Shown here: positions 1 through 57,489 of the stretch, piece after piece
Layout of the letters: every line of letters begins with the position of its first letter
Numbering within the stretch: position 1 is the stretch's first letter
Made by a program: the position numbers and the translations under genes
Origin: Pararhodospirillum photometricum DSM 122
GTDB taxonomy: Bacteria; Pseudomonadota; Alphaproteobacteria; Rhodospirillales; Rhodospirillaceae
Length of the DNA stretch: 57,489 bases
Reading direction: 5' to 3'
NCBI RefSeq assembly: GCF_000284415.1
Contig: NC_017059.1
Span: forward strand, 873,449 to 930,937
The notes under the pieces: generated by a model
What the model saw: the letters and a program-made list of their open reading frames with translations, nothing else
What the model was told of the DNA's origin: nothing
Database searches by the model: none

Positions 1-2
1 TG

Positions 3-650
3 GTCAACATTCCCCTCAAGGCCGGCGAAACGGCCCCCGGCGATGCGACGGCCAGCCAGATGGAGTACGTGGCCGAGGTGGCCGAGCGCTTCACCGGTGG
101 CGAAATCCGCGTCACCCACGAGCAAAATCTGGTGCTGCCCTCGGTGCGTCTGGCCGATCTCGGGCGGGTGTGGCGGGTGCTGGCCCCGGTGGGGCTGGCG
201 CGGCCGGTGCTCGGGCTGATCACCGACATCATCGCCTGCCCTGGCCTCGACTACTGCGCCTTGTCCAACGCGCGCTCGATCCCGCTGGCCCAGGCCTTGG
301 CACGGCGCTTTGCCGACACCACCCTGGCCCACGCCATCGGGCCGATCACGCTCAACGTGTCGGGCTGCATCAACGCCTGCGCCCATCATCACATTGGCAA
401 CATCGGGGTGCTGGGCGTGAATCGCCAGGGGGAGGAGGCCTACCAGATCGTGCTGGGCGGCGCGGCGGGGAACACCCCGTCCCTGGCCCGCCCCCTCGGC
501 CCCGCTGTGCCAGCCGAGGCAGTGGTCGAACAGATCCACACCTTGATTCAAACCTCGCTGACCCTGCGCCAGCCCGGCGAAACCTTCATCGACACCGTGC
601 GCCGGGTGGGCTTCGAGACGTTCCGGGAGAGTCTTTATGCCGCTGTTTGA
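3..650 (+). CDS. cysI: nitrite/sulfite reductase, C-terminal part (gene begins before the window)
   Basis: Reading frame is open from the first bases, so only about the last 215 codons are present. Ferredoxin-type sulfite/nitrite reductases reduce sulfite to sulfide (or nitrite to ammonia) with a coupled siroheme and [4Fe-4S] cluster in the cytoplasm. The cluster cysteines are visible: a CPGLDYC segment and the SGCINACAHHHIGNIG segment, matching the family's C-x5-C and S-G-C-x3-C signatures. The downstream partners (DUF934 and an APS/PAPS reductase, each overlapping the previous gene) and a siroheme methyltransferase elsewhere in the window point to assimilatory sulfite reduction rather than nitrite. 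The symbol is assigned on context; a nitrite-specific NirA-like enzyme cannot be excluded from the C-terminus alone. Confidence 0.85.
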   Translation, partial: VNIPLKAGETAPGDATASQMEYVAEVAERFTGGEIRVTHEQNLVLPSVRLADLGRVWRVLAPVGLARPVLGLITDIIACPGLDYCALSNARSIPLAQALARRFADTTLAHAIGPITLNVSGCINACAHHHIGNIGVLGVNRQGEEAYQIVLGGAAGNTPSLARPLGPAVPAEAVVEQIHTLIQTSLTLRQPGETFIDTVRRVGFETFRESLYAAV

Positions 651-1140
651 CCTGGAGGGCCAGCCGCTGGCCGATCCGTGGCGGACGTTAGGGGACGAGG
701 AGCCCCTGCCCGCCTCCTCCGTCGCCCTTCTTGTGAGCTGGGCGCGTCTGAGCACGGCGCCCGATGCCGTGGCCGGCCGGTCGGCATGGGGGGTGAGCCT
801 GCCCAACACCGTGGACCCGCACGACCTCTTCGCCTTGGGCCTGGAGCCGCCGCAGGTGATCGCCCTGTCGTTTCCGGTGTTTCGTGATGGCCGGGCCTAT
901 AGCCAAGCGCGGCTGCTGCGCGAGTGTCTTGGCTATCGCGGACAGGTGCGCGCCACCGGGGCCCTGGGACGCGATCAGATTCCCCTGATCCGGCGCTGCG
1001 GTTTTGACGCCCTGGAGCTGGCGGCGGACACGCCCTGGCTGACCGCTCCCCTGCCCTCTTATCCGTTTGTCTATCAAGGCGCTGCCGATGGCGCGGTGAC
1101 CATTGGCGAACGTCGGCGCCGGCAAGGAGGCCAGTCATGA
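637..1140 (+). CDS. DUF934 family protein of the sulfite reductase operon
   Basis: A 167-residue soluble protein that starts inside the last codons of the sulfite reductase (14-base overlap; GGGAGAG just upstream of ATG) and ends in an ATGA overlap with cysH. The middle region contains the family's typical run around residues 75-130 (FALGLEPPQVIALSFPVF, then GRAYSQARLLRECLGYRGQVRATG and DQIPLIRRCGFDALEL). DUF934/COG3749 proteins sit between cysI and cysH in many proteobacteria; their biochemical role is not established, though an accessory role to sulfite reductase is generally inferred from this linkage. No signal peptide or membrane segment is visible. Confidence 0.85.
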   Translation: MPLFDLEGQPLADPWRTLGDEEPLPASSVALLVSWARLSTAPDAVAGRSAWGVSLPNTVDPHDLFALGLEPPQVIALSFPVFRDGRAYSQARLLRECLGYRGQVRATGALGRDQIPLIRRCGFDALELAADTPWLTAPLPSYPFVYQGAADGAVTIGERRRRQGGQS

Positions 1141-1943
1141 CCGCGGTGCCGTTCCCGCTGCGTCCCGAGATCGAGAGTCTGGACACCCACGCCCTGTTGA
1201 CCCTGGCCTTGACCGAGTGGTTCCCGGGCCGCATCGCCTTGGTGTCGTCGTTTGGCATCGAATCCGCCGTGCTGCTGCATTTGGTCGCGGGCATCGCCCC
1301 GGCCACCCCGGTGTTGTTTCTGGAGACCGGCAAGCTGTTTGGCGAAACCCTGCGCTATCGCGATACCCTGACCGAGACCTTGGGCCTTTGCGATGTGCGG
1401 ACCCTACGGCCCGACCCGGCGGCGGTGGCGGCCGTGGATGGCGATGGCATGCTCTGGCAGCGCGATGCCGATGCCTGCTGCCGGGTGCGCAAGGTCGAGC
1501 CGTTGGGCGAGGCGTTGACCGGGTTTGACGCCTGGATCAACGGCCGCAAGCGCCATCACGGCGGCACGCGCGCCGCCCTGCCCCAAGGCGAGCAGGACAT
1601 CGACGGCAAGATCAAGTTCAACCCCCTGGCGCGCTGGTCACGGGCTGACCTGGATGCCTATGCCGCCCGTCATGCTCTGCCGGCGCATCCGCTGGCCGAG
1701 GAGGGCTTTGCTTCGGTGGGTTGCTATACCTGCTCGACGCGGGCCGAGGCGGGGGAGAACGCGCGGGACGGGCGTTGGCGTGGGCAGGCCAAGACCGAGT
1801 GTGGGATTTCATCGACCCGCTGGGGCGCTGTTGACGCGGGGCTGGTAACGCGGGGCTGGCCGCCAGATTTGGTAACGCGGGGCTGCCGCCCCGGGCCCCG
1901 GCCTGGGGCGATGCCCCAGACCCCCTTTTCTTTTTCTCGATAA
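1137..1943 (+). CDS. cysH: adenylyl-sulfate/phosphoadenylyl-sulfate reductase with an abnormal C-terminal extension
   Basis: Reduces activated sulfate (APS or PAPS) to sulfite, the substrate of the upstream reductase. Visible motifs are the PP-loop-like SSFGIESAVLLH near residue 40, LFLETGKLF near 62, the cysteine pair DACCRVRK, GRKRHHGG, FNPLARW, GCYTCSTRA, and the catalytic-cysteine tail KTECGI. The CC plus CxxC pairs indicate the [4Fe-4S] type that normally uses APS. In this family the protein ends a residue or two after ECG(I/L)H; here the frame runs on for about 47 codons into a structured intergenic repeat (VDAGLVTRGW, then LVTRGC and on), and the stop lies in the loop of a large hairpin. 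The tail is probably non-functional read-through after loss of the ancestral stop, or a base error. Starts within the ATGA overlap with DUF934. Confidence 0.88.
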   Translation: MTAVPFPLRPEIESLDTHALLTLALTEWFPGRIALVSSFGIESAVLLHLVAGIAPATPVLFLETGKLFGETLRYRDTLTETLGLCDVRTLRPDPAAVAAVDGDGMLWQRDADACCRVRKVEPLGEALTGFDAWINGRKRHHGGTRAALPQGEQDIDGKIKFNPLARWSRADLDAYAARHALPAHPLAEEGFASVGCYTCSTRAEAGENARDGRWRGQAKTECGISSTRWGAVDAGLVTRGWPPDLVTRGCRPGPRPGAMPQTPFSFSR

Positions 1944-1950
1944 AAATCAA
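1872..1950 (+). repeat. structured GC-rich dispersed repeat, copy 1
   Basis: Begins GGTAACGCGGGGCTGCCGCC and continues through CCTGGGGCGATGCCCCAG to a CCCCCTTTTCTTTTT tract. Closely similar segments occur at about 45703-45780 on the minus strand and, more diverged, at about 45541-45620 on the plus strand. Immediately upstream, GCGGGGCTGG is repeated at about 1834 and 1850, so partial tandem copies precede the full unit. The 3' end of cysH reads through it. Confidence 0.6.
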
Positions 1951-1978
1951 AGGGGGTTTGGGGCATCGCCCCAAAAAT
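1904..1978 (+). terminator. large hairpin followed by T tract, end of cys operon
   Basis: Inverted arms TGGGGCGATGCCCCA...CCCCCTTT and AAAGGGGG..TGGGGCATCGCCCCA surround an AT-rich loop; AAAAATTTTTTT follows. Likely rho-independent terminator for the cys operon; the cysH stop codon lies inside the loop. Confidence 0.6.
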
Positions 1979-2030
1979 TTTTTTGTTGACGGACTGATCG
2001 CAAACCGTTAAAAAATTCCCCTCTGCTGAT

Positions 2031-2108
2031 GGCGGGTGTAGCTCAGTTGGTTAGAGCGCGTGGTTGTGGTCCATGAGGTCGTGGGTTCGAGTCCCATCTC
2101 TCGCCCCA
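2031..2108 (+). tRNA. tRNA-His (GTG)
   Basis: Cloverleaf readable by eye: extra G at -1 opposite C73 (the tRNA-His identity pair), acceptor stem 2032-2038/2098-2104 with one U-U mismatch, D stem GCTC/GAGC, anticodon loop TTGTGGT with anticodon GTG at 2066-2068, T arm GTGGG-TTCGAGT-CCCAT, and encoded CCA at 2106-2108. Confidence 0.93.
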
Positions 2109-2117
2109 AGTCATGAA

Positions 2118-2146
2118 GGCCGGGTTCTCAGGAACCCGGCCTTTTT
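2118..2146 (+). terminator. rho-independent terminator after tRNA-His
   Basis: Perfect 10-bp stem GGCCGGGTTC/GAACCCGGCC with a 4-base loop and a T5 tract, ten bases after the tRNA CCA end. Confidence 0.88.
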
Positions 2147-2189
2147 CCTTTGGCGCGGAGGTCAGACTCCGCCAGATCGGGGAGCGAAC

Positions 2190-2669
2190 ATGACTATTTT
2201 TGGCAAAACAGGGCAGGGGGTGGCTGTCGCGTTGGCGCTCCTGTTGCCCGGTACCGCGCTGGCCGATGAGATCGGCTGTGTTTCCACCGCCTTCAAGATG
2301 TTGGGACCGAACCACAAGATTTGTATCGAGGCCTTCGACGACCCCGACGTTCAGGGCGTGGCCTGCCACCTGAGTCGGGCCCAAACCGGCGGCCTGGAGG
2401 GCATGGTCGGGCTGGCTGAGGATCCCTCGGAAAGCTCCCTGGCCTGCCGGCAGATCGGTCCCATCAAGGTCCTCAAGGACTTCGAGCAGGGGGCTGTGGT
2501 CTTTTCCGAGCGTCGCTCGGCGTTGTTCAAGCGTTTGCGGGTGCGCCGCTTCTTCGATAAAGATCGTAACGTTCTGATCTATCTTGTTGTCAGCGATAAG
2601 CTGGTCGAGGGAAGCCCCAAGAGTTCCATCAGTTCCGTGCCGATCATGCCCTGGACGGCGACGCCCTGA
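2190..2669 (+). CDS. creA: CreA family protein, periplasmic
   Basis: A 159-residue protein with an N-terminal signal peptide (hydrophobic core VAVALALLLPGTALA, cleavage expected before DEIGC). The mature region is strongly CreA-like: EIGCVSTAFKMLGPNHKI, EAFDDPDVQGVACHLSRA, TGGLEGMVGLAEDPSESS, and a tail SDKLVEGSPKSSISSVPIMPW matching the end of the E. coli protein. CreA is a small exported protein whose function is not known despite its name. The start was chosen at the ATG preceded by GGGGAGCG; longer readings in this frame run back into the tRNA. It stands alone between a terminator and the ABC transporter. Confidence 0.85.
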   Translation: MTIFGKTGQGVAVALALLLPGTALADEIGCVSTAFKMLGPNHKICIEAFDDPDVQGVACHLSRAQTGGLEGMVGLAEDPSESSLACRQIGPIKVLKDFEQGAVVFSERRSALFKRLRVRRFFDKDRNVLIYLVVSDKLVEGSPKSSISSVPIMPWTATP

Positions 2670-2745
2670 CACCAAAGGGCCGCCTCGCTTCCGGGAGGGA
2701 AGGGAAGGCTGCCCCGTTCCAAGGAATCAACGGAACGAGAGGGGG

Positions 2746-2767
2746 CTGGGGAGGAGGGCCTCCCCAG
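2746..2767. repeat. CTGGGGAGG palindrome, copy 1
   Basis: CTGGGGAGG-AGGG-CCTCCCCAG. Member of an eleven-copy family in the chromosomal part of the window, always outside coding regions and usually just 3' of a gene; here between creA and the ABC operon. Confidence 0.75.
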
Positions 2768-2846
2768 CCTTCTGCCTTGCTTGACCCCAGCCCCGATCCT
2801 CGGGCACCGTAGCGACCTCCCTTTGCCCAATTTTCCGGAGAAGATC

Positions 2847-3818
2847 ATGCGCCTTGCAGCCGCGATCGCCGCCGCGTTCACGTTCTCGCTTGCCACCCTT
2901 CCTCCCGCCCTGGCGCAGGACGCCCCGGCCAAGCGGGTCGCCGTCACCCAGATTGTCGAGCATCCGGCCCTCGACGCCACCCGCCAAGGGGTGCAAGACG
3001 CCCTGGCCGAGTCCGGCTGGACCGTGGGCAAGAACCTGGACTGGAGCTACGAGTCGGCTCAGGGCTCGGTGTCCACCGCCGCGCAGATTGCCAAAAAATT
3101 CGCGGGCCAGGCCCCCGATGTGATCGTGGCGATTGCCACCCCCTCGGCCCAGACCGTTGCCGCCAGCGCCGGCAGCATTCCCGTGGTGTTCTCGGCCGTG
3201 ACGGACCCCGTGGGCGCGAAGCTCGTGCGCTCCTTGCAAGAGCCGGGCGGGCCCGTCACCGGCACCAGCGACATGCTGCCCCTCGACAAGCAACTGGCCA
3301 TGATTCGCCGGGCCATGCCGGGCCTGACCCGCCTGGGCGTCATTTATAACAATGGCGAGGCGAACTCGGTCACCCTGGTCGAAACCCTCAAGGGCTTGAC
3401 CAAGGAAGCCGGTCTGACCCTGGTCGAGGCCACTGCGCCGCGTTCCTCCGACGTTCTCGGCGCCGCCCGCTCCTTGGTGGGCAAGGCCGATGCCGTTTAT
3501 GTGCCCACCGACAACACCGTGATCTCCTCCTTGGAGGCGGTTATTAAGGTGGGGATCGACAACAAGCTGCCCGTTTTCACCGGCGACACCGCCTCGGTCG
3601 AGCGCGGCGCGGCGGCGGCCATTGGTTTTGATTACCACGAGTTGGGCTTGCAAACCGGCCGGATGGTGGCGCGTATCCTGAAGGGCGCCGATCCCCGGAC
3701 CATGCCGGTGGAAATGGTTCAGAAGCTCGACCTTTACGTCAATCCCGGCTCGGCCGCCCGGATGGGACTGGCTCTGCCGGAAGACATGGTCGCCGAAGCC
3801 GCCACCGTGATCCGTTGA
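2847..3818 (+). CDS. ABC transporter substrate-binding protein (TrpX/YtrF-like, PF04392)
   Basis: A 323-residue exported binding protein: signal peptide over residues 1-22 (LAAAIAAAFTFSLATLPPALA, cleavage before QDAPAKRV), then the two-lobed ABC_sub_bind fold with KRVAVTQIVEHPALDATRQGVQDAL, PVVFSAVTDPVGAKLV, GLTRLGVIYNNGEANSV, ADAVYVPTDNTV and GDTASVERGAAAAIGFDYHELG. The family binds aromatic amino acids in some firmicutes; the substrate here cannot be read from sequence. ATG chosen because CGGAG precedes it and the signal peptide begins there. First gene of a three-gene operon with permease (10-base gap) and ATPase. Confidence 0.88.
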   Translation: MRLAAAIAAAFTFSLATLPPALAQDAPAKRVAVTQIVEHPALDATRQGVQDALAESGWTVGKNLDWSYESAQGSVSTAAQIAKKFAGQAPDVIVAIATPSAQTVAASAGSIPVVFSAVTDPVGAKLVRSLQEPGGPVTGTSDMLPLDKQLAMIRRAMPGLTRLGVIYNNGEANSVTLVETLKGLTKEAGLTLVEATAPRSSDVLGAARSLVGKADAVYVPTDNTVISSLEAVIKVGIDNKLPVFTGDTASVERGAAAAIGFDYHELGLQTGRMVARILKGADPRTMPVEMVQKLDLYVNPGSAARMGLALPEDMVAEAATVIR

Positions 3819-3828
3819 GGGACGTGCG

Positions 3829-4743
3829 GTGAGCCTCATAGCCTTTCTTGGCGCCATTGAAACCGGGCTGGTGTTTGGTCTCGTGGCGCTTGGCGTGTTC
3901 TTGTCGTTCAGGGTCCTGGATTTTCCCGACCTGACCGTTGATGGCAGCTTCCCCTTGGGCGGCGCCGTGGCGGCGACCCTGATCGCCGGGGGCTGGAACC
4001 CGCTCACGGCCACCCTGGTTGCCGTGATGGCCGGCGCCGTGGCCGGGAGCGTGACCGCTCTGCTGAACGTTCGCTTGAAGATCTTGCATCTTCTTGCCTC
4101 GATTCTCAGCATGATCGCGCTTTACTCCATCAACCTGCGCATCATGGGCCGCCCCAACGTGGCCCTGCTCAACGACACCACCGTCTTCACCTGGGTTCAG
4201 GGGCCGGGGTGGCCGGCGGCCCAGTGGACCACGCCGGGCCTCTTGCTTGGTGTTGTGGTCGTGGCCGTAGTGGTACTCAATCTGTTCTTGGCGTCCCGAG
4301 CCGGGCTGGCTTTGCGGGCGACCGGGGCCAACGCCCGGATGGCGGCCGCCCAGGGCATCGCCACCGGGAGCGCCATCATCCTCGGCATGGCCATGAGCAA
4401 TGCTCTGGTGGCCCTGGCCGGGGCCTTGTTTGCCCAGTCCCAGGGAGGGGCCGACATTTCCATGGGCGTGGGCTGTATTGTGATCGGCTTGGCCTCGGTC
4501 ATCGTCGGCGAGGCGGTGATGTCCACGCGGACCATTGTGCTGGCGACCATCGCATGCGTCGTGGGCGCCATTTTGTATCGCTTGGCCGTCGCCTTGGCCC
4601 TCAACGCCGAGTTTCTCGGCTTGCAGGCGCAGGACCTTAACCTGATCACGGCGGCTCTGGTGGCCTTGGCGTTGGTGTTGCCGCGCTGGAAAGGCCCCTT
4701 GCGGCGTTGGGTGGCCCGTTTGGCCCAAGGAGGTCCCCGATGA
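3829..4743 (+). CDS. ABC transporter permease (branched-chain/TrpY-like)
   Basis: A 304-residue, strongly hydrophobic protein with about eight to nine membrane segments, starting with GTG ten bases after the binding-protein stop. It begins with AIETGLVFGLVALGVFLSFRVLDFPDLTVDGSFPLGGAVAA in the N-terminal third, the typical opening of this permease class (segments quoted are separate short motifs: FRVLDFPDLTVDGSF). The conserved loop GLALRATGANARMAAAQGI near residue 165 is the probable ATPase-coupling EAA-like region. Overlaps the ATPase gene by four bases (ATGA). Transports the ligand delivered by the upstream binding protein across the inner membrane. Confidence 0.87.
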   Translation: MSLIAFLGAIETGLVFGLVALGVFLSFRVLDFPDLTVDGSFPLGGAVAATLIAGGWNPLTATLVAVMAGAVAGSVTALLNVRLKILHLLASILSMIALYSINLRIMGRPNVALLNDTTVFTWVQGPGWPAAQWTTPGLLLGVVVVAVVVLNLFLASRAGLALRATGANARMAAAQGIATGSAIILGMAMSNALVALAGALFAQSQGGADISMGVGCIVIGLASVIVGEAVMSTRTIVLATIACVVGAILYRLAVALALNAEFLGLQAQDLNLITAALVALALVLPRWKGPLRRWVARLAQGGPR

Positions 4744-5534
4744 TTTCCGCGGATGCCCTTCAGGTGGTGTTCAATCCCGGTACGCCGCTGGAAAACCACG
4801 CCCTGCGCGGCCTGACTCTCGACATTCCCGAGGGCCAGTGGCTGACGGTGATCGGCTCGAACGGTGCGGGCAAGAGCACCTTGCTCAATGCCTTGTCCGG
4901 CGACATCCGCCTTAGCGCCGGGCGGATTCTCATCGGCTCCCAGGACGTAACCCGTTGGCCGACCCACCAGCGCTCGGCCCTGGTGGCCCGGGTGTTCCAA
5001 GATCCCCTGGCCGGGACGTGCGAGCGCTTGACCATTGAGGAAAACATGGCCCTGGCCTTGCGCCGGGGCGGGGTGCGGGGCTTGCGGCCCGCGCTCGGGC
5101 GTCACGAGCGCGAGTACCTGCGCGAGCGCCTGTCCCGCCTGGGGCTGGGCCTCGAAAACCGACTCAAGGACCGCATGGGCCTGCTGTCGGGCGGGCAGCG
5201 TCAGGCGGTCAGCCTGCTGATGGCCACCTTGGCGCCTTTACGCATCTTGCTGCTCGACGAGCATACGGCGGCCCTCGATCCCCGGACCGCCGATCTTATC
5301 TTGCGGCTGACCCAAGACCTGATTCGCGAGCTGAACCTCACAGCCTTGATGGTCACCCACTCCATGAAGCAGGCCCTGCACTTTGGGGACCGTACCGTCA
5401 TGTTGCACGAGGGCAAGGTGGTCCTCGACCTCACCGGCGCGGAACGAGCCGGCATGACGGTGGAAGGATTGCTCGCCCAATTCTCCCACCAGCGCGGCGA
5501 GGACCTCGACGACGACGCCTTGCTGTTGGGGTAA
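4740..5534 (+). CDS. ABC transporter ATP-binding protein
   Basis: A 264-residue ATPase of the same operon, start placed at the ATGA overlap with the permease. Walker A is GSNGAGKST (about residues 38-46), Q-loop VFQDPLAGT, signature LLSGGQRQAVS, Walker B ILLLDEHTAALDP, and switch histidine in LMVTHSMKQ. The signature has Q-R-Q and Walker B has the catalytic DE, so the ATPase appears intact. A palindromic repeat (5554-5576) follows and probably ends the operon. Confidence 0.9.
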   Translation: MISADALQVVFNPGTPLENHALRGLTLDIPEGQWLTVIGSNGAGKSTLLNALSGDIRLSAGRILIGSQDVTRWPTHQRSALVARVFQDPLAGTCERLTIEENMALALRRGGVRGLRPALGRHEREYLRERLSRLGLGLENRLKDRMGLLSGGQRQAVSLLMATLAPLRILLLDEHTAALDPRTADLILRLTQDLIRELNLTALMVTHSMKQALHFGDRTVMLHEGKVVLDLTGAERAGMTVEGLLAQFSHQRGEDLDDDALLLG

Positions 5535-5553
5535 CCCTCTCGCGACGAAGGGG

Positions 5554-5576
5554 CTGGGGAGGGCGTGCTTCCCCAG
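5554..5576. repeat. CTGGGGAGG palindrome, copy 2
   Basis: CTGGGGAGG-GCGTG-CTTCCCCAG variant of the dispersed palindrome, 19 bases past the ABC operon. Confidence 0.7.
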
Positions 5577-5610
5577 CCGTTGCTCTCTTTTTGACACCGG
5601 AGGAGTGTTT

Positions 5611-7413
5611 GTGACCATCCGAGGACGGGTCGAGACCCTGCTGTATCTCACGGGGCTTTACGTCCTGATCGTGGCCATCGTCGAGCAAGCGACGGGAGTC
5701 GCTTTATGGACCCAGGCCTTGGGCGTCGATCTGCTTTTAACCTTGGGGCTGGCGATTCCCTTGCTATGGCTATCGCGCTCGCGCCGACACTTTTTGCTGC
5801 TGATGACCCTGGGACTTGCGCTGCTCCATGGGGGAAATGCGGTGAAGATCCGCATTCTCGGTGGCCCCTTGATGCCCGACGATCTCTTTGCCGCCCGCTC
5901 GTTGTTCCTGATCATGACCGATGGCCAGCGCGTGATGGCGTTGGGGGGAGCACTTGTCCTGGCCCTGGCCTTGGGGCGGACGATTTCCTTGAAGGCGCGC
6001 GGCGCCGGGATCGCGTTGTTGCTGCTGTTGGCGTTACCGGTTCCGGGAATCGTGGCACCGTCCGCGGTGGTGGCGCTGCTCGATGATCACTTCGGCAACG
6101 TTGTGTGGAACCAACGGACCAATTACGAAAGCCGGGGGCCTCTTGTGCATCTGGTGCAAGAGTTGGCCCGCCACGGCTCCCGGCAAAAGCCCCCCCCGGA
6201 TGATACCGGCGTGCGCAATGCCGTTGCGGCCTTGCGCTCCGATGTTCAGCCGGCCCAGGCGTCGGCCCTGGACAGCATGGCGGCGGGCAAGCCCCGTTCG
6301 GTAGTGCTGGTTGTTTTGGAATCGTTTTGGGATCCCTCGGCTCTGTCGGCGGCCGGTCTGTCGGACGACCCCCTGGATCCTCGCTTTCGTGCCCTGTGGC
6401 GACAAGCGGGGGACTCGCGGGCCCTGGTGCCGGTATTTGGCGGTTATACGGCAAATTCCGAGTTTGAGGTCCTGTGTGGGTTTCCCGTGGCCGAGGACAC
6501 GGTGTTCTTTGAAACGCGCCTGCACAACGACGTGCCCTGTCTGCCGCGCCTGTTCAGCGATGCGGGCTATGCCGCCACGGCGTCCCACCCCAATGTGCCG
6601 GTGTTCTGGAACCGGGTGAACGCTTATCGCCGCATCGGTTTTGACGTCTACCGCTCGTTGGCCGATTTCACCCTCGACGAGATGCACGGCGAGTACCTGA
6701 GCGATGCGTCCTTGTACCGGCAGGTGTTGGAAACCCTGAAACCCGTGCAGGAGTCAGGAACGCCCAGCTTTACCTATATCCTCACGTTTTTCGGTCACCT
6801 TGATTATCCCCTCGACGACGCCTTGGTGCGCGTCCGGGCCACCAGCGCCGACCCCTTGGTGGAGCGCTATGCTTCGACGGTTTTGGAAAAATCGCGCTCT
6901 TTTATGGACTTCCTTGAAGAACTTCAAGCGCGCGATCCAGAAGCTCTGGTCGTGGCTGTCGGCGATCATCTGCCTTTTCTGGGGCCAAACTTTGGAGGAT
7001 ACCGCGAGTCCGGGGTGCTTGCCGCTGACCGCGCCGACTTTGATGACCGGATGTTCCGCGATCTCGTTGCGACCCCTTTGCTGATCATCGATGGTCCCCG
7101 GGGGGCCCTGCCGGTGGGAACGCTGGCCCTCTATCAGGTTCCGGGGCTGATTCGCACCCTGGCCGGTCTGACAACCTCCGCCCCCATGGATCTGCTGCAC
7201 AGGGCCGAGGGGAGCCTCCGTCCCTTGCCGGGAATGCACTTTGTGCAACATCAAGACGATAGCCTCACGGTATGCCGTTCCGCGCTGGTCTCCGACAGGT
7301 GCGCCGAGGACCAGGCGTGGCTGGACGCAGTGGGGACCCTTTCGCGCGATCTTTTTTCGGGACACGGATATGTCTTGTCAGGGGAAGGAGGGCAGGGGAT
7401 CTCAGGGGGATGA
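5611..7413 (+). CDS. LTA synthase family membrane sulfatase-like phosphotransferase
   Basis: A 600-residue protein with about five membrane helices in the first 190 residues and a C-terminal alkaline-phosphatase/sulfatase domain. Diagnostic sites are VVLVVLESFWDPS (metal-binding Glu), GGYTANSEFEVLCGFP (putative Thr nucleophile), FTYILTFFGHLDYP and VVAVGDHLPFLG (metal-binding Asp-His). In Gram-negatives, relatives such as OpgB-like enzymes move phosphoglycerol or other phospho-groups onto periplasmic glucans or envelope glycans; the acceptor here is unknown. GTG at 5611 chosen because GGAGG at 5599-5603 is seven bases away; an alternative GTG at 5605 is too close to it. Confidence 0.82.
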   Translation: MTIRGRVETLLYLTGLYVLIVAIVEQATGVALWTQALGVDLLLTLGLAIPLLWLSRSRRHFLLLMTLGLALLHGGNAVKIRILGGPLMPDDLFAARSLFLIMTDGQRVMALGGALVLALALGRTISLKARGAGIALLLLLALPVPGIVAPSAVVALLDDHFGNVVWNQRTNYESRGPLVHLVQELARHGSRQKPPPDDTGVRNAVAALRSDVQPAQASALDSMAAGKPRSVVLVVLESFWDPSALSAAGLSDDPLDPRFRALWRQAGDSRALVPVFGGYTANSEFEVLCGFPVAEDTVFFETRLHNDVPCLPRLFSDAGYAATASHPNVPVFWNRVNAYRRIGFDVYRSLADFTLDEMHGEYLSDASLYRQVLETLKPVQESGTPSFTYILTFFGHLDYPLDDALVRVRATSADPLVERYASTVLEKSRSFMDFLEELQARDPEALVVAVGDHLPFLGPNFGGYRESGVLAADRADFDDRMFRDLVATPLLIIDGPRGALPVGTLALYQVPGLIRTLAGLTTSAPMDLLHRAEGSLRPLPGMHFVQHQDDSLTVCRSALVSDRCAEDQAWLDAVGTLSRDLFSGHGYVLSGEGGQGISGG

Positions 7414-7770
7414 AGATAGGCTGGGCAGGCGAGACCGCCTTCAGTTCTGGGGGGTGCATCCCTTCGGATTATAGGATCTTCGGCTGTATTTTTCGGGGGA
7501 CGGATCGCTGTTTTTCCCTCTTTTTGGGGGAGGCGGTGTTAAGGGGTTATTGAATCTTTTATGGCGCCGCCTCCGTGCCTTGAAACCTGGGCTTTCCCCC
7601 TTTAGGATCGGGGGCAACTGAAAAAGGGGCTGCCGTGTCTCTCGTTCTCGATCAATTGCCGGAATTTCGGTGATGGTTGGGGAGCGGGCAGGGTGCCCTG
7701 TGGATGGGTTTCAAACACCCACAGTCCTCCCATAAATAATTTGCGCGCATTGGGGCATTGGGGAAGTCTT
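7414..7770. other. 357-base intergenic region with no convincing gene
   Basis: Locally poorer in G+C near 7480-7570 and 7725-7745. It holds a possible promoter for the small membrane protein downstream (TTTCAAACA ... CATAAATAAT at about 7709-7740). No open frame with homology was seen. Confidence 0.4.
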
Positions 7771-7911
7771 ATGGTTGAACTGCTCCTTGTTGTCTTTCTT
7801 ATGGCCGTTGTGGTCCGTCTGATCGAGGAGAGGTTGGACAAACGGCAGGCCAGACTGGATAACGCCTTCCGGCGAGCCCAGTACGTCGCCGTTTCCGGCA
7901 TTCGTCGATAA
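7771..7911 (+). CDS. small single-pass membrane protein, 46 aa
   Basis: Unrecognised. ATG at 7771 gives a 46-residue protein with one N-terminal hydrophobic helix (VELLLVVFLMAVVVRLI) followed by a highly charged helix (EERLDKRQARLDNAFRRAQ). The same frame is open further upstream but lacks coding character there. A strong terminator starts eight bases after its stop, which supports expression as a separate short transcript. Function cannot be inferred. Confidence 0.5.
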   Translation: MVELLLVVFLMAVVVRLIEERLDKRQARLDNAFRRAQYVAVSGIRR

Positions 7912-7918
7912 AAAATCA

Positions 7919-7944
7919 GGCTCCCTCCGGGGAGCCTTTTTTTT
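7919..7944 (+). terminator. rho-independent terminator
   Basis: Stem GGCTCC/GGAGCC with a short loop, then T8; follows the 46-aa membrane protein gene. Confidence 0.85.
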
Positions 7945-8063
7945 ACCGAGGAAAGCCCGGATCCTCCACTTCGGGGCGAGGATGGTGGACAGGACGAGGG
8001 AGGCGTCGCTATCTATAAAGGAGGGTTGGTCTCTCTCTGAAGCAAGCGGCGAGGCACTGGGGC

Positions 8064-9479
8064 ATGGCGCGCACGATCCTGATGGTGGAGGATTCTCCCT
8101 CTAACGCCGAACTTTACGCCGCCTTCTTGCGAACCGTCGGCATGACGGTTCGGGTTGCCACGACAGGCGAACAGGCCTTGGCCTGCCTCTCGGCCCCTGA
8201 GGACCGCTATGATCTGATGGTCCTGGATTTGGGGCTGCCCGACATGGATGGCCTTGACATTTTGCGCCGCCTGGACCCGGACACCACGCCTCCAACCATT
8301 GTGCTCACCGGAACTGGCTCGGTACGGCGGGCCGTGGAGGCCATGCGCGAAGGCGCCCTTGATTTTCTCGTCAAACCCTGCGCGCCGGATAAGCTGCGCA
8401 ACGCCGTTGATGACGCGCTGGAGCGGCGACGTCCGCATCACACCCGCACCACGGCGCCAGAAGAGCCGCCGGAGCCGGGCCGCACCCGCCCGCGCCGCGG
8501 GCCCTCGGGATTTCTCGGCACCTCGCCCGCCATGTCCAACGTCTTCAGCCTGATTGAAGCGGCGGCCAGCTCCAGCAGCGCCAGCGTGTTCATCACCGGG
8601 GAAACTGGCACCGGCAAGGAGCTGTGTGCCAATGCCATTCATAATCTCTCGGACCGGCGCAATGGCCCCTTTATCGCGCTGAATTGCGGGGCCATCCCCC
8701 GGGAACTGATGGAGAGCGAGGTCTTCGGTCATCGCAAGGGCGCGTTCACCGGGGCGGTTGCCGATCGCGAAGGGGCCGCCAGCCGGGCCGATGGTGGGAC
8801 CTTGTTCCTTGACGAAATCTGTGAAATGGACCTGGAACTCCAGGTCAAGCTCCTGCGCTTCATCCAGACGGGCACCTATCACCGCGTCGGCGATGGCGCC
8901 GATCGACCGGCCGATATCCGCTTTGTGTGCGCCACCAACCGCGACCCCTTGGCGGAGGTCAAGGCAGGACGCTTCCGCGAGGATTTATACTACCGTCTTT
9001 ACGTCGTCCCCATCCACTTGCCCCCTTTACGTGAGCGTGGCGAGGACATTGTTTTGTTGGCCCGACGTTTTCTGGCCGATTTCGGTCGCCTGGAAGGCAA
9101 GGTCTTTCATGATTTTACCCCAGAGGCCCTGCTTCGGATCAAGGGGTTTCGCTGGCCTGGCAATGTGCGCCAGCTTGAAAACGTTGTGCGCAACATCGTC
9201 GTGTTGAACGAAGGGCCCGTGGTTGATCTCACCATGCTCCCGCCCCCGCTCGACCAGGGGGAGGAGCTGCGCGGCGAGGTGGCCGACGCCCGCCTCGCCT
9301 TCGATACCCTCCTGGCCCGCCCCTTGGCCGAGTTGGAGGCGATGGCCATTGAGGCCGCCTTGCGCCTGACGGACAACAACGTCACACGAGCGGCGCGCAT
9401 TCTGGATGTGTCGCCTTCAACCATTTATCGCAAGCACGCCGCCTTCTCTTCGGGCACTCGCAAGCCCCAGCCTTCCTAA
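8064..9479 (+). CDS. sigma-54-dependent response regulator (NtrC family)
   Basis: A 471-residue activator with three domains. Receiver, residues 1-120: acidic pair E9-D10, phosphorylatable D55 in VLDLGLPDMDG, T/K switch residues in IVLTGTG and FLVKPCAP. AAA+ domain, about 150-380: Walker A GETGTGKE, GAFTGA loop that contacts sigma-54, Walker B GGTLFLDEI, arginine-finger region GRFREDLYYRL. C-terminal Fis-type HTH: NNVTRAARILDVSPSTIYRK. It should activate sigma-54 promoters after phosphorylation. No sensor kinase is adjacent, so its partner is unknown. ATG start with no strong Shine-Dalgarno. Confidence 0.93.
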   Translation: MARTILMVEDSPSNAELYAAFLRTVGMTVRVATTGEQALACLSAPEDRYDLMVLDLGLPDMDGLDILRRLDPDTTPPTIVLTGTGSVRRAVEAMREGALDFLVKPCAPDKLRNAVDDALERRRPHHTRTTAPEEPPEPGRTRPRRGPSGFLGTSPAMSNVFSLIEAAASSSSASVFITGETGTGKELCANAIHNLSDRRNGPFIALNCGAIPRELMESEVFGHRKGAFTGAVADREGAASRADGGTLFLDEICEMDLELQVKLLRFIQTGTYHRVGDGADRPADIRFVCATNRDPLAEVKAGRFREDLYYRLYVVPIHLPPLRERGEDIVLLARRFLADFGRLEGKVFHDFTPEALLRIKGFRWPGNVRQLENVVRNIVVLNEGPVVDLTMLPPPLDQGEELRGEVADARLAFDTLLARPLAELEAMAIEAALRLTDNNVTRAARILDVSPSTIYRKHAAFSSGTRKPQPS

Positions 9480-9490
9480 AAGGGAGGCCG

Positions 9491-9506
9491 CGGGGATTAG
9501 TCCCCG
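9491..9506. terminator. short hairpin between convergent genes
   Basis: CGGGGATTAGTCCCCG overlaps the last codons of the minus-strand CHAP gene and lies 12 bases after the regulator stop. No T tract, so terminator function is weakly supported. Confidence 0.3.
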
Positions 9507-10018
9507 TGAATAAAACCATAGGCGGCATAGGACCGGCCATAACTGCCGATCTCCGGGTGCAAAAAGCGAACCTCGGTCCAGTCATTGGCGGCAGAGGCAT
9601 CGACAACGGGCATGTTTTCATACACCCGCCCCCGGGTTTTGCCGTCCCAGCCCCAGTTGGCATGACTGACCCGCAGGCTGCGGGGGCCCTCAAGGGTGGT
9701 CACCACCGCAACGTGGCCATCGGGAAGGCGCGGGGAAGGGCGCAAGACCAAGACGGAGCCCAGACGCGGCTCGCGCCCCCGGCGATAGCGCCCCTCGGCC
9801 TGATCCCACCACGTGCGGGCGTTGCCCTGAAGGTTGAGGCCCGAAACATAGCGCGCATAGGGAACGCACCACACAAAACCCTGGGCCGGATAGGGGGGCA
9901 CGGCCATGCGAGGGGAGGCGGGAAGGCTGGGCTGCTGGGCGCAGGCCGCGAGCCCGAGCAGTCCCGCCACCCCTGCGACGCGGGCGAGAGAGCTGGGAGA
10001 GCGGAAGGCACGCATCAT
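9497..10018 (-). CDS. CHAP-domain lipoprotein, putative cell-wall amidase/peptidase
   Basis: A 173-residue exported protein with a lipoprotein signal (VAGVAGLLGLAAC, lipobox LAAC). The rest is a CHAP domain: catalytic Cys in GFVWCVPYAR, catalytic His in DGHVAVVTTL, then HANWGWDG. CHAP enzymes cut peptidoglycan peptide bonds; several small alphaproteobacterial members act at division or in secretion. Two adjacent ATGs (10018 and 10015) follow AAGGAGAT on the minus strand; spacing favours the second. Convergent with the sigma-54 regulator and separate from the hydratase behind it by a palindromic repeat. Confidence 0.85.
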   Translation of the reverse strand: MMRAFRSPSSLARVAGVAGLLGLAACAQQPSLPASPRMAVPPYPAQGFVWCVPYARYVSGLNLQGNARTWWDQAEGRYRRGREPRLGSVLVLRPSPRLPDGHVAVVTTLEGPRSLRVSHANWGWDGKTRGRVYENMPVVDASAANDWTEVRFLHPEIGSYGRSYAAYGFIHGD

Positions 10019-10057
10019 ATCTCCTTCAATACGTCATCTCTCATAGAGGACGAGGGG

Positions 10058-10083
10058 CCTGGGGAGGTGTGCTTGTCCCCAGG
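10058..10083. repeat. CTGGGGAGG palindrome, copy 3 (diverged)
   Basis: CCTGGGG-n-CCCCAGG with a degenerate centre; between the hydratase 3' end and the CHAP gene start. Confidence 0.55.
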
Positions 10084-10109
10084 CTTCCTTTTCGCCGCTG
10101 CCGTCTCTC

Positions 10110-10895
10110 CTACACCCCGCGCCAGACGGCGGGACGCTTTTCCAAGAAGGCATCAATGCCCTCGCGGGCATCCTCGGCCATCATGTTCCGGGTCATGATG
10201 GCGCTCGCATAGGCGTAGGCGTCATCGAGGGGCATCTCAAGTTGCCGATAGAAGGCCGCTTTGCCCAAACGCAGAGTCAGCGGCGACTTGGCGGCGATTT
10301 CGCGGGCCAGGGCCTGGGTCTCGGCCTCCAGGGTCGCGTCGGGAACCACTGCGTTGACCAGCCCGTGCGTCAGGGCCTCGGCCGCTGACACCGGGTGGCC
10401 GGTGAAGAGCATCTCCAAGGCTTTCTTGCGGCCTACCGCGCGGGATAGGGCGACCATCGGCGTGGAACAAAACAGGCCAATGGCCACGCCCGGCGTGGCA
10501 AAGCGGGCACTGTCGCCGGCCAGGGCAAGATCGCAAGAGGCCACAAGCTGACAGCCCGCCGCCGTGGCCATGCCTTGTACCCGGGCAATCACGGGCTGGG
10601 GCAGGCGGACAAGGCGGGTCATCAGGCGCGAACATTGCGTGAACAGCGCTTCACAGGAGGCGAGCGACGGATCGGCGCGCATCTCGCGCAGGTCGTGACC
10701 GGCGCAAAACGCGGGGCCGTTGGCGGCGAGTACCACCACCCGGACCTCGGAAGAGGCGGCGGCCTGCTCCAAAGCGTCTTCCAAGGCGCTCATCAAGGCG
10801 CGGGAGAGCGCATTGCGGGCGTCGGGCCGGTTCAAGGTCAGGGTCAGGAGGCCGTCTTGGAGCCGGGAGAGGAGAATCGGATCCCCTGGTGTCAT
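10110..10895 (-). CDS. enoyl-CoA hydratase/isomerase family protein (ECHDC3-like)
   Basis: A 261-residue crotonase-fold protein. The oxyanion-hole segments are visible: ANGPAFCAGHDLREM (near residue 65) and VQGMATAAGCQLVASCDLA (near 110), followed by ARFATPGVAIGLFCSTPM and the C-terminal FLEKRPAVW helix. The second segment lacks a classical catalytic Glu in the usual place, and the ATPGVAIGLFCSTPMVALSR run resembles the ECHDC3 subgroup, so hydratase activity on enoyl-CoA is uncertain. ATG at 10895 is preceded by GGTGAGGA; the frame continues upstream without family similarity. Confidence 0.85.
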   Translation of the reverse strand: MTPGDPILLSRLQDGLLTLTLNRPDARNALSRALMSALEDALEQAAASSEVRVVVLAANGPAFCAGHDLREMRADPSLASCEALFTQCSRLMTRLVRLPQPVIARVQGMATAAGCQLVASCDLALAGDSARFATPGVAIGLFCSTPMVALSRAVGRKKALEMLFTGHPVSAAEALTHGLVNAVVPDATLEAETQALAREIAAKSPLTLRLGKAAFYRQLEMPLDDAYAYASAIMTRNMMAEDAREGIDAFLEKRPAVWRGV

Positions 10896-11050
10896 CTGGT
10901 CCTCACCTGCATTGCATTTTTGGGGGGAGAGCGAGGATAGCGCCGCTAGGTGATCCAAGACAACGTCACTCCCGGATCCGCAAGGGGCAGCCGCGACAGG
11001 GCAAAAGAGGGTGAGATCAAGGTGTTGGGAGTGAGGTAAATTGATACCAA

Positions 11051-11114
11051 TCAATTAACTCATTGATATAAAACAATTAAATTTGTTTGACAGCCACACA
11101 GATCCTGGCATACT
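11051..11114 (+). promoter_or_regulatory. promoter of rplM-rpsI with AT-rich upstream element
   Basis: TTGACA at 11087-11092, 16-base spacer, CATACT at 11109-11114. Upstream is an unusually AT-rich stretch (11041-11086) with a short inverted repeat TCAAT-n6-ATTGA, as expected for a strong ribosomal-protein promoter. Confidence 0.55.
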
Positions 11115-11183
11115 CCCCCGCCACATCCCCCCGCTTTTTGCGAAGGGGATCGTCCCTTCACCGCCGCGCCGTCCTGCCTGGGA

Positions 11184-11201
11184 GCTTCCCTCAAGGGAAG
11201 C
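11184..11201 (+). promoter_or_regulatory. leader hairpin upstream of rplM
   Basis: GCTTCCCTCAAGGGAAGC forms an 8-bp stem with a 2-base loop (or 7 with 4), 35 bases before the rplM ATG and within the ~120-base leader. It could be a site for L13-type autoregulation; no known leader motif was confirmed. Confidence 0.3.
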
Positions 11202-11235
11202 CTCCGAGAGGGGGGCAAGGAAAAAGAAAGAACCG

Positions 11236-11700
11236 ATGAAAACCTATTCCGCGAAGCCCTCCGAGGTGGAAAGGAAGTGGTACGTGATCGACGCCGAGGG
11301 CGTCGTTCTCGGCCGTCTTGCCGTGATCGTGGCTGATATCCTGCGTGGCAAGAACAAGCCGATGTACACTCCGCACATCGACACCGGCGACCACGTGATC
11401 GTCATCAATGCCGAGAAGGTTCACCTGACCGGCAACAAGGCCGCCAACGAGCGCTTCTTCTGGCATACCGGGCATCCTGGCGGGATCAAGAGCCGCACTC
11501 TCGGCCAGATCCGCGACGGCGCGCACCCGGATCGTCTGATCCTCAAGGCCGTGCAGCGCATGATGCCCCGCGGTCCGCTGGCCCGCGCCCAGTTCAGCAA
11601 GCTGCGTGTGTACGGTGGCGACCAGCACCCGCACGAGGCGCAGCAGCCCGAGGTGATCGACGTCGCCGCCCTGAATGCGAAGAACAAGAGGAGCGCCTGA
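11236..11700 (+). CDS. rplM: 50S ribosomal protein L13
   Basis: A 154-residue large-subunit protein, essential early in 50S assembly. Full-length against the family: [20 protein letters not shown] at the start, [50 protein letters not shown], and [22 protein letters not shown] chosen to match the conserved N-terminus; the frame is open further upstream through the leader. Three bases separate its stop from the rpsI start, the standard rplM-rpsI operon. Confidence 0.97.
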
Positions 11701-11703
11701 TCC

Positions 11704-12171
11704 ATGGCCGACGAAATCAAGTCCTTCGAGGATCTGAAGGCGGCCGGATCGGCGACTGAAGTGCGCGAGCCCAAGCGCGATGCCCTGGGCCGCAGCTATG
11801 CCACCGGCCGACGCAAGGACGCCGTGGCCCGCGTGTGGATCAAGGCCGGTAGCGGCCGCATCACCGTGAACGGCCGTGACCTGGAAACCTACTTCCCGCG
11901 TCCCGTGCTGCGCATGGTCATCAACCAGCCGTTCGTGGTGACCAACACGGTCAATCACTTCGACGTGGAATGCACCGTGACCGGTGGTGGTCTGTCGGGT
12001 CAGGCCGGCGCCCTGCGTCATGGCCTGAGCCGCGCCCTGTGCGACTACGATCCCGAAATGCGCAAGGCGCTGAAGGCCGTGGGCTTCCTGACCCGTGACC
12101 CGCGCGCCGTCGAGCGTAAGAAGTACGGCCGCGCCAAGGCGCGTCGTTCCTTCCAGTTCTCGAAGCGCTAA
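11704..12171 (+). CDS. rpsI: 30S ribosomal protein S9
   Basis: A 155-residue small-subunit protein. After a ~25-residue alphaproteobacterial N-terminal extension comes the S9 core: [79 protein letters not shown] and the conserved C-terminal FQFSKR that reaches the P-site tRNA. Directly behind rplM, followed by a strong terminator. Confidence 0.97.
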
Positions 12172-12192
12172 CGGGGATCCCCGAAGCGAAAA

Positions 12193-12223
12193 GGCCCGCC
12201 CTCCCTGGCGGGCCTTTTTTTTT
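12193..12223 (+). terminator. terminator of rplM-rpsI
   Basis: Stem GGCCCGCC/GGCGGGCC, six-base loop, T9 tract. Confidence 0.9.
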
Positions 12224-12239
12224 CGTCGAGGAGACGGTC

Positions 12240-12851
12240 ATGCCGCTGCCATCGCCGGAGTTTTTGCTGACCTGCTTGGTGTTGGCCCTGCTGCCCGGCA
12301 CCGGAGTGGTCTATACCCTGGTCAGCAGTCTGGCCGGAGGGACTCGGGGCGGTCTGCTGGCCGCCTTCGGGTGCGTGCTGGGCATCCTCCCCCATGGGGT
12401 GGCGGCTCTGGGAGGAGTAACGGCCCTGCTCCAGACCAATTCCACCGCTTTGTTGGTGATGAAGGGGGTGGGGGTGGTGTTTTTGCTATCCCTGGCCTGG
12501 GGCTTGTGGCGCCAACGCGGCGGCTTGACCTTGAGTCCGGCCACCGTGCCCGAACGCTGGGGGCGTGTGGTGGGGCGGGGCGCGGTGATCAACCTCCTCA
12601 ACCCCAAGATTCCTCTCTTCTTCTTTGCCTTCCTGCCCCAGTTTCTCCCGGCTGAAACCGCGACAGCAACAGCCGTGCTGGGCTTGGGCCTGATCTTCAT
12701 GGCGATCATGGGGGCGGTGTTGCTGATGTATGGCTGCTTGGCAGCCCGGCTCCGTCAGGCGATCCTCACCCGCCCCTCGGTCATGACCGCCTTGCGCCGA
12801 GGCTTCGCCGCCGTGTTCGTCCTGTTTTCCCTGCGTCTCGCCCTGACCTGA
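12240..12851 (+). CDS. LysE/RhtB family amino-acid exporter
   Basis: A 203-residue inner-membrane protein with about six helices. The family's opening is clear (FLLTCLVLALLPGTGVVYTL with a PG motif, then GGTRGGLLAAFGCVLGI), as is the later INLLNPKIPLFFFAFLPQF. LysE/RhtB proteins export amino acids such as lysine, homoserine or threonine; the substrate is not determinable. Preceded by GAGGAGA. Ends 20 bases before a palindromic repeat that carries a T tract. Confidence 0.85.
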   Translation: MPLPSPEFLLTCLVLALLPGTGVVYTLVSSLAGGTRGGLLAAFGCVLGILPHGVAALGGVTALLQTNSTALLVMKGVGVVFLLSLAWGLWRQRGGLTLSPATVPERWGRVVGRGAVINLLNPKIPLFFFAFLPQFLPAETATATAVLGLGLIFMAIMGAVLLMYGCLAARLRQAILTRPSVMTALRRGFAAVFVLFSLRLALT

Positions 12852-12869
12852 GCCCAGGGATCAAGGGGT

Positions 12870-12898
12870 CTGGGGAGGCCAACCTCCCCGGCCTTTTT
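12870..12898 (+). terminator. CTGGGGAGG palindrome copy 4 with T tract
   Basis: CTGGGGAGG-CCAA-CCTCCCCGG followed by CCTTTTTT. The clearest case where a member of the dispersed palindrome family is positioned as an intrinsic terminator. Confidence 0.65.
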
Positions 12899-13027
12899 TC
12901 CAAGGCCCCGCATTTTGTGCTTGATTGGAGAAGGGGGGCTGGCTACATTGCGCCTCCCGACGGACGGCGGCTTCGCTGTCCGCCCCCAAGTCACCGAAAT
13001 TCCTCGGTTTTTCGGTGCTTCTTCGGT

Positions 13028-13104
<77 letters not shown>

Positions 13105-13113
13105 TTTTTTATG

Positions 13114-13147
13114 AAAAGGCAGATCCCTCTGGGGGCCTGCCTTTTTT
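13114..13147 (+). terminator. terminator after tRNA-Pro
   Basis: Stem AAAAGGCAG/CTGCCTTTTTT with a GC-rich loop; last clearly chromosomal element before the prophage. Confidence 0.75.
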
Positions 13148-13248
13148 CATGGAATCTTCCAATTTTTTTAAGGATTCTTGAGGGAACCTCGGGCATTGTA
13201 ACTTAGCTGCTCTTGATATTGATTAATTCTAGGGTGCGTTCTAAGTTT

Positions 13249-13656
13249 TTAGGCAAGACTCCCTCCAAAATGGACGACGCGAGCGGCAAGTCGCCCCAAA
13301 TCCACAGGGGCGATGCGAGCACCGGCATCTTTATAAACCTTTGAAATACCGTCGATAACTTGGGAAAACAGATCCTCATCCAGGAGCTGAGACGGCGCCG
13401 CGCGAGTTACGGCGCCTACCTCGAGAGTCGGCTCGTACGCATCCTTTACTGCCCTCCCCGTCAGGAGCCAGTTGACATCTATCCCCAGCACGGCGCGCAA
13501 GCGCGCCAAAACGTCGCCTCCAGGCACGACGATACCACGCTCATACTTGCCGATCGTCTGCTTGTGGACACCCAATAAGGTAGCAAAGTCATCTTGGCTC
13601 ATATCGCCTCGCACCGAGCGCAGGCGAGAACCGACCGTTTCCGGTTCCAAAGTCAT
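13249..13656 (-). CDS. Mu-like phage repressor, XRE-type HTH
   Basis: A 135-residue DNA-binding protein. HTH_XRE occupies about residues 8-60: VGSRLRSVRGDMSQDDFATLLG, HKQTIGKYERGIVVPGGDVL, then GIDVNWLLTG. The C-terminal half is short and contains no LexA-type peptidase motif. As the only leftward gene at the left end, divergent from ner, it should hold the lysogenic state by binding the intervening operators. ATG at 13656 has GGGAG eight bases upstream; an in-frame ATG at 13698 would have to include the TGTAAA-TGG-TTTACA palindrome in its coding region and lacks a ribosome site. Confidence 0.82.
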   Translation of the reverse strand: MTLEPETVGSRLRSVRGDMSQDDFATLLGVHKQTIGKYERGIVVPGGDVLARLRAVLGIDVNWLLTGRAVKDAYEPTLEVGAVTRAAPSQLLDEDLFSQVIDGISKVYKDAGARIAPVDLGRLAARVVHFGGSLA

Positions 13657-13680
13657 TCTGGAAACTCCCGCATCGCTATC

Positions 13681-13695
13681 TGTAAATGGTTTACA
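13681..13695. promoter_or_regulatory. candidate repressor operator
   Basis: Perfect inverted repeat TGTAAA-TGG-TTTACA, 25 bases upstream of the repressor start, in the AT-rich divergent control region. Confidence 0.5.
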
Positions 13696-13708
13696 CATCA
13701 GATAAGCC

Positions 13709-13726
13709 TTTGTTTTTAAAAACAAA
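13709..13726. promoter_or_regulatory. second palindrome in the repressor/ner control region
   Basis: Perfect palindrome TTTGTTTTTAAAAACAAA, 14 bases from the first operator. Its central AT tract may also include a promoter -10 element. Likely a repressor or Ner site. Confidence 0.45.
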
Positions 13727-13889
13727 ATCATTTCCGACGCCGCACACCCAAACAAAACAAGTGGAAACACCAAAAAAGGTTTCATCGCTCTTGCCTGAGA
13801 GCTTTTTTGGTGCCATTGTCATATCCCGAACGTCAAAACAGACACCCAAAATTAACCGGCCTGCGGGGCCGGCTGGCGGAGGAGGACCC

Positions 13890-14231
13890 GTGACACGCAC
13901 GCACCCGCACCTATCGGACACCCCGGACACTGCGGACACCCCGAGGGGAGACCTGCCACCGGAGACAGTTAGGTGGCTCTTGGACCGTCAGGGGCTGACC
14001 TACGCTGACGTGGACCGAGCTTATGGGCTCCCCGAAGGGACCTGCCGCAAGGCAGCCCGGTACCCCGTGTTTGCTGGAGAGCTCGCCCTCGCCGAAACGC
14101 TGGCGCGGTCCCCTCGCGAGCTGTGGCCCTCGCGGTACCGAGCGGATGGAGCGCGTCGCCGCCCTCAACCACCGGCCAACTATGCCCCGCCGCGCCGCCG
14201 GACGACCAGTCAAAAGCGGAGGGACTCATGA
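13890..14231 (+). CDS. Ner/Nlp-type early regulator
   Basis: A 113-residue protein, GTG start preceded by GGAGGAGGA. The centre matches the Mu Ner / Nlp HTH family: PPETVRWLLDRQGLTYADVDRA, LPEGTCRKAARYP, then ELALAETLARSPRELWPSRYRADG, where the IWPSRY-like end of the domain is diagnostic. In Mu, Ner is the Cro-like repressor that damps early transcription and the repressor gene. The N-terminal ~25 residues are Thr/Asp/Pro-rich and the C-terminus is very basic. First gene of the rightward early operon; overlaps the next gene by ATGA. Confidence 0.75.
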   Translation: MTRTHPHLSDTPDTADTPRGDLPPETVRWLLDRQGLTYADVDRAYGLPEGTCRKAARYPVFAGELALAETLARSPRELWPSRYRADGARRRPQPPANYAPPRRRTTSQKRRDS

Positions 14232-14467
14232 GCACGAGCATGGACTTTGCCCAGCCACCACTCCCCCGGCGGCGGAGGCAACCCCAAAAAGACCTGATCC
14301 TCGGCCACCTGCGGCACGTCGGCCCCCTGACGGCCGACGAGGCTCGCGCCGCATACGGCGTCCGCCGGCTGGCCGCGCGGGTCTCGGAGCTAAAGGAAGA
14401 CGGTTACGCGGTCGCCCGGACCATGGTTGACGGCGTGGCCGTCTACCGCCTGGAGGGTGTGTCGTGA
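14228..14467 (+). CDS. small helix-turn-helix protein (HTH_39-like)
   Basis: A 79-residue protein with a winged-helix core: KDLILGHLRHVGPLTADEA, AYGVRRLAARVSELKEDGY, then a wing VDGVAVYRL. This pattern (LAARxxELxxxGY) is typical of short HTH_39-type proteins of phages and their hosts that probably bind DNA. Starts in an ATGA overlap with the ner gene and ends in a GTGA overlap with the next ORF. Confidence 0.7.
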   Translation: MSTSMDFAQPPLPRRRRQPQKDLILGHLRHVGPLTADEARAAYGVRRLAARVSELKEDGYAVARTMVDGVAVYRLEGVS

Positions 14468-14595
14468 CGGTGGGGCGGCCTCTACTGCGCCGCGCCTATC
14501 GCGGCAACCGCCGCGCCGCCCGGTACGTCGCCAGGGTGTGGCGTGACGTTTGGAACTTGCGCCGCCATGACGCGGTGCTTTGGGGGTTGGTGTAA
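14464..14595 (+). CDS. very small basic protein, 43 aa
   Basis: GTG start overlaps the preceding stop by four bases and the stop overlaps the next ATG (TAATG), so it sits exactly in the overlapping early-gene chain. Contains about a dozen Arg (LLRRAYRGNRRAARYVARVW). No recognised family; translation is inferred from the tight coupling. Confidence 0.45.
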   Translation: MTVGRPLLRRAYRGNRRAARYVARVWRDVWNLRRHDAVLWGLV

Positions 14596-14849
14596 TGGGT
14601 GACAAAGAACGGACGGATGATTCGCCCCTTATTGCAGCTCTGCGTAAGTCTGGCTCTCACTTGCCCAACCTACCAGAAGAGGTGCTGGCTTGTTTGGCTT
14701 GCGGAGATGAGTGCGGCGCCTTCCTCGCTTGGGCGGATGGAGGAGCTATCACCAGAGATGGCTGGTTGGTTCTGTTGAGCTACCTATCCGCGCCGTCATT
14801 CAACCAAGATCTGCGGCATTACCTGCGCGGAGGCCGCGAAGATGCTTGA
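14595..14849 (+). CDS. hypothetical early phage protein, 84 aa
   Basis: Unrecognised acidic protein starting in a TAATG overlap. Features: LPNLPEEVLACLACGDECGAFLAW in the middle (two cysteines three apart, CLACGDEC) and a hydrophobic WLVLLSYLSAP stretch. Last rightward gene before the oppositely oriented membrane-protein gene. Confidence 0.5.
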   Translation: MGDKERTDDSPLIAALRKSGSHLPNLPEEVLACLACGDECGAFLAWADGGAITRDGWLVLLSYLSAPSFNQDLRHYLRGGREDA

Positions 14850-14865
14850 GGCGCGGGCAGCAACT

Positions 14866-15513
14866 TCACTTTTCCCACCCCTTGGGAGGCAAAGTGATAA
14901 AGGGCGCAGCCCACCGCTGCCACCAACGCAAATTCAGGCGGGGGTCCGGCTGCGCACCAAGGCTGCGCGCCTCTTCCGCCTGACACAAGACAATCAGGGC
15001 AGCCTTGGGCGCGGGTTCGCTTTCTTCGACCAGCAAAAAGTCGGCCAACACCTCATGAACAATACTTGGTTCTGGCTGATCTCCGGCTCGAACAAGGCGT
15101 TCTTGCAGGCGAGTATATTGCCGATACAGGTCTGTGTGAGACCGGGCCTTGTCGGCCCAACGAAACACCAGGCTAAACGCAGAGGCCAAGGCGACGGCCA
15201 AGCTGGCGGCAATGGGGGCGCCGGACACGCCCCCCACTGCATTGGCGAATGCCATGCTACCGCCGACCAGGGACGTGACCGTCGCCAAGTTAGCCAGGCC
15301 AGCATAATGGGCAGCCAAGCGCGCATTGTAGCGACGCGAAACACCAAGTCGAAAACCAGCATCCCAAGCCTTTGCTCGACCTACTTCTCTTTGCTCGGTG
15401 GAGAGGGTGGGGGTGGGGGTGGGGGCGGGGGAACGATCAGCATCGTGTTGATCGCAACCCCATCCCGAGGAAGCTGCTGCGTCCCTGTTGTCGTGGTCCT
15501 GCTTGGCGGGCAT
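14866..15513 (-). CDS. two-TM SLATT-like membrane protein, probable moron
   Basis: A 215-residue protein on the strand opposite to all neighbouring early genes. After a Pro/Thr-rich N-terminal stretch coded by a GGGGGT-type simple repeat comes an amphipathic segment RLGVSRRYNARLAAHYAG, two hydrophobic helices (LATVTSLVGGSMAFANAVGG and IAASLAVALASAFSLVFRWA, about residues 72-118), and a long charged C-terminal helix region KARSHTDLYRQYTRLQERLV. This layout resembles SLATT-type 2-TM proteins, which in other settings are effectors or pores of anti-phage systems; the assignment is by layout, not by a confirmed match. Reverse orientation inside an early operon is typical of phage cargo expressed from the lysogen. 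Confidence 0.6.
   Translation of the reverse strand: MPAKQDHDNRDAAASSGWGCDQHDADRSPAPTPTPTLSTEQREVGRAKAWDAGFRLGVSRRYNARLAAHYAGLANLATVTSLVGGSMAFANAVGGVSGAPIAASLAVALASAFSLVFRWADKARSHTDLYRQYTRLQERLVRAGDQPEPSIVHEVLADFLLVEESEPAPKAALIVLCQAEEARSLGAQPDPRLNLRWWQRWAAPFITLPPKGWEK
15405..15431 (+). repeat. G-rich simple repeat (GGGGGT units)
   Basis: Tandem GGGTGG-type units, coding Pro-Thr repeats on the minus strand in the linker of the two-TM protein. Prone to length change by slippage. Confidence 0.6.
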
Positions 15514-15658
15514 GGGGGTGTCCTGTCGTTGCTCATCGAAACGTCTCCTGGTCGTTCAAGGGGTTAGGGGACGGGCGGAGTGGGTGTTGCGAGCACCCCT
15601 CCGCCACTACCATCACCAATACCACAGCAACGAGCAATCGTCTCGTTTGGGGGGTACT

Positions 15659-16111
15659 ATGGCGCAGCTAGATAAACGGACGCTCGACCTCTTTGCCGAC
15701 TGGACCCCGCCGCGCGTGGCGGTGGGGGGTGAGGTGGTGCGGGCACACCCGGACGTGGACGCGCGAGTTAGTCTTGCCGTCGCCCAGACGTTGCGCGACT
15801 GCGGCCGGCCGCGTGACGAGGTCGCCGCCGCCATGGCGGCATACCTTGGGCGACCGGTCCCCGTGGCCACCCTCAACAATTACGCGAGCGCCGGCCAGGA
15901 AGGGCACTGCATTAGTCTGGCCCGGGCAGTGGCTTTAGTTGCCGCCACCCACGACCCGCGACCTCTGGCCGATGAGCTGGCTCCGCTAGGCTGGGCTGTG
16001 GTCGAGACGAGGCACTTGCACGCGGTCCGTGCGAGCCTCGCCCGTCAGCGGGCAGCGGAGCTGACGCGATTGGCGCGCCAGGAAGAAGCGTTGTGGCGGA
16101 CTGTGTCGTGA
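15659..16111 (+). CDS. conserved Mu-like early protein preceding the transposase
   Basis: A 150-residue protein beginning MAQLDKRTLDLFADWTP, a start often seen in the gene just before MuA in alphaproteobacterial Mu-like phages. The middle (RVSLAVAQTLRDCGRPRDEVAAAMAAYLG, PVATLNNYAS, HCISLARAVALVAATHDPRPL) resembles a lambda-repressor-like helical bundle that could bind DNA, and the end is a charged helix RQRAAELTRLARQEEAL. Function unknown; a role in regulating transposition is inferred from position. GTGA overlap with the transposase. Confidence 0.65.
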   Translation: MAQLDKRTLDLFADWTPPRVAVGGEVVRAHPDVDARVSLAVAQTLRDCGRPRDEVAAAMAAYLGRPVPVATLNNYASAGQEGHCISLARAVALVAATHDPRPLADELAPLGWAVVETRHLHAVRASLARQRAAELTRLARQEEALWRTVS

Positions 16112-18195
16112 CAGCCGAGCGCTACTACACCACCGCCGAGCTAGCGGCGCTCGGGCTGCCCGGGCTGCCGAGGACCAAACAGGGCGTGAACAAGCTGGCC
16201 ACCCGCGAGTCCTGGCCTGCGCGCGACCGTCAGGGCCGGGGCGGCGGGCGGGAGTACCCCGCCTCGGCGCTGCCGGAGGTGGCCCGGGTGGCACTGGGCA
16301 AGCGGCGGGTGAGCGAGGCGCGGGCGGTGACGGCGGTGGATGCGGCCCCGCCCCTGGTGGCCGTAGACCCTGGCCGCCTGACCGACGCGGCCCGGGCTAC
16401 CATGGCGGCACGAGCGGCCCTCTTGACAGAGGTGGACCGCCTGCGGGCCGAGGGTGGGCTGTCGGCACGCCAAGCCGTGCTGGTGCTGGTCGAGCACGCT
16501 CAGGCCGGGACGTTGCGTCCCGATCTGGCCGCCCTGGCCCCGGCTGCCAACGCCCGGGGAGGCAAGGTCGGGGCGCGCACACTATCGTATCGGACGCTCT
16601 ACCGCTGGCTGGCCGAGCGTGACGCGGGGGGCATTGCCGCCTTGGCGCCCGCCGCGCCGGCCCCGCCGGAGTGGCCGGACTGGGCGGGGACGCTTCTCGA
16701 CCTCTACCGTCGCCCCCAGAAGCCGGCGATCGCCGCCGCCCTCTCCCTGTGGCCTGAGGGCGCTGGACCGGCCCCCAGCTACGACCAAGCGCGCCGGTTT
16801 ATCGGCGGCCTGGGCGCGCTCGCGCGCAATGCGGGCCGCATGGGGCCGCGCGAGCTCAAGTCGCTGCGGGCGCACCGGGTGCGGACATTTGAGCACCTGT
16901 TACCTGGGGATGTGTGGACGGCGGACGGCCACTGCCTGGACCGCGAGGTCATGCACCCGCTGACCGGCAAGCCGGCTCGACCCGAGGTGGTGAGCATTGT
17001 CGATGTCTCCACCCGTTTGTGGGTGGGGTGGTCAGCGTGGCTAGACGAGGCGGCGTGGCTGGTGGCGGCGGCGCTCCGTGTGGCCACCCTGGCCTATGGG
17101 GTCCCGGCGATCTGGTACGTGGACAATGGGTGCGGTTTCCGCAATCGCGCGCACGCAGCACCGGTCACGGGGCTGTTGGGGCGACTGGGTGTCACTCCCA
17201 AGCACTCCATCCCCTACAACTCCCAGGCGCGGGGCGTCATCGAGCGGTTTCACAAAACCGCCCTTGTCGCGCCGGCCAAAGAGTCGATGGCCTACATGGG
17301 TGTTGATATGGATCGGCAAGCCCGGCAGCTGGCCTACAAGACCTCGCGCCGGGACCTGCGGTTGTACGGTTCCAGCCCCATCGTTCAACCCTGGGACGAG
17401 TTTGTCGGGTGGGTTGACGAAATGCAGGTCCGCTACAACGCCCGGCCTCACTCGTCGCTCCCCAAAGTGCGCGACCCTGAGACCGGCAAGGTGCGCCATC
17501 AGACCCCCGCCGAGGCGTGGGCCGCCAAGACGGTGGAGGCCGAGGCCCAAGGGGTGGCACCAACCCGAGTGGATGAGGCCGAGGCCCGCGACCTGTTTAG
17601 GCCGCACGAGGAGCGCACGGTGCGCCGGGCCACCGTCAGCCTGGGTGGCGCCACCTATTACAGCCGGGTGCTGGAGGAGTGCGACCTGCACGGGGTGCGG
17701 GTCCAAGTCTGCTACGACGCCCACGACCTCGGCCGGGTGTGGGTGCGTGACCTGGAGGGGCGGTTGATCTGCGAGGCGATCCGCGACGGCAACGCTACTC
17801 CCTACCAGCAAGACGAGGACGTCGCCTTGGCCCGCGCCACCCGCGCCACGGCCGTGGACCTGCGCGCGCGGCGAGGTGAGGACGCCTTGCCGGCGCTGAT
17901 AGCCGAGCCGACCGTGGTGCCGCTGGTCTCGGCCGAGACGGCCCGCGCCCTGGCCGACCTGCGTGCCGAGATGGCGGCGCCAGAGATCGCAGCCGGGGTG
18001 CCGGCCACGCCTAAGGAAAGGTACCGCAAGTGTCTGATGATCACGGCGGCCCACGCGGGCGGGCGGCCGGTGGACACGGCCGCCCTGACCTGGGCGGACG
18101 GATACCGCCGGACCCCGGAATACCGCACGCAAGAGGAGATGCACAAGGATTTTGGCGCGCTGTACCTGCCGGAGGAAACGGCAGTCAGGGCCTGA
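16108..18195 (+). CDS. Mu-type DDE transposase (MuA-like)
   Basis: A 695-residue enzyme that binds phage ends and performs strand transfer. N-terminal Mu DNA-binding domain (YYTTAELAALGLPGLPRTKQGVNKLATRESW), an intermediate domain, then an RNase H-like core with the DDE triad at D273 (WTADGHCLD), D339 (WYVDNGCGF) and E379 (RGVIERFHK). Spacing is very near that of phage Mu (269/336/392). The C-terminal Mu beta-barrel and MuB-contact tail follow. Start taken at the GTGA overlap; GTG at 16093 is an alternative five codons upstream. The catalytic residues are intact, so the transposase may still be active even though the prophage is defective. Confidence 0.93.
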   Translation: MTAERYYTTAELAALGLPGLPRTKQGVNKLATRESWPARDRQGRGGGREYPASALPEVARVALGKRRVSEARAVTAVDAAPPLVAVDPGRLTDAARATMAARAALLTEVDRLRAEGGLSARQAVLVLVEHAQAGTLRPDLAALAPAANARGGKVGARTLSYRTLYRWLAERDAGGIAALAPAAPAPPEWPDWAGTLLDLYRRPQKPAIAAALSLWPEGAGPAPSYDQARRFIGGLGALARNAGRMGPRELKSLRAHRVRTFEHLLPGDVWTADGHCLDREVMHPLTGKPARPEVVSIVDVSTRLWVGWSAWLDEAAWLVAAALRVATLAYGVPAIWYVDNGCGFRNRAHAAPVTGLLGRLGVTPKHSIPYNSQARGVIERFHKTALVAPAKESMAYMGVDMDRQARQLAYKTSRRDLRLYGSSPIVQPWDEFVGWVDEMQVRYNARPHSSLPKVRDPETGKVRHQTPAEAWAAKTVEAEAQGVAPTRVDEAEARDLFRPHEERTVRRATVSLGGATYYSRVLEECDLHGVRVQVCYDAHDLGRVWVRDLEGRLICEAIRDGNATPYQQDEDVALARATRATAVDLRARRGEDALPALIAEPTVVPLVSAETARALADLRAEMAAPEIAAGVPATPKERYRKCLMITAAHAGGRPVDTAALTWADGYRRTPEYRTQEEMHKDFGALYLPEETAVRA

Positions 18196-18259
18196 ATAAA
18201 GAACGCCGGGAGCGGGAGGCAACCGCACCGAGCAAAACCAAACCTAACTGAGGATGGAT

Positions 18260-19009
18260 ATGTCAGACCAAACACCCCCTGTCAACACGGGCACGATCGC
18301 ACCGCTCACGAATGTGGCCCTGTTTGGGTCTGTTGTGACCCGGATTGTTGATCGTCAGCGTCACTTGCCCGGCATCGGGCTTTTCTACGGGTTCTCGGGC
18401 TACGGCAAGACGTTTGCCGCCCGGTACGCCGCCAATAAGCACCGCGCTTACTACCTGGAGGTCGGTGAAAGCTGGACGAAAGCTAAGTTCTTGCGCGCCT
18501 TGCTGGCCGAGTTGGGCCGTCAGCCCCGAGGTACCGCCGCCGATATGGTCGAGCAGGCGATCGAGGCCCTGGCCCTTAACTGCCGCCCGGTGATCGTGGA
18601 CGAGTGCGACCACGTCATCCGCCGGGGGTACCTCGAGACCTTGCGGGAGGTCCACGACAAAAGCGGGTCGCCGTTCGCTCTGATCGGCGAAGAGCTCTCG
18701 CCGTCGCTGATCGCCCAGAGGTCCGAGCGGTTCCACAACCGCATCTTGGTGTCCGAGGCTGCCCAGCCCATGGGGGCCGACGATGCTGCCGTGCTGGCCC
18801 GCCTCTACCACCCGGGTCTCACTCTCACCCCGGATCTGCTGGATGTGCTGGTGCGGGCATCTGGCGGGCGCGCGCGCCGCGTGGCTGTCAACCTGCAAAA
18901 GGTCGCCGACGAGGCCGCTGTGCAAGGCTGGACTCGTGTTGACGCCGCCCTGTGGGGAGGGCGGGAGTTGTATACCGGGGCCGTCCCAGGTCGCCGGAGG
19001 GCTGAGTAA
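18260..19009 (+). CDS. MuB-like AAA+ ATPase, transposition target protein
   Basis: A 249-residue ATPase. Walker A GFSGYGKT at residues 44-51, Walker B PVIVDECDHV, sensor-like region FALIGEELSP. MuB coats target DNA and delivers it to MuA; unlike Mu's own protein this one lacks a long N-terminal HTH appendage, as is common in its relatives (TniB/IstB-like). ATG at 18260 lies six bases after GAGG; an in-frame ATG two codons upstream is too close. 64 bases after the transposase stop. Confidence 0.88.
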   Translation: MSDQTPPVNTGTIAPLTNVALFGSVVTRIVDRQRHLPGIGLFYGFSGYGKTFAARYAANKHRAYYLEVGESWTKAKFLRALLAELGRQPRGTAADMVEQAIEALALNCRPVIVDECDHVIRRGYLETLREVHDKSGSPFALIGEELSPSLIAQRSERFHNRILVSEAAQPMGADDAAVLARLYHPGLTLTPDLLDVLVRASGGRARRVAVNLQKVADEAAVQGWTRVDAALWGGRELYTGAVPGRRRAE

Positions 19010-19653
19010 TGGGGCGGCTACCGGTGGACGAGGTGGCGCGGCTCTCGGTGCGGGTGCCGCGCGGACGACAGGGAATATGGCAGACGATCCGGGCCCTGGC
19101 TGGTGGTGGTGGAGGGGCGTTTACGCTTCCTGAGGTCATGGCTCGCAGCGCCGAGCGGTCCAAAGAGACGGTGCGGACATATCTGCGCTGCCTGGAGGCC
19201 GGAGGTATCGTGGTGCGCGAGGGTCTAGCGGTGGATGGTGGTGCGATGCGTTACCGCCTCGTGGCCGACCCCGGCCCCGAGGCGCCGCGTCTGCGCCGCG
19301 ACGGCAGCCCGGCCGCCCTGTGCTTGGGGACGGAGCAGATGTGGCGGGTGTTGCGCATGGCATCGCCTGGCCTGGACGCGCGCGAGTTGTCGGTGACTGC
19401 CTCGACCGAGGAGCACCCTGTCGCCCTCGGAGCGGCGGCGGCCTACCTCCGTGCGCTGCACCACGCCGGCTATCTGGCGGTGGTCGAGGCGGGGCGCCCT
19501 GGCCACAAGCCGGGCACCGGCAAGCGGACGGTCTACCGGCTGACCCGGTGCACGGGGCCTCTTGCCCCGCAGATCCAACGGATCAGGGCCGTGTGGGACC
19601 CTAACCTCTCCTGCCATATGGGCGAGGGCGTGGTGGAGGGTGGCCATGACTGA
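19009..19653 (+). CDS. winged-helix protein of the Mu-like early region
   Basis: A 214-residue protein whose start overlaps the MuB-like stop by one base. Two wHTH-like segments: FTLPEVMARSAERSKETVRTYLRCLEAGGIV (about residues 38-70, split motif, wing VDGGAMRYRLV) and a second near 140-180 (AYLRALHHAGYLAVVE, GTGKRTVYRL). It probably binds DNA and may act in early or replication control. Present at this place in related alphaproteobacterial Mu-like phages in my recollection, but no named family is assigned. Overlaps the next gene. Confidence 0.65.
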   Translation: MGRLPVDEVARLSVRVPRGRQGIWQTIRALAGGGGGAFTLPEVMARSAERSKETVRTYLRCLEAGGIVVREGLAVDGGAMRYRLVADPGPEAPRLRRDGSPAALCLGTEQMWRVLRMASPGLDARELSVTASTEEHPVALGAAAAYLRALHHAGYLAVVEAGRPGHKPGTGKRTVYRLTRCTGPLAPQIQRIRAVWDPNLSCHMGEGVVEGGHD

Positions 19654-19978
19654 CCCCCGCTGGCTGGTCCTGCTGCGGGCCGAGGCCGAGCGCAGCTCCA
19701 TCGCCGCCGCCGCCCGGCGGGTCGGTGTCTCGAGGTCGGCCGCCTCGTCCCTCCTGAGTGGCACCTACCCTGCCACCAGCACCGCTGCTATGGCGGCCCG
19801 GGTGTTGGCTGCGCTGGACGTCCGGGTCTGCCCAGGTCTCGGGGGCGAGGTGGCGCCAGAGGTCTGCGCCGACTGGCGAGACAAGGCCTGGGCGTTAGTA
19901 GCAACCAACGGACAGCGGGTGGCGATGTACCGCGCCTGCCGCGCCTGCCCCCACTGGGAGGGCCAAGGCGATGTCTAA
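19646..19978 (+). CDS. HTH DNA-binding protein with cysteine-rich tail
   Basis: A 110-residue protein. The first half is an HTH (RSSIAAAARRVGVSRSAASSLLSGTYPA) of the type found in small phage regulators; the C-terminal half contains CPGLGG, EVCADW and MYRACRACPHW, four cysteines that could bind a metal, similar to short phage-encoded regulators that end in a CxxCP element. Starts within an 8-base overlap and ends in another. Confidence 0.6.
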   Translation: MTDPRWLVLLRAEAERSSIAAAARRVGVSRSAASSLLSGTYPATSTAAMAARVLAALDVRVCPGLGGEVAPEVCADWRDKAWALVATNGQRVAMYRACRACPHWEGQGDV

Positions 19979-20249
19979 CGATCTGCGCCGCACCCTCTCC
20001 CAAGCCTATCACACGCTGGACGACCTCGTCGCCGAGGCCGCCCTCGCACCCGGCGGCGTCACCGTGGTGCCCCTGCCTGCGGGGGAGGCTGTTGCCCTGC
20101 TGTGGGCACTCGGTGACGCTCGCGTGGAGGCCGAGCGGCTGTGGCGCTTGCTGTGCGCTACGGGCCTGCTGGGTGCCGAGCTGGGGCCGCGCGCCGTCGA
20201 GCGGGTCCTGCCACGCGCCATCCCGATCTGGGGGGGCGCCCATGAGTAA
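19971..20249 (+). CDS. hypothetical early phage protein, 92 aa
   Basis: Unrecognised, largely helical by composition (LRRTLSQAYHTLDDLVAEAAL, EAVALLWALGDARVEAERLWRLL as separate helices). No membrane segment or motif. Part of the chain of genes that overlap by 4-17 bases between MuB and gp16. Confidence 0.55.
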   Translation: MSNDLRRTLSQAYHTLDDLVAEAALAPGGVTVVPLPAGEAVALLWALGDARVEAERLWRLLCATGLLGAELGPRAVERVLPRAIPIWGGAHE

Positions 20250-20709
20250 CCCCCCGGCGCTCCACCTCCGCTTGGGCGAGCCCCTCGACCTCCCGACCGA
20301 GGCCGGCGCCCCTCTGTCGGGGACCCTGCGCAGCTACCTCGACCTGGGCCGCTACGTCGTGGCCACGCTCGACACCTCCGCCGGTCGGCGCCAAGCGCTG
20401 CTGGCGCGCGAGCGTGGCGCCCTGCGCGTCCACGCTCACGCCCCGAGCCCAGCCGAGGCCCGGCGCCACGCCGAGGGAGTGCTGGCCGGCCGGCTGGCGT
20501 GCGACGCCCCAGCCCTGGCCCTGGCCGTCCTAGCGTTGACCACCCCCCAGGGTCCCGTCAGCGGACTGCCTGACCTGACGCGAGGGCACGACGCCCTCGA
20601 CGTCATCGCCCAGGACCACCCCGAGCGGCTGCCCGGGGCCCTGCGCGTCCTCACTCTCCTGGCGACCCTGCCGGGAGAGGCTGTGCCTCCGATTATGCAA
20701 GGACACTGA
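20242..20709 (+). CDS. hypothetical early phage protein, 155 aa
   Basis: Unrecognised. N-terminal half is beta-rich (LHLRLGEPLDLP, GTLRSYLDLGRYVVATLD), the C-terminal half helical and Ala/Leu-rich. Start at the ATGAGTAA overlap. One base separates its stop from the DUF3164 gene. Confidence 0.55.
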   Translation: MSNPPALHLRLGEPLDLPTEAGAPLSGTLRSYLDLGRYVVATLDTSAGRRQALLARERGALRVHAHAPSPAEARRHAEGVLAGRLACDAPALALAVLALTTPQGPVSGLPDLTRGHDALDVIAQDHPERLPGALRVLTLLATLPGEAVPPIMQGH

Positions 20710-20710
20710 G

Positions 20711-21328
20711 ATGAGCAACCAAGACACCCCTGCCGGGTATATGCGCGATGCCAAGGGACGTTTGGTGCCCGAGCATCTGGTCAAACCCCTGGACTCGCTA
20801 ATGGATCAGGCCGTGCGCGCCCTGATCGGTCATGCCGAGGCGTTAAGCGCCCAGATTGCTCGGTTCCGTGGCCATTCGTTCGACGATATCGCATCGTTTT
20901 TGTCGATCGCCGCTGACCAATACGGCGCCAAGATCGGCGGCGCCAAGGGCAATATCACCCTGACCAGCTATGACGGCACCCTCAAGGTCCAGGTTGCGGT
21001 AGCGGACCGACTGACGTTTGGCCCCGAGTTGCAGGTCGCCAAGGCGTTGATCGACGAGTGCATTGTGGACTGGAGCAAGGGCGCGCGAGATGAGATCTGC
21101 GCCCTGGTAGAGCACGCCTTCCGGCCCGACAAGGAGGGCCAAGTCAGCCCCGACGCAGTGTTGGCCCTGCGTCGGGTCGAGATCGGCGATGATCGTTGGC
21201 AGCGGGCGATGGAGGCGATCACCGACAGCATCCGCATTGTGGGCAGCAAGAGCTACATCCGGTTCTACCGCCGCGCGAACGCGCAAGCGCCGTGGCAAGC
21301 GATCACCGTCGATTTGGCGTCGGCGTAG
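20711..21328 (+). CDS. DUF3164 family phage protein
   Basis: A 205-residue protein with the family's typical features: AGYMRDAKGRLVPEHLVKP near the start, DIASFLSIAADQYGAKIGGAKGN, ITLTSYDGTLKVQVAVADRL, ALIDECIVDWS, and the end IRIVGSKSYIRFYRR. DUF3164 genes are found in the early/middle region of Mu-like phages; the function is unknown. Confidence 0.85.
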   Translation: MSNQDTPAGYMRDAKGRLVPEHLVKPLDSLMDQAVRALIGHAEALSAQIARFRGHSFDDIASFLSIAADQYGAKIGGAKGNITLTSYDGTLKVQVAVADRLTFGPELQVAKALIDECIVDWSKGARDEICALVEHAFRPDKEGQVSPDAVLALRRVEIGDDRWQRAMEAITDSIRIVGSKSYIRFYRRANAQAPWQAITVDLASA

Positions 21329-21337
21329 GAGGTCCCC

Positions 21338-21595
21338 ATGTCCCACCCCTTTAAGCGCCACCCCCACCTCACTCGCGCCCGGCGCCGCGCTCTGCGGCAA
21401 GCCGCTGCCGCACCCCTCGCCGTCACGCTGACGTCGTCGGGCCACCTGCGGAGCCCCAAGCCCCCCCCAAGTGGAGGGGCTTACGCCCCCGCCACCTTGC
21501 TCGCCCTCATTGAGAGCGGGCTCTTGGCCGATCATCTGGACCGGCTGGTGCTGACGGATGAGGGCCGGGCGGTGCTGGTGGGGAGGGTGCGATGA
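21338..21595 (+). CDS. hypothetical phage protein, 85 aa
   Basis: Unrecognised and basic at its N-terminus (FKRHPHLTRARRRALRQ). C-terminal part ATLLALIESGLLADHLDRLVLTDEGRAVL looks like a winged-helix end, so it may be a small regulator. GGAGG lies eight bases before ATG. Overlaps the next ORF by four bases. Confidence 0.5.
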   Translation: MSHPFKRHPHLTRARRRALRQAAAAPLAVTLTSSGHLRSPKPPPSGGAYAPATLLALIESGLLADHLDRLVLTDEGRAVLVGRVR

Positions 21596-21843
21596 GCGAT
21601 TACCGGAATGCTGCGTCTCGCGTTGCTGCGTCAGTTTGGGTGGAAGTTGGGGGGAGCCTTACTCCCTGCGGGTCCGTCCGTGCCTATGCTCTCTTGTTGG
21701 CTGCTACTGCCCTGATGGCCAAGCAATGCGTACTTGTTGGGGTAAGTAGAGCTGCTTTAGCGGGTCCCCTCTTGGACTTGGTGACCATCATTACTAGTCG
21801 CCCGCCCTGCCCGGAGTTGCAACGTCATGACCTGCCCCGCTGA
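21592..21843 (+). CDS. hypothetical phage protein, 83 aa, possibly membrane-associated
   Basis: Starts in an ATGA overlap and runs 17 bases into gp16. The middle is hydrophobic (VRAYALLLAATALMAKQCVLVGV). Its base composition is less GC-rich than that of its neighbours, suggesting separate acquisition. No family recognised. Confidence 0.45.
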   Translation: MSDYRNAASRVAASVWVEVGGSLTPCGSVRAYALLLAATALMAKQCVLVGVSRAALAGPLLDLVTIITSRPPCPELQRHDLPR

Positions 21844-22267
21844 CGATCTCCCCGCCTTACGCCGCGCCCTCCACGCCGGCGCGCGCACCTTGGGCCTGGA
21901 CGAGGAGGCCAGGCGCGGACTGATGCGCCGGGTGACGGGCCTGGACAGCAGCAAGGACATGTCGGCCGGCCAGCTCCGGGCGGTGCTGGCCGAGTATGAC
22001 CGGCTGCGCGGGCCGGAAGTACGCAAGGCGTGGCGACGGCCGACGAGCGCGCGGGCGGACGTGCGGCTGCTCTTTGGCCTGTGGCGCGGGCTGCACGAGG
22101 CCGGGCTGATCCGCGATGCCTCCCCCCGCGCCTGCCGGGCATGGGTCGAGCGTCAGACCGGCGTCTCTGACCCCGACTGGCTGACGGTGGCGCAGGCCCG
22201 CGCCTGCGCCGAGGCGCTCAAGGCGTGGCGGGCGCGGGGGTGTCCGTCGCAGCCTGAGGACGCATGA
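21827..22267 (+). CDS. Mu gp16-like protein (DUF1018)
   Basis: A 146-residue protein with the family hallmarks: LHAGARTLGLDEEARRGLMRRVTG, SSKDMSAGQLRAVLAEYDRLRG, then LLFGLWRGLHEAGLI and a C-terminal WVERQTGVSDPDWLTVAQARA. Gp16 family proteins of Mu-like phages precede the middle-gene activator; the role is unknown but regulatory functions have been proposed. ATGATG junction with the following gene. Confidence 0.85.
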   Translation: MTCPADDLPALRRALHAGARTLGLDEEARRGLMRRVTGLDSSKDMSAGQLRAVLAEYDRLRGPEVRKAWRRPTSARADVRLLFGLWRGLHEAGLIRDASPRACRAWVERQTGVSDPDWLTVAQARACAEALKAWRARGCPSQPEDA

Positions 22268-22698
22268 TGACCACGCCCTCTTACCGCGACCGCTGGGGGT
22301 ACCTCCCCGCCGTCCTCGTGACGGTGGTGGAGGCGGCTGGCGACGAGGTAATGTTGCGGTTAGTCTCCGCGTGCCGGGGGCGGGAGATTACCGTCCCCGC
22401 GCGCGACGACCACGTTGAGTCCAGTGTTTTGGGTCAGGCCATCGCCGACCCGGTGGCGGCCTATGCCGTCGTGCACGCTTTGCGGGCGCAGGGCTATAGC
22501 CGCGTGGCTGTCCCTATGTTAGGGCACGCCTGGGCGCTCCAACGGCGGCGCCACATCGAGCAGCTCCGGCGGGATGGCGCCACCATCGCCGCCATCGCCC
22601 AGCGCGTCGGCATGACCGAGCGGGGGGTGTGGGCTGCCTTGGCTCGGGCCAGGGCGGCCCGGCCCGATAGCCGTCAGCTCACCCTGTTTGGCGACTAA
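22264..22698 (+). CDS. Mor/C-like middle transcription activator
   Basis: A 144-residue protein in the position of Mu mor, between gp16 and the lysis genes. C-terminal HTH: RRRHIEQLRRDGATIAAIAQRVGMTERGVWAALARARA (residues about 98-135, given as two parts of one motif: RRDGATIAAIAQRVG and MTERGVWAALARA). In Mu, Mor activates the middle promoter. Similarity rests mainly on the HTH and synteny, so a generic HTH protein is an alternative. The palindrome at 22705-22723 right after its stop is a candidate target. Confidence 0.6.
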   Translation: MMTTPSYRDRWGYLPAVLVTVVEAAGDEVMLRLVSACRGREITVPARDDHVESSVLGQAIADPVAAYAVVHALRAQGYSRVAVPMLGHAWALQRRRHIEQLRRDGATIAAIAQRVGMTERGVWAALARARAARPDSRQLTLFGD

Positions 22699-22704
22699 CC
22701 CCCG

Positions 22705-22723
22705 CCCCCTGAACGGCTTCAGG
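22705..22723 (+). promoter_or_regulatory. palindromic element upstream of the lysis/head operon
   Basis: CCCCCTGAACGGCTTCAGG; stem CCTGAA/TTCAGG with loop CGGC. The same 19 bases recur at 29792-29810. Both copies end about 57-59 bases before the start of a late gene. TATAGA at about 22762 could be a -10 element for the downstream operon. Confidence 0.5.
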
Positions 22724-22779
22724 CTCAGTCCGACACCGCCACCCACGCACACTCCCCTTGGTATAGAGGAGGGGGTGTC

Positions 22780-23340
22780 ATGGCCGACGACCAAGTCTGG
22801 GCCGCCGCACTGGCGGCGGTGCTCGCCCACGAGGGGGGCTACGTCAATGACCCTCGCGACCCTGGAGGCGCGACAAAATGGGGGGTCTCGCTGCGCTGGT
22901 TGCGCGCCCTTGAAGGCGGTGCTGGCGACACCGACGGCGACGGCGATGTGGACGCCGACGACGTCAAGGCGCTGACGCCGACCCAGGCTGGCGCCCTGTA
23001 TTATAAGGAGTGGTGGGTACCCCTGCGGTGCGCGGCAATGCCTCCTCCCATCGCCATCAAACTCTTTGACACGGCCGTCAATGTCGGCCCGCGCCCCGCG
23101 ATCACGATCTTGCAGACCGCTCTCAACGTGACCGGGGGACTGCCGCCGGTCGCGGTGGACGGCAAGGTAGGGCCGGAGACGCTGGGCAAGGCCCAAGGCA
23201 TCTTGCCGATCAGGATTGCCGATGTGGTGGCGGATATGTGCGTCGCCCAAGAGGCCTATTACCGCACCCTGGTCGCTCGCATACCGGCCCGCGCTGTCTA
23301 CCTCATAGGCTGGACGCGCCGCGCGCGCTGGCGCCCTTAG
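22780..23340 (+). CDS. endolysin, glycoside hydrolase family 108 type with EF-hand-like loop
   Basis: A 186-residue lysozyme-like enzyme. The GH108 catalytic Glu lies in LAHEGGYVNDPRDPGGATKWGVS near residue 20; the C-terminal half has the peptidoglycan-binding PG_binding_3 pattern (KLFDTAVNVGPRPAITILQ, VDGKVGPETL). Between them is GDTDGDGDVDADDVKAL, a DxDxDGxVxxxD calcium-binding loop. No signal peptide, so release needs the holin encoded next. GAGG precedes ATG. Confidence 0.88.
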   Translation: MADDQVWAAALAAVLAHEGGYVNDPRDPGGATKWGVSLRWLRALEGGAGDTDGDGDVDADDVKALTPTQAGALYYKEWWVPLRCAAMPPPIAIKLFDTAVNVGPRPAITILQTALNVTGGLPPVAVDGKVGPETLGKAQGILPIRIADVVADMCVAQEAYYRTLVARIPARAVYLIGWTRRARWRP

Positions 23341-23356
23341 GTGTGAGGAGAGTCCA

Positions 23357-23974
23357 ATGCTCCCCCTGATCCCCATTGCCCTGGGCATCGCCCAGGCCGC
23401 CGCGCCCTGGCTAGTCTCTAGGGTCTTGGGTGACGAGGCCGGGCTTGTTGCAAGCCGGGTGGTCCAGGCCGCCCAAGGGACCACAGGTGCCGCGTCGCCC
23501 GATGAGGCTCTTGCAGCCGTCCGCGCCACCCCCGAGACCGCCGCCCGAGTGCAAGAGGCCTTAGCGCGGCTCGAAGCTGACTTGGCCCGCGAGGACACGG
23601 CCCGACTCCAAGCCATCAACGAGACGGCCCGCACCGAGAGTCGGTCCGAAGACCCTTATGTCCGGCGCTGGCGCCCGACTTGGGGGTACGTCACCGCCGC
23701 CACCTGGGCGGTCCAGGGCGTGGGGGTGCTTGCCGCCCTAGTCGGTGCCGTGGTCGCCACCCTCGAGGGCAAGACCGCCGCCGTCACGGCGCTCCTGACC
23801 GGGGCGTCAGAGCTGGCGGGCGCACTGACGCTCCAGTGGGGTGTGGCGTTGGCGGTGCTGGGCGTGGCTGTCCAGCAGCGCACCCGTGACAAAGAGGCCG
23901 CCCAGGGCTCGCCGCCGCCCACGATGTGGGAGGTGGTGGGAGGAGTCCTGACCCGCAAAGGGGGGAAGGGATGA
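23357..23974 (+). CDS. holin, 3TM type (GTA_holin_3TM-like)
   Basis: A 205-residue membrane protein. Features of this holin group: an N-terminal hydrophobic stretch PLIPIALGIAQAAAPWLVSRVLG, a long charged helix, the conserved SEDPYVRRWRPTWGYVTAATWAVQ, and two further helices (GVGVLAALVGAVVATL and GALTLQWGVALAVLGVAVQQ). Permits the endolysin to reach the wall. Follows the endolysin by 16 bases and overlaps gp25. Confidence 0.8.
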   Translation: MLPLIPIALGIAQAAAPWLVSRVLGDEAGLVASRVVQAAQGTTGAASPDEALAAVRATPETAARVQEALARLEADLAREDTARLQAINETARTESRSEDPYVRRWRPTWGYVTAATWAVQGVGVLAALVGAVVATLEGKTAAVTALLTGASELAGALTLQWGVALAVLGVAVQQRTRDKEAAQGSPPPTMWEVVGGVLTRKGGKG

Positions 23975-24390
23975 GCATGCACGAAGCATGGGACCTACTG
24001 ACTCAGGCGGTGCCGCTCGTCTCCTTGGGGACAACGGTCCTCGGGGGGGCGGTGCTCTGGCGTCTGTCTCGGGTATTTGTGACGCGTGAAGCGCTGGACC
24101 GCCACGCCGAACACGAAGCGGCGTGGCGAGGTACGCACGACGCCCGGTACGAAGAGGTGGCGGAGCGCCTCGACCAAGGGGCCCGGCGATTTGCTGTCCT
24201 GGAGGCAACGATCAACGCGCTCCCTTCGCAAGCGGATGTCCGTGCTCTGGGCCAGCAAGTGGCCGACCTGCGTGCCGATGTGGCGCGGCTGGCCGGTCAA
24301 CTGGAGGGGGCCCAGGGTCTGACCGCTCGGCTGGAGAGGGTCGTTGATATGCTGACCGAGCACCACTTGCAGCAGGAGCGCCGGCCATGA
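23971..24390 (+). CDS. Mu gp25-like protein (DUF2730)
   Basis: A 139-residue protein with one N-terminal membrane helix (LVSLGTTVLGGAVLWRL) and a long coiled coil with heptad-like Leu/Val spacing (RFAVLEATINALPS, ALGQQVADLRADVARLAGQLEG). Matches the DUF2730/gp25 family of Mu-like phages located between lysis and terminase genes; a spanin-like or lysis-related role is only a guess. ATGA overlap at the start and at the end. Confidence 0.78.
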   Translation: MSMHEAWDLLTQAVPLVSLGTTVLGGAVLWRLSRVFVTREALDRHAEHEAAWRGTHDARYEEVAERLDQGARRFAVLEATINALPSQADVRALGQQVADLRADVARLAGQLEGAQGLTARLERVVDMLTEHHLQQERRP

Positions 24391-24689
24391 CCCTGGAAGA
24401 GCGTGTGCGCGAGGACCGCCGCTTGTGTGTGCTGCGCCTCCTTGCCGAGGATGCCGACTACACCCTCAACACCTCCATTTTGCAGTCCGCCTTGACCGAT
24501 CTGGGCCACGGCATCGCGCGCGACGTGGTCGAAAGCGATGCGGCTTGGCTGGAGGAGCAGGGTTTAGTATCCCGAGAAAGTCTCGGCGGCGGTAAGGTCA
24601 TTGTGGTGCGCCTGCTTGGGAGGGGGCTCGACGTGGCCCAGGGCAAGGCGACGGTGCCCGGCGTCAAGCGCCCTAGGCCCGGAGGCTGA
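24387..24689 (+). CDS. Mu gp26-like winged-helix protein
   Basis: A 100-residue protein: LEERVREDRRLCVLRLLAED, YTLNTSILQSALTDLGHGIARDVVESDAAWLEEQGLV (split across residues 25-62) and KVIVVRLLGRGLDVAQGK. This is the pattern of the gp26 / VpaChn25-type proteins that precede the small terminase gene in Mu-like phages. Likely DNA-binding; function unknown. Confidence 0.78.
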   Translation: MTLEERVREDRRLCVLRLLAEDADYTLNTSILQSALTDLGHGIARDVVESDAAWLEEQGLVSRESLGGGKVIVVRLLGRGLDVAQGKATVPGVKRPRPGG

Positions 24690-24693
24690 CTGG

Positions 24694-25245
24694 ATGCCCC
24701 GGAAATCGCGCATTCAAACCGACTTGTCGGCGGAGGATTTGGAGGCCTTCAACCGTCTGCTGGCGGGTGGACGTTTGACCATTGACGACCTGCAAGACTG
24801 GCTGGAGGCACGGGGCTACGACATCAGTCGGTCGGCGGTCGGGCGCCATGTCAAATCCTACTCCCAAGTCGCGGAGCGCCTGCGCCAGTCGCGCGAGGTG
24901 GTCGAGGCTTTGGCCCGTGAACTACCCGATGCCGCCACCCAAGGCAAGCAAGGCCGTCTTTTGGTCGAGATGACCAGAGGGCTCGCCTTCGACCTTTTGG
25001 AGCGCATGCAAGCCGAGGGCGACGCCGCGCCCAAAGATATCCAGGCCCTGGGCAAAGCGTTCGCCGAGTTGGGCCGGGCGGCGAGGTTGGATCAGGACTT
25101 TGAAGAGAAGGTGGCCAAACTCAAGGAACAGACGCGCCGGGAGTATGAGGCGGAGCTAAAGCGCAAGATCGAGGAGGCGGCCGGCAAGGGCGGTTTCGAC
25201 GCCGCCGCCGCCGAGGAGGCGCGGCGCATTCTTGGGTTTGCGTGA
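24694..25245 (+). CDS. Mu gp27-like small terminase subunit (DUF3486)
   Basis: A 183-residue protein. The N-terminal half has the HTH-like DDLQDWLEARGYDISRSAVGRHVK, typical of DUF3486; the C-terminal half is a long charged helix ending in RREYEAELKRKIEEAAG. Recognises phage DNA for packaging with the following large subunit. GGAGG 12 bases before the ATG; TGATG overlap with gp28. Confidence 0.83.
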   Translation: MPRKSRIQTDLSAEDLEAFNRLLAGGRLTIDDLQDWLEARGYDISRSAVGRHVKSYSQVAERLRQSREVVEALARELPDAATQGKQGRLLVEMTRGLAFDLLERMQAEGDAAPKDIQALGKAFAELGRAARLDQDFEEKVAKLKEQTRREYEAELKRKIEEAAGKGGFDAAAAEEARRILGFA

Positions 25246-26642
25246 TGGCTGCGCCACCACTGATCGCGTTCCTGCCCTATCAGCGGCAATGGCTGGAAGA
25301 CCGCGCCCGCTTCAAAATCGGGATGTTCGCGCGCCAGACAGGCAAAACATACACCACCTGCGCCGAAATTGTGGACGACTGCATCCAAGCCGAAATCAAG
25401 GGGCGGCGCGTGCGATGGGTCATTCTGTCGCGCGGCGAGCGGCAGGCGGCCGAGGCCATGGATGAGGCTATTAAGCCATTCTGCAAAGCCTTTTACGCTG
25501 TTTACCGCACGGTGTTGGCGGGTCGGCAGGCCCCCACGTTCTCGACTGAGGCGTTCGTAGTAGACAAGCCGGAAGGTGGCAGCGTGACCTACAAGGCACT
25601 TGAGGTGCGCTTCCCGTCAGGGTCGCGGATCACCGCCCTACCCGCCAATCCCGATACGGCACGCGGCTACTCAGCCAATGTCTTCTTAGACGAATTCGCC
25701 TTCCATAAAGACAGTCGCGAGATCTGGCGAGCCTTGTTCCCGGTGGTGTCCAAGGCTGGGCTGCGCCTGCGCATCACGTCAACGCCCAACGGTAAGGCCA
25801 ACAAATTTTACGAGCTTTGGACGGCCCAGGACACGGGATGGAGCCGGCATGAGGTGTCGTTGAGGCAGGCTGTCACCGAGGGTCTGGACCGGGACATTGA
25901 GGCCCTGCGGGCGGCCTTGAACGATGACGACGCTTGGGCGCAGGAGTACGAATTACAGTTTCTTGAGGAGGCCGGGGCGTGGCTGTCCTTTGACTTGATT
26001 ACGGCCGTTGAACACGCCGACGCCGGTCAAGCCACTGCCTACCAGGGCGGCGACGTGTACATCGGCAATGACATTGCGCGGCGCCGGGACCTTTGGGTGG
26101 CGTGGGTCCTGGAGCGGGTGGGGGATGTGCTTTGGACGCGCGAGATCGTCGAGTGCAAAGGCATCAGCTTCGCGGAACAAGACGCTATCCTGGATGACCT
26201 TGTTGCCCGCTACCGGGTGCGGCGGATCGCCATGGACCAGACCGGCATGGGCGAAAAGCCGGTGGAAGACGCCAAGCGGCGGTACGGTAGCTTGCGGGTT
26301 GAAGGTGTGCTGATGACCGGCGCGACACCCCTGAATGTTGCTACGACCGCCCGGCAGGCGTTCGAGGATCGCAAGATCCGCATCCCAGCAGGCAACGTCG
26401 TGCTGCGCGCCGACCTGCACAAGATCAAAAAAGTGGTGGGAGCGACTGGCGCACCGCGCCTGTTGGCTGACCGGGATGGAGCGGGTCACGCTGACCGGGC
26501 GTGGGCCTGTTTCATGGCTCTAGCCGCTGCCGCTGGAGGGGGCATTACCTACGCCTACGACCCCGCTCCCCCACCCGCCCCCACGCCAGACGGTGACGAC
26601 CAAGACGACGCCCCCGGCCTGTTTGGCCCGGGGACTTATTAA
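25245..26642 (+). CDS. Mu gp28-like large terminase subunit
   Basis: A 465-residue packaging motor. ATPase part: adenine-binding LPYQRQWLED, Walker A-like ARQTGKT (residues 29-35), Walker B NVFLDEFAFH, coupling motif RITSTPNGKAN. Nuclease part: first Asp in VYIGNDIARRRD and later acidic site MDQTGMGEKPVED and DGAGHADRAW. All key residues appear intact. A GTG four bases upstream, overlapping the previous stop, is an alternative start. Confidence 0.9.
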   Translation: MAAPPLIAFLPYQRQWLEDRARFKIGMFARQTGKTYTTCAEIVDDCIQAEIKGRRVRWVILSRGERQAAEAMDEAIKPFCKAFYAVYRTVLAGRQAPTFSTEAFVVDKPEGGSVTYKALEVRFPSGSRITALPANPDTARGYSANVFLDEFAFHKDSREIWRALFPVVSKAGLRLRITSTPNGKANKFYELWTAQDTGWSRHEVSLRQAVTEGLDRDIEALRAALNDDDAWAQEYELQFLEEAGAWLSFDLITAVEHADAGQATAYQGGDVYIGNDIARRRDLWVAWVLERVGDVLWTREIVECKGISFAEQDAILDDLVARYRVRRIAMDQTGMGEKPVEDAKRRYGSLRVEGVLMTGATPLNVATTARQAFEDRKIRIPAGNVVLRADLHKIKKVVGATGAPRLLADRDGAGHADRAWACFMALAAAAGGGITYAYDPAPPPAPTPDGDDQDDAPGLFGPGTY

Positions 26643-26654
26643 CAAGGAGTCGCC

Positions 26655-28199
26655 ATGCCTGCGACGATTTACGGCCCCGATGGCGAGCCGATCCGGCGCC
26701 GAGACCTGCAAGACGAGATCAGCGGCCCGACGCTGACGGGCGTGCGCTCGCCCTGGCGTGAGGCCATGGCCTCTGACGTGACGCCGCGCAAGGTGGCGCG
26801 GCTGCTGCGTGCTGCCGACCAAGGTGATGGCGCCGCCTATCTAGCCCTGGCCGACGACATTGAGGAGCGCGACCTGCACTACGCGGCGGTGCTCGGGGTG
26901 CGCAAGCGCCAAGTCTCCCAGCTCCCGATCGCGGTCGAGGCCGCCAGCGATGCGCGCGACGACGTAGCCGCTGCCGACTTGGTGCGGGAGTGGCTGGCCC
27001 GCGATGAGTTGGAGGATGACCTATTCGACTTGCTCGATGCGCTGGGCAAGGGCTACGCCGTGGCGGAGCTGCTATGGGAGCTGTCGGCGGGAGGGCAGCG
27101 CCTGTGGCCCCGGCTAGAGGCCCGCGACCCCGCTTGGTTTCGCTTCGACCGCCGCGACGGCCGCACCCCCCTGCTCCTCGACGATGGTGGGCAAGAGCGC
27201 CCGTTACCGCCTTGGAAGTTCGTAATCCACCGAGGGCGTTTCAAAACCGGAATCCCCTTGCGCTCCGGCTTGGCTCGGGCCGCCGCTTGGGCGTGGTGCT
27301 TCAAGAGTTTCGATCTTAAGGCGTGGCTGATCCTCTGCGAGGTCTATGGCCACCCCTTGCGTCTTGGTAAGTACGACACCGGCGCCAGCGAGAAGGACAA
27401 AGACACGCTGATGCGCGCAGTGCGAGGCATCGCCCAGGACACTGCCGCGATCATCCCCCAGGGGGTGGAGATCGAGTTTATCGACACCAAGATTACGTCG
27501 AGCGGCCAGTTGTATGAGCGGTTGGTCACGTACTGGGACCAGCAGGTCTCCAAGTTAGTGCTCGGGCAGGTGGGCACTACCGACGCCATCGCCGGGGGGT
27601 ACGCCGTAGGCAAGGTGCATGACGGCGTGCGCGAGGACATTGAGCGCGCGGACGCCAAGGCGTTGGCTGGGACGCTTAACCGAGACGCGGTGCGTCCCTT
27701 GGTGGATATCAACCTCGGACCGCGTGACGCATACCCCCGCGTCCGCATCGGGCGGACTGAGGAGACCGACCTTGCCCAGCTGACCGGAGCCCTCCAGGTC
27801 CTAGTCCCTCTGGGGCTGCGGGTCAGTGCGTCCGAAGTGCGCGATAAGCTCGGGTTGGCCGACCCCGATGCTGACGAGGCGGTGTTGACGCCCCCGGCGC
27901 CCGTGCTGACGGCGGCCCACTCCCAAAAGCCACCCCTCCCCACCTCCACCGCTCCCCGAGATAGCTCCGACCGAGCGGTGGCGCAGCTTTTGGAGGCGAG
28001 CACCCCCACCCTCCAGGGCTGGCTCGGCGAGATCCGTGCCCTGGTCGAGGCTTCGCCGGACCTCGAAACAGCGATCGACCGCTTGTCAGCCCTGAGACCG
28101 GACGCGTCCCTTGAGGCTCTGCAACGCCTGATGCAAGACGCCTTGCTGGCCCAGGCTCTGGGAGGAGCGGCCGAGGTCCCGGGAGGTGGGGATGCCTGA
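26655..28199 (+). CDS. Mu gp29-like portal protein (DUF935)
   Basis: A 514-residue portal that forms the DNA entry ring. DUF935 features: ARLLRAADQGDGAAYLALADDIEERD, HYAAVLGVRKRQVSQLP, VAELLWELS, KFVIHRGRFKTGIPLRSGLARAAAWAWCFK and GQVGTTDAIAGGYAVGKVHDGV (listed as short separate motifs along the chain). Complete relative to the family. AAGGAG 7 bases before ATG. Overlaps gp30. Confidence 0.9.
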   Translation: MPATIYGPDGEPIRRRDLQDEISGPTLTGVRSPWREAMASDVTPRKVARLLRAADQGDGAAYLALADDIEERDLHYAAVLGVRKRQVSQLPIAVEAASDARDDVAAADLVREWLARDELEDDLFDLLDALGKGYAVAELLWELSAGGQRLWPRLEARDPAWFRFDRRDGRTPLLLDDGGQERPLPPWKFVIHRGRFKTGIPLRSGLARAAAWAWCFKSFDLKAWLILCEVYGHPLRLGKYDTGASEKDKDTLMRAVRGIAQDTAAIIPQGVEIEFIDTKITSSGQLYERLVTYWDQQVSKLVLGQVGTTDAIAGGYAVGKVHDGVREDIERADAKALAGTLNRDAVRPLVDINLGPRDAYPRVRIGRTEETDLAQLTGALQVLVPLGLRVSASEVRDKLGLADPDADEAVLTPPAPVLTAAHSQKPPLPTSTAPRDSSDRAVAQLLEASTPTLQGWLGEIRALVEASPDLETAIDRLSALRPDASLEALQRLMQDALLAQALGGAAEVPGGGDA

Positions 28200-29517
28200 G
28201 GTGTCCGATGGGCTTCCCTTCAAGGAGGCGATCCGCTTTTTCGAGTCAAAGACTCGCCTGCCAACCCGCGCCTATACCGACATCAAAGGCGGTGCCCACG
28301 CCCGCAGTTTCACCATGGCCGGCGCCACGCGCGATGCTTTGTTGTCAGACATGCACCGTGCCTTGATTGCCACATTCAAGTCTGGGCACACCAAGGACGA
28401 TTTTTTGGAGGATTTCGACGCCATCGTTGCGCATCATGGCTGGGATTTTTATGGCGAGCGACGGTGGCGGGCGGCGCTGATCTACGACACGAACCTCCGC
28501 ATGGCCCACGCGGCGGGCCGCTGGGAGCAAATCCAAGCCCAGGCAGACCGTGAGGCGCAGGCCGGACGGCCCCTCTACTTGCGTTATGTGGCGCTGTTGG
28601 ACGGTCACACCCGACCCGAGCACGCAGCATGGCACGGGGTCACGCTGCCGCACGATCACCCGTGGTGGCGGGCGCATTATCCGCCGAACGGCTGGAACTG
28701 CCGGTGTGACGTCCAATCCCTGACCGAGCGCGACCTCAAGCGCTACGGCATCACCCCGACGCCTGAGGACCAAGTCCCGCCCACCGAGTTGGTGCCGCGC
28801 CAAGTGCGACTGGCGGACGGGTCCTATGAGACCTGGGAGACCCCGCGCGGCATCGACCCGGGGTTTGACTATAACGTCGGCCAGAGCTGGCTTGAGGGCG
28901 CGGTGCCTCCGCCGCTGTCAGGGCCACTGCCGCCACCCGCCGCGCCCCTGCGGCCCGCCCCAGACCTCCCCCCGTTGCCTCCCCCGCGCCCGGTGCCGCC
29001 TGAGGTTACCACACCGCTCGCGGATGGGCTGGGCGACGAGGCTTATATCAAGGCGTTTTTGGGCGTGTTTGGGGGTGATATCGGCAAGCCCGTGCCTTTT
29101 CGGGATGCCGTCGGGAATTTGCTGGCGATCGGGGAGGAGTTGTTTATTGATCGCAGGGCAACTTCGGCCGCGCGGAAGATATCTCCTGACGCGCCGCCTG
29201 TGTGGAAGGTCGAGAAAAATGGCCGGCACCTGATTTTACCGCTACTGGCCTATGCCTTAAAAGACCCCGACGAAATCTGGCTGGACTGGTTCGAGGCCAA
29301 GGGTGGCTCGGTATTGCGGCGGCGTTACCTGCGCCGCTTCGAGGGGCTGTTGCTCCCCCCTGAAGCGCCCATGACAGCCGGTGCTGTTGCGGCGTTTGAG
29401 TGGACCCATCTTGGGTGGACGGGCACCACCATCCACCCCTCGGCCCGCAACCAACAAACAGAAGGCCAGCGACACGGTGTCTTGCTATGGTGCAAGAGGA
29501 TAGATGGCGGCAGGTAA
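28192..29517 (+). CDS. MuF (gp30)-like head morphogenesis protein fused to a PBECR-type nuclease domain
   Basis: A 441-residue protein. Residues about 1-215 are the MuF head-morphogenesis domain, with TNLRMAHAAGRWEQIQ, LDGHTRPEHAAWHG and the zinc-like PPNGWNCRCDVQSL. A Pro-rich linker (about 235-275, PPLSGPLPPPAAPLRPAP) leads to a C-terminal domain: YIKAFLGVFGGDIGKPVPFRDA, LAIGEELFIDR, WKVEKNGRHLILPLLAYALKDPDEIWLDW, RRRYLRRFEG, then GWTGTT. This resembles the PBECR (phage Barnase-EndoU-ColicinE5/D-RelE-like) RNase fold known as a C-terminal toxin of MuF proteins. Such a domain could be injected with DNA or act in the host cell. Starts at ATG with GGGAGGTGGGG upstream. Confidence 0.82.
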   Translation: MPEVSDGLPFKEAIRFFESKTRLPTRAYTDIKGGAHARSFTMAGATRDALLSDMHRALIATFKSGHTKDDFLEDFDAIVAHHGWDFYGERRWRAALIYDTNLRMAHAAGRWEQIQAQADREAQAGRPLYLRYVALLDGHTRPEHAAWHGVTLPHDHPWWRAHYPPNGWNCRCDVQSLTERDLKRYGITPTPEDQVPPTELVPRQVRLADGSYETWETPRGIDPGFDYNVGQSWLEGAVPPPLSGPLPPPAAPLRPAPDLPPLPPPRPVPPEVTTPLADGLGDEAYIKAFLGVFGGDIGKPVPFRDAVGNLLAIGEELFIDRRATSAARKISPDAPPVWKVEKNGRHLILPLLAYALKDPDEIWLDWFEAKGGSVLRRRYLRRFEGLLLPPEAPMTAGAVAAFEWTHLGWTGTTIHPSARNQQTEGQRHGVLLWCKRIDGGR

Positions 29518-29868
29518 ATTGGCCCGGCGGTGCTGCCCCCGTGCGGGCCAAATCGCCCCCCTAGGGCAGCCGACAGCGGCTTCGGCATAGGGCGATCTCT
29601 GGGGATCAATATACCGCACCACCGCCCGGCGGGCAATACCGGGTGTCCCCCTCAAAAAATCCGTCCCTGGCGCGTGCGCCCCCTTTGAAGTGGGGTTGCC
29701 TAGCCTCCCGGTCTGAGGCGCACACAGCCCCCGTCAGACCCCCGTCAGCGGCGACGTTATCGCCCTCCTCCCCCCCTCCTCCCCGTGACCACCCCCTGAA
29801 CGGCTTCAGGGCTCCCCCACCTCCCGCCCCCCGCTAGTGTCGGCTCACCGCTACCAGGGAGCCGACCC
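29518..29868. other. 351-base intergenic region with two inverted repeats
   Basis: Contains an inverted repeat GGCCCG-n17-CGGGCC at 29521-29549 directly after gp30 and the 19-base palindrome at 29792-29810. Mu's gpG (gp31) normally lies here; no gpG-like frame is seen. The region probably holds a terminator-like structure and the promoter for protease I. Confidence 0.5.
29792..29810 (+). promoter_or_regulatory. palindromic element upstream of the capsid operon
   Basis: Second copy of CCCCCTGAACGGCTTCAGG, 59 bases before the protease I start. Identical to 22705-22723. Confidence 0.5.
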
Positions 29869-30891
29869 ATGCCCCGTGCCGTCTGCCAAGTGAGCCTGCC
29901 CGACCAGAGCACTCCCCCGGAGTGGGTGCACCTACTGCCCATGGGGACGGTGCGCGGGGTGGACGGGCGCGGCCCTTATGTGCTGCGCGACCAAGCCCAT
30001 GCCGCCCAGGTGATTGCTGCCAGTGGCACCGGCGTGGATCTGCCCATTGATTATGACCACGACGCCATTTTGCCCAACGGGCGCCGGCCCATTGCAGCGG
30101 GCTGGATCAAGGCCCTGGACGCCCGACCCGATGGGATCTGGGGGAGGGTCGAGTGGACCACGGCGGCGGCGGCGCACCTGACCGCCCGCGAGTACCGCTA
30201 CCTCTCTCCTGTGATTGACCACACCCGCTCCGGCGACGTGCTGCGCTTGCGCATGGCCGGCCTCACCAACACCCCCAACCTGTCCGCCCTCACGGCCCTT
30301 GCCTCACAGGAGCAACTGGACGCCATGGATCTCCTTGTCCCGATCCGGGCCGCGCTCGGCCTGCCCGATAGCGCCACACCCGACCAGATCACCGCCGCCG
30401 CCGCCCAGAGCCGTCAGGCAGCGCAGACACTGACGGGGGTGGCGCGGGCGCTCGGTCTCCCCGACGCTGCCACGCCCGACCAGATCACCGCCGCCACCCA
30501 GGCGCGGACCTCGCCCCCCGCCGCTTCCAACCCGCCCGACCCCAGTCAGTACGTGCCAATGAGCCAGTTTACCGCCTTGTCCGCCGATTTGGCCGCCATG
30601 CGCCAGCGGCTGGATACCGACGCGGCCGGCCAAGCGGTCACGGCCGCCCAGGCGCAGGGCAAGGTGACGCCGGCTATGCGCGACTGGGCTCTGGGCTATG
30701 CCGCCAAGGACCCACAGGGGTTTACCGCTTGGTGCAGCGCGGCGCCGGTCTTGGTGGCCCCAGGCACGCTTGCGCCGTCCGGCCCGGCCCCGGCCGCTCC
30801 CGGGGTCGGCGACCAGGCGGTTACGGCGGTGTGCTCTCAGCTTGGCCTCGACCCCAAGGCGCTCACCACCCCCGCCACCAAGGAGGCGTAA
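29869..30891 (+). CDS. Mu gpI-like head maturation protease/scaffold
   Basis: A 340-residue protein. The protease part (about residues 1-150) has PLPIDYDHDAIL-type segment DLPIDYDHDAILPNGRRP, AAGWIKALDARPDGIWGRVEWT, EYRYLSPVIDH and MAGLTNTPNL, as in Mu gpI. The rest is an Ala/Gln-rich helical scaffold. It contains an imperfect direct repeat: ALGLPDSATPDQITAAAAQ and ALGLPDAATPDQITAATQ, about 40 residues apart. ATG after CAGGGAGCCG. Confidence 0.87.
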   Translation: MPRAVCQVSLPDQSTPPEWVHLLPMGTVRGVDGRGPYVLRDQAHAAQVIAASGTGVDLPIDYDHDAILPNGRRPIAAGWIKALDARPDGIWGRVEWTTAAAAHLTAREYRYLSPVIDHTRSGDVLRLRMAGLTNTPNLSALTALASQEQLDAMDLLVPIRAALGLPDSATPDQITAAAAQSRQAAQTLTGVARALGLPDAATPDQITAATQARTSPPAASNPPDPSQYVPMSQFTALSADLAAMRQRLDTDAAGQAVTAAQAQGKVTPAMRDWALGYAAKDPQGFTAWCSAAPVLVAPGTLAPSGPAPAAPGVGDQAVTAVCSQLGLDPKALTTPATKEA

Positions 30892-30894
30892 GTC

Positions 30895-31284
30895 ATGGCT
30901 GCCCTCACCTCTGACCGCGACACGCCCGCCCGCGACGGCCGGCTGTTTGTTCACCCCGTCAAGGCGGGTGTGGCGATCTACGCCGGGGCTTTGGTCATGC
31001 TTGATGCGACCGGCGCCGCCGTGCCGGCGAGTGCCGCCACCACCCTCAAGCCGGCGGGCCGAGCGGCTTACGCCATGACGGGTGGCTCGGCTGACGGCGA
31101 CGCATCGGTCACGGTCGAGCGCGGGTGTTTCCGGTGGGGCAATGCCGGCGACATCACCCGCACCCACACCGGGTCCGCCGCTTACGCCGTCGATGACCAG
31201 ACCGTCTCCGCCACCGCGACCGGACGGTCAGCGTGTGGTGTTATCCGCGACATCGACGCCTTAGGCGTGTGGGTGGAGGTCTGA
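30895..31284 (+). CDS. DUF2190 family capsid-associated protein (Mu gpJ position)
   Basis: A 129-residue protein with the DUF2190 layout: VHPVKAGVAIYAGALVMLDATG, AAVPASAATTLKPAGRA, SVTVERGCFRWGN, and the end CGVIRDIDALGVWVEV. These small beta-barrel proteins decorate or stabilise the head in many tailed phages. Three bases after protease I, with AAGGAGG before its ATG. Confidence 0.83.
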   Translation: MAALTSDRDTPARDGRLFVHPVKAGVAIYAGALVMLDATGAAVPASAATTLKPAGRAAYAMTGGSADGDASVTVERGCFRWGNAGDITRTHTGSAAYAVDDQTVSATATGRSACGVIRDIDALGVWVEV

Positions 31285-31287
31285 CCC

Positions 31288-31668
31288 ATGATTATCAGCC
31301 AAGCCAGCCTGTCCGCTATCACGACCGGTTTTCGGGTGCTGTACCAGGGAGCCTTTGATGCGGCGCCGTCGGATTGGGACAAGATCGCCACCGAGGTGCC
31401 CAGCACCACCCGCCAGCAGACCTATGCCTGGCTGGGCACCACGACCCGCTTCCGGGAGTGGGTCGGCGATCGTGTGTACCAGAACCTGGGCGCGCACCAG
31501 TATGCGATTCCCAACAAGTCGTGGGAAAACAGCATCGAAGTAAACCGTGACGACATCGAGGACGATCAGCTTGGTGTCTACAGGCCACTGGTCACTCAAT
31601 TGGCGCAAGACGCCAAGACTCACCCCGACGAGCTGGTGTTAATGGTGAGGGCGGCCAGGTCGGCGTAG
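31288..31668 (+). pseudogene. truncated Mu gpT-like major capsid protein
   Basis: The first ~113 codons match the N-terminus of the Mu major head protein (ISQASLSAITTGFRVLYQGAFD, SDWDKIATEVPSTT, YAWLGTTTRFREWVGDRVYQNL, KSWENSIEVNRDDIEDDQLGVYR, TQLAQDAKTHPDELV as separate motifs). The family is about 300 residues; here similarity stops after HPDELV at about 31637, where the sequence changes to the antisense of a lambda-type head protein gene. The last ~13 codons are junk. No capsid can be built from this product. Confidence 0.85.
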
Positions 31669-31994
31669 GCCGCCGTTTTGGCCGTGGCGTCCTGGCCTGA
31701 GCCAAAGACGAGGGCCGCCTTGGCAACCTCAGCGAGGCGCACGACAGCCACCCCGTGAGCATCCCCGCCCGAAGCGTCCACAGAGGCAAACAAAATGCCA
31801 GCAGCGGCTTGGGTGCCATCGGAAGCGCCGTTGTCGTAAGCGGCGTATTTGCCCGAGGCCGTGACCTTACCCAGCACAGCGCCGGCCTGGAGATCCTGGC
31901 CGGATACGACAGTAATGCGCTCACGGGAAATGGAGCCATTGCCCTCGGAGACGAGGAACGCGCCGGCATGCAGGGTTTCAGTGAGAGTTGTCAT
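31620..31994 (-). CDS. lambda gpD-like head decoration protein, altered C-terminus
   Basis: A 124-residue protein: LTETLHAGAFLVSEGNGSISRERITVVSG in two parts, QDLQAGAVLGKVTASGKYAAYDNGASDGTQAAAGILF, and VVRLAEVAKAALVFG. Decoration proteins trimerise on the capsid. Its expected end (about ALAALGI-like) is replaced after DLAAL by TINTSSSG, where the frame enters antisense gpT sequence. Possibly still foldable, but there is no capsid to decorate. Confidence 0.78.
   Translation of the reverse strand: MTTLTETLHAGAFLVSEGNGSISRERITVVSGQDLQAGAVLGKVTASGKYAAYDNGASDGTQAAAGILFASVDASGGDAHGVAVVRLAEVAKAALVFGSGQDATAKTAAYADLAALTINTSSSG
31632..31650. other. mosaic junction between Mu-like and lambda-like phage DNA
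   Basis: Left of this point the plus strand codes Mu gpT; right of it the minus strand codes a lambda gpD-like protein. Both genes lose their natural 3' ends here, so this is a recombination or deletion joint (or an assembly join), not a normal gene border. Confidence 0.7.
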
Positions 31995-32003
31995 GATGCC
32001 TCC

Positions 32004-32465
32004 TTACCCGGCAAAGCCAGCCAGCTTATTGGCCCGCGCAATGGCGTCGGCGTGGGAGTGTGTCGCGCCACCTCCAGCGGCCACTCCCGCCGCCGCTTCG
32101 GGCGTCAGCGTGTTGACGATGGCCGTGGCCGTGCTATCGGCGGCGAGGCGATCCCACAACGCCTTGCGCGCCGCCTCGGGCGACGTGCCGGCCGCCAGGA
32201 ACTCGCGCTCCAGCGCCTGTGCATCGAGCGACGGGCTCAGGCGCTTGGCCGTGGCGCAGGTCGCCCTGATCTCGCCGGTCGCATCGAGCTTCGCCTTAAC
32301 CTCGGCGACACTCAGGCCGGCCGCCATGAAGCCGTCCGCCAGGGCCGGAGCGCCGGCGGCGGTGCACATCTTGGCGATGGTCGCGCATCGATCACGCTCG
32401 GCGGCCAGGGGGTCGGGGGTGGCGCTGGCAGCGGCCGGCGTCGGCGGTGTGCCGTTTTCCGACAT
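32004..32465 (-). CDS. nested scaffold protein from an internal start (Nu3-like)
   Basis: In-frame ATG at 32465 within the protease gene begins MSENGTPPTP and gives a 153-residue Ala-rich helical protein. AGGAG lies nine bases upstream on the minus strand, unusually good for an internal Met codon. Lambda makes its scaffold Nu3 in the same way from inside C. Inference from layout and ribosome site. Confidence 0.5.
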   Translation of the reverse strand: MSENGTPPTPAAASATPDPLAAERDRCATIAKMCTAAGAPALADGFMAAGLSVAEVKAKLDATGEIRATCATAKRLSPSLDAQALEREFLAAGTSPEAARKALWDRLAADSTATAIVNTLTPEAAAGVAAGGGATHSHADAIARANKLAGFAG

Positions 32466-33149
32466 ATTGGGGGTCTCCTGGGGGTGGACGGTTTGGGGGG
32501 CGGGAGTCGTCATGAGGGCACGCGCCGGCCACTTGTTCGCCGACGCCACCGCGGCAATGCCCTTGGGCACGTGTGCGTACCGATGCCAGCCGCCAAAGGC
32601 GACCGGGTCCGCAGGCTTGTTGTCATTGGTTGCGCCATCGGCGCGGTCGGCGAACCCTTGGGCCACGGCCTCTTCAGGCCCCAACCAGACTTCACGCTTC
32701 ATCAGGGCGCGCATTTCGGTCACGGGCTTGCCGGTCTTGTCGGCGTAGACCTGAGCATAAGCGTCGCCCAGCGCGTCTAGGGCATCAGCGGATGCGCGGT
32801 GCTCTTCGGCGGTCCCCCACGTGCACCCGCTGGGGTCGTGGATCATCATGACAGCGCCAGGCCGCATCACCGTCTTGCCCGCCATCGCCAACAAGGAAGC
32901 CGCAGAAGCCGCCCAGCCCTCGATCACGATTTCAACCGCGCCCCGGTGCATCGACAAGGCGGAGTGGATGGCGGCGCCCTCGGTTGCCAGCCCGCCGCCG
33001 CTATTCAGGCGCACCCTGATGTCCGTGGCACGTCCGACCTGAGCCAGAGCGGCCAGCACATCGGCGAAGGTGAAGCAATCATCCTCCTCCCAGAGCCGGC
33101 CGACCGTGCCAGTCAGCACGATCTCGGTACCATTCACCACGCACGCCAT
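32004..33149 (-). CDS. lambda gpC-like prohead protease (ClpP/S14 type) with C-terminal scaffold region
   Basis: A 381-residue protein. Residues about 1-190 form a ClpP-like serine protease: LNSGGGLATEGAAIHSAL, catalytic Ser in EGWAASAASLLAMAG, catalytic His in AVMMIHDPSG, then DKTGKPVTEMRALMKREVWLG. The C-terminal part is an Ala-rich helical scaffold. GTG/ATG start overlaps the portal stop by one base. As in lambda C/Nu3, an internal in-frame start with its own ribosome site lies near codon 229. Confidence 0.85.
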   Translation of the reverse strand: MACVVNGTEIVLTGTVGRLWEEDDCFTFADVLAALAQVGRATDIRVRLNSGGGLATEGAAIHSALSMHRGAVEIVIEGWAASAASLLAMAGKTVMRPGAVMMIHDPSGCTWGTAEEHRASADALDALGDAYAQVYADKTGKPVTEMRALMKREVWLGPEEAVAQGFADRADGATNDNKPADPVAFGGWHRYAHVPKGIAAVASANKWPARALMTTPAPQTVHPQETPNMSENGTPPTPAAASATPDPLAAERDRCATIAKMCTAAGAPALADGFMAAGLSVAEVKAKLDATGEIRATCATAKRLSPSLDAQALEREFLAAGTSPEAARKALWDRLAADSTATAIVNTLTPEAAAGVAAGGGATHSHADAIARANKLAGFAG

Positions 33150-34618
33150 CAGACGCCCTCCGTCTCTGTCGTCTTTGTCGGGTCGCTCACCGCGCGACGC
33201 CCGTCGCTGTCGTAGGACAGACCAACCGCATCGGCGCGAGCGTTGTCGGCCGCCTGTTCCGCGTCGATTTGCTCCGCGTCATAGCCCTGCTCGCTGACCA
33301 CCTCGGCCCGGCTCTTGAAGCCGTTGCGCACCGCCATTTGCTGCGACTGCACGTCCTGGACCGGGTGAATATAGCTCCAGCCCTGCGGCACCCACTTGAC
33401 CCGCAACAGGTCGCGTTCGGTCATGCTGCGCGGGGGTCGGACAGCGCCCGACAAAACGGCCGCCGCCATCCATTGGCGATGCGTCGGGCGGCACATTTGG
33501 AAAACCGCGAGGTGGTGCTGCCACGCCTGGCAGCGGCGGCGGAACTCATTGACGGAGGCCCGGAAAGTACGGTCGTTGACTTGGCTGTAATCGCCGGTCA
33601 ACTGCTCGTACAGAACCCCCGCCGCCGAAGCCACGAGGCGCCGTTGCGCGCGCAAAAAGACCTCGTAATTCCCACCGACATCAACGGGCGCCGTGAACTC
33701 GACATCCTCGCCCGGCTCCAGGTCTTGCATGGTGCCAGGCTCCAAGGACACATGCCCGATCCCGTCCTCGATCTCAGCGCCACCACCCCAGGCTTCGGCC
33801 AGATCCTCAGGCGTCATGCCCTCGGGTACCGGCCGGCGGCGGAAGCCGACGAACATGGCGGCAATCTGCTTGCGCTTCAGCTCGGCGTCGTCGTACTGGG
33901 CCAGTTCGTTCAGCTTCACCAGAGCGCGCGTCAGCCACGGCTCACCCCGAACCTGCCCGGGGCGGCGCACCTGCATCAGGTGGAAAACCTCGCTTGCGGG
34001 GACGCGCACCGGTAATCCGGCCTGCATACGCGGATTGGTGCCGTCGTAGGGGTGCTCGCGGTAAAACCAGTAAGCGGTGCGCGACCCGAACGGCGTGAAC
34101 TCGACACCCGAGATGATGCTGTTGGCGCCGTTCATCTCCGACTTTTCAGCGGGGCAAAACTCGCCCTCAAGGACCTGGATTTGCAGAGGCACGTCCAAGC
34201 CATCTTCGGGTCGGCGCAGTCGGAAGCGGCCAAAGGCGTCGCCTCCCTCAATCATCGACCGCACGGCCAAGGCCTGGAGGCCGTAAAAGTCCAGTTGCCC
34301 GGCCGGGTCGGCCTCGTCCGTCCAGTCCAGCCATAGGGCCGCCAAATCCTTGTTCAATCCCGCGTCCGATGTTGCGAACTGAGGCTTGATCCCGGTGCCG
34401 ATGACGTTGGTCACAGCCACGTCGATGGCGGCATCGGCGAGAGGGTCGTTGCGCACCGCATCGCGCGAGCGGTTGCGCAAGGTCGGGAGGCTGGCCGCTG
34501 GCGCGTTTGGCCCACCATTCACCCCGCCCCAGGAACGAGAACGCCGCCCTGTTGAGGTGGCGTCATAGGAGGCGGTGAAGGCACGCCACGCGGCCTTGGT
34601 GCGGCGAAGGAGGCTCAA
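33149..34618 (-). CDS. lambda-type phage portal protein (gpB family)
   Basis: A 489-residue portal: LPTLRNRSRDAVRNDPLADAAIDVAVTNVIGTGIKPQ (family opening in two motifs, RSRDAVRNDPLADAAID and TNVIGTGIKPQ), GGDAFGRFRLRR, QVLEGEFCP, ISGVEFTPFGSRTAYWFYREHP, RVPASEVFHLMQVRRPGQVRGEPWL, and DYSQVNDRTFRASVNEFRR. Complete relative to the family. Unrelated in sequence to the Mu gp29-like portal at 26.7 kb, so two different portal types occur in one element. Start overlaps gpW by four bases. Confidence 0.88.
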   Translation of the reverse strand: MSLLRRTKAAWRAFTASYDATSTGRRSRSWGGVNGGPNAPAASLPTLRNRSRDAVRNDPLADAAIDVAVTNVIGTGIKPQFATSDAGLNKDLAALWLDWTDEADPAGQLDFYGLQALAVRSMIEGGDAFGRFRLRRPEDGLDVPLQIQVLEGEFCPAEKSEMNGANSIISGVEFTPFGSRTAYWFYREHPYDGTNPRMQAGLPVRVPASEVFHLMQVRRPGQVRGEPWLTRALVKLNELAQYDDAELKRKQIAAMFVGFRRRPVPEGMTPEDLAEAWGGGAEIEDGIGHVSLEPGTMQDLEPGEDVEFTAPVDVGGNYEVFLRAQRRLVASAAGVLYEQLTGDYSQVNDRTFRASVNEFRRRCQAWQHHLAVFQMCRPTHRQWMAAAVLSGAVRPPRSMTERDLLRVKWVPQGWSYIHPVQDVQSQQMAVRNGFKSRAEVVSEQGYDAEQIDAEQAADNARADAVGLSYDSDGRRAVSDPTKTTETEGV

Positions 34619-34830
34619 AGCCCGGATCCTCCGTAAAAGCGCACCGTGCGCACACGTTTCACCGACTGGAGGCGGCCGATCTCCGCCTCAATCTCCCGGA
34701 TGATCGCGTCCTGGCCGCTGATTCGATACGACACCGACGATCCATCGGCATAACTCATCTGACTAACCAGCGACCGCCGAATGTTCCGCGCCTCGGCAAG
34801 CTGCGCTTCCAACTCTTCAAGCGTTGCCAT
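34615..34830 (-). CDS. gpW-like head-tail joining protein
   Basis: A 71-residue protein, LEELEAQLAEARNIRRSLVSQ helix, YADGSSVSYRI beta-hairpin, DAIIREIEAEIGRLQ helix, as in lambda gpW and FII-type connectors between portal and tail. ATG at 34830 with AGGTG upstream; overlaps the portal start. Confidence 0.75.
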   Translation of the reverse strand: MATLEELEAQLAEARNIRRSLVSQMSYADGSSVSYRISGQDAIIREIEAEIGRLQSVKRVRTVRFYGGSGL

Positions 34831-34834
34831 CAAA

Positions 34835-34978
34835 TCACCTATTCATCCAGTTCGAGCGCGCCATCGGCCGAACAAACTGCGCGTGCATTTCCATTGCGCG
34901 CCAAGCGTCGGGGTCACCGTGCCTGACAGCGTGGCGCACGAGCCCCTCAAAAGCTTCGTCGGCAGGGGGGCTGTCTTC
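34835..34978 (-). pseudogene. 3' fragment of a phage gene (probably large terminase subunit)
   Basis: A minus-strand frame of about 47 codons ending at 34835, five bases before gp[23 protein letters not shown] and EMHAQFVRPMARSNWMNR are plausible protein sequence. In lambda order the gene before W is terminase gpA, so this is inferred to be its C-terminus. It is cut off where pdxJ coding sequence begins. Confidence 0.5.
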
Positions 34979-35637
34979 CCGACCCGGTGGCGGCGGCGGC
35001 CCTGGCGGCAGCGGCCGGGGCTGACGGGATCACCGCCCACCTGCGCGAAGACCGCCGCCACATCCGCGATCGGGACATTGAGCGTCTGAAGGCCGAGATC
35101 GCCCTTCCTTTGAACATGGAAATGGCCGCCACCCCGGAGATGCAAGCCATCGCCCTTGCGGTGCAGCCGCATGCCGTTTGTCTGGTGCCCGAAAAGCGCG
35201 AGGAACGCACCACGGAAGGGGGCCTTGATGTCATCGGCGGTCGCGCCTCCCTGGCGCCGGTGATCCGCTCCCTGAGCGACGCGGGGATCCGGGTCTCGCT
35301 GTTCGTGGAGCCCGAGGCAGCCGTCCTGGAAATGGCGAAAACCTTGGGAGCGCCGGTGGTGGAACTGCACACCGGGGCCTACTGCGACGCCCCCGCAGGC
35401 CCGGCGCGCGAGGCCGAACTGCGCCGGTTGCAACAAGCCGCCCGCCACGCCGAGGCCTTGGGGCTGGAATGCCACGCCGGCCATGGCCTGACCTATGACA
35501 CCGTGGGCGCGGTCGCGGCCATTCCCACCCTTGTTGAGCTGAACATTGGGCATTTCCTGATGGGTGAGGCCTTGTTTGTCGGTCTGAGCGAGTCGATCAA
35601 GCGGATGCGGGCCGCAATGGACCAGGGGCGGGTCTGA
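34966..35637 (+). pseudogene. pdxJ: pyridoxine 5'-phosphate synthase lacking its N-terminus
   Basis: From [11 protein letters not shown] onward the product is a good Pdx[78 protein letters not shown] and [14 protein letters not shown]. The first ~25 residues of the family, including the NIDH strand whose Asn, Asp and His are in the active site and an Arg that follows, are missing; upstream is phage DNA. Only a GTG at 34987 could start translation. PdxJ condenses aminoacetone phosphate with deoxyxylulose phosphate in vitamin B6 synthesis, so this copy should be inactive. The 5' part is not found at the left prophage end. Confidence 0.85.
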
Positions 35638-35648
35638 AAAAGGGACGG

Positions 35649-35671
35649 CTGGGGAGGCGCGGCCTCCCCAG
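35649..35671. repeat. CTGGGGAGG palindrome, copy 5
   Basis: CTGGGGAGG-CGCGG-CCTCCCCAG, 12 bases after pdxJ; the first chromosomal copy to the right of the prophage. Confidence 0.75.
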
Positions 35672-35771
35672 TCCCCTCCTTCCCTCGGGCCGGGCTTCTT
35701 GACAAGGCCGGTGGTAGAGGGCTTGATCCCCCCCGGCGGCCGGAGCCCCAGCGTCGTCATCTTTTTTCTCT

Positions 35772-36530
35772 ATGCGTTACGAGAGCCCGTACATGAATCG
35801 AAAAAAAGGCGGCGGCCTCGGGGAAACCATCAAGACGGTGGCGTATGCCTTTCTCATCGCCATCTTGATCCGCACCTTCGCCTACGAGCCTTTCCGAATC
35901 CCCTCGGGCTCGATGATCCCCACCTTGTTGGTGGGCGACTATTTGTTTGTCTCAAAATATGCCTATGGGTATTCTCGCCATTCATTTCCGTTTGGCTTGA
36001 TTCCTTTCGAGGGTCGGGTCTTCGGATCGGCCCCACAGCGGGGCGACGTGGTCGTGTTCAAGGAGCCCAGCGACACCAGCGTTGATTTCATCAAGCGCGT
36101 GGTAGGACTGCCCGGCGACCGGATTCAGGTGCTCAACGGCATCTTGCATGTTAACGGCGAGCCGGTGCGACGCGAGCGCATGGAAGACTATGTGCGCCGC
36201 GATCCCTCTGGCAGTGTCCTGCGTCAGACTCGCTATCTGGAAACCTTGCCCGAGGGACTGTCTCATCCCATCTTGGAAATCCATGGGGATGACTACTTCC
36301 TGGATAACACCCGGGTCTTTCTCGTCCCCGAGGGTCACTATTTCATGATGGGTGACAACCGGGACAGCAGCCAGGACAGCCGCACGTCGGTCGGCTTCGT
36401 GCCCGCCGAAAATCTCGTGGGTCGGGCCGAGTTTCTGTTTTTCTCACATGACGGCTCGGCCGCGTTGTGGGAACCTTGGAAGTGGCCTCATGCCATCCGC
36501 TGGGATCGTTTCTTCCAGGCGATACACTGA
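35772..36530 (+). CDS. lepB: signal peptidase I
   Basis: A 252-residue inner-membrane protease that removes signal peptides. One N-terminal helix (VAYAFLIAILIRTFAYEPF), catalytic Ser in IPSGSMIPTL (S47), catalytic Lys in FIKRVVGLPGDRI, then GHYFMMGDNRDSSQDSR and FVPAENLVGRAEF. ATG at 35772 taken; ATG at 35793 (MNRKKGG) is equally plausible. Usually acpS lies between pdxJ and lepB in alphaproteobacteria; here there is no room for it. Precedes rnc by two bases. Confidence 0.93.
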   Translation: MRYESPYMNRKKGGGLGETIKTVAYAFLIAILIRTFAYEPFRIPSGSMIPTLLVGDYLFVSKYAYGYSRHSFPFGLIPFEGRVFGSAPQRGDVVVFKEPSDTSVDFIKRVVGLPGDRIQVLNGILHVNGEPVRRERMEDYVRRDPSGSVLRQTRYLETLPEGLSHPILEIHGDDYFLDNTRVFLVPEGHYFMMGDNRDSSQDSRTSVGFVPAENLVGRAEFLFFSHDGSAALWEPWKWPHAIRWDRFFQAIH

Positions 36531-36532
36531 CC

Positions 36533-37225
36533 ATGAGCACCAAAAACACGACGGCGGATCTGGCCTCGCTCCAGAACGTGCTGGGCCATCGCTTCACCGA
36601 TGTGACTCTCCTCGACCGGGCCTTGACCCATCGCTCCCGCGAGGGACGGCCGTCGTATGAGCGCTTGGAGTTCCTGGGGGACCGGGTGTTGAGCTTGGTG
36701 GTCGCCGACCTCCTCTACACCCGCTTCCCCAACGAGGACGAGGGCGCCTTGGCCCGACGCCACGCTCACCTCGTGCGCCAAGACACGGTGGCGCGTGTGG
36801 CAAGCGCTCTTGGCCTGGGCGAGCGCATGCGCGTTGCGCGAGGCGAAGCCGACCTGGGGGCTCAGTCCAACCCCTCCTTGCTCTGTGATGTGTGCGAAGC
36901 GGTTCTGGGGGCCCTGTATCGCGATGGCGGCATGGAGCAGGCCCGGCGCGTGATCAGCCAATGGTGGTCGCCTTTGGTTGAGGAAGATCCCACCCCGCCG
37001 CGCGACGCCAAAACCGCCTTGCAGGAATGGGCCCAGGGACGAGGCCTGCCCCTGCCCGCCTACGATGAGGAAAGCCGGGAAGGCCCCGCCCACAAGCCCG
37101 TCTTTACCGTGCGGGTGTCCGTCCAGGGCCATGGGGCGGAAGCCGCCAGCGGCCCCTCCAAACGTATCGCCGAGCAGGCCGCTGCCCGATGTCTCCTTGA
37201 AAGGCTGACCCTTGATGTCTCCTGA
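36533..37225 (+). CDS. rnc: ribonuclease III
   Basis: A 230-residue double-strand-specific RNase. Catalytic domain with the signature ERLEFLGDRVLSLVVADLLY (residues about 40-60) and the second acidic site CDVCEAVLGALYRDGG. The C-terminal dsRNA-binding domain has DAKTALQEWAQGRGLPLPAY and AEQAAARCLLERL. Start at the ATG matching the family N-terminus. Overlaps era by eleven bases. In this signature the usual GDAVL is GDRVL, a modest deviation. Confidence 0.93.
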   Translation: MSTKNTTADLASLQNVLGHRFTDVTLLDRALTHRSREGRPSYERLEFLGDRVLSLVVADLLYTRFPNEDEGALARRHAHLVRQDTVARVASALGLGERMRVARGEADLGAQSNPSLLCDVCEAVLGALYRDGGMEQARRVISQWWSPLVEEDPTPPRDAKTALQEWAQGRGLPLPAYDEESREGPAHKPVFTVRVSVQGHGAEAASGPSKRIAEQAAARCLLERLTLDVS

Positions 37226-38132
37226 AACCGCCTCTGCCGACGTGATGCGATGCGGCTTTACCGCCGTCATCGGCCCACCGAACGCGGGCAAAAGCACTTT
37301 GGTCAACCAGTTGGTGGGGGCCAAGGTCACCATCGTGACCCACAAGGCCCAGACCACCCGCTCGCGAGTCCGCGGTGTGATCGTGCGGGGGTCGTCCCAG
37401 GTGGTGTTGATCGACACCCCGGGTATTTTTAATCCACAAAAGCGCTTCGATCGGGCCATGGTCGCCGCCGCCTGGGAAGGCACCTTGGAAGCCGATCGCG
37501 TCTTGTTGGTGGTCGATGCCCGCAAAGGGCTGACCGACGGGGTCGTGGGCATCTTGGAACGCCTGAAGGACGCGGGGCGCCCGTGCCTGCTCGCCCTTAA
37601 CAAGGTGGATGTGATCGAACGCCCGCGCCTCCTGGAGATCGCGGCCCAGTTTAACGCGGTCTTACCCTTCGAGCGCATTTTCATGATCAGCGCGCTCACC
37701 GGGAGCGGCTGCGAGGACATTTTGTCGTACCTCGCGGCCCACGCCCCGGAAGGCCCGTGGATGTTCGACGAGGACGATCTCTCCGACCTGTCGCAACGCC
37801 TGTTGGCCGCCGAGATCACGCGCGAAAAAGTCTACCTCCAGCTCCACGACGAACTCCCCTACGCCGCCGCCGTGGTCACGGAAACCTGGGAAGAGCGCGC
37901 GGATGGCTCGGTCCGCCTGGAACAACTCATCTTGGTGGAACGCGACACCCAGCGCGCCATCGTCCTGGGCAAGGGGGGCCAGCGCATCAAGGCTCTGGGG
38001 CAAGCCGCCCGCCGCGAGCTGATGGAAATCCTGGAACGCCCCGTGCACCTCTTCTTACACGTCAAGGTGAGCGAGCGCCTCTGGGAAGATCGGGAGCAGT
38101 ACGCCGCTTGGGGCCTGGAGTACGATGTCTAA
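37215..38132 (+). CDS. era: GTPase Era
   Basis: A 305-residue GTPase for 16S rRNA and 30S maturation. G1 GPPNAGKST, switch II IDTPGIF, NKVD, and SALTG are all present; the C-terminal KH domain has VLGKGGQRIKALGQAARREL and ends LWEDREQYAAWGLEYDV. The ATG lies inside the end of rnc (TTGATG), the usual alphaproteobacterial coupling. Confidence 0.95.
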   Translation: MSPETASADVMRCGFTAVIGPPNAGKSTLVNQLVGAKVTIVTHKAQTTRSRVRGVIVRGSSQVVLIDTPGIFNPQKRFDRAMVAAAWEGTLEADRVLLVVDARKGLTDGVVGILERLKDAGRPCLLALNKVDVIERPRLLEIAAQFNAVLPFERIFMISALTGSGCEDILSYLAAHAPEGPWMFDEDDLSDLSQRLLAAEITREKVYLQLHDELPYAAAVVTETWEERADGSVRLEQLILVERDTQRAIVLGKGGQRIKALGQAARRELMEILERPVHLFLHVKVSERLWEDREQYAAWGLEYDV

Positions 38133-38168
38133 CCTGAGCGGCGCCCCCCCCTCAATGCCCCCCCTTCG

Positions 38169-38327
38169 ATGAACGTCACCGGCATTTTCCTCCTGTGGGG
38201 GGCGTTGGCCGTGGTCGGCTTCCTTGGGGCCCGGCGCCGCCGTCCCCTGCCCGTCTGGGCCCTGGCGGCGGCGGTGTTCACGGCGGCGCTGTGTCTTGTT
38301 TTGGGCTTGGTGTTGATTTTGCCATGA
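38169..38327 (+). CDS. small two-helix membrane protein between era and recO, 52 aa
   Basis: ATG at 38169 opens a 52-codon frame with two hydrophobic segments (TGIFLLWGALAVVGFLGA and WALAAAVFTAALCLVLG) separated by a basic RRRRP turn. It ends in an exact ATGA overlap with recO, so it is translationally coupled. No recognised family. The coupling and clean topology argue that it is real. Confidence 0.5.
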   Translation: MNVTGIFLLWGALAVVGFLGARRRRPLPVWALAAAVFTAALCLVLGLVLILP

Positions 38328-39043
38328 CCGCCTGGGATGATGAGGGACTGGTGCTCTCGACCCGCCCCCTGGGTGAAACCGACACCATGGTGGTGATCCT
38401 CACCGCCGAGCATGGCCGCCACGCCGGCGCCCTGCCCGGCGGCCAGGGTCGGGTTTTGCGGCCGCAGACCCAGACCGGCACCGTGGTCCAGGTGACATGG
38501 CAAGCTCGGCTGGAAGAACACCTGGGCACGTGGCGCCTGGAGGCCTTGGAGAGTGTCGCTCCGCGCGTGCTCAACGACCGGGACCGGCTGGCCGCCTTGG
38601 CGTCTGTGTGTGCGCTGTGCGAGGTATTCTTGCCCGAGCGCGATCCCTTCCCCGAGGTTTTTGACGGACTGCGTCTGGTCCTGGGCCTCCTGGCCGAGGA
38701 AGAGGAGTTTTTGGTGTGGGCCGGGGCGCTGGCCTGTTTCGAGCGCGACCTGCTGGATGCCCTGGGCTTTGGCCTGGATCTGGAAAGTTGTGCCCTGACC
38801 GGGGCCCTTGAGGATCTTGCTTATGTATCGCCGCGCACCGGGCGGGCCGTCACCCGCGCGGCGGCGGGGCCGTGGATCGAGCGGCTGCTGGTGCTGCCCG
38901 CCTTTTTACGCGATGACAGCGTTCCCGAGACGCCCGAGGCGGTGGGCGCCGCCCTGACCTTGACCGGGCACTTCTTGGGCCGTGTCAGCGAGGTGCCCTT
39001 GCCCGAGGCTCGGACGCGTTTTGTGGGCCGCCTTGTGCGTTAA
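38324..39043 (+). CDS. recO: DNA repair protein RecO
   Basis: A 239-residue protein that loads RecA at gaps with RecR. N-terminal OB fold: WDDEGLVLSTRPLGETDTMV, LTAEHGRHAGALPGGQG. The C-terminal part has CALCEVFLPERDPFPEVFDGL, FERDLLDALGFGLDLESC, and the RYVSPRTGRAVT-like YVSPRTGRAVTRAAAG. The zinc cysteines of some RecO proteins are only partly kept. Start at the ATGA overlap. Confidence 0.9.
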   Translation: MTAWDDEGLVLSTRPLGETDTMVVILTAEHGRHAGALPGGQGRVLRPQTQTGTVVQVTWQARLEEHLGTWRLEALESVAPRVLNDRDRLAALASVCALCEVFLPERDPFPEVFDGLRLVLGLLAEEEEFLVWAGALACFERDLLDALGFGLDLESCALTGALEDLAYVSPRTGRAVTRAAAGPWIERLLVLPAFLRDDSVPETPEAVGAALTLTGHFLGRVSEVPLPEARTRFVGRLVR

Positions 39044-39050
39044 AAAAAGG

Positions 39051-39072
39051 CTGGGGAGGCTTGCCTCCCCAG
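39051..39072. repeat. CTGGGGAGG palindrome, copy 6
   Basis: CTGGGGAGG-CTTG-CCTCCCCAG eight bases after the recO stop and 15 before the convergent smpB stop; a likely bidirectional terminator stem. Confidence 0.75.
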
Positions 39073-39086
39073 ACCCCTGCTTCCGT

Positions 39087-39575
39087 TCAGCCTTTATCGC
39101 GCAGGACCCGCGCCTTGTCGCGGTTCCATTCCCGCTCCTTTATTGCGTGGCGCTTGTCGTGGGCCTTGCGGCCCTTGGCAAGACCGAGCTGGACCTTGGC
39201 GTAGCCACGATCGCTGAAATACACCAACAGCGGAACCAAGGTCATGCCGTCGCGAGTGATGGCCGCCAACAGGCGCCGCGCCTCGCGCCGGTGGACCAAC
39301 AGCTTGCGCGGCCGGCGGGTTTCGTGGGCGAACGCCTTCACCGCCTGGCGCCAGTCGGGAATATAGGCGTTGTAGAGGTAGAGGTCGCCATCCTTACCGG
39401 CGCCGGCAAACGCATCGGCGATGTTGGCCCGGCCGGTGCGCAAGGACTTGACCTCGGTTCCGGCAAGGACAAGCCCCGCTTCCAGGGTTTCCTCGATGGA
39501 ATACTCATGGCGGGCGCGGCGGTTTTCCGCGACCCGACCATGGGAGATGAGGGTAGATCCGCCGCGCTCGGCCAT
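39087..39575 (-). CDS. smpB: SsrA-binding protein SmpB
   Basis: A 162-residue tmRNA partner for rescue of stalled ribosomes. Family motifs: [90 protein letters not shown]. Complete, with the basic C-terminal tail. Eight bases downstream of dapA on the same strand. Confidence 0.95.
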
Positions 39576-39582
39576 GGCTGCC

Positions 39583-40461
39583 TCAGATCAGGCCCAGGTC
39601 GCGCATCGCCGCTTCAACGCGCTCGCGCGAAGAGGCGGCGATGGGCACCATGGGCAAACGGGTTTCGGCCGAGGCCCGGCCCAGCAGGCTGACGCCGTAC
39701 TTGACCGGCCCCGGACTGGTTTCACAGAACATGACGGCATGGAGCGGCGCCAGCTTGTCGCGAAGGGCAAAGCAGGTCTCAAGGTCGCCGGTGCGCCATG
39801 CGCGCTGCATGTCGGCGCACAGACGCGGCGCGACATTAGAGGTCACCGAGATGCAGCCCACGCCACCCTGGGCCAGGAAGGCGGTGGCGGTGGCATCCTC
39901 GCCCGAGAGCTGGATGAACGAGGGGCCCAGGGCCACGCGGGTGGCGAGGGGGCGGGCCAGATCAGCGGTGGCATCCTTGACGCCCCGGATGTTGGGGAGA
40001 TCGCGGACCAAGCGCTCCATGGTCTCCAGGCTCATGTCGATCACCGAGCGGCCCGGGATGTTGTAAACAATCACCGGCAAGCCATCGGCGGCCTCGGCCA
40101 CGGCCTTGAAGTGCTGGTAGAGGCCTTCCTGGGTCGGCTTGTTGTAATAGGGCGTGACCACCAGCACGGCATCGGCCCCGGCCTTGACAGCAAAGCGGGT
40201 GAAGTCCATGGCCTCGGCGGTCGAGTTGGACCCCGCCCCTGCGATCACAGGAATTTTCCCTTTAGCCACCTCCACCGCCAGGGAGACAACGCGCTTGTGC
40301 TCTTCGTGGCTGAGCGTCGGCGACTCGCCGGTCGTGCCCACGGGCACGATGCCGTCCGAGCCCTCGGCGATCTGCCAGGCCACGAAGTCCTGAAAGGCGC
40401 GCTCGTCAACGGCGCCGTCCTTAAACGGCGTAATAAGGGCGGTGATGGAGCCCTGAAGCAT
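39583..40461 (-). CDS. dapA: 4-hydroxy-tetrahydrodipicolinate synthase
   Basis: A 292-residue aldolase-type enzyme that condenses aspartate semialdehyde with pyruvate, first step to lysine and diaminopimelate. Signature sites: [43 protein letters not shown] with the proton-relay Tyr, Schiff-base Lys in [10 protein letters not shown], and NIPGRSV. Complete. Co-oriented with smpB, a common alphaproteobacterial pair. Confidence 0.95.
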
Positions 40462-40596
40462 GGCCTTCTCCCCTGGGGGCGTGATCCTTGTCCCCGCACG
40501 CGGTCGTATCGGGGAGGGGATGTTTTAGCACACCCCCACTCGCCGGCAAGCCCGGGTTTGTCACACAAACAATCGAGGATCGGTGCCAAGGAAGGG

Positions 40597-40620
40597 AGGG
40601 GTCTGGCCCCCAGCCTTCCC
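40597..40620. repeat. degenerate palindrome related to the CTGGGGAGG family
   Basis: GGGAGGGG-TCTGG-CCCCCAGCC with outer GGAAGG/CCTTCC arms between dapA and the HD-GYP stop. Similar size and place to the family but a diverged core. Confidence 0.35.
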
Positions 40621-40622
40621 TT

Positions 40623-41753
40623 TCACGACGGATCAATCTCGTCTTCGTCGCAATACCGGTTGCGGATATCGCGAAACACGTCTTCGAGGGCGAGGAAGGC
40701 ATCAACAATGTCGGGGTCAAACCGCGCGCCCCGATCCGCAACAATCAGCTCCCGAGCGCGAGCATGGGGAAACGGCGGCTTGTAGACCCGCCGACTGATC
40801 AAGGCATCGTAAACATCGGCCACGGCCATCAAGCGGGCCGACAAAGGAATCGCCTCGCCGGCCAAGCCTTCGGGATAGCCGGTTCCATCCCATTTTTCAT
40901 GGTGATAGGCGGCGATGTCGCAGGCATGACGCAAGAAGGCGATTTCGCTTTCGCCCCCCTCCTCCACGGCAGCGCGCAGGGCCGAGCGCCCCAGCACCGT
41001 GTGAGTCTTCATGATGGTGAATTCCTCGTCGGTGAGCGGCCCCGGCTTAAGCAAAATTCGATCAGGAATCCCCACCTTGCCGACGTCGTGCAGCGGCGCC
41101 GACTTGAACAACAAGTCAATGGTGCGATCATCGAGCTGTCCGGCAAAGCGCGGGTGAGCATGCAGGTGCAGGGCCAAGGCTCGGACATAGTGCTGGGTGC
41201 GCCGGATATGGTTGCCGGTTTCGTTGTCCCGGGTTTCGGCCAGCGAGGCCAGGGCGCGGATGGTCACCGCTTGCACCCGCTCCACCTCCTGGGTGCGCTC
41301 GGCCACCCGGGCCTCCAGGGTATGGCTGTAGTTTTCAAGGGCGCGCTGGGCCCGGGCCAACTGAACGTGGGTGCGGACCCGGGCCTTCGCCAACAAGGGG
41401 GTCAAGGGCTTGGTCAGGTAGTCCACGGCGCCCAGGTCGAAGCCATGCAGCTCGTCATTCGGATCGCCCAAGGCGGTGACAAAAATCACGGGCACGTCCG
41501 CCAACCGGGGATCTTGCTTCATGCGCCGACAGACCTCGTGACCGTCCATGCCCGGCATCATGACATCAAGCAAGACCAGATCAGGAGCCGGGTCCATGGC
41601 CATGCGTTCCAGGGCCTGGACGCCGTTCTTGGCGACGGTGAGGGCATAATCGTCGCGCAGCATTTCGACCAACACCTTGATGTTCATAGCCTCGTCATCA
41701 ACAATCAACAAGCGAGGGCGGTCGGAGAGGGGCGCAAGAACAGCCGGAATCAT
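40623..41753 (-). CDS. HD-GYP response regulator, c-di-GMP phosphodiesterase type
   Basis: A 376-residue protein. Receiver domain at residues about 13-130: LLIVDDEAMN, phosphoacceptor Asp in LVLLDVMMPGMDG, VIFVTAL and DYLTKPLTP. A coiled-coil linker (RVAERTQEVERVQ) leads to an HD-GYP domain: ETGNHIRRTQHYV, HDVGKVGIPDRIL, HTVLGR, HHEKWDGTGYPEGL and VADVYDAL. Such proteins hydrolyse cyclic di-GMP on phosphorylation. The metal ligands appear intact. Its ATG follows within two bases of the stop of a shortened kinase remnant, indicating translational coupling. Confidence 0.92.
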   Translation of the reverse strand: MIPAVLAPLSDRPRLLIVDDEAMNIKVLVEMLRDDYALTVAKNGVQALERMAMDPAPDLVLLDVMMPGMDGHEVCRRMKQDPRLADVPVIFVTALGDPNDELHGFDLGAVDYLTKPLTPLLAKARVRTHVQLARAQRALENYSHTLEARVAERTQEVERVQAVTIRALASLAETRDNETGNHIRRTQHYVRALALHLHAHPRFAGQLDDRTIDLLFKSAPLHDVGKVGIPDRILLKPGPLTDEEFTIMKTHTVLGRSALRAAVEEGGESEIAFLRHACDIAAYHHEKWDGTGYPEGLAGEAIPLSARLMAVADVYDALISRRVYKPPFPHARARELIVADRGARFDPDIVDAFLALEDVFRDIRNRYCDEDEIDPS

Positions 41754-41755
41754 GA

Positions 41756-42170
41756 TCAGGCCTCCGGAATGCGAGGAAGGGGTCCCCCGGGACGGATCAA
41801 GGTCGCCAGCGCCACCAGGGCATCCGTGAAATCAAAGGCGGCGGTGGCCGTCGCCAGACGCTCGGCCGCGTCGCGCGCCTCCCCCTCAAGATGGGGACAC
41901 AGCTCCCGCGCCACATCCTCGGCCAGAGGATCGCCGTTGGTGAGCAGGCCTTGCAAACGATCGATCAACGACCAGATCCCCTCAAGACCGAGGCGTGCTG
42001 TCGAAGCGATCGGCGCCGGCACAGGGAGGCTGGTGATCGCGTCAAGCACGGGGCGCAGCGCCGCGATGAGGCCGGGCGGGGTCTGGGGCGGCAGCCCCAG
42101 AGAGGGGAGGAGGAAGACGCAGGTCTTGCGCCCCCCCCTTGCCCCCGGAGACGAGGTGTCTCGGGTTGGT
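41756..42170 (-). pseudogene. C-terminal remnant of a hybrid histidine kinase (Hpt-like tail)
   Basis: The frame ending at 41756 codes PGLIAALRPVLDAI, LGLEGIWSLIDRLQGLLTNGDPLAEDVARELCPHL (in two helices) and RLATATAAFDFTDALVALATLI, the helical end typically found after receiver domains of hybrid sensor kinases next to HD-GYP regulators. No kinase, receiver or clear start codon lies upstream; beyond about 42130 the frame is antisense to the next gene. It may be a decayed sensor or a short free-standing helical protein. Confidence 0.4.
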
Positions 42171-42171
42171 T

Positions 42172-42534
42172 TTACTCGTATTCCGCCGAGGTCTCGCCGC
42201 TGCTTTTGTTGTACTTGATGGTGATCTTCGACGTGGTGCACAGATCGAACTCGTCCCACTCGGCGCTTTCGTTGTCGTCGTAAACGACCTTCACGTCCCA
42301 TTTGCAGGTTTTAGTCGCCCGGTTGAACCGGATGGTGACAAACTCGCCGTTGCCGAGCTGATCCTGGCCGAGAACATCCTCTTCCCAGTCGCTGCTGCGC
42401 GAGGGAGAGACGTAGACTTGGTCAATGGTATAGCCTGTCTTGTTGACCAGAACGAAATCCTGCTTGGATTGAGCCAGCGCGCCTGTCGAAACACACGCCA
42501 AAACAGCCGCAAGAGCTAAAGTTCTGCGAACCAT
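42172..42534 (-). CDS. conserved exported protein of unknown function
   Basis: A 120-residue protein with a signal peptide (TLALAAVLACVSTGALA, cleavage before QSKQDF). The mature part is conserved in many proteobacteria: FVLVNKTGYTIDQVYVSPS, DWEEDVLGQDQLGNGEFVTIRF, KTCKWDVKVVYDDNES and DLCTTSKITIKY. Two cysteines could form a disulfide. The fold is probably a small beta-sandwich; no function is known to me. Confidence 0.75.
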   Translation of the reverse strand: MVRRTLALAAVLACVSTGALAQSKQDFVLVNKTGYTIDQVYVSPSRSSDWEEDVLGQDQLGNGEFVTIRFNRATKTCKWDVKVVYDDNESAEWDEFDLCTTSKITIKYNKSSGETSAEYE

Positions 42535-42857
42535 TTATTCACTCCCCACGTCATTGATTGTTTATTTCCCGTGGAAATGGCGGCCACGGAACCAACTGAA
42601 GTCTAACTGATCTTGAGCGGTCGGGCTACAAAAGGATGAGCTTGGGGGCTTTGGTCTGGGTCTCGCCCTGCGGGACATGCTTCCCGCGTCCCGCCCTCCT
42701 GGAACCAAAGGGGGGGAGAGGAACGAAGCGGTCTGGGGAGGCCGCGCCTCCCCAGCCTGCCTTAACCCTTCCCCCGGCTGTCCTTGCTTGCCGGCGGCGG
42801 GCGGGACGCTTATCCTAAGAGGTTCCATGATCGCCGTCCCCAATCGGAGTTTTTCCG
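42535..42857. other. 323-base intergenic region with palindrome copy 7
   Basis: Divergent region between the exported protein and thrC. It holds CTGGGGAGG-CCGCG-CCTCCCCAG at 42733-42755 and should contain promoters for both genes. No gene was seen. Confidence 0.6.
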
Positions 42858-44264
42858 GTGAGATACGTGAGCACCCGGGGCCGCGCCCCCGTCTTGACCT
42901 TTGATGACGTTCTGCTGGCTGGGCTCGCCGAGGACGGTGGCCTGTACGTGCCCAGCCATTGGCCGACCTTCACCCCCGACGACATCCGGGACATGCGTGG
43001 CCTGTCCTATCAGGAGCTGGCGGTCCAGGTGATGGGGCCGTTTGTGGCCGGGGCGCTGACCGACGACGAACTGACTCAGGTCGTCGAGGACGCCTATGCC
43101 AGCTTTACCCACCCGGCCATTGCCCCCTTGCGCCAACTGGGGCCCGATGATTGGGTCATGGAGTTGTTCCATGGGCCGACTCTGGCGTTTAAGGACTACG
43201 CCTTGCAGGTCGTGGGCGGCCTGTTCGACCTGATCTTGGCGCGCCGGGGCGAGCGCGTCACGGTGGTGGGCGCCACCAGTGGCGACACCGGCAGCGCCGC
43301 CATTGCCGCCCTGCGCGACCGCGCGGCCGTCGATGTGGTGATCTTGCTGCCCAAGGGCCGGGTCTCCGAGGTGCAGCGCCGGCAGATGACCACGGTCGAG
43401 AGCCCCAACGTCCATGTCGTGGCGGTGGACGGCACCTTTGACGACTGTCAGGCCCTGGTGAAGTCCTTGTTTGCCGATGTCGCCTTCCGTGACGAGGTTG
43501 GCCTGGGGGCGGTGAATTCCATCAACTGGGCTCGGGTGATGGCCCAGACTGTCTACTATTTCTGGGCGGCCCTGCGCCTGGGCGCCCCCGACCGGACCTT
43601 GGGCTTTGCCGTGCCCACCGGTAACTTTGGCAACGTGCTCGCCGGCTGGGTGGCGCGGCAGATGGGGCTGCCCATCGAGCGTCTGGTGGTTGGCTCCAAC
43701 CGCAACGACATCCTGGCCCGCTTCCTGGAAACCGGGACCATGAGCCGCCGCCCGGTGGAGCAGAGCTATAGTCCCTCGATGGACATCCAGGTCTCCAGCA
43801 ACTTCGAGCGCCTGTTGTTCGAGATCGTGGACCGTGACGCTCCCGAGGTCGAGCGCATGCTGCGCCAGTTCGCCGCCACCGGCAGCTACAAGGTGGCCGA
43901 GCCCCTGCATCAGGAGCTGCTGGGTCTGTTCCGGGGCTATCGCCTCGACGATCCCGGCACCGAGCAGGCCATCGCCGATCTCTATGCCGCGACCGGCGAG
44001 ATCCTCGACCCCCACAGTGCCATCGGCGTGATGGCCGGGCGGGTGGCCGGGCATCGGGACCTGGGCACCCCCATGGTGGCGCTGGCCACCGCCCATCCCG
44101 CCAAGTTCCCCGAGGTTGTCGAGCGCGCGACCGGGGTGCGCCCGGCCCTGCCGCCCAGACTCGCCGACCTGATGACCCGTCCCGAACGGCTCACCGACCT
44201 GCCCAATGATGTCGAGGCCGTGAAGGCCTTGGTGCGCCAGCGGATCGCCGGAGGCCGGGCATGA
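42858..44264 (+). CDS. thrC: threonine synthase
   Basis: A 468-residue PLP enzyme converting O-phosphohomoserine to threonine. GTG start with CGGAG upstream. Family motifs: RYVSTRGRAPVLTFDDVLLAGLAEDGGLYVP in the opening (two parts), the PLP lysine in FHGPTLAFKDYALQ, GATSGDTGSAA, LPKGRVSEVQRRQMTT, NSINWARVMAQTVYYF, VPTGNFGNVLAGW. The length is that of the long (fungal/proteobacterial) class. ATGA overlap with the M16 peptidase. Confidence 0.95.
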   Translation: MRYVSTRGRAPVLTFDDVLLAGLAEDGGLYVPSHWPTFTPDDIRDMRGLSYQELAVQVMGPFVAGALTDDELTQVVEDAYASFTHPAIAPLRQLGPDDWVMELFHGPTLAFKDYALQVVGGLFDLILARRGERVTVVGATSGDTGSAAIAALRDRAAVDVVILLPKGRVSEVQRRQMTTVESPNVHVVAVDGTFDDCQALVKSLFADVAFRDEVGLGAVNSINWARVMAQTVYYFWAALRLGAPDRTLGFAVPTGNFGNVLAGWVARQMGLPIERLVVGSNRNDILARFLETGTMSRRPVEQSYSPSMDIQVSSNFERLLFEIVDRDAPEVERMLRQFAATGSYKVAEPLHQELLGLFRGYRLDDPGTEQAIADLYAATGEILDPHSAIGVMAGRVAGHRDLGTPMVALATAHPAKFPEVVERATGVRPALPPRLADLMTRPERLTDLPNDVEAVKALVRQRIAGGRA

Positions 44265-45526
44265 TTGAGGACGTGCGGGTCACCACCCTTCCCAGCGGTC
44301 TGGTCGTGGCCACCGACGTGGTGCCCACGGTGGAAAGCGTGACCCTGGGGGCCTGGGTGGCCACCGGAACCCGCCACGAGGCGCCGGCGGTTAATGGCGT
44401 GTCGCATCTTTTGGAGCACATGGCCTTCAAGGGGACGCGTCGGCGCGATGCCCGCCAGATTGCCGAGGAGATCGAGGCGGTGGGCGGGCATCTCAACGCC
44501 TACACCAGTCGCGACAACACGGCCTACTACGCCCGGGTCCTGCGCGAGGATACGGGGCTAGCCCTCGATATCCTCGGGGATATTCTCCAGAACTCGGTAT
44601 TTGATGCCGAAGAACTGGGGCGCGAGCGCGAAGTGGTGGTGCAGGAAATCCACCAAGCGCTCGACACCCCCGACGATATTATCTTCGACTACTTCCAAGA
44701 AGCGGCCTTCCCAGACCAAGCTTTAGGGCGGCCGGTGCTGGGAACGGTGCCGGTCGTGCGCAGCCTGACCCGTGACTGCGTGGATGGCTACCTGCGCTCG
44801 ACCTACGCCCCGGAGCGCATGGTGGTCGCCGCCTCGGGCCGCCTGGAGCACGACGCCTTCGTTGAGGCGGTCGCCCGGCATTTCGACGCCTTGCCCACCG
44901 GCGGGCCATTGGTCGAGGAACCCGGGCGCTATCGCGGCGGCTGCTACCGCGAGGAACGCGACCTGGAGCAGGTCCACGTGGTACTGGGCTTCGAGGGCGT
45001 CTCCAACCTCGACGACGCCTACTATCCCCTGTCGGTCCTTGCCACCTTGCACGGTGGCGGCATGTCCTCGCGCTTGTTCCAGGAAATCCGGGAAAAGCGC
45101 GGCCTTGCCTACTCGGTGTACAGCTTTTCATCGTGCTACCAGGACACTGGCCTGTACGGCGTGTATGCCGGAACCGGCGAAGCCGAGGTCGCCGAGCTGA
45201 TCCCGGTGCTGTGCGAGGAAACCCTGCGGGTGGTCGAGGGCATCACGGCGGAAGAGGTCAACCGCGCCCGCGCCCAGCTCAAAGCCAGCTTGCTGATGTC
45301 GATGGAAAGCACCTCGTCACGCTGCGAGCACCTCGCCCGCCAACTCCAAGTCCACGGCCGCCCCGTGCCCATGGCCGAAACCCTGGAAAAACTCGACGCC
45401 GTCCAGGTCGCCGACGTGGAAGCCTGCGCCCGCCGCCTGTTCGCCTCCGCCCCCACCCTCGCCGTCATCGGCCCCCTGTCCCGCGTCGAGGACAACGACC
45501 GGATGCTGGCGCGGCTGACGCTCTAG
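44261..45526 (+). CDS. M16 family zinc peptidase (processing-peptidase-like)
   Basis: A 421-residue member of the pitrilysin family. Inverted zinc motif HLLEHMAFKGT (HxxEH) near residue 47 with the distal Glu in AEEIEAVGGHLNAYTSRDNTAYYA region; later GGMSSRLFQEIREKRGLAYSVYS, the substrate-binding R/Y motif. Close relatives in alphaproteobacteria resemble mitochondrial MPP and are coupled to thrC, as here. Substrate unknown; no signal peptide. Confidence 0.92.
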   Translation: MIEDVRVTTLPSGLVVATDVVPTVESVTLGAWVATGTRHEAPAVNGVSHLLEHMAFKGTRRRDARQIAEEIEAVGGHLNAYTSRDNTAYYARVLREDTGLALDILGDILQNSVFDAEELGREREVVVQEIHQALDTPDDIIFDYFQEAAFPDQALGRPVLGTVPVVRSLTRDCVDGYLRSTYAPERMVVAASGRLEHDAFVEAVARHFDALPTGGPLVEEPGRYRGGCYREERDLEQVHVVLGFEGVSNLDDAYYPLSVLATLHGGGMSSRLFQEIREKRGLAYSVYSFSSCYQDTGLYGVYAGTGEAEVAELIPVLCEETLRVVEGITAEEVNRARAQLKASLLMSMESTSSRCEHLARQLQVHGRPVPMAETLEKLDAVQVADVEACARRLFASAPTLAVIGPLSRVEDNDRMLARLTL

Positions 45527-45540
45527 GGCGGGGAGGCGGT

Positions 45541-45620
45541 TCTTCGCTTCGGTAACGCGGGGGACTGTCGCCCCGGACCCCACCTGGAGGCTGACGCCTC
45601 CAGACCTCCGCTTTCTTTTT
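45541..45620 (+). repeat. structured GC-rich dispersed repeat, copy 3 (diverged)
   Basis: GGTAACGCGGGGGACTGTCG, CCTGGAGGCTGACGCCTCCAG, then CCGCTTTCTTTTT. Same layout as the copy at 1872 (GGTAACGCGGGG...hairpin...pyrimidine tract) with compensatory changes in the hairpin. Confidence 0.5.
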
Positions 45621-45627
45621 ATTAATT

Positions 45628-45696
45628 GGTCCCTCCCACTCCCCCCTCCCCTTTGAAAAGCCGCGCTTTTCAAAGGGGAGGGGGGATGGGAGGACC
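45628..45696. repeat. 69-base near-perfect inverted repeat
   Basis: Arms of about 33 bases (left GGTCCCTCCC...TTTGAAAAGC, right GCTTTTCAAA...GGGAGGACC) differ by two extra C in the left arm; the loop is three bases. It sits between the convergent M16 gene and TauE/SafE gene and could act as a bidirectional terminator or be a small MITE-like element. Confidence 0.65.
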
Positions 45697-45702
45697 ATGA
45701 AC

Positions 45703-45780
45703 AGAAGAAAAAGGGGGGCTGGGGCATCGCCCCAGGCGGGGCGCGGGGCGGCAGCCCCGCATCGCCGAAGCGAAGCACCA
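45703..45780 (-). repeat. structured GC-rich dispersed repeat, copy 2
   Basis: On the minus strand: GCGGGGCTGCCGCCCCGCGC, CCTGGGGCGATGCCCCAG, CCCCCCTTTTTCTT. Nearly identical to the copy at 1872 in order and length. Confidence 0.6.
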
Positions 45781-45790
45781 CGCCCCCGCC

Positions 45791-46529
45791 TCAGAGAGCC
45801 AGCCAAACCAGAACCCCCGGCGTTGAGCAGGAGGAGGCCGGGGGCCCAGCGGGTGACGGAGGCTTTCCAGTGCTGAGAGACGACGTGGCCGATGAGGCCG
45901 ATGGCCCAGAGGCCGGGCAGGGTGCCCAGGGTGAAGGCGGCCATGCCCAAGGCGCCCCCCAGGGCGCTGCCGCTGGCGGCGGCGGCGGCGATGGCGCCGT
46001 AGAGGAGGCCGCAGGGGAGAAAGCCGAGGACGACGCCCACGGCGTAGCCGCGACCGGCCCGGGGCAAGAGGCGGCCCAGGACGGGGGGCGGCCTTGGGGG
46101 GGGGCGCCGCGCCTCCAGCGGGGCAGGGGGACGCCGAGACGACCGAGGGCCTGGACCACGAACACGCCGGCCGCCCCCAGCATCAGGAGCGACGACACGC
46201 CGTCCAGCCCGCGCGCGATGAGCCCGGCGACGCCGCCGGCCAGGGCGCCGAGGGTCATGTAAGTGGTCAAGCGCCCGAGATGGTAGCCAAGCAGCAAGGC
46301 GCCGAGCCATCGGGTGTGTTCGCGCATGCGCGCGGCCGGCACGGCTTGCAGGCGGGAGGTGACGAAGGACAGAACGAAGGGGCCGCACATGCCGGTGCAG
46401 TGCATGAGGCCGCCAGCAAAACCCGCTCCGGCCAGCCCCAGAAACAGGCCTTCCTGGCCGGTGACAACGGCGCGACAGTGAGCGAGGCCGGCCCCGGCCA
46501 GAGCGACAAGGGCCGCAACCTCGCCCATG
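45791..46529 (-). pseudogene. TauE/SafE-type membrane exporter, two frame disruptions
   Basis: The N-terminal part (frame of 46529) reads MGEVAALVALAGAGLAH, LAGAGFAGGLMHCTGMCGPFVLSF, LLLGYHLGRLTTY, a clear SafE/UreH_2-type opening with its CTGMCGP motif. After RWRRGAPP the expected continuation GYAVGVVLGFLPCGLLYGAI, GMAAFTLGTLPGLWAIGL appears in another frame, then the expected end VLVWLAL returns to the first. The shifts map to a run of nine G at 46096-46104 and a run of five at 45814-45818. These are either paired sequencing errors, phase-variable tracts or real inactivation. Starts two bases after the siroheme methyltransferase stop. Confidence 0.75.
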
Positions 46530-46530
46530 C

Positions 46531-47394
46531 TCAGGGATCCAAGCCTGGGGCGCCGTGGGAGAGGAAGGGCGAGGCCCAGGCCTCGGCGCCCACGGGCTCG
46601 GGCGGCGTCCACCACGCCAAGCGATCGGCCAACGGAACGACATCGCCGACCACGAAGAGGGCCGGGGGGACCACGCCCAGGCGGTCACGATCGGCCACCG
46701 CCTGATCCAGGGTCGTGCGATAGACCTTTTGGGTGGCGGTCGTGGCATCGACGAGGAAGGCGGCCGGCGCGTCGCCGGAGCGGCCCCCGGCCTTCAGGTG
46801 GCCGACGATGGTCGCCAGATGCTTGTGGGCCATGTAAAAGACCAGGACGGGCAGGCGGGCCAGGGCCGCCCAGTCCAGCGCATCGGGGACGTCGCCGCTG
46901 GCGGCATGGCCGGTGACAAAGGTCACGGCCGCGTTGGTATCGCGGGTGGTGGCCGGGATGCCGGCATAGGCCAGCCCACCGATGCCAGCCGTGACGCCGG
47001 GCACCACACGAAACGGCACGCCAGCCTGGGCCAGAACCTGGGCCTCCTCGGCGCCGCGTCCGAAAATGAACGGATCGCCGCCTTTCAAGCGCACGACGCG
47101 CAGGTTGGCGCGGGCCAGTTCGACGAGGCGCTGCGAGATGTCGGGCTGACTGGGCGAGGGCTGGCCCCCGCGCTTGCCCGCGTGGATCAAGGTGGCCCCG
47201 GGACGGGCCAGCCCTAGCACCCGACCGTCGATCAGGGCATCGTGGACCACCACGTCGGCCTCGGCCAGGGCGTGGACGGCAAGAAGGGTCAACAGGCCGG
47301 GATCGCCTGGACCAGCGCCGACCAGCCACACCCAGCCGGGCTTGAGCGGCGGCAGGACGGGGGACAGGCGCGACAGAGAGAGACAGTGTTCCAT
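46531..47394 (-). CDS. cobA: uroporphyrinogen-III C-methyltransferase
   Basis: A 287-residue SAM-dependent enzyme that methylates uroporphyrinogen III at C2 and C7 to precorrin-2, leading to siroheme and cobalamin. SUMT motifs: VWLVGAGPGDPGLLTL, VVVHDALID, GKRGG, VVRLKGGDPFIFGRGAEE, VVPGVTAGIGGLAYAGIPATTRD (in two parts), TFVTGHAASG, VFYMAHKHL. No CysG dehydrogenase/chelatase domain, so those steps need another protein. Siroheme is needed by the sulfite reductase at the window start. Divergent from the glycosyltransferase. Confidence 0.92.
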   Translation of the reverse strand: MEHCLSLSRLSPVLPPLKPGWVWLVGAGPGDPGLLTLLAVHALAEADVVVHDALIDGRVLGLARPGATLIHAGKRGGQPSPSQPDISQRLVELARANLRVVRLKGGDPFIFGRGAEEAQVLAQAGVPFRVVPGVTAGIGGLAYAGIPATTRDTNAAVTFVTGHAASGDVPDALDWAALARLPVLVFYMAHKHLATIVGHLKAGGRSGDAPAAFLVDATTATQKVYRTTLDQAVADRDRLGVVPPALFVVGDVVPLADRLAWWTPPEPVGAEAWASPFLSHGAPGLDP

Positions 47395-47520
47395 AGCGGT
47401 ATACGTACACGCCCCGACGGCTGGTTTCCAGGGTCAGCGTGGCGGAAATCCGCTTCCTGGAAAAGCGGGGGCAAGTACGCCATGATCCGGCCTTCCTTTG
47501 GCCTTGCGAGCGAAATCCCC

Positions 47521-49326
47521 ATGGCGGATCTTGAGACAACTCTGGCAAACGGATTTTCTTTTTTGGACGCTGGACAGGTGGCCCAGGCGGAGCAGTGCTT
47601 TCGCGCCGTGTTGACGCAGGCCCCCCAGACGCCGCGCGCCCTGACCGGCCTAGGCCTCGTTGCCTTGCGGGCGGGGCAGGGGGAGCCGGCCCAGGCCCTG
47701 CTGGAGCAGGCGCTGCGCCTGGACCCCCGCGACGCACGCGCGCGCGAGGCGTTGCTGGAGGCGGTGGCGCGCACCGTGCGGCCCGAGGATCCGGTGGGGT
47801 TGATGCGCTTGGGACGAGCCTTGGCCGAGGCCGGCGACGCCCACGGCGCCCGAGAAGCCTACGTGGCTGCCCTGGTACGCGACCCACTCACGACGGAGGC
47901 CCGCTTTCTGGTCAACCGTCAACTCCCCAGGGTGTACCAGTCGGCGGAAGACATGGCGCGCTGGCGGGCGCGCTTTGCCACGGCGGTCCAGGGATTGGAT
48001 GCTGCCTTGCACCCGCAATCGCCGCAAGAGGCCGAGCCCCTGCTGCGCGCCTTGCTGCTGCGCAGTAACTTCGAGCTGGCCTACCAGGGGCAAGACGATC
48101 GCCCTTTGCAAGAGGTGTGGGGGCGGCTGGTCACACGGGTGACGGCCGCCGCCTTTCCCGATCTGGCCCAGCGGCCCGCCGCCCGTCCCCTGGCCGGGCG
48201 CGCCGACCCCCGGCTGCGGATTGGCTATGCCTCGTCGTGTTTCAGCAGCCACACCATCGCGTTGCTGTTCAATTCCTGGATCCGGCGGCTCGACCGCTCG
48301 GCCTTCAAGGTCCATGTGTACGTGTTGGGCGGCAAGCGCGACAGCGCCACCGAAATCCTGCTCAACGCGGCCGACGTGGGGCGGGATCTCCGGGCCGCGC
48401 CGCTCGGCGACGATGCCCGAACCCTGCGGGCCGATGAATTGGATATCCTGATTTATCCTGACCTTGGCATGGATGCGCGCAGTTTTCTGCTGGCCTCGCT
48501 GCCGCTGGCGCCGGTTCAGGGGGTGTCGTGGGGCCACCCGGTGACCACGGGCCTGCCGTCGATCGACTGGTTCCTAAGCTCCGAGGCCATGGAGCCGGCC
48601 GGGGCGGAGGCGTTTTATTCCGAGCGCCTTGTGCGGCTGCCCCGCCTGTCGATCGCCTATACCCCGACTCCGGTTGACAATGAAAAGAGCCGCGCCGCCC
48701 TCGGACTGCCTTCGGGGGTGCTCTACCTCTGCGTCCAGGCCCTGCAAAAATACTTGCCGGCCTACGACGGCCTGTTCCCGGCCATTGCCCGGCACGTGCC
48801 CGAGGCTCGTTTTGTCTTTATCGAGCACGGCACCATGAGTGTCGCCAACCGCCTGTTTCGCGAGCGCTTGGAGCGCGCCTTTCGGGCGGCGGGCCTCGAC
48901 CCGGCGGCGCACTTGGTGTTCCTGCCCTGGCTGGACTGGCGCGACTACTTGGCGCTCAACGGCGCCGGCGACGTTTTCCTGGATTCCGTCGAGTGGTCGG
49001 GCGGTAACACCACCTTAGAGGCGCTCTCGCGGGGCGTGCCCCCCGTGACCTTGCCGCGGGGGTTCATGCGCGGGCGCCATACGGCCGCCATGCTGTCGCT
49101 GATGGGACTAAACGAGTTGATTGCCCGCGATCTTGACGACTATGTGCGCATCGCCGTGCGCCTGGGTCAGGATTCGTCGTGGCGCCGCCAGATGCGCGAG
49201 GCCGTCGTGGCGCGCCGGGCGCATGTTTTTGAAGACAATGGCGCGGTGCGGGCGCTGGAAGACTTCTACCGGCAGGCACATGCCTTGTCCCTGGCTCCGG
49301 GATGGGGCGGGGCAAGCCGGCACTAA
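47521..49326 (+). CDS. TPR-containing O-GlcNAc-transferase-like glycosyltransferase (GT41 type)
   Basis: A 601-residue cytoplasmic protein. Three TPR-like repeats in the first ~130 residues (FLDAGQVAQAEQCFRAVL, LVALRAGQGEPAQALLEQAL, RALAEAGDAHGAREAYVAAL) precede a glycosyltransferase-B domain: LRIGYASSCFSSHTIALLF, VHVYVLGGKRD, LDILIYPDLGMDA, GVSWGHPVTTGLPSIDWFLS, VFLPWLDWRDYLALNGAGDVFLD (two parts), SGGNTTLEALSRGVPPVTLP and GRHTAAMLSLMGL. This is the SPINDLY/OGT architecture; bacterial members modify adhesins, flagellins or unknown proteins. An in-frame ATG at 47482 is an alternative start. Confidence 0.87.
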   Translation: MADLETTLANGFSFLDAGQVAQAEQCFRAVLTQAPQTPRALTGLGLVALRAGQGEPAQALLEQALRLDPRDARAREALLEAVARTVRPEDPVGLMRLGRALAEAGDAHGAREAYVAALVRDPLTTEARFLVNRQLPRVYQSAEDMARWRARFATAVQGLDAALHPQSPQEAEPLLRALLLRSNFELAYQGQDDRPLQEVWGRLVTRVTAAAFPDLAQRPAARPLAGRADPRLRIGYASSCFSSHTIALLFNSWIRRLDRSAFKVHVYVLGGKRDSATEILLNAADVGRDLRAAPLGDDARTLRADELDILIYPDLGMDARSFLLASLPLAPVQGVSWGHPVTTGLPSIDWFLSSEAMEPAGAEAFYSERLVRLPRLSIAYTPTPVDNEKSRAALGLPSGVLYLCVQALQKYLPAYDGLFPAIARHVPEARFVFIEHGTMSVANRLFRERLERAFRAAGLDPAAHLVFLPWLDWRDYLALNGAGDVFLDSVEWSGGNTTLEALSRGVPPVTLPRGFMRGRHTAAMLSLMGLNELIARDLDDYVRIAVRLGQDSSWRRQMREAVVARRAHVFEDNGAVRALEDFYRQAHALSLAPGWGGASRH

Positions 49327-49341
49327 AGATAAAAAAACAGG

Positions 49342-49363
49342 CTGGGGAGGCAGGCCTCCCCAG
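49342..49363. repeat. CTGGGGAGG palindrome, copy 8
   Basis: CTGGGGAGG-CAGG-CCTCCCCAG, 16 bases after the glycosyltransferase stop. Confidence 0.75.
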
Positions 49364-49417
49364 ACCCCACGCTCCCTTGGGGACAGCGCGTCTGGCCGGG
49401 GCGGGAACTCCCGTGGG

Positions 49418-49645
49418 TCAGGGGGCGTATCTCACGCCGGGAGGCGGATCGAAGGGCGCGGCGAAGGAAGGAGGCGTTGCAGTCTCCCAGGCATCGCGCT
49501 CCACCGGTGGACAGCATAGCGTGAGCGTATAAAGGGCGCGCGGGACGGTCACCGTCCTGTTGTCGCCGAGATCAAGACGAACCGACTCACCGTCAAGAGA
49601 CGACGGGCCGAGGTGCACGGGGTGGGCGGCGGCGAATGGGTCCAT
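49418..49645 (-). CDS. hypothetical protein, 75 aa
   Basis: Unrecognised. ATG at 49645 has GGGAGGGA six bases upstream on the minus strand. The protein starts MDPFAAAHPVHLGPSSLDG, has a beta-like RLDLGDNRTVTVPRALYTLTL segment and a Pro-rich end. Convergent with the glycosyltransferase. The coding case rests on the ribosome site and protein-like composition. Confidence 0.45.
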   Translation of the reverse strand: MDPFAAAHPVHLGPSSLDGESVRLDLGDNRTVTVPRALYTLTLCCPPVERDAWETATPPSFAAPFDPPPGVRYAP

Positions 49646-49924
49646 CAGTGGTCCCTCCCAGGCAGCGGATCCCTTTCCTAACCCCAGCCCTCTCGCCGAG
49701 AGGGCCGGAATACCCCCCAATCCTAGAGCGCTTCTTGGATTGGATCTCATGACAGCATTAGGACATTTTGCGGCCAACACAAGAGTGGAATGGGGGGGAT
49801 GCGCCACTTTTGGTCATTGAGTTTCGACCTGCTCGTTGTGGCGCCGACAAAATCGGACAATGAAAACCGAAACACCGATGAGGACGTGTTTTATCATGAA
49901 CAATATCGAACAAAGCGAGGCGCT
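49646..49924. other. 279-base intergenic region upstream of rnhB
   Basis: Contains the hairpin GCCCTCTCGCCGAGAGGGC at 49687-49705 (no T tract) and an AT-richer stretch 49840-49920 that probably carries the rnhB promoter. No gene seen. Confidence 0.4.
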
Positions 49925-50569
49925 ATGCCGGATCTGAGCTTGGAGCGGGCCCTGGGCGGACGCGTGGCGGGGTTGGACGAGGTGGGACGGGGGCCTCTGG
50001 CCGGCCCCGTGGTCGCGGCGGCCGTGGTCTTGCCGCAAGGCGGCCTCGCCGGCGATCTGGCCGCGGCTATTGATGATTCCAAACGGCTCACCGATCGGGC
50101 CCGCCGAACCCTGGCGCAGGCCTTGCGCCAGACCGAGGGGATTGCCTTTGCCCTGGGGGCTGCGTCGGTGGCGGAAATCGACCAACTCAACATTTTGCAG
50201 GCGTCCTTGCTGGCCATGCGCCGGGCCTTCTGGCGACTGGAGGCAACGGGCGGGCGGGTGGAGGCGGCCTTGGTCGATGGCCGGCACGTGCCGGTCTTGC
50301 CCTGTCCGGCGCGGGCGGTGGTGGGGGGCGATGGCATTTCGTTATCCATTGCCGCCGCCAGCATTATCGCTAAAGTTGTTCGCGATGACCTCATGAGGAC
50401 CCTGGCCGGCCGCTATCCCGGGTATGGGTGGGAGCATAACGCGGGCTACGGAACCCGCGTGCATAAAGAGGGTTTAAACACCCTTGGGGCGACCCCTCAT
50501 CATCGCCGTTCCTTTGCCCCGGTGCGGGCCGCCTTGGAGGAGGGGAGGGGGGAGAATCGGGAGGAGTGA
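49925..50569 (+). CDS. rnhB: ribonuclease HII
   Basis: A 214-residue enzyme that removes RNA from RNA-DNA hybrids and single ribonucleotides. Catalytic residues: [15 protein letters not shown] (Asp-Glu), [19 protein letters not shown] (Asp) and [13 protein letters not shown] (Asp). The end [18 protein letters not shown] is typical. Start by family length; the frame is open upstream. In Caulobacter and relatives rnhB precedes ccrM, as here. Confidence 0.95.
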
Positions 50570-52028
<1,459 letters not shown>

Positions 52029-52214
52029 AAATTCGAGCCCAAGCGAGAACCTTTGGAGGTTTGCCGCTTGTGGTCGTTAAGGGCGGCGTTCGAGCCGGGG
52101 AAAACCAGGCCTCCGTGATGTCCTGGCTTGGGTTCCCGTGGGAGGACGCGGTATGCTGCGGGTGCACGGTGTTGCTTGATATCCTCCGTTCCTCCTGTTG
52201 CTCAGATCGTCGCC

Positions 52215-52823
52215 ATGTCCCGTCCGTCCCGTTTTCTGTTCGTGATCGCTCCGCTGGTGCTGGGGCTGGTCGTGGGAGGGTGCGCCGAGGAGCCCCCCTC
52301 CCCCGTAGCCGCCGTCAAGGTCGAGCGCAGTCACATGCTTGCGTCGGCCCCGCCGCCGACCCTGTTCACCATTGTCCCAGCGAGCCGCGCCCAAAGCGCC
52401 GATCCGGCCTTTCAGGTGGCGGCCAATCTGGTGGCCGCGCAATTAGAGCGCTTGGGCCATCGCCGTATCGTGGGCGATGGGGCGGCGCGCGCCGCCTGGA
52501 AAATCTCCCTCGAGACCTCGATCAGCGCCGGCGGTGCCACGGCTGGCAGCGGCCTGACCTATGGCTTTGGCTGGGGCCAACCGCCTTTGCGCGTGCTGGG
52601 CGGCGGGCAGGAAGTGACCTCGGCGAGTGCTCAGGCCGGCGCCGCCTCGTCGGTGGAAAAGCGCTTGGCTGTGACCATCAGCGCCGATGGCAAAACGGTG
52701 TATCAGGGCCGCGCCGTGTTGTTCGATCCCTCGCGTGATCTCGTGGCCGCCTTGTCGCCGCTGTCCCGACGCTTGCTCGACGATTTCCCCGGCCCGCTCG
52801 GCGCCCAGGGACAATCCCGCTGA
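52215..52823 (+). CDS. DUF4136-like lipoprotein
   Basis: A 202-residue envelope lipoprotein: signal LFVIAPLVLGLVVGGC with lipobox VGGC. The mature part (FTIVPASRAQSADPAFQVAANLVAAQLERLGHRRI in two parts, AAWKISLETSI, LAVTISADGKTVYQGRAVLFDPS, LLDDFPG) matches the general layout of DUF4136 lipoproteins of unknown role. ATG chosen at the signal peptide; the frame is open upstream. Followed by palindrome copy 9 and hpnN. Confidence 0.75.
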   Translation: MSRPSRFLFVIAPLVLGLVVGGCAEEPPSPVAAVKVERSHMLASAPPPTLFTIVPASRAQSADPAFQVAANLVAAQLERLGHRRIVGDGAARAAWKISLETSISAGGATAGSGLTYGFGWGQPPLRVLGGGQEVTSASAQAGAASSVEKRLAVTISADGKTVYQGRAVLFDPSRDLVAALSPLSRRLLDDFPGPLGAQGQSR

Positions 52824-52845
52824 TCGGACACCCGTCATGAGGGGT

Positions 52846-52878
52846 CTGGGGAGGCGAACCTCCCCAGCCCTTCTTTTT
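52846..52878 (+). terminator. CTGGGGAGG palindrome copy 9 with T tract
   Basis: CTGGGGAGG-CGAA-CCTCCCCAG followed by CCCTTCTTTTTTTT, placed as an intrinsic terminator after the lipoprotein gene. Confidence 0.6.
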
Positions 52879-52922
52879 TTTATGGCCCACGTCCCTCCAT
52901 CCGCCGCTTGAAGGAGCCCCCG

Positions 52923-55538
52923 ATGGTTGCCGCCTCTCCTCCCCCCGATCCCGCGCGGCGGGTGGATTTGTTTATGACCGCGCTGGTGCGGGCCTGGGTG
53001 CGTGGCGTCGAACGCCGCCCCCGGCTGGCCCTGGGGCTCACGCTGGGCTTGATGCTGCTCTCGGGCTGGGCAATCGCCACCCACCTGTCGATCCGCACCG
53101 ATACCTCGGCCATGCTGTCGCCGGATCTGCCCTTTCAGCAAGACCACGCCCGCCTCAAGGCCGCCTTTCCCGACCTCGGCGACGATCTGGTGGTGGTGAT
53201 TGATGGCCTGACCCCGGCGGTGGCCGAGCGGGCGGCCCAGACTTTGTCCCAGGCCTTGACCCAACGCCCCGACGTGATTGCCCGCGCCGTTGACTTGGCC
53301 GGCCTGCCGTTCTTTCGTCGCAACGGCCTGCTCTACCTCTCCCCTGCGGCCCTTGATACCCTGGCCGGCACCTTGACCCAGGCCCAGCCCTTCTTGGCCG
53401 GGCTGGGGCGGGACCCGTCCTTGCGCGGCCTCGCCGACCTCATGGATCTGGCCCTGGGGCACACCGAGGCACCGAGCGACCCGATCTTGATCGCGGTGCT
53501 GGAGCGCATGACCGCGGTGACCACCGCCACCCAGCACAACGAGATGGCCCTCATGGACTGGTCGGCGGCTTTTGGCACCTCGCCGGCGCGGGGCACCGCC
53601 ACCCGGCGGTTCTTGCTGATCAAGCCGGTGCTGAACAACGCCTCCTTGTCGCCGGCCGGAGCGGCCATGGCGGCGGTGCGCGCGGCGGCCGCCGAGGCGG
53701 GACTCAGCGAGGCCACCGGGGTGCGGGTGCGCCTCACCGGCTCGGCCGCCTTGGCCCAGGAAGAACTGGGAACGGTGCGCAGCAGCATGGGGGTGTCCAA
53801 CCTCGTGTCCTTCGGCATTGTGGCACTGCTGCTGGTTTGGGGATTGCGCTCCGGGCGGCTGATCTTGGCGACCAACGCGGCCCTGGTCGCTGGTTTGGTG
53901 ATCACCGCCGGCTTTGCCGCCGTCACGGTGGGTACCTTGAACTTGATCTCGGTGGCGTTTGCCGTCTTGTTCATTGGCCTGTCGGTGGATTTTGGCCTGC
54001 ACTATGGCTTGCGCTATCGCGAGGCCCGAGTGGCCGGGCTGGCCAACGCGGCGGCGCTGGACGAGGCGGCGAGCAGCACGGGCACCTCCTTGGTGCTCTC
54101 GGCGCTGGCGGCGATGCTGGCTTTTCTGTCGTTTTTGCCCACCGACTACCTGGGGCTGGCCCAGCTTGGCCTGATCTCCGGCGCCGGCATGGCCATTGCT
54201 CTGCTCCTGAACCTGACCTTGCTCCCGGCCATTTTGACCTTGATGCCGGCTAGGCCGGTCAAGCCGATCGGTGTGCCGGCCGGCGCCTTGCGGTTTTCCC
54301 TGTTGCACCTGCCCGAGCGCCGGCCGCGCGCCACCTTGGCGATGACGAGCGTCCTGGTCGGTGGGGCCCTGTGGCTGGCGGTGCAGATCCGCTTCGATGT
54401 GGATCCGCTGGCCCTCAAGGACCCGGCCACCGAATCCCTCTCGACCTTATATGACGTGATGAAGGAGCCGGGGCTCGATCCTTATTCCATCGACATCCTG
54501 GCCGCTGATGCCGCCGAAGCGGCCCGCTTGACCGAGGCGCTAAACCAGTTGGAGGCGGTGCGCAGCGTGGCCAGCCTGCCTGCCCTGGTGCCGGCCGAGC
54601 AGGACCAAAAGCTGCAAGTCATTGAGGATCTCGCCTTCACCGTGGGGCCCTCGCTCAGTCTGCCGCAAGAAGCGCCGCCCGATGCGGCCGGCTTGGTCGA
54701 GGCCCGACGTCGGTTGATCGCGCGGCTGGCGGACGTGCACGCCGGGACGGCGGCGCCGGCGGCCCAGGCTTTGGCCACCGCCCTGGGCGCCCTGGGCGAC
54801 GACCCGACGGGGTTGGAGCGCCTTCAGGCCCGGCTGCTCGACGGCCTGCCCGACCAGATCGCCCGTTTGCGCGACAGCCTGAGCGCTGGCCCGGTCAGCT
54901 TGGCCGACATTCCGCCCGACCTGCGCGCGCGCTACGGCGCCGCCGATGGTCAGATGCGCCTGCAAGTGTTCCCGCGCGATGACCTGCGCGACCCCCGGGC
55001 TCTTCAGGCCTTTGTTGCGGCGGTGCGGCCCGTGGCCCCGCACGCCACCGGCGCCCCGGTGATCATTGTCGAGGCCGGCCGCACCGTGATCGGCGCTTTT
55101 GCCGAGGCCGCCGCCCTGGCCACGGTGTTGATCACCGCCATGCTGGCAGCCGTGATGCGCCGGCGCCGGGATATTCTGCTGGTGTTCGTGCCGGTTTTGC
55201 TCTCGGGGCTGTTCACCCTGGGCTCGGCGGTTCTGATCGGTCAGGCGCTCAACTTGGCCAATGTCATCGTGTTGCCCTTGCTGGTGGGCCTGGGCGTCGC
55301 CGGGGCCATCCACGTGATTGGCCGGGCCCACGAAACCGCTGGCGCCGTGCTCGACAGCTCAACGCCGCGCGCCGTCGTGTTCAGCGCCCTGACCACCGTC
55401 GCGTCGTTCAGCTCGCTCATACTCTCCGACCACCCGGGCACCGCCAGCATGGGCATTTTGCTGACCCTGGCCCTGACCTTGGGCTTGGTGTGCACCCTGG
55501 GGATTTTGCCGGCGATCCTGGCCTTGCTGCGTCGGTAA
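52923..55538 (+). CDS. hpnN: hopanoid-associated RND/MMPL transporter HpnN
   Basis: An 871-residue inner-membrane transporter. Layout: TM1 (LALGLTLGLMLLSGWAIA), a large periplasmic domain (IRTDTSAMLSPDLPFQQDHARLKAAFPDLGDDLVVVIDG in parts), five TM helices with the sterol-sensing/MMPL-like SVAFAVLFIGLSVDFGLHYGLRYREA (two parts), a second TM7-loop-TM8-12 half ending SFSSLILSDHPGTASMGILLTLALTLGL (parts). HpnN moves hopanoids to the outer membrane in hopanoid-producing alphaproteobacteria. ATG 52923 follows AAGGAG by six bases. Confidence 0.87.
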   Translation: MVAASPPPDPARRVDLFMTALVRAWVRGVERRPRLALGLTLGLMLLSGWAIATHLSIRTDTSAMLSPDLPFQQDHARLKAAFPDLGDDLVVVIDGLTPAVAERAAQTLSQALTQRPDVIARAVDLAGLPFFRRNGLLYLSPAALDTLAGTLTQAQPFLAGLGRDPSLRGLADLMDLALGHTEAPSDPILIAVLERMTAVTTATQHNEMALMDWSAAFGTSPARGTATRRFLLIKPVLNNASLSPAGAAMAAVRAAAAEAGLSEATGVRVRLTGSAALAQEELGTVRSSMGVSNLVSFGIVALLLVWGLRSGRLILATNAALVAGLVITAGFAAVTVGTLNLISVAFAVLFIGLSVDFGLHYGLRYREARVAGLANAAALDEAASSTGTSLVLSALAAMLAFLSFLPTDYLGLAQLGLISGAGMAIALLLNLTLLPAILTLMPARPVKPIGVPAGALRFSLLHLPERRPRATLAMTSVLVGGALWLAVQIRFDVDPLALKDPATESLSTLYDVMKEPGLDPYSIDILAADAAEAARLTEALNQLEAVRSVASLPALVPAEQDQKLQVIEDLAFTVGPSLSLPQEAPPDAAGLVEARRRLIARLADVHAGTAAPAAQALATALGALGDDPTGLERLQARLLDGLPDQIARLRDSLSAGPVSLADIPPDLRARYGAADGQMRLQVFPRDDLRDPRALQAFVAAVRPVAPHATGAPVIIVEAGRTVIGAFAEAAALATVLITAMLAAVMRRRRDILLVFVPVLLSGLFTLGSAVLIGQALNLANVIVLPLLVGLGVAGAIHVIGRAHETAGAVLDSSTPRAVVFSALTTVASFSSLILSDHPGTASMGILLTLALTLGLVCTLGILPAILALLRR

Positions 55539-55544
55539 ATAAGG

Positions 55545-55566
55545 CTGGGGAGGCTTGCCTCCCCAG
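55545..55566. repeat. CTGGGGAGG palindrome, copy 10
   Basis: CTGGGGAGG-CTTG-CCTCCCCAG between the convergent hpnN and chemoreceptor genes; identical core to copy 6. Confidence 0.75.
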
Positions 55567-55586
55567 ATCCCTCGATCCTGGCCGAA

Positions 55587-57275
55587 TCAGGCGGATTTCA
55601 CATCGCGCAGGAAGCGGTCCACGACCCCCTTCAGATCGTTGGCCTCGCGCGACAGGGCGCGGGCAGAGGACAGCACTTCGCCGGCTGCGGCACCGGTTTC
55701 GGACGACGCTTGATGAACGGTGCCGATGTTGCCGGCGATCAGGTGAGTCGCTTCCGAGGTCTGCTGAACGTTGCGGGCAATTTCGGCGGTGGCGGCGGAC
55801 TGCTCCTCGACGGCGGACGCGATGGCGGTGGCGATTTCGTTGATTTCGACGATGCGCCCAACAATGCCGCTGATGGCGGTCACGGCGCTGGCGGTGGCCG
55901 ATTGCACGGTGCCAATCTGGCTGGCGATCTCGTCGGTAGCCTTGGCGGTCTGGTTGGCCAGCGACTTGACTTCCCCGGCCACCACGGCGAAGCCCTTGCC
56001 CGCTTCACCGGCTCGCGCCGCCTCGATGGTGGCGTTGAGGGCCAGCAGGTTGGTTTGTGAGGCGATCGAGTTGATGAGGCTGACCACGGTCCCAATGCGC
56101 GACGACGCTTCGGCAAGGCTTTGCACGGTGGTGTTGGTCCGCTCCGCGTCCTCGGAGGCGGCGCGGGTGATGCGGATGGACTGTTCGACTTGGCGCCCGA
56201 TTTCGTTGATGGACGACGACAGTTCTTCCGACGCGCTGGCCACCGTTTGAACGCTGTGGGACATTTCCTCGGTTGCCCCGGCCACGGTCGAGGCCTTTGC
56301 GCTGGTAACATCGGCGGTGCCGGACATGGTTTGGGCGGTGGCTTCCATCTGAGTGGCGGCGCCGGCCACGACCTGAAGCATGCTGCCCACCGCCTGATCG
56401 AAGCCCTGGGTCAAGGTTTCCAGGGTCTTAGCCCGACGCTCGCGCTGGACCCGTTGGGTCTCCTGCGCGACGGCCAAACGCTCGGCTTCCATGGCGTTCT
56501 CTTTAAAGATCGCAACGGCGGCGGCCATGGTCCCGATTTCGTCCTGGCGACCTTGGGCCGGGATGGCGACGGTGCGATCGCCCTGGGCAAGGCGACGCAT
56601 GGCCTCGGTCATCGCCCCCAAGGGCAGGGCCAAGGCGCGATACAAGAGCATGCCCAGGACAACGGCAAGAACCACAAAGACCGCCACGGCGCCCAACATC
56701 CCCGCCTTGGCAGTTCCGGCGATGTCGCGCTGGTGGGTGCTGGCCTCTTTGGCGCCGCTCACGTTGAGGTCAACGATTTTGTCAAGCTCGGCCAAGGCGC
56801 CTTGGAACGCGGGCCGGGCTTCCTGGATTTGAACGCGAAAGGCGTCGTCGTTCTCGTTTTTGCGGGAATGATCGAGCGCCTGATCGCTCAACGTAATGTA
56901 TTGCGCGTACAAAGCCTTGAACCGATCGTAGGCCAGCTTTTCCTCGTCAAGCGCTTGCAGCATTTCGTAGCCGCGCTGGATCTCCTGAAGTTTTTGCCGT
57001 CCGGCGGTAATAATCACATCGGTTTTGGCCATGGCCTCGGCGTCGGTCAGCATGATGTGGGTCAGTTCATGGCGGCGGGTATCGAGCATTTGCGTCTTCA
57101 TCGCCCCGGCCGTGACCACGCTGGGCAACCAATTGTCGGTGATTTCGCTGGTCGCCCGGTCCATTTCATTGACCAGCGCCAGAATAACCGCCGCGTTGAG
57201 GCCGATCAGACCGATCAGCACACCGAAAACCAAGAAGAGCTTGCGGGAAATCTTGAGATGATCCAGCATGGCCAT
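55587..57275 (-). CDS. methyl-accepting chemotaxis protein
   Basis: A 562-residue chemoreceptor. TM1 ([23 protein letters not shown], two parts), a four-helix-bundle periplasmic sensor (about residues 35-185), TM2 ([20 protein letters not shown]), a HAMP domain ([21 protein letters not shown]), and a signalling domain whose hairpin tip is [37 protein letters not shown] (the universally conserved MCP tip, cited in parts). It ends [12 protein letters not shown] without a CheR-tethering pentapeptide. Ligand unknown. The start could also be the second Met (57269). Confidence 0.93.
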
Positions 57276-57453
57276 GGTGATGCACCCTTGTTAGGAGGCG
57301 GGCCTTTGGGATCCCCTCCCTGGCCTGCTTCCGATGTCCCAAATACCGCTGTGTATTTTTTCTTTATAACGGTTCCCCCTGGCGGCGCGGGGAAAGAACC
57401 TTTTGAGTGCATACTTTGGGTCATGCTCCGGTGCTTTCAAGGGAGAGAGGGGT

Positions 57454-57489
57454 CTGGGGAGGCCTCGCCTCCCCAGCCTTGCTTTTTTT
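57454..57489 (+). repeat. CTGGGGAGG palindrome, copy 11
   Basis: CTGGGGAGG-CCTCG-CCTCCCCAG followed by CCTTGCTTTTTTT at the window edge; the T tract suggests it terminates a plus-strand gene or, read the other way, a gene beyond the window. Confidence 0.65.

Follow-up and report, generated by a model that had tools for sequence, protein, structure and literature searches.

The head operon of Mu-like prophages includes a protease and the major head protein gpT, and in lambda-type phages the head genes usually stand in the order terminase, portal, protease, decoration, major capsid protein. Prophages and insertion sequences (IS) are common points of rearrangement, and genome misassembly with unmerged contig ends is a known general kind of error. 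The window analysed here, a stretch of 57,489 bp, corresponds to positions 873449-930937 of the one-contig, 3,876,289-bp genome of Pararhodospirillum photometricum DSM 122 (coordinates on this contig are marked C1, all others are those of the window). Two head-gene clusters meet tail to tail in it, as had been described from the sequence; the joint, placed closely at about 31637 by the original prediction, is read here as 31640. The left cluster resembles the Mu-like head operon in that terminase, portal phrog_113, minor head protein phrog_220, protease phrog_328 and gpT (PF10124) follow in succession, but it is cut inside gpT, and a complete gpT lies elsewhere. The genes of the right cluster belong to the lambda-type head module, the order of which is restored by overlaps, whereas here the module is spread over C1:2805, 905-908, 2983-2984 and 2432 kb. 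With misassembled genomes in which contig ends were left unmerged, the locus shares near-identical, read-length duplicates that stop at joints, and genes and repeats that are cut there; it differs in that the record is a single contig and the joints look like real sequence. The joint is almost certainly an artefact of the assembly, the chromosome record being a string of contigs, many of which were misordered and butted together. The features concerned are collected in Table 1.

Table 1. Features at and around the joint (window coordinates unless marked C1)
Feature	Position	Strand	Remarks
Contig-like block c0	13275..31640	+	Mu-like transposase, late genes, head genes up to gpT codon 117
Terminase subunits, Mu-like side	24694-25245 and 25245-26642		PHROGs
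Portal phrog_113	26655-28199		PHROGs
Head protease phrog_328	29869-30891		PHROGs
Overlap segment 1	31189..31640	+	452 bp, 100%; holds gpT start
Truncated gpT ORF, 126 aa	31288..31668	+	true to codon 117, then crosses the joint
Joint, almost certainly false	31640..31640	.	T is the sole base common to both sides
Decoration protein ORF phrog_49	31620-31994	-	antisense 3' end at the joint; native end lost
Overlap segment 2	31640..32019	-	380 bp, 100%; holds most of the decoration gene
Contig-like block c3, 3,325 bp	31640..34964	-	decoration, head maturation protease, portal, 71-aa gene
Head protease phrog_94	32004-33149	-	PHROGs
Portal phrog_21	33149-34456	-	PHROGs
Host pdxJ without first codons	34965..35637	+	abuts block c3
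Block c1, 3,840 bp	C1:3170291-3166452		holds whole gpT; ends inside another ORF
Block c2, 960 bp	C1:2983345-2984304		breaks off within the major capsid gene

For either side of the joint, a second copy with the true continuation exists elsewhere in the genome. Overlap segment 1, to the left, is identical to C1:3170291-3169840, and overlap segment 2, to the right, is identical to C1:2983724-2983345. The identity of both second copies stops at the joint, and the bases common to the two sides at the junctions inspected amount to 0-1 bp. Since the whole gpT is found at the first of these second copies and the decoration gene with its own 3' end and stop codon at the other, both genes are present in the genome and neither has been lost. 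Block c0 is duplicated at its other end as well, where positions 13275-13764 are identical to C1:2860651-2860162 (490 bp, 100%).

The left side carries a Mu transposase (Mu-transpos_C and HTH_Tnp_Mu_1 of Pfam, positions 16093-18195) together with Mu-type head genes including gpT, which identifies it as a Mu-like prophage; a DNA transposition protein (phrog_296) and an endolysin were also assigned by PHROGs and Pfam. Of the Mu-like_gpT profile (PF10124), the gpT ORF of the window matches no more than positions 1-111 of 289, and of phrog_371 it matches positions 2-121 of 303. The claim that its family match breaks off before its own end is thereby confirmed, but about 38-40% of the profile is kept, not one third. 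The search of the genome for the missing 3' part, which had been recommended, led to a whole gpT at C1:3169299-3170192, with 297 aa and a match to all of PF10124 (1-289 of 289). The gene starts within overlap segment 1, the second copy of which is the start of the whole gene, and the joint falls at residue 117. The last 388 bp of block c1 recur at 100% at C1:2161693-2162080, where the ORF broken at the end of the block continues in frame. This large ORF, crossing from block c1 to C1:2161 kb, had no match in PHROGs or Pfam, the small ORF that follows it had none in Pfam, and no Mu-like tail genes were identified by family beyond block c1. The absence of tail genes from the element, noted earlier, held in a scan of 19 of its window proteins, a part of all its ORFs, in which none matched a PHROGs tail family and two had no match of any kind. 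Block c1 is flanked by a cut SpoIIE-domain gene on one side and by 501 bp of an IS630-like element, assigned by a match below the curated cut-off, on the other. A single N within this block (C1:3168704-3169105) gives an X in a 133-aa protein, as might be expected from thin coverage or from contig ends of poor quality.

On the right side, the original prediction had correctly recognised the antisense 3' end of a decoration gene deprived of its native terminus, as well as two portal types and two head proteases in one element. The 71-aa gene of block c3 had no PHROG match. A 98% copy of the last 340 bp of block c2 lies at C1:2432365-2432704, and the broken major capsid gene is continued there; of its two parts, one covers positions 18-197 and the other 91-357 of phrog_29. 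Block c2 is flanked by 474 bp of an IS5-type element and by the host der (EngA) gene. At the far end of block c3, positions 34547-34964 are identical to C1:2805868-2805451 (418 bp, 100%), and beyond this overlap, at C1:2805 kb, lies the end of a terminase large subunit (phrog_15), a second terminase in answer to the proposed search for one of lambda type. Overlaps thus link the four places into the gene order usual for lambda-type phages, from terminase through portal, protease and decoration to major capsid protein.

Two separate prophages appear to have been cut into pieces, the contigs of which were wrongly ordered and their overlapping ends kept twice. Contig ends would reach about one read length (mostly 340-520 bp) into the true neighbour or into a repeat, and an overlap left unmerged would therefore be present twice in the record. 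At position 31640, a contig with the front of the Mu-like prophage, ending inside gpT, would have been butted against a small contig of the lambda-type head module. The true continuation of the Mu-like prophage would be C1:3170291-3166452 and then C1:2162080 downwards; the lambda-type prophage would continue on one side through C1:2983345-2984304 into C1:2432365 upwards, and on the terminase side at C1:2805868. The record shows duplicated ends, in-frame continuations, an intact gpT elsewhere, a split host gene and halved insertion sequences. We infer that this pattern was made by the contig ends of a read-based assembly and not by a cellular process, with read length setting the size of the overlaps.

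Host genes are also cut at joints. The start of pdxJ, missing from the copy that abuts block c3, was found at C1:1250.8 kb, 342 kb away, with an overlap of 35 bp at 97%. The profile PF03740 is matched over positions 20-234 of 234 by the pdxJ of the window and over 1-26 of 234 at the distant place. For comparison, the loci of 80 relatives were fetched by means of lepB, and the counts rest on the 53 of them with a pdxJ match. The N-terminus was in frame in 49 of the 53 (47 by pattern and 2 by eye), and in the other four the pdxJ match starts at most 31 bases from the start of the locus, which is a contig edge. The second host gene, encoding a response regulator with a SpoIIE domain, stops at C1:3166451 with the SpoIIE profile matched over 1-90 of 192.

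The IS5-type element (NF033581), about 1.29 kb in length, carries the same sign across the genome. Among 40 scored matches out of 118 candidates, the copies at 99-100% comprised one complete, nine left-only and nine right-only elements, a count from which pieces diverged to 92% or less were omitted, as was an 88-base family of flanking sequence past the end of the IS. The fragments among these scored matches retain 419-887 bp, with 12 of 18 at 400-520 bp and 6 of 18 at 619-887 bp. Short IS pieces may have escaped the search, and chance figures calculated for uniform cut points are a guide at most and were given no weight. The cuts fall roughly a read length from the left or the right end, about equally often, and such halving from both directions is what contigs ending about a read length into a repeat would produce. 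In one place a left and a right part adjoin with 366 bp missing between them; in another, after the left part at C1:3416516 come 520 bp that are present again at C1:2892291. At C1:3576666-3580139, a left end retains 484 bp and then gives way to a phage portal gene (phrog_12), so another prophage may be split there. Single undetermined bases (N) lie near an IS joint at C1:2058460-2061937 and would fit the same causes as the N of block c1.

The weak points of a misjoin are that the overlap of block c2 reaches 98% and not 100%, that the pdxJ overlap is only 35 bp long, that 6 of the 18 IS fragments exceed 520 bp, and that the large ORF crossing from block c1 to C1:2161 kb lacks a PHROG or Pfam match. 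A real rearrangement of the chromosome is nevertheless very improbable. In such an event, recent staggered multi-break repair or serial template switching would have rearranged two prophages together with host genes and many IS copies, and filled-in ends would have left exact or near-exact copies of 340-500 bp at each new junction. The exactness of both duplicates at the joint in the window and the 0-1 bp common at junctions would suit break repair or template switching, and prophages and IS elements are frequent sites of rearrangement. However, many independent events with duplicates of similar length would be required, and these would have had to halve one IS element in both directions (nine and nine among the scored matches), to cut the host pdxJ and still to have retained every piece that was looked for. 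Two other readings were considered and rejected. The transfer of a single 186.9-kb segment (C1:2983345-3170291) was dropped because of the joints at C1:2984304 and C1:3166452, the displaced pieces measuring only 960 and 3,840 bp. In a three-way staggered-break event with three duplicates, the third segment would be the 501 bp at C1:3170291-3170791, but this is the IS630-like part; because a fuller IS630-like copy is present at C1:2981435, the segment is a repeat and not a third duplicate.

The first of the two options in the original prediction was a chimeric, defective prophage. A true chimera, the product of recombination of a Mu-like with a lambda-type phage, is hardly credible. Two portals and two head proteases do stand tail to tail in one stretch, as such a chimera would have them, but the 3' part of gpT, the native end of the decoration gene, the remainder of the major capsid gene and a second terminase are found elsewhere, each joined to its counterpart by an overlap of 340-452 bp at 98-100%, with gpT complete at C1:3170 kb. 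The parts are not confined to the joint but have continuations of their own elsewhere, and the far side of the lambda-type piece meets the middle of the host pdxJ. The viral relatives of gpT speak for a misjoin and against a chimera. Their loci, about 4-10 kb each, were fetched with an 84-aa query spanning the joint, and 80 of the 597 found were kept. The alignment of gpT across the joint in all 80 is favoured by this selection, since the query itself spans the joint. The lambda-type decoration, protease or portal gene was matched in none of the 80 loci, each viewed over at most about 10 kb, so the neighbourhood of the window is absent from these relatives. With the 161-aa gene of block c1 left out, the gene order running from the left part of the window into block c1 was found in 55 of 55 testable loci; with this gene included, only 31 of 71 loci were colinear. 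Among 58 relatives, 40 carry the 161-aa gene upstream of gpT and 18 carry it downstream, and it therefore gives no vote on the proposed order.

That the assembler merged two prophages into one by way of a common repeat has next to no likelihood. This reading has in its favour the presence of two prophages and the origin of the error in assembly, but no repeat stands at the joint, where a single base is common and tens of bases would be needed, and the pieces are displaced, not collapsed. The suspicion of an assembly origin voiced from the sequence is thus supported in kind, but what happened would be the misordering, end to end, of contigs from separate prophages.

With the misjoin as the preferred explanation, the tail-to-tail phage fusion at 31640 is very probably not a real feature. 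Gene order in this genome record is not to be trusted, since it contains prophages, IS elements and at least one housekeeping gene in severed, displaced pieces, and any chimeric or defective prophage, truncated IS element or broken gene claimed from the record may be false. Unmerged read-length duplicates that end at a joint offer an easy test for other old genome records, as do equal numbers of left and right IS halves and a host gene found in two places.

As a control, the region 35100-55000 of the window was compared with the genome; among 40 scored of 945 candidates, no second copy at 98% or more over at least 200 bp was found, and the matches longer than 200 bp comprised a single one at 64% and, at 74-89%, those of a repeat family. 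Judged from the sequence, a further joint is probable near position 13275. It is graded as probable only, because the left duplicate, with its start at a tRNA-Pro gene, may have arisen naturally. This duplicate, with the tRNA-Pro gene and downstream sequence (13027-13285, 259 bp), recurs at C1:2322477 at 98%, and 62 bp from the surroundings of 13027-13764 are also found at C1:202386. Apart from the vicinity of 13275, the closest long match to positions 1-13400 has a length of 276 bp and an identity of 96% and includes a tRNA-His gene; this gene and its flank (2028-2303) recur at C1:3652763-3653046, as a natural copy or another joint. At positions 45513-45804 (C1:918961-919252) lies an interspersed, near-palindromic repeat of about 290 bases, without an Rfam match at gathering score and with a DNA fold z-score of -11.9. 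Dozens of whole or partial copies of it, at 71-97%, occur on both strands throughout the genome, parts of them near positions 1838-1977.
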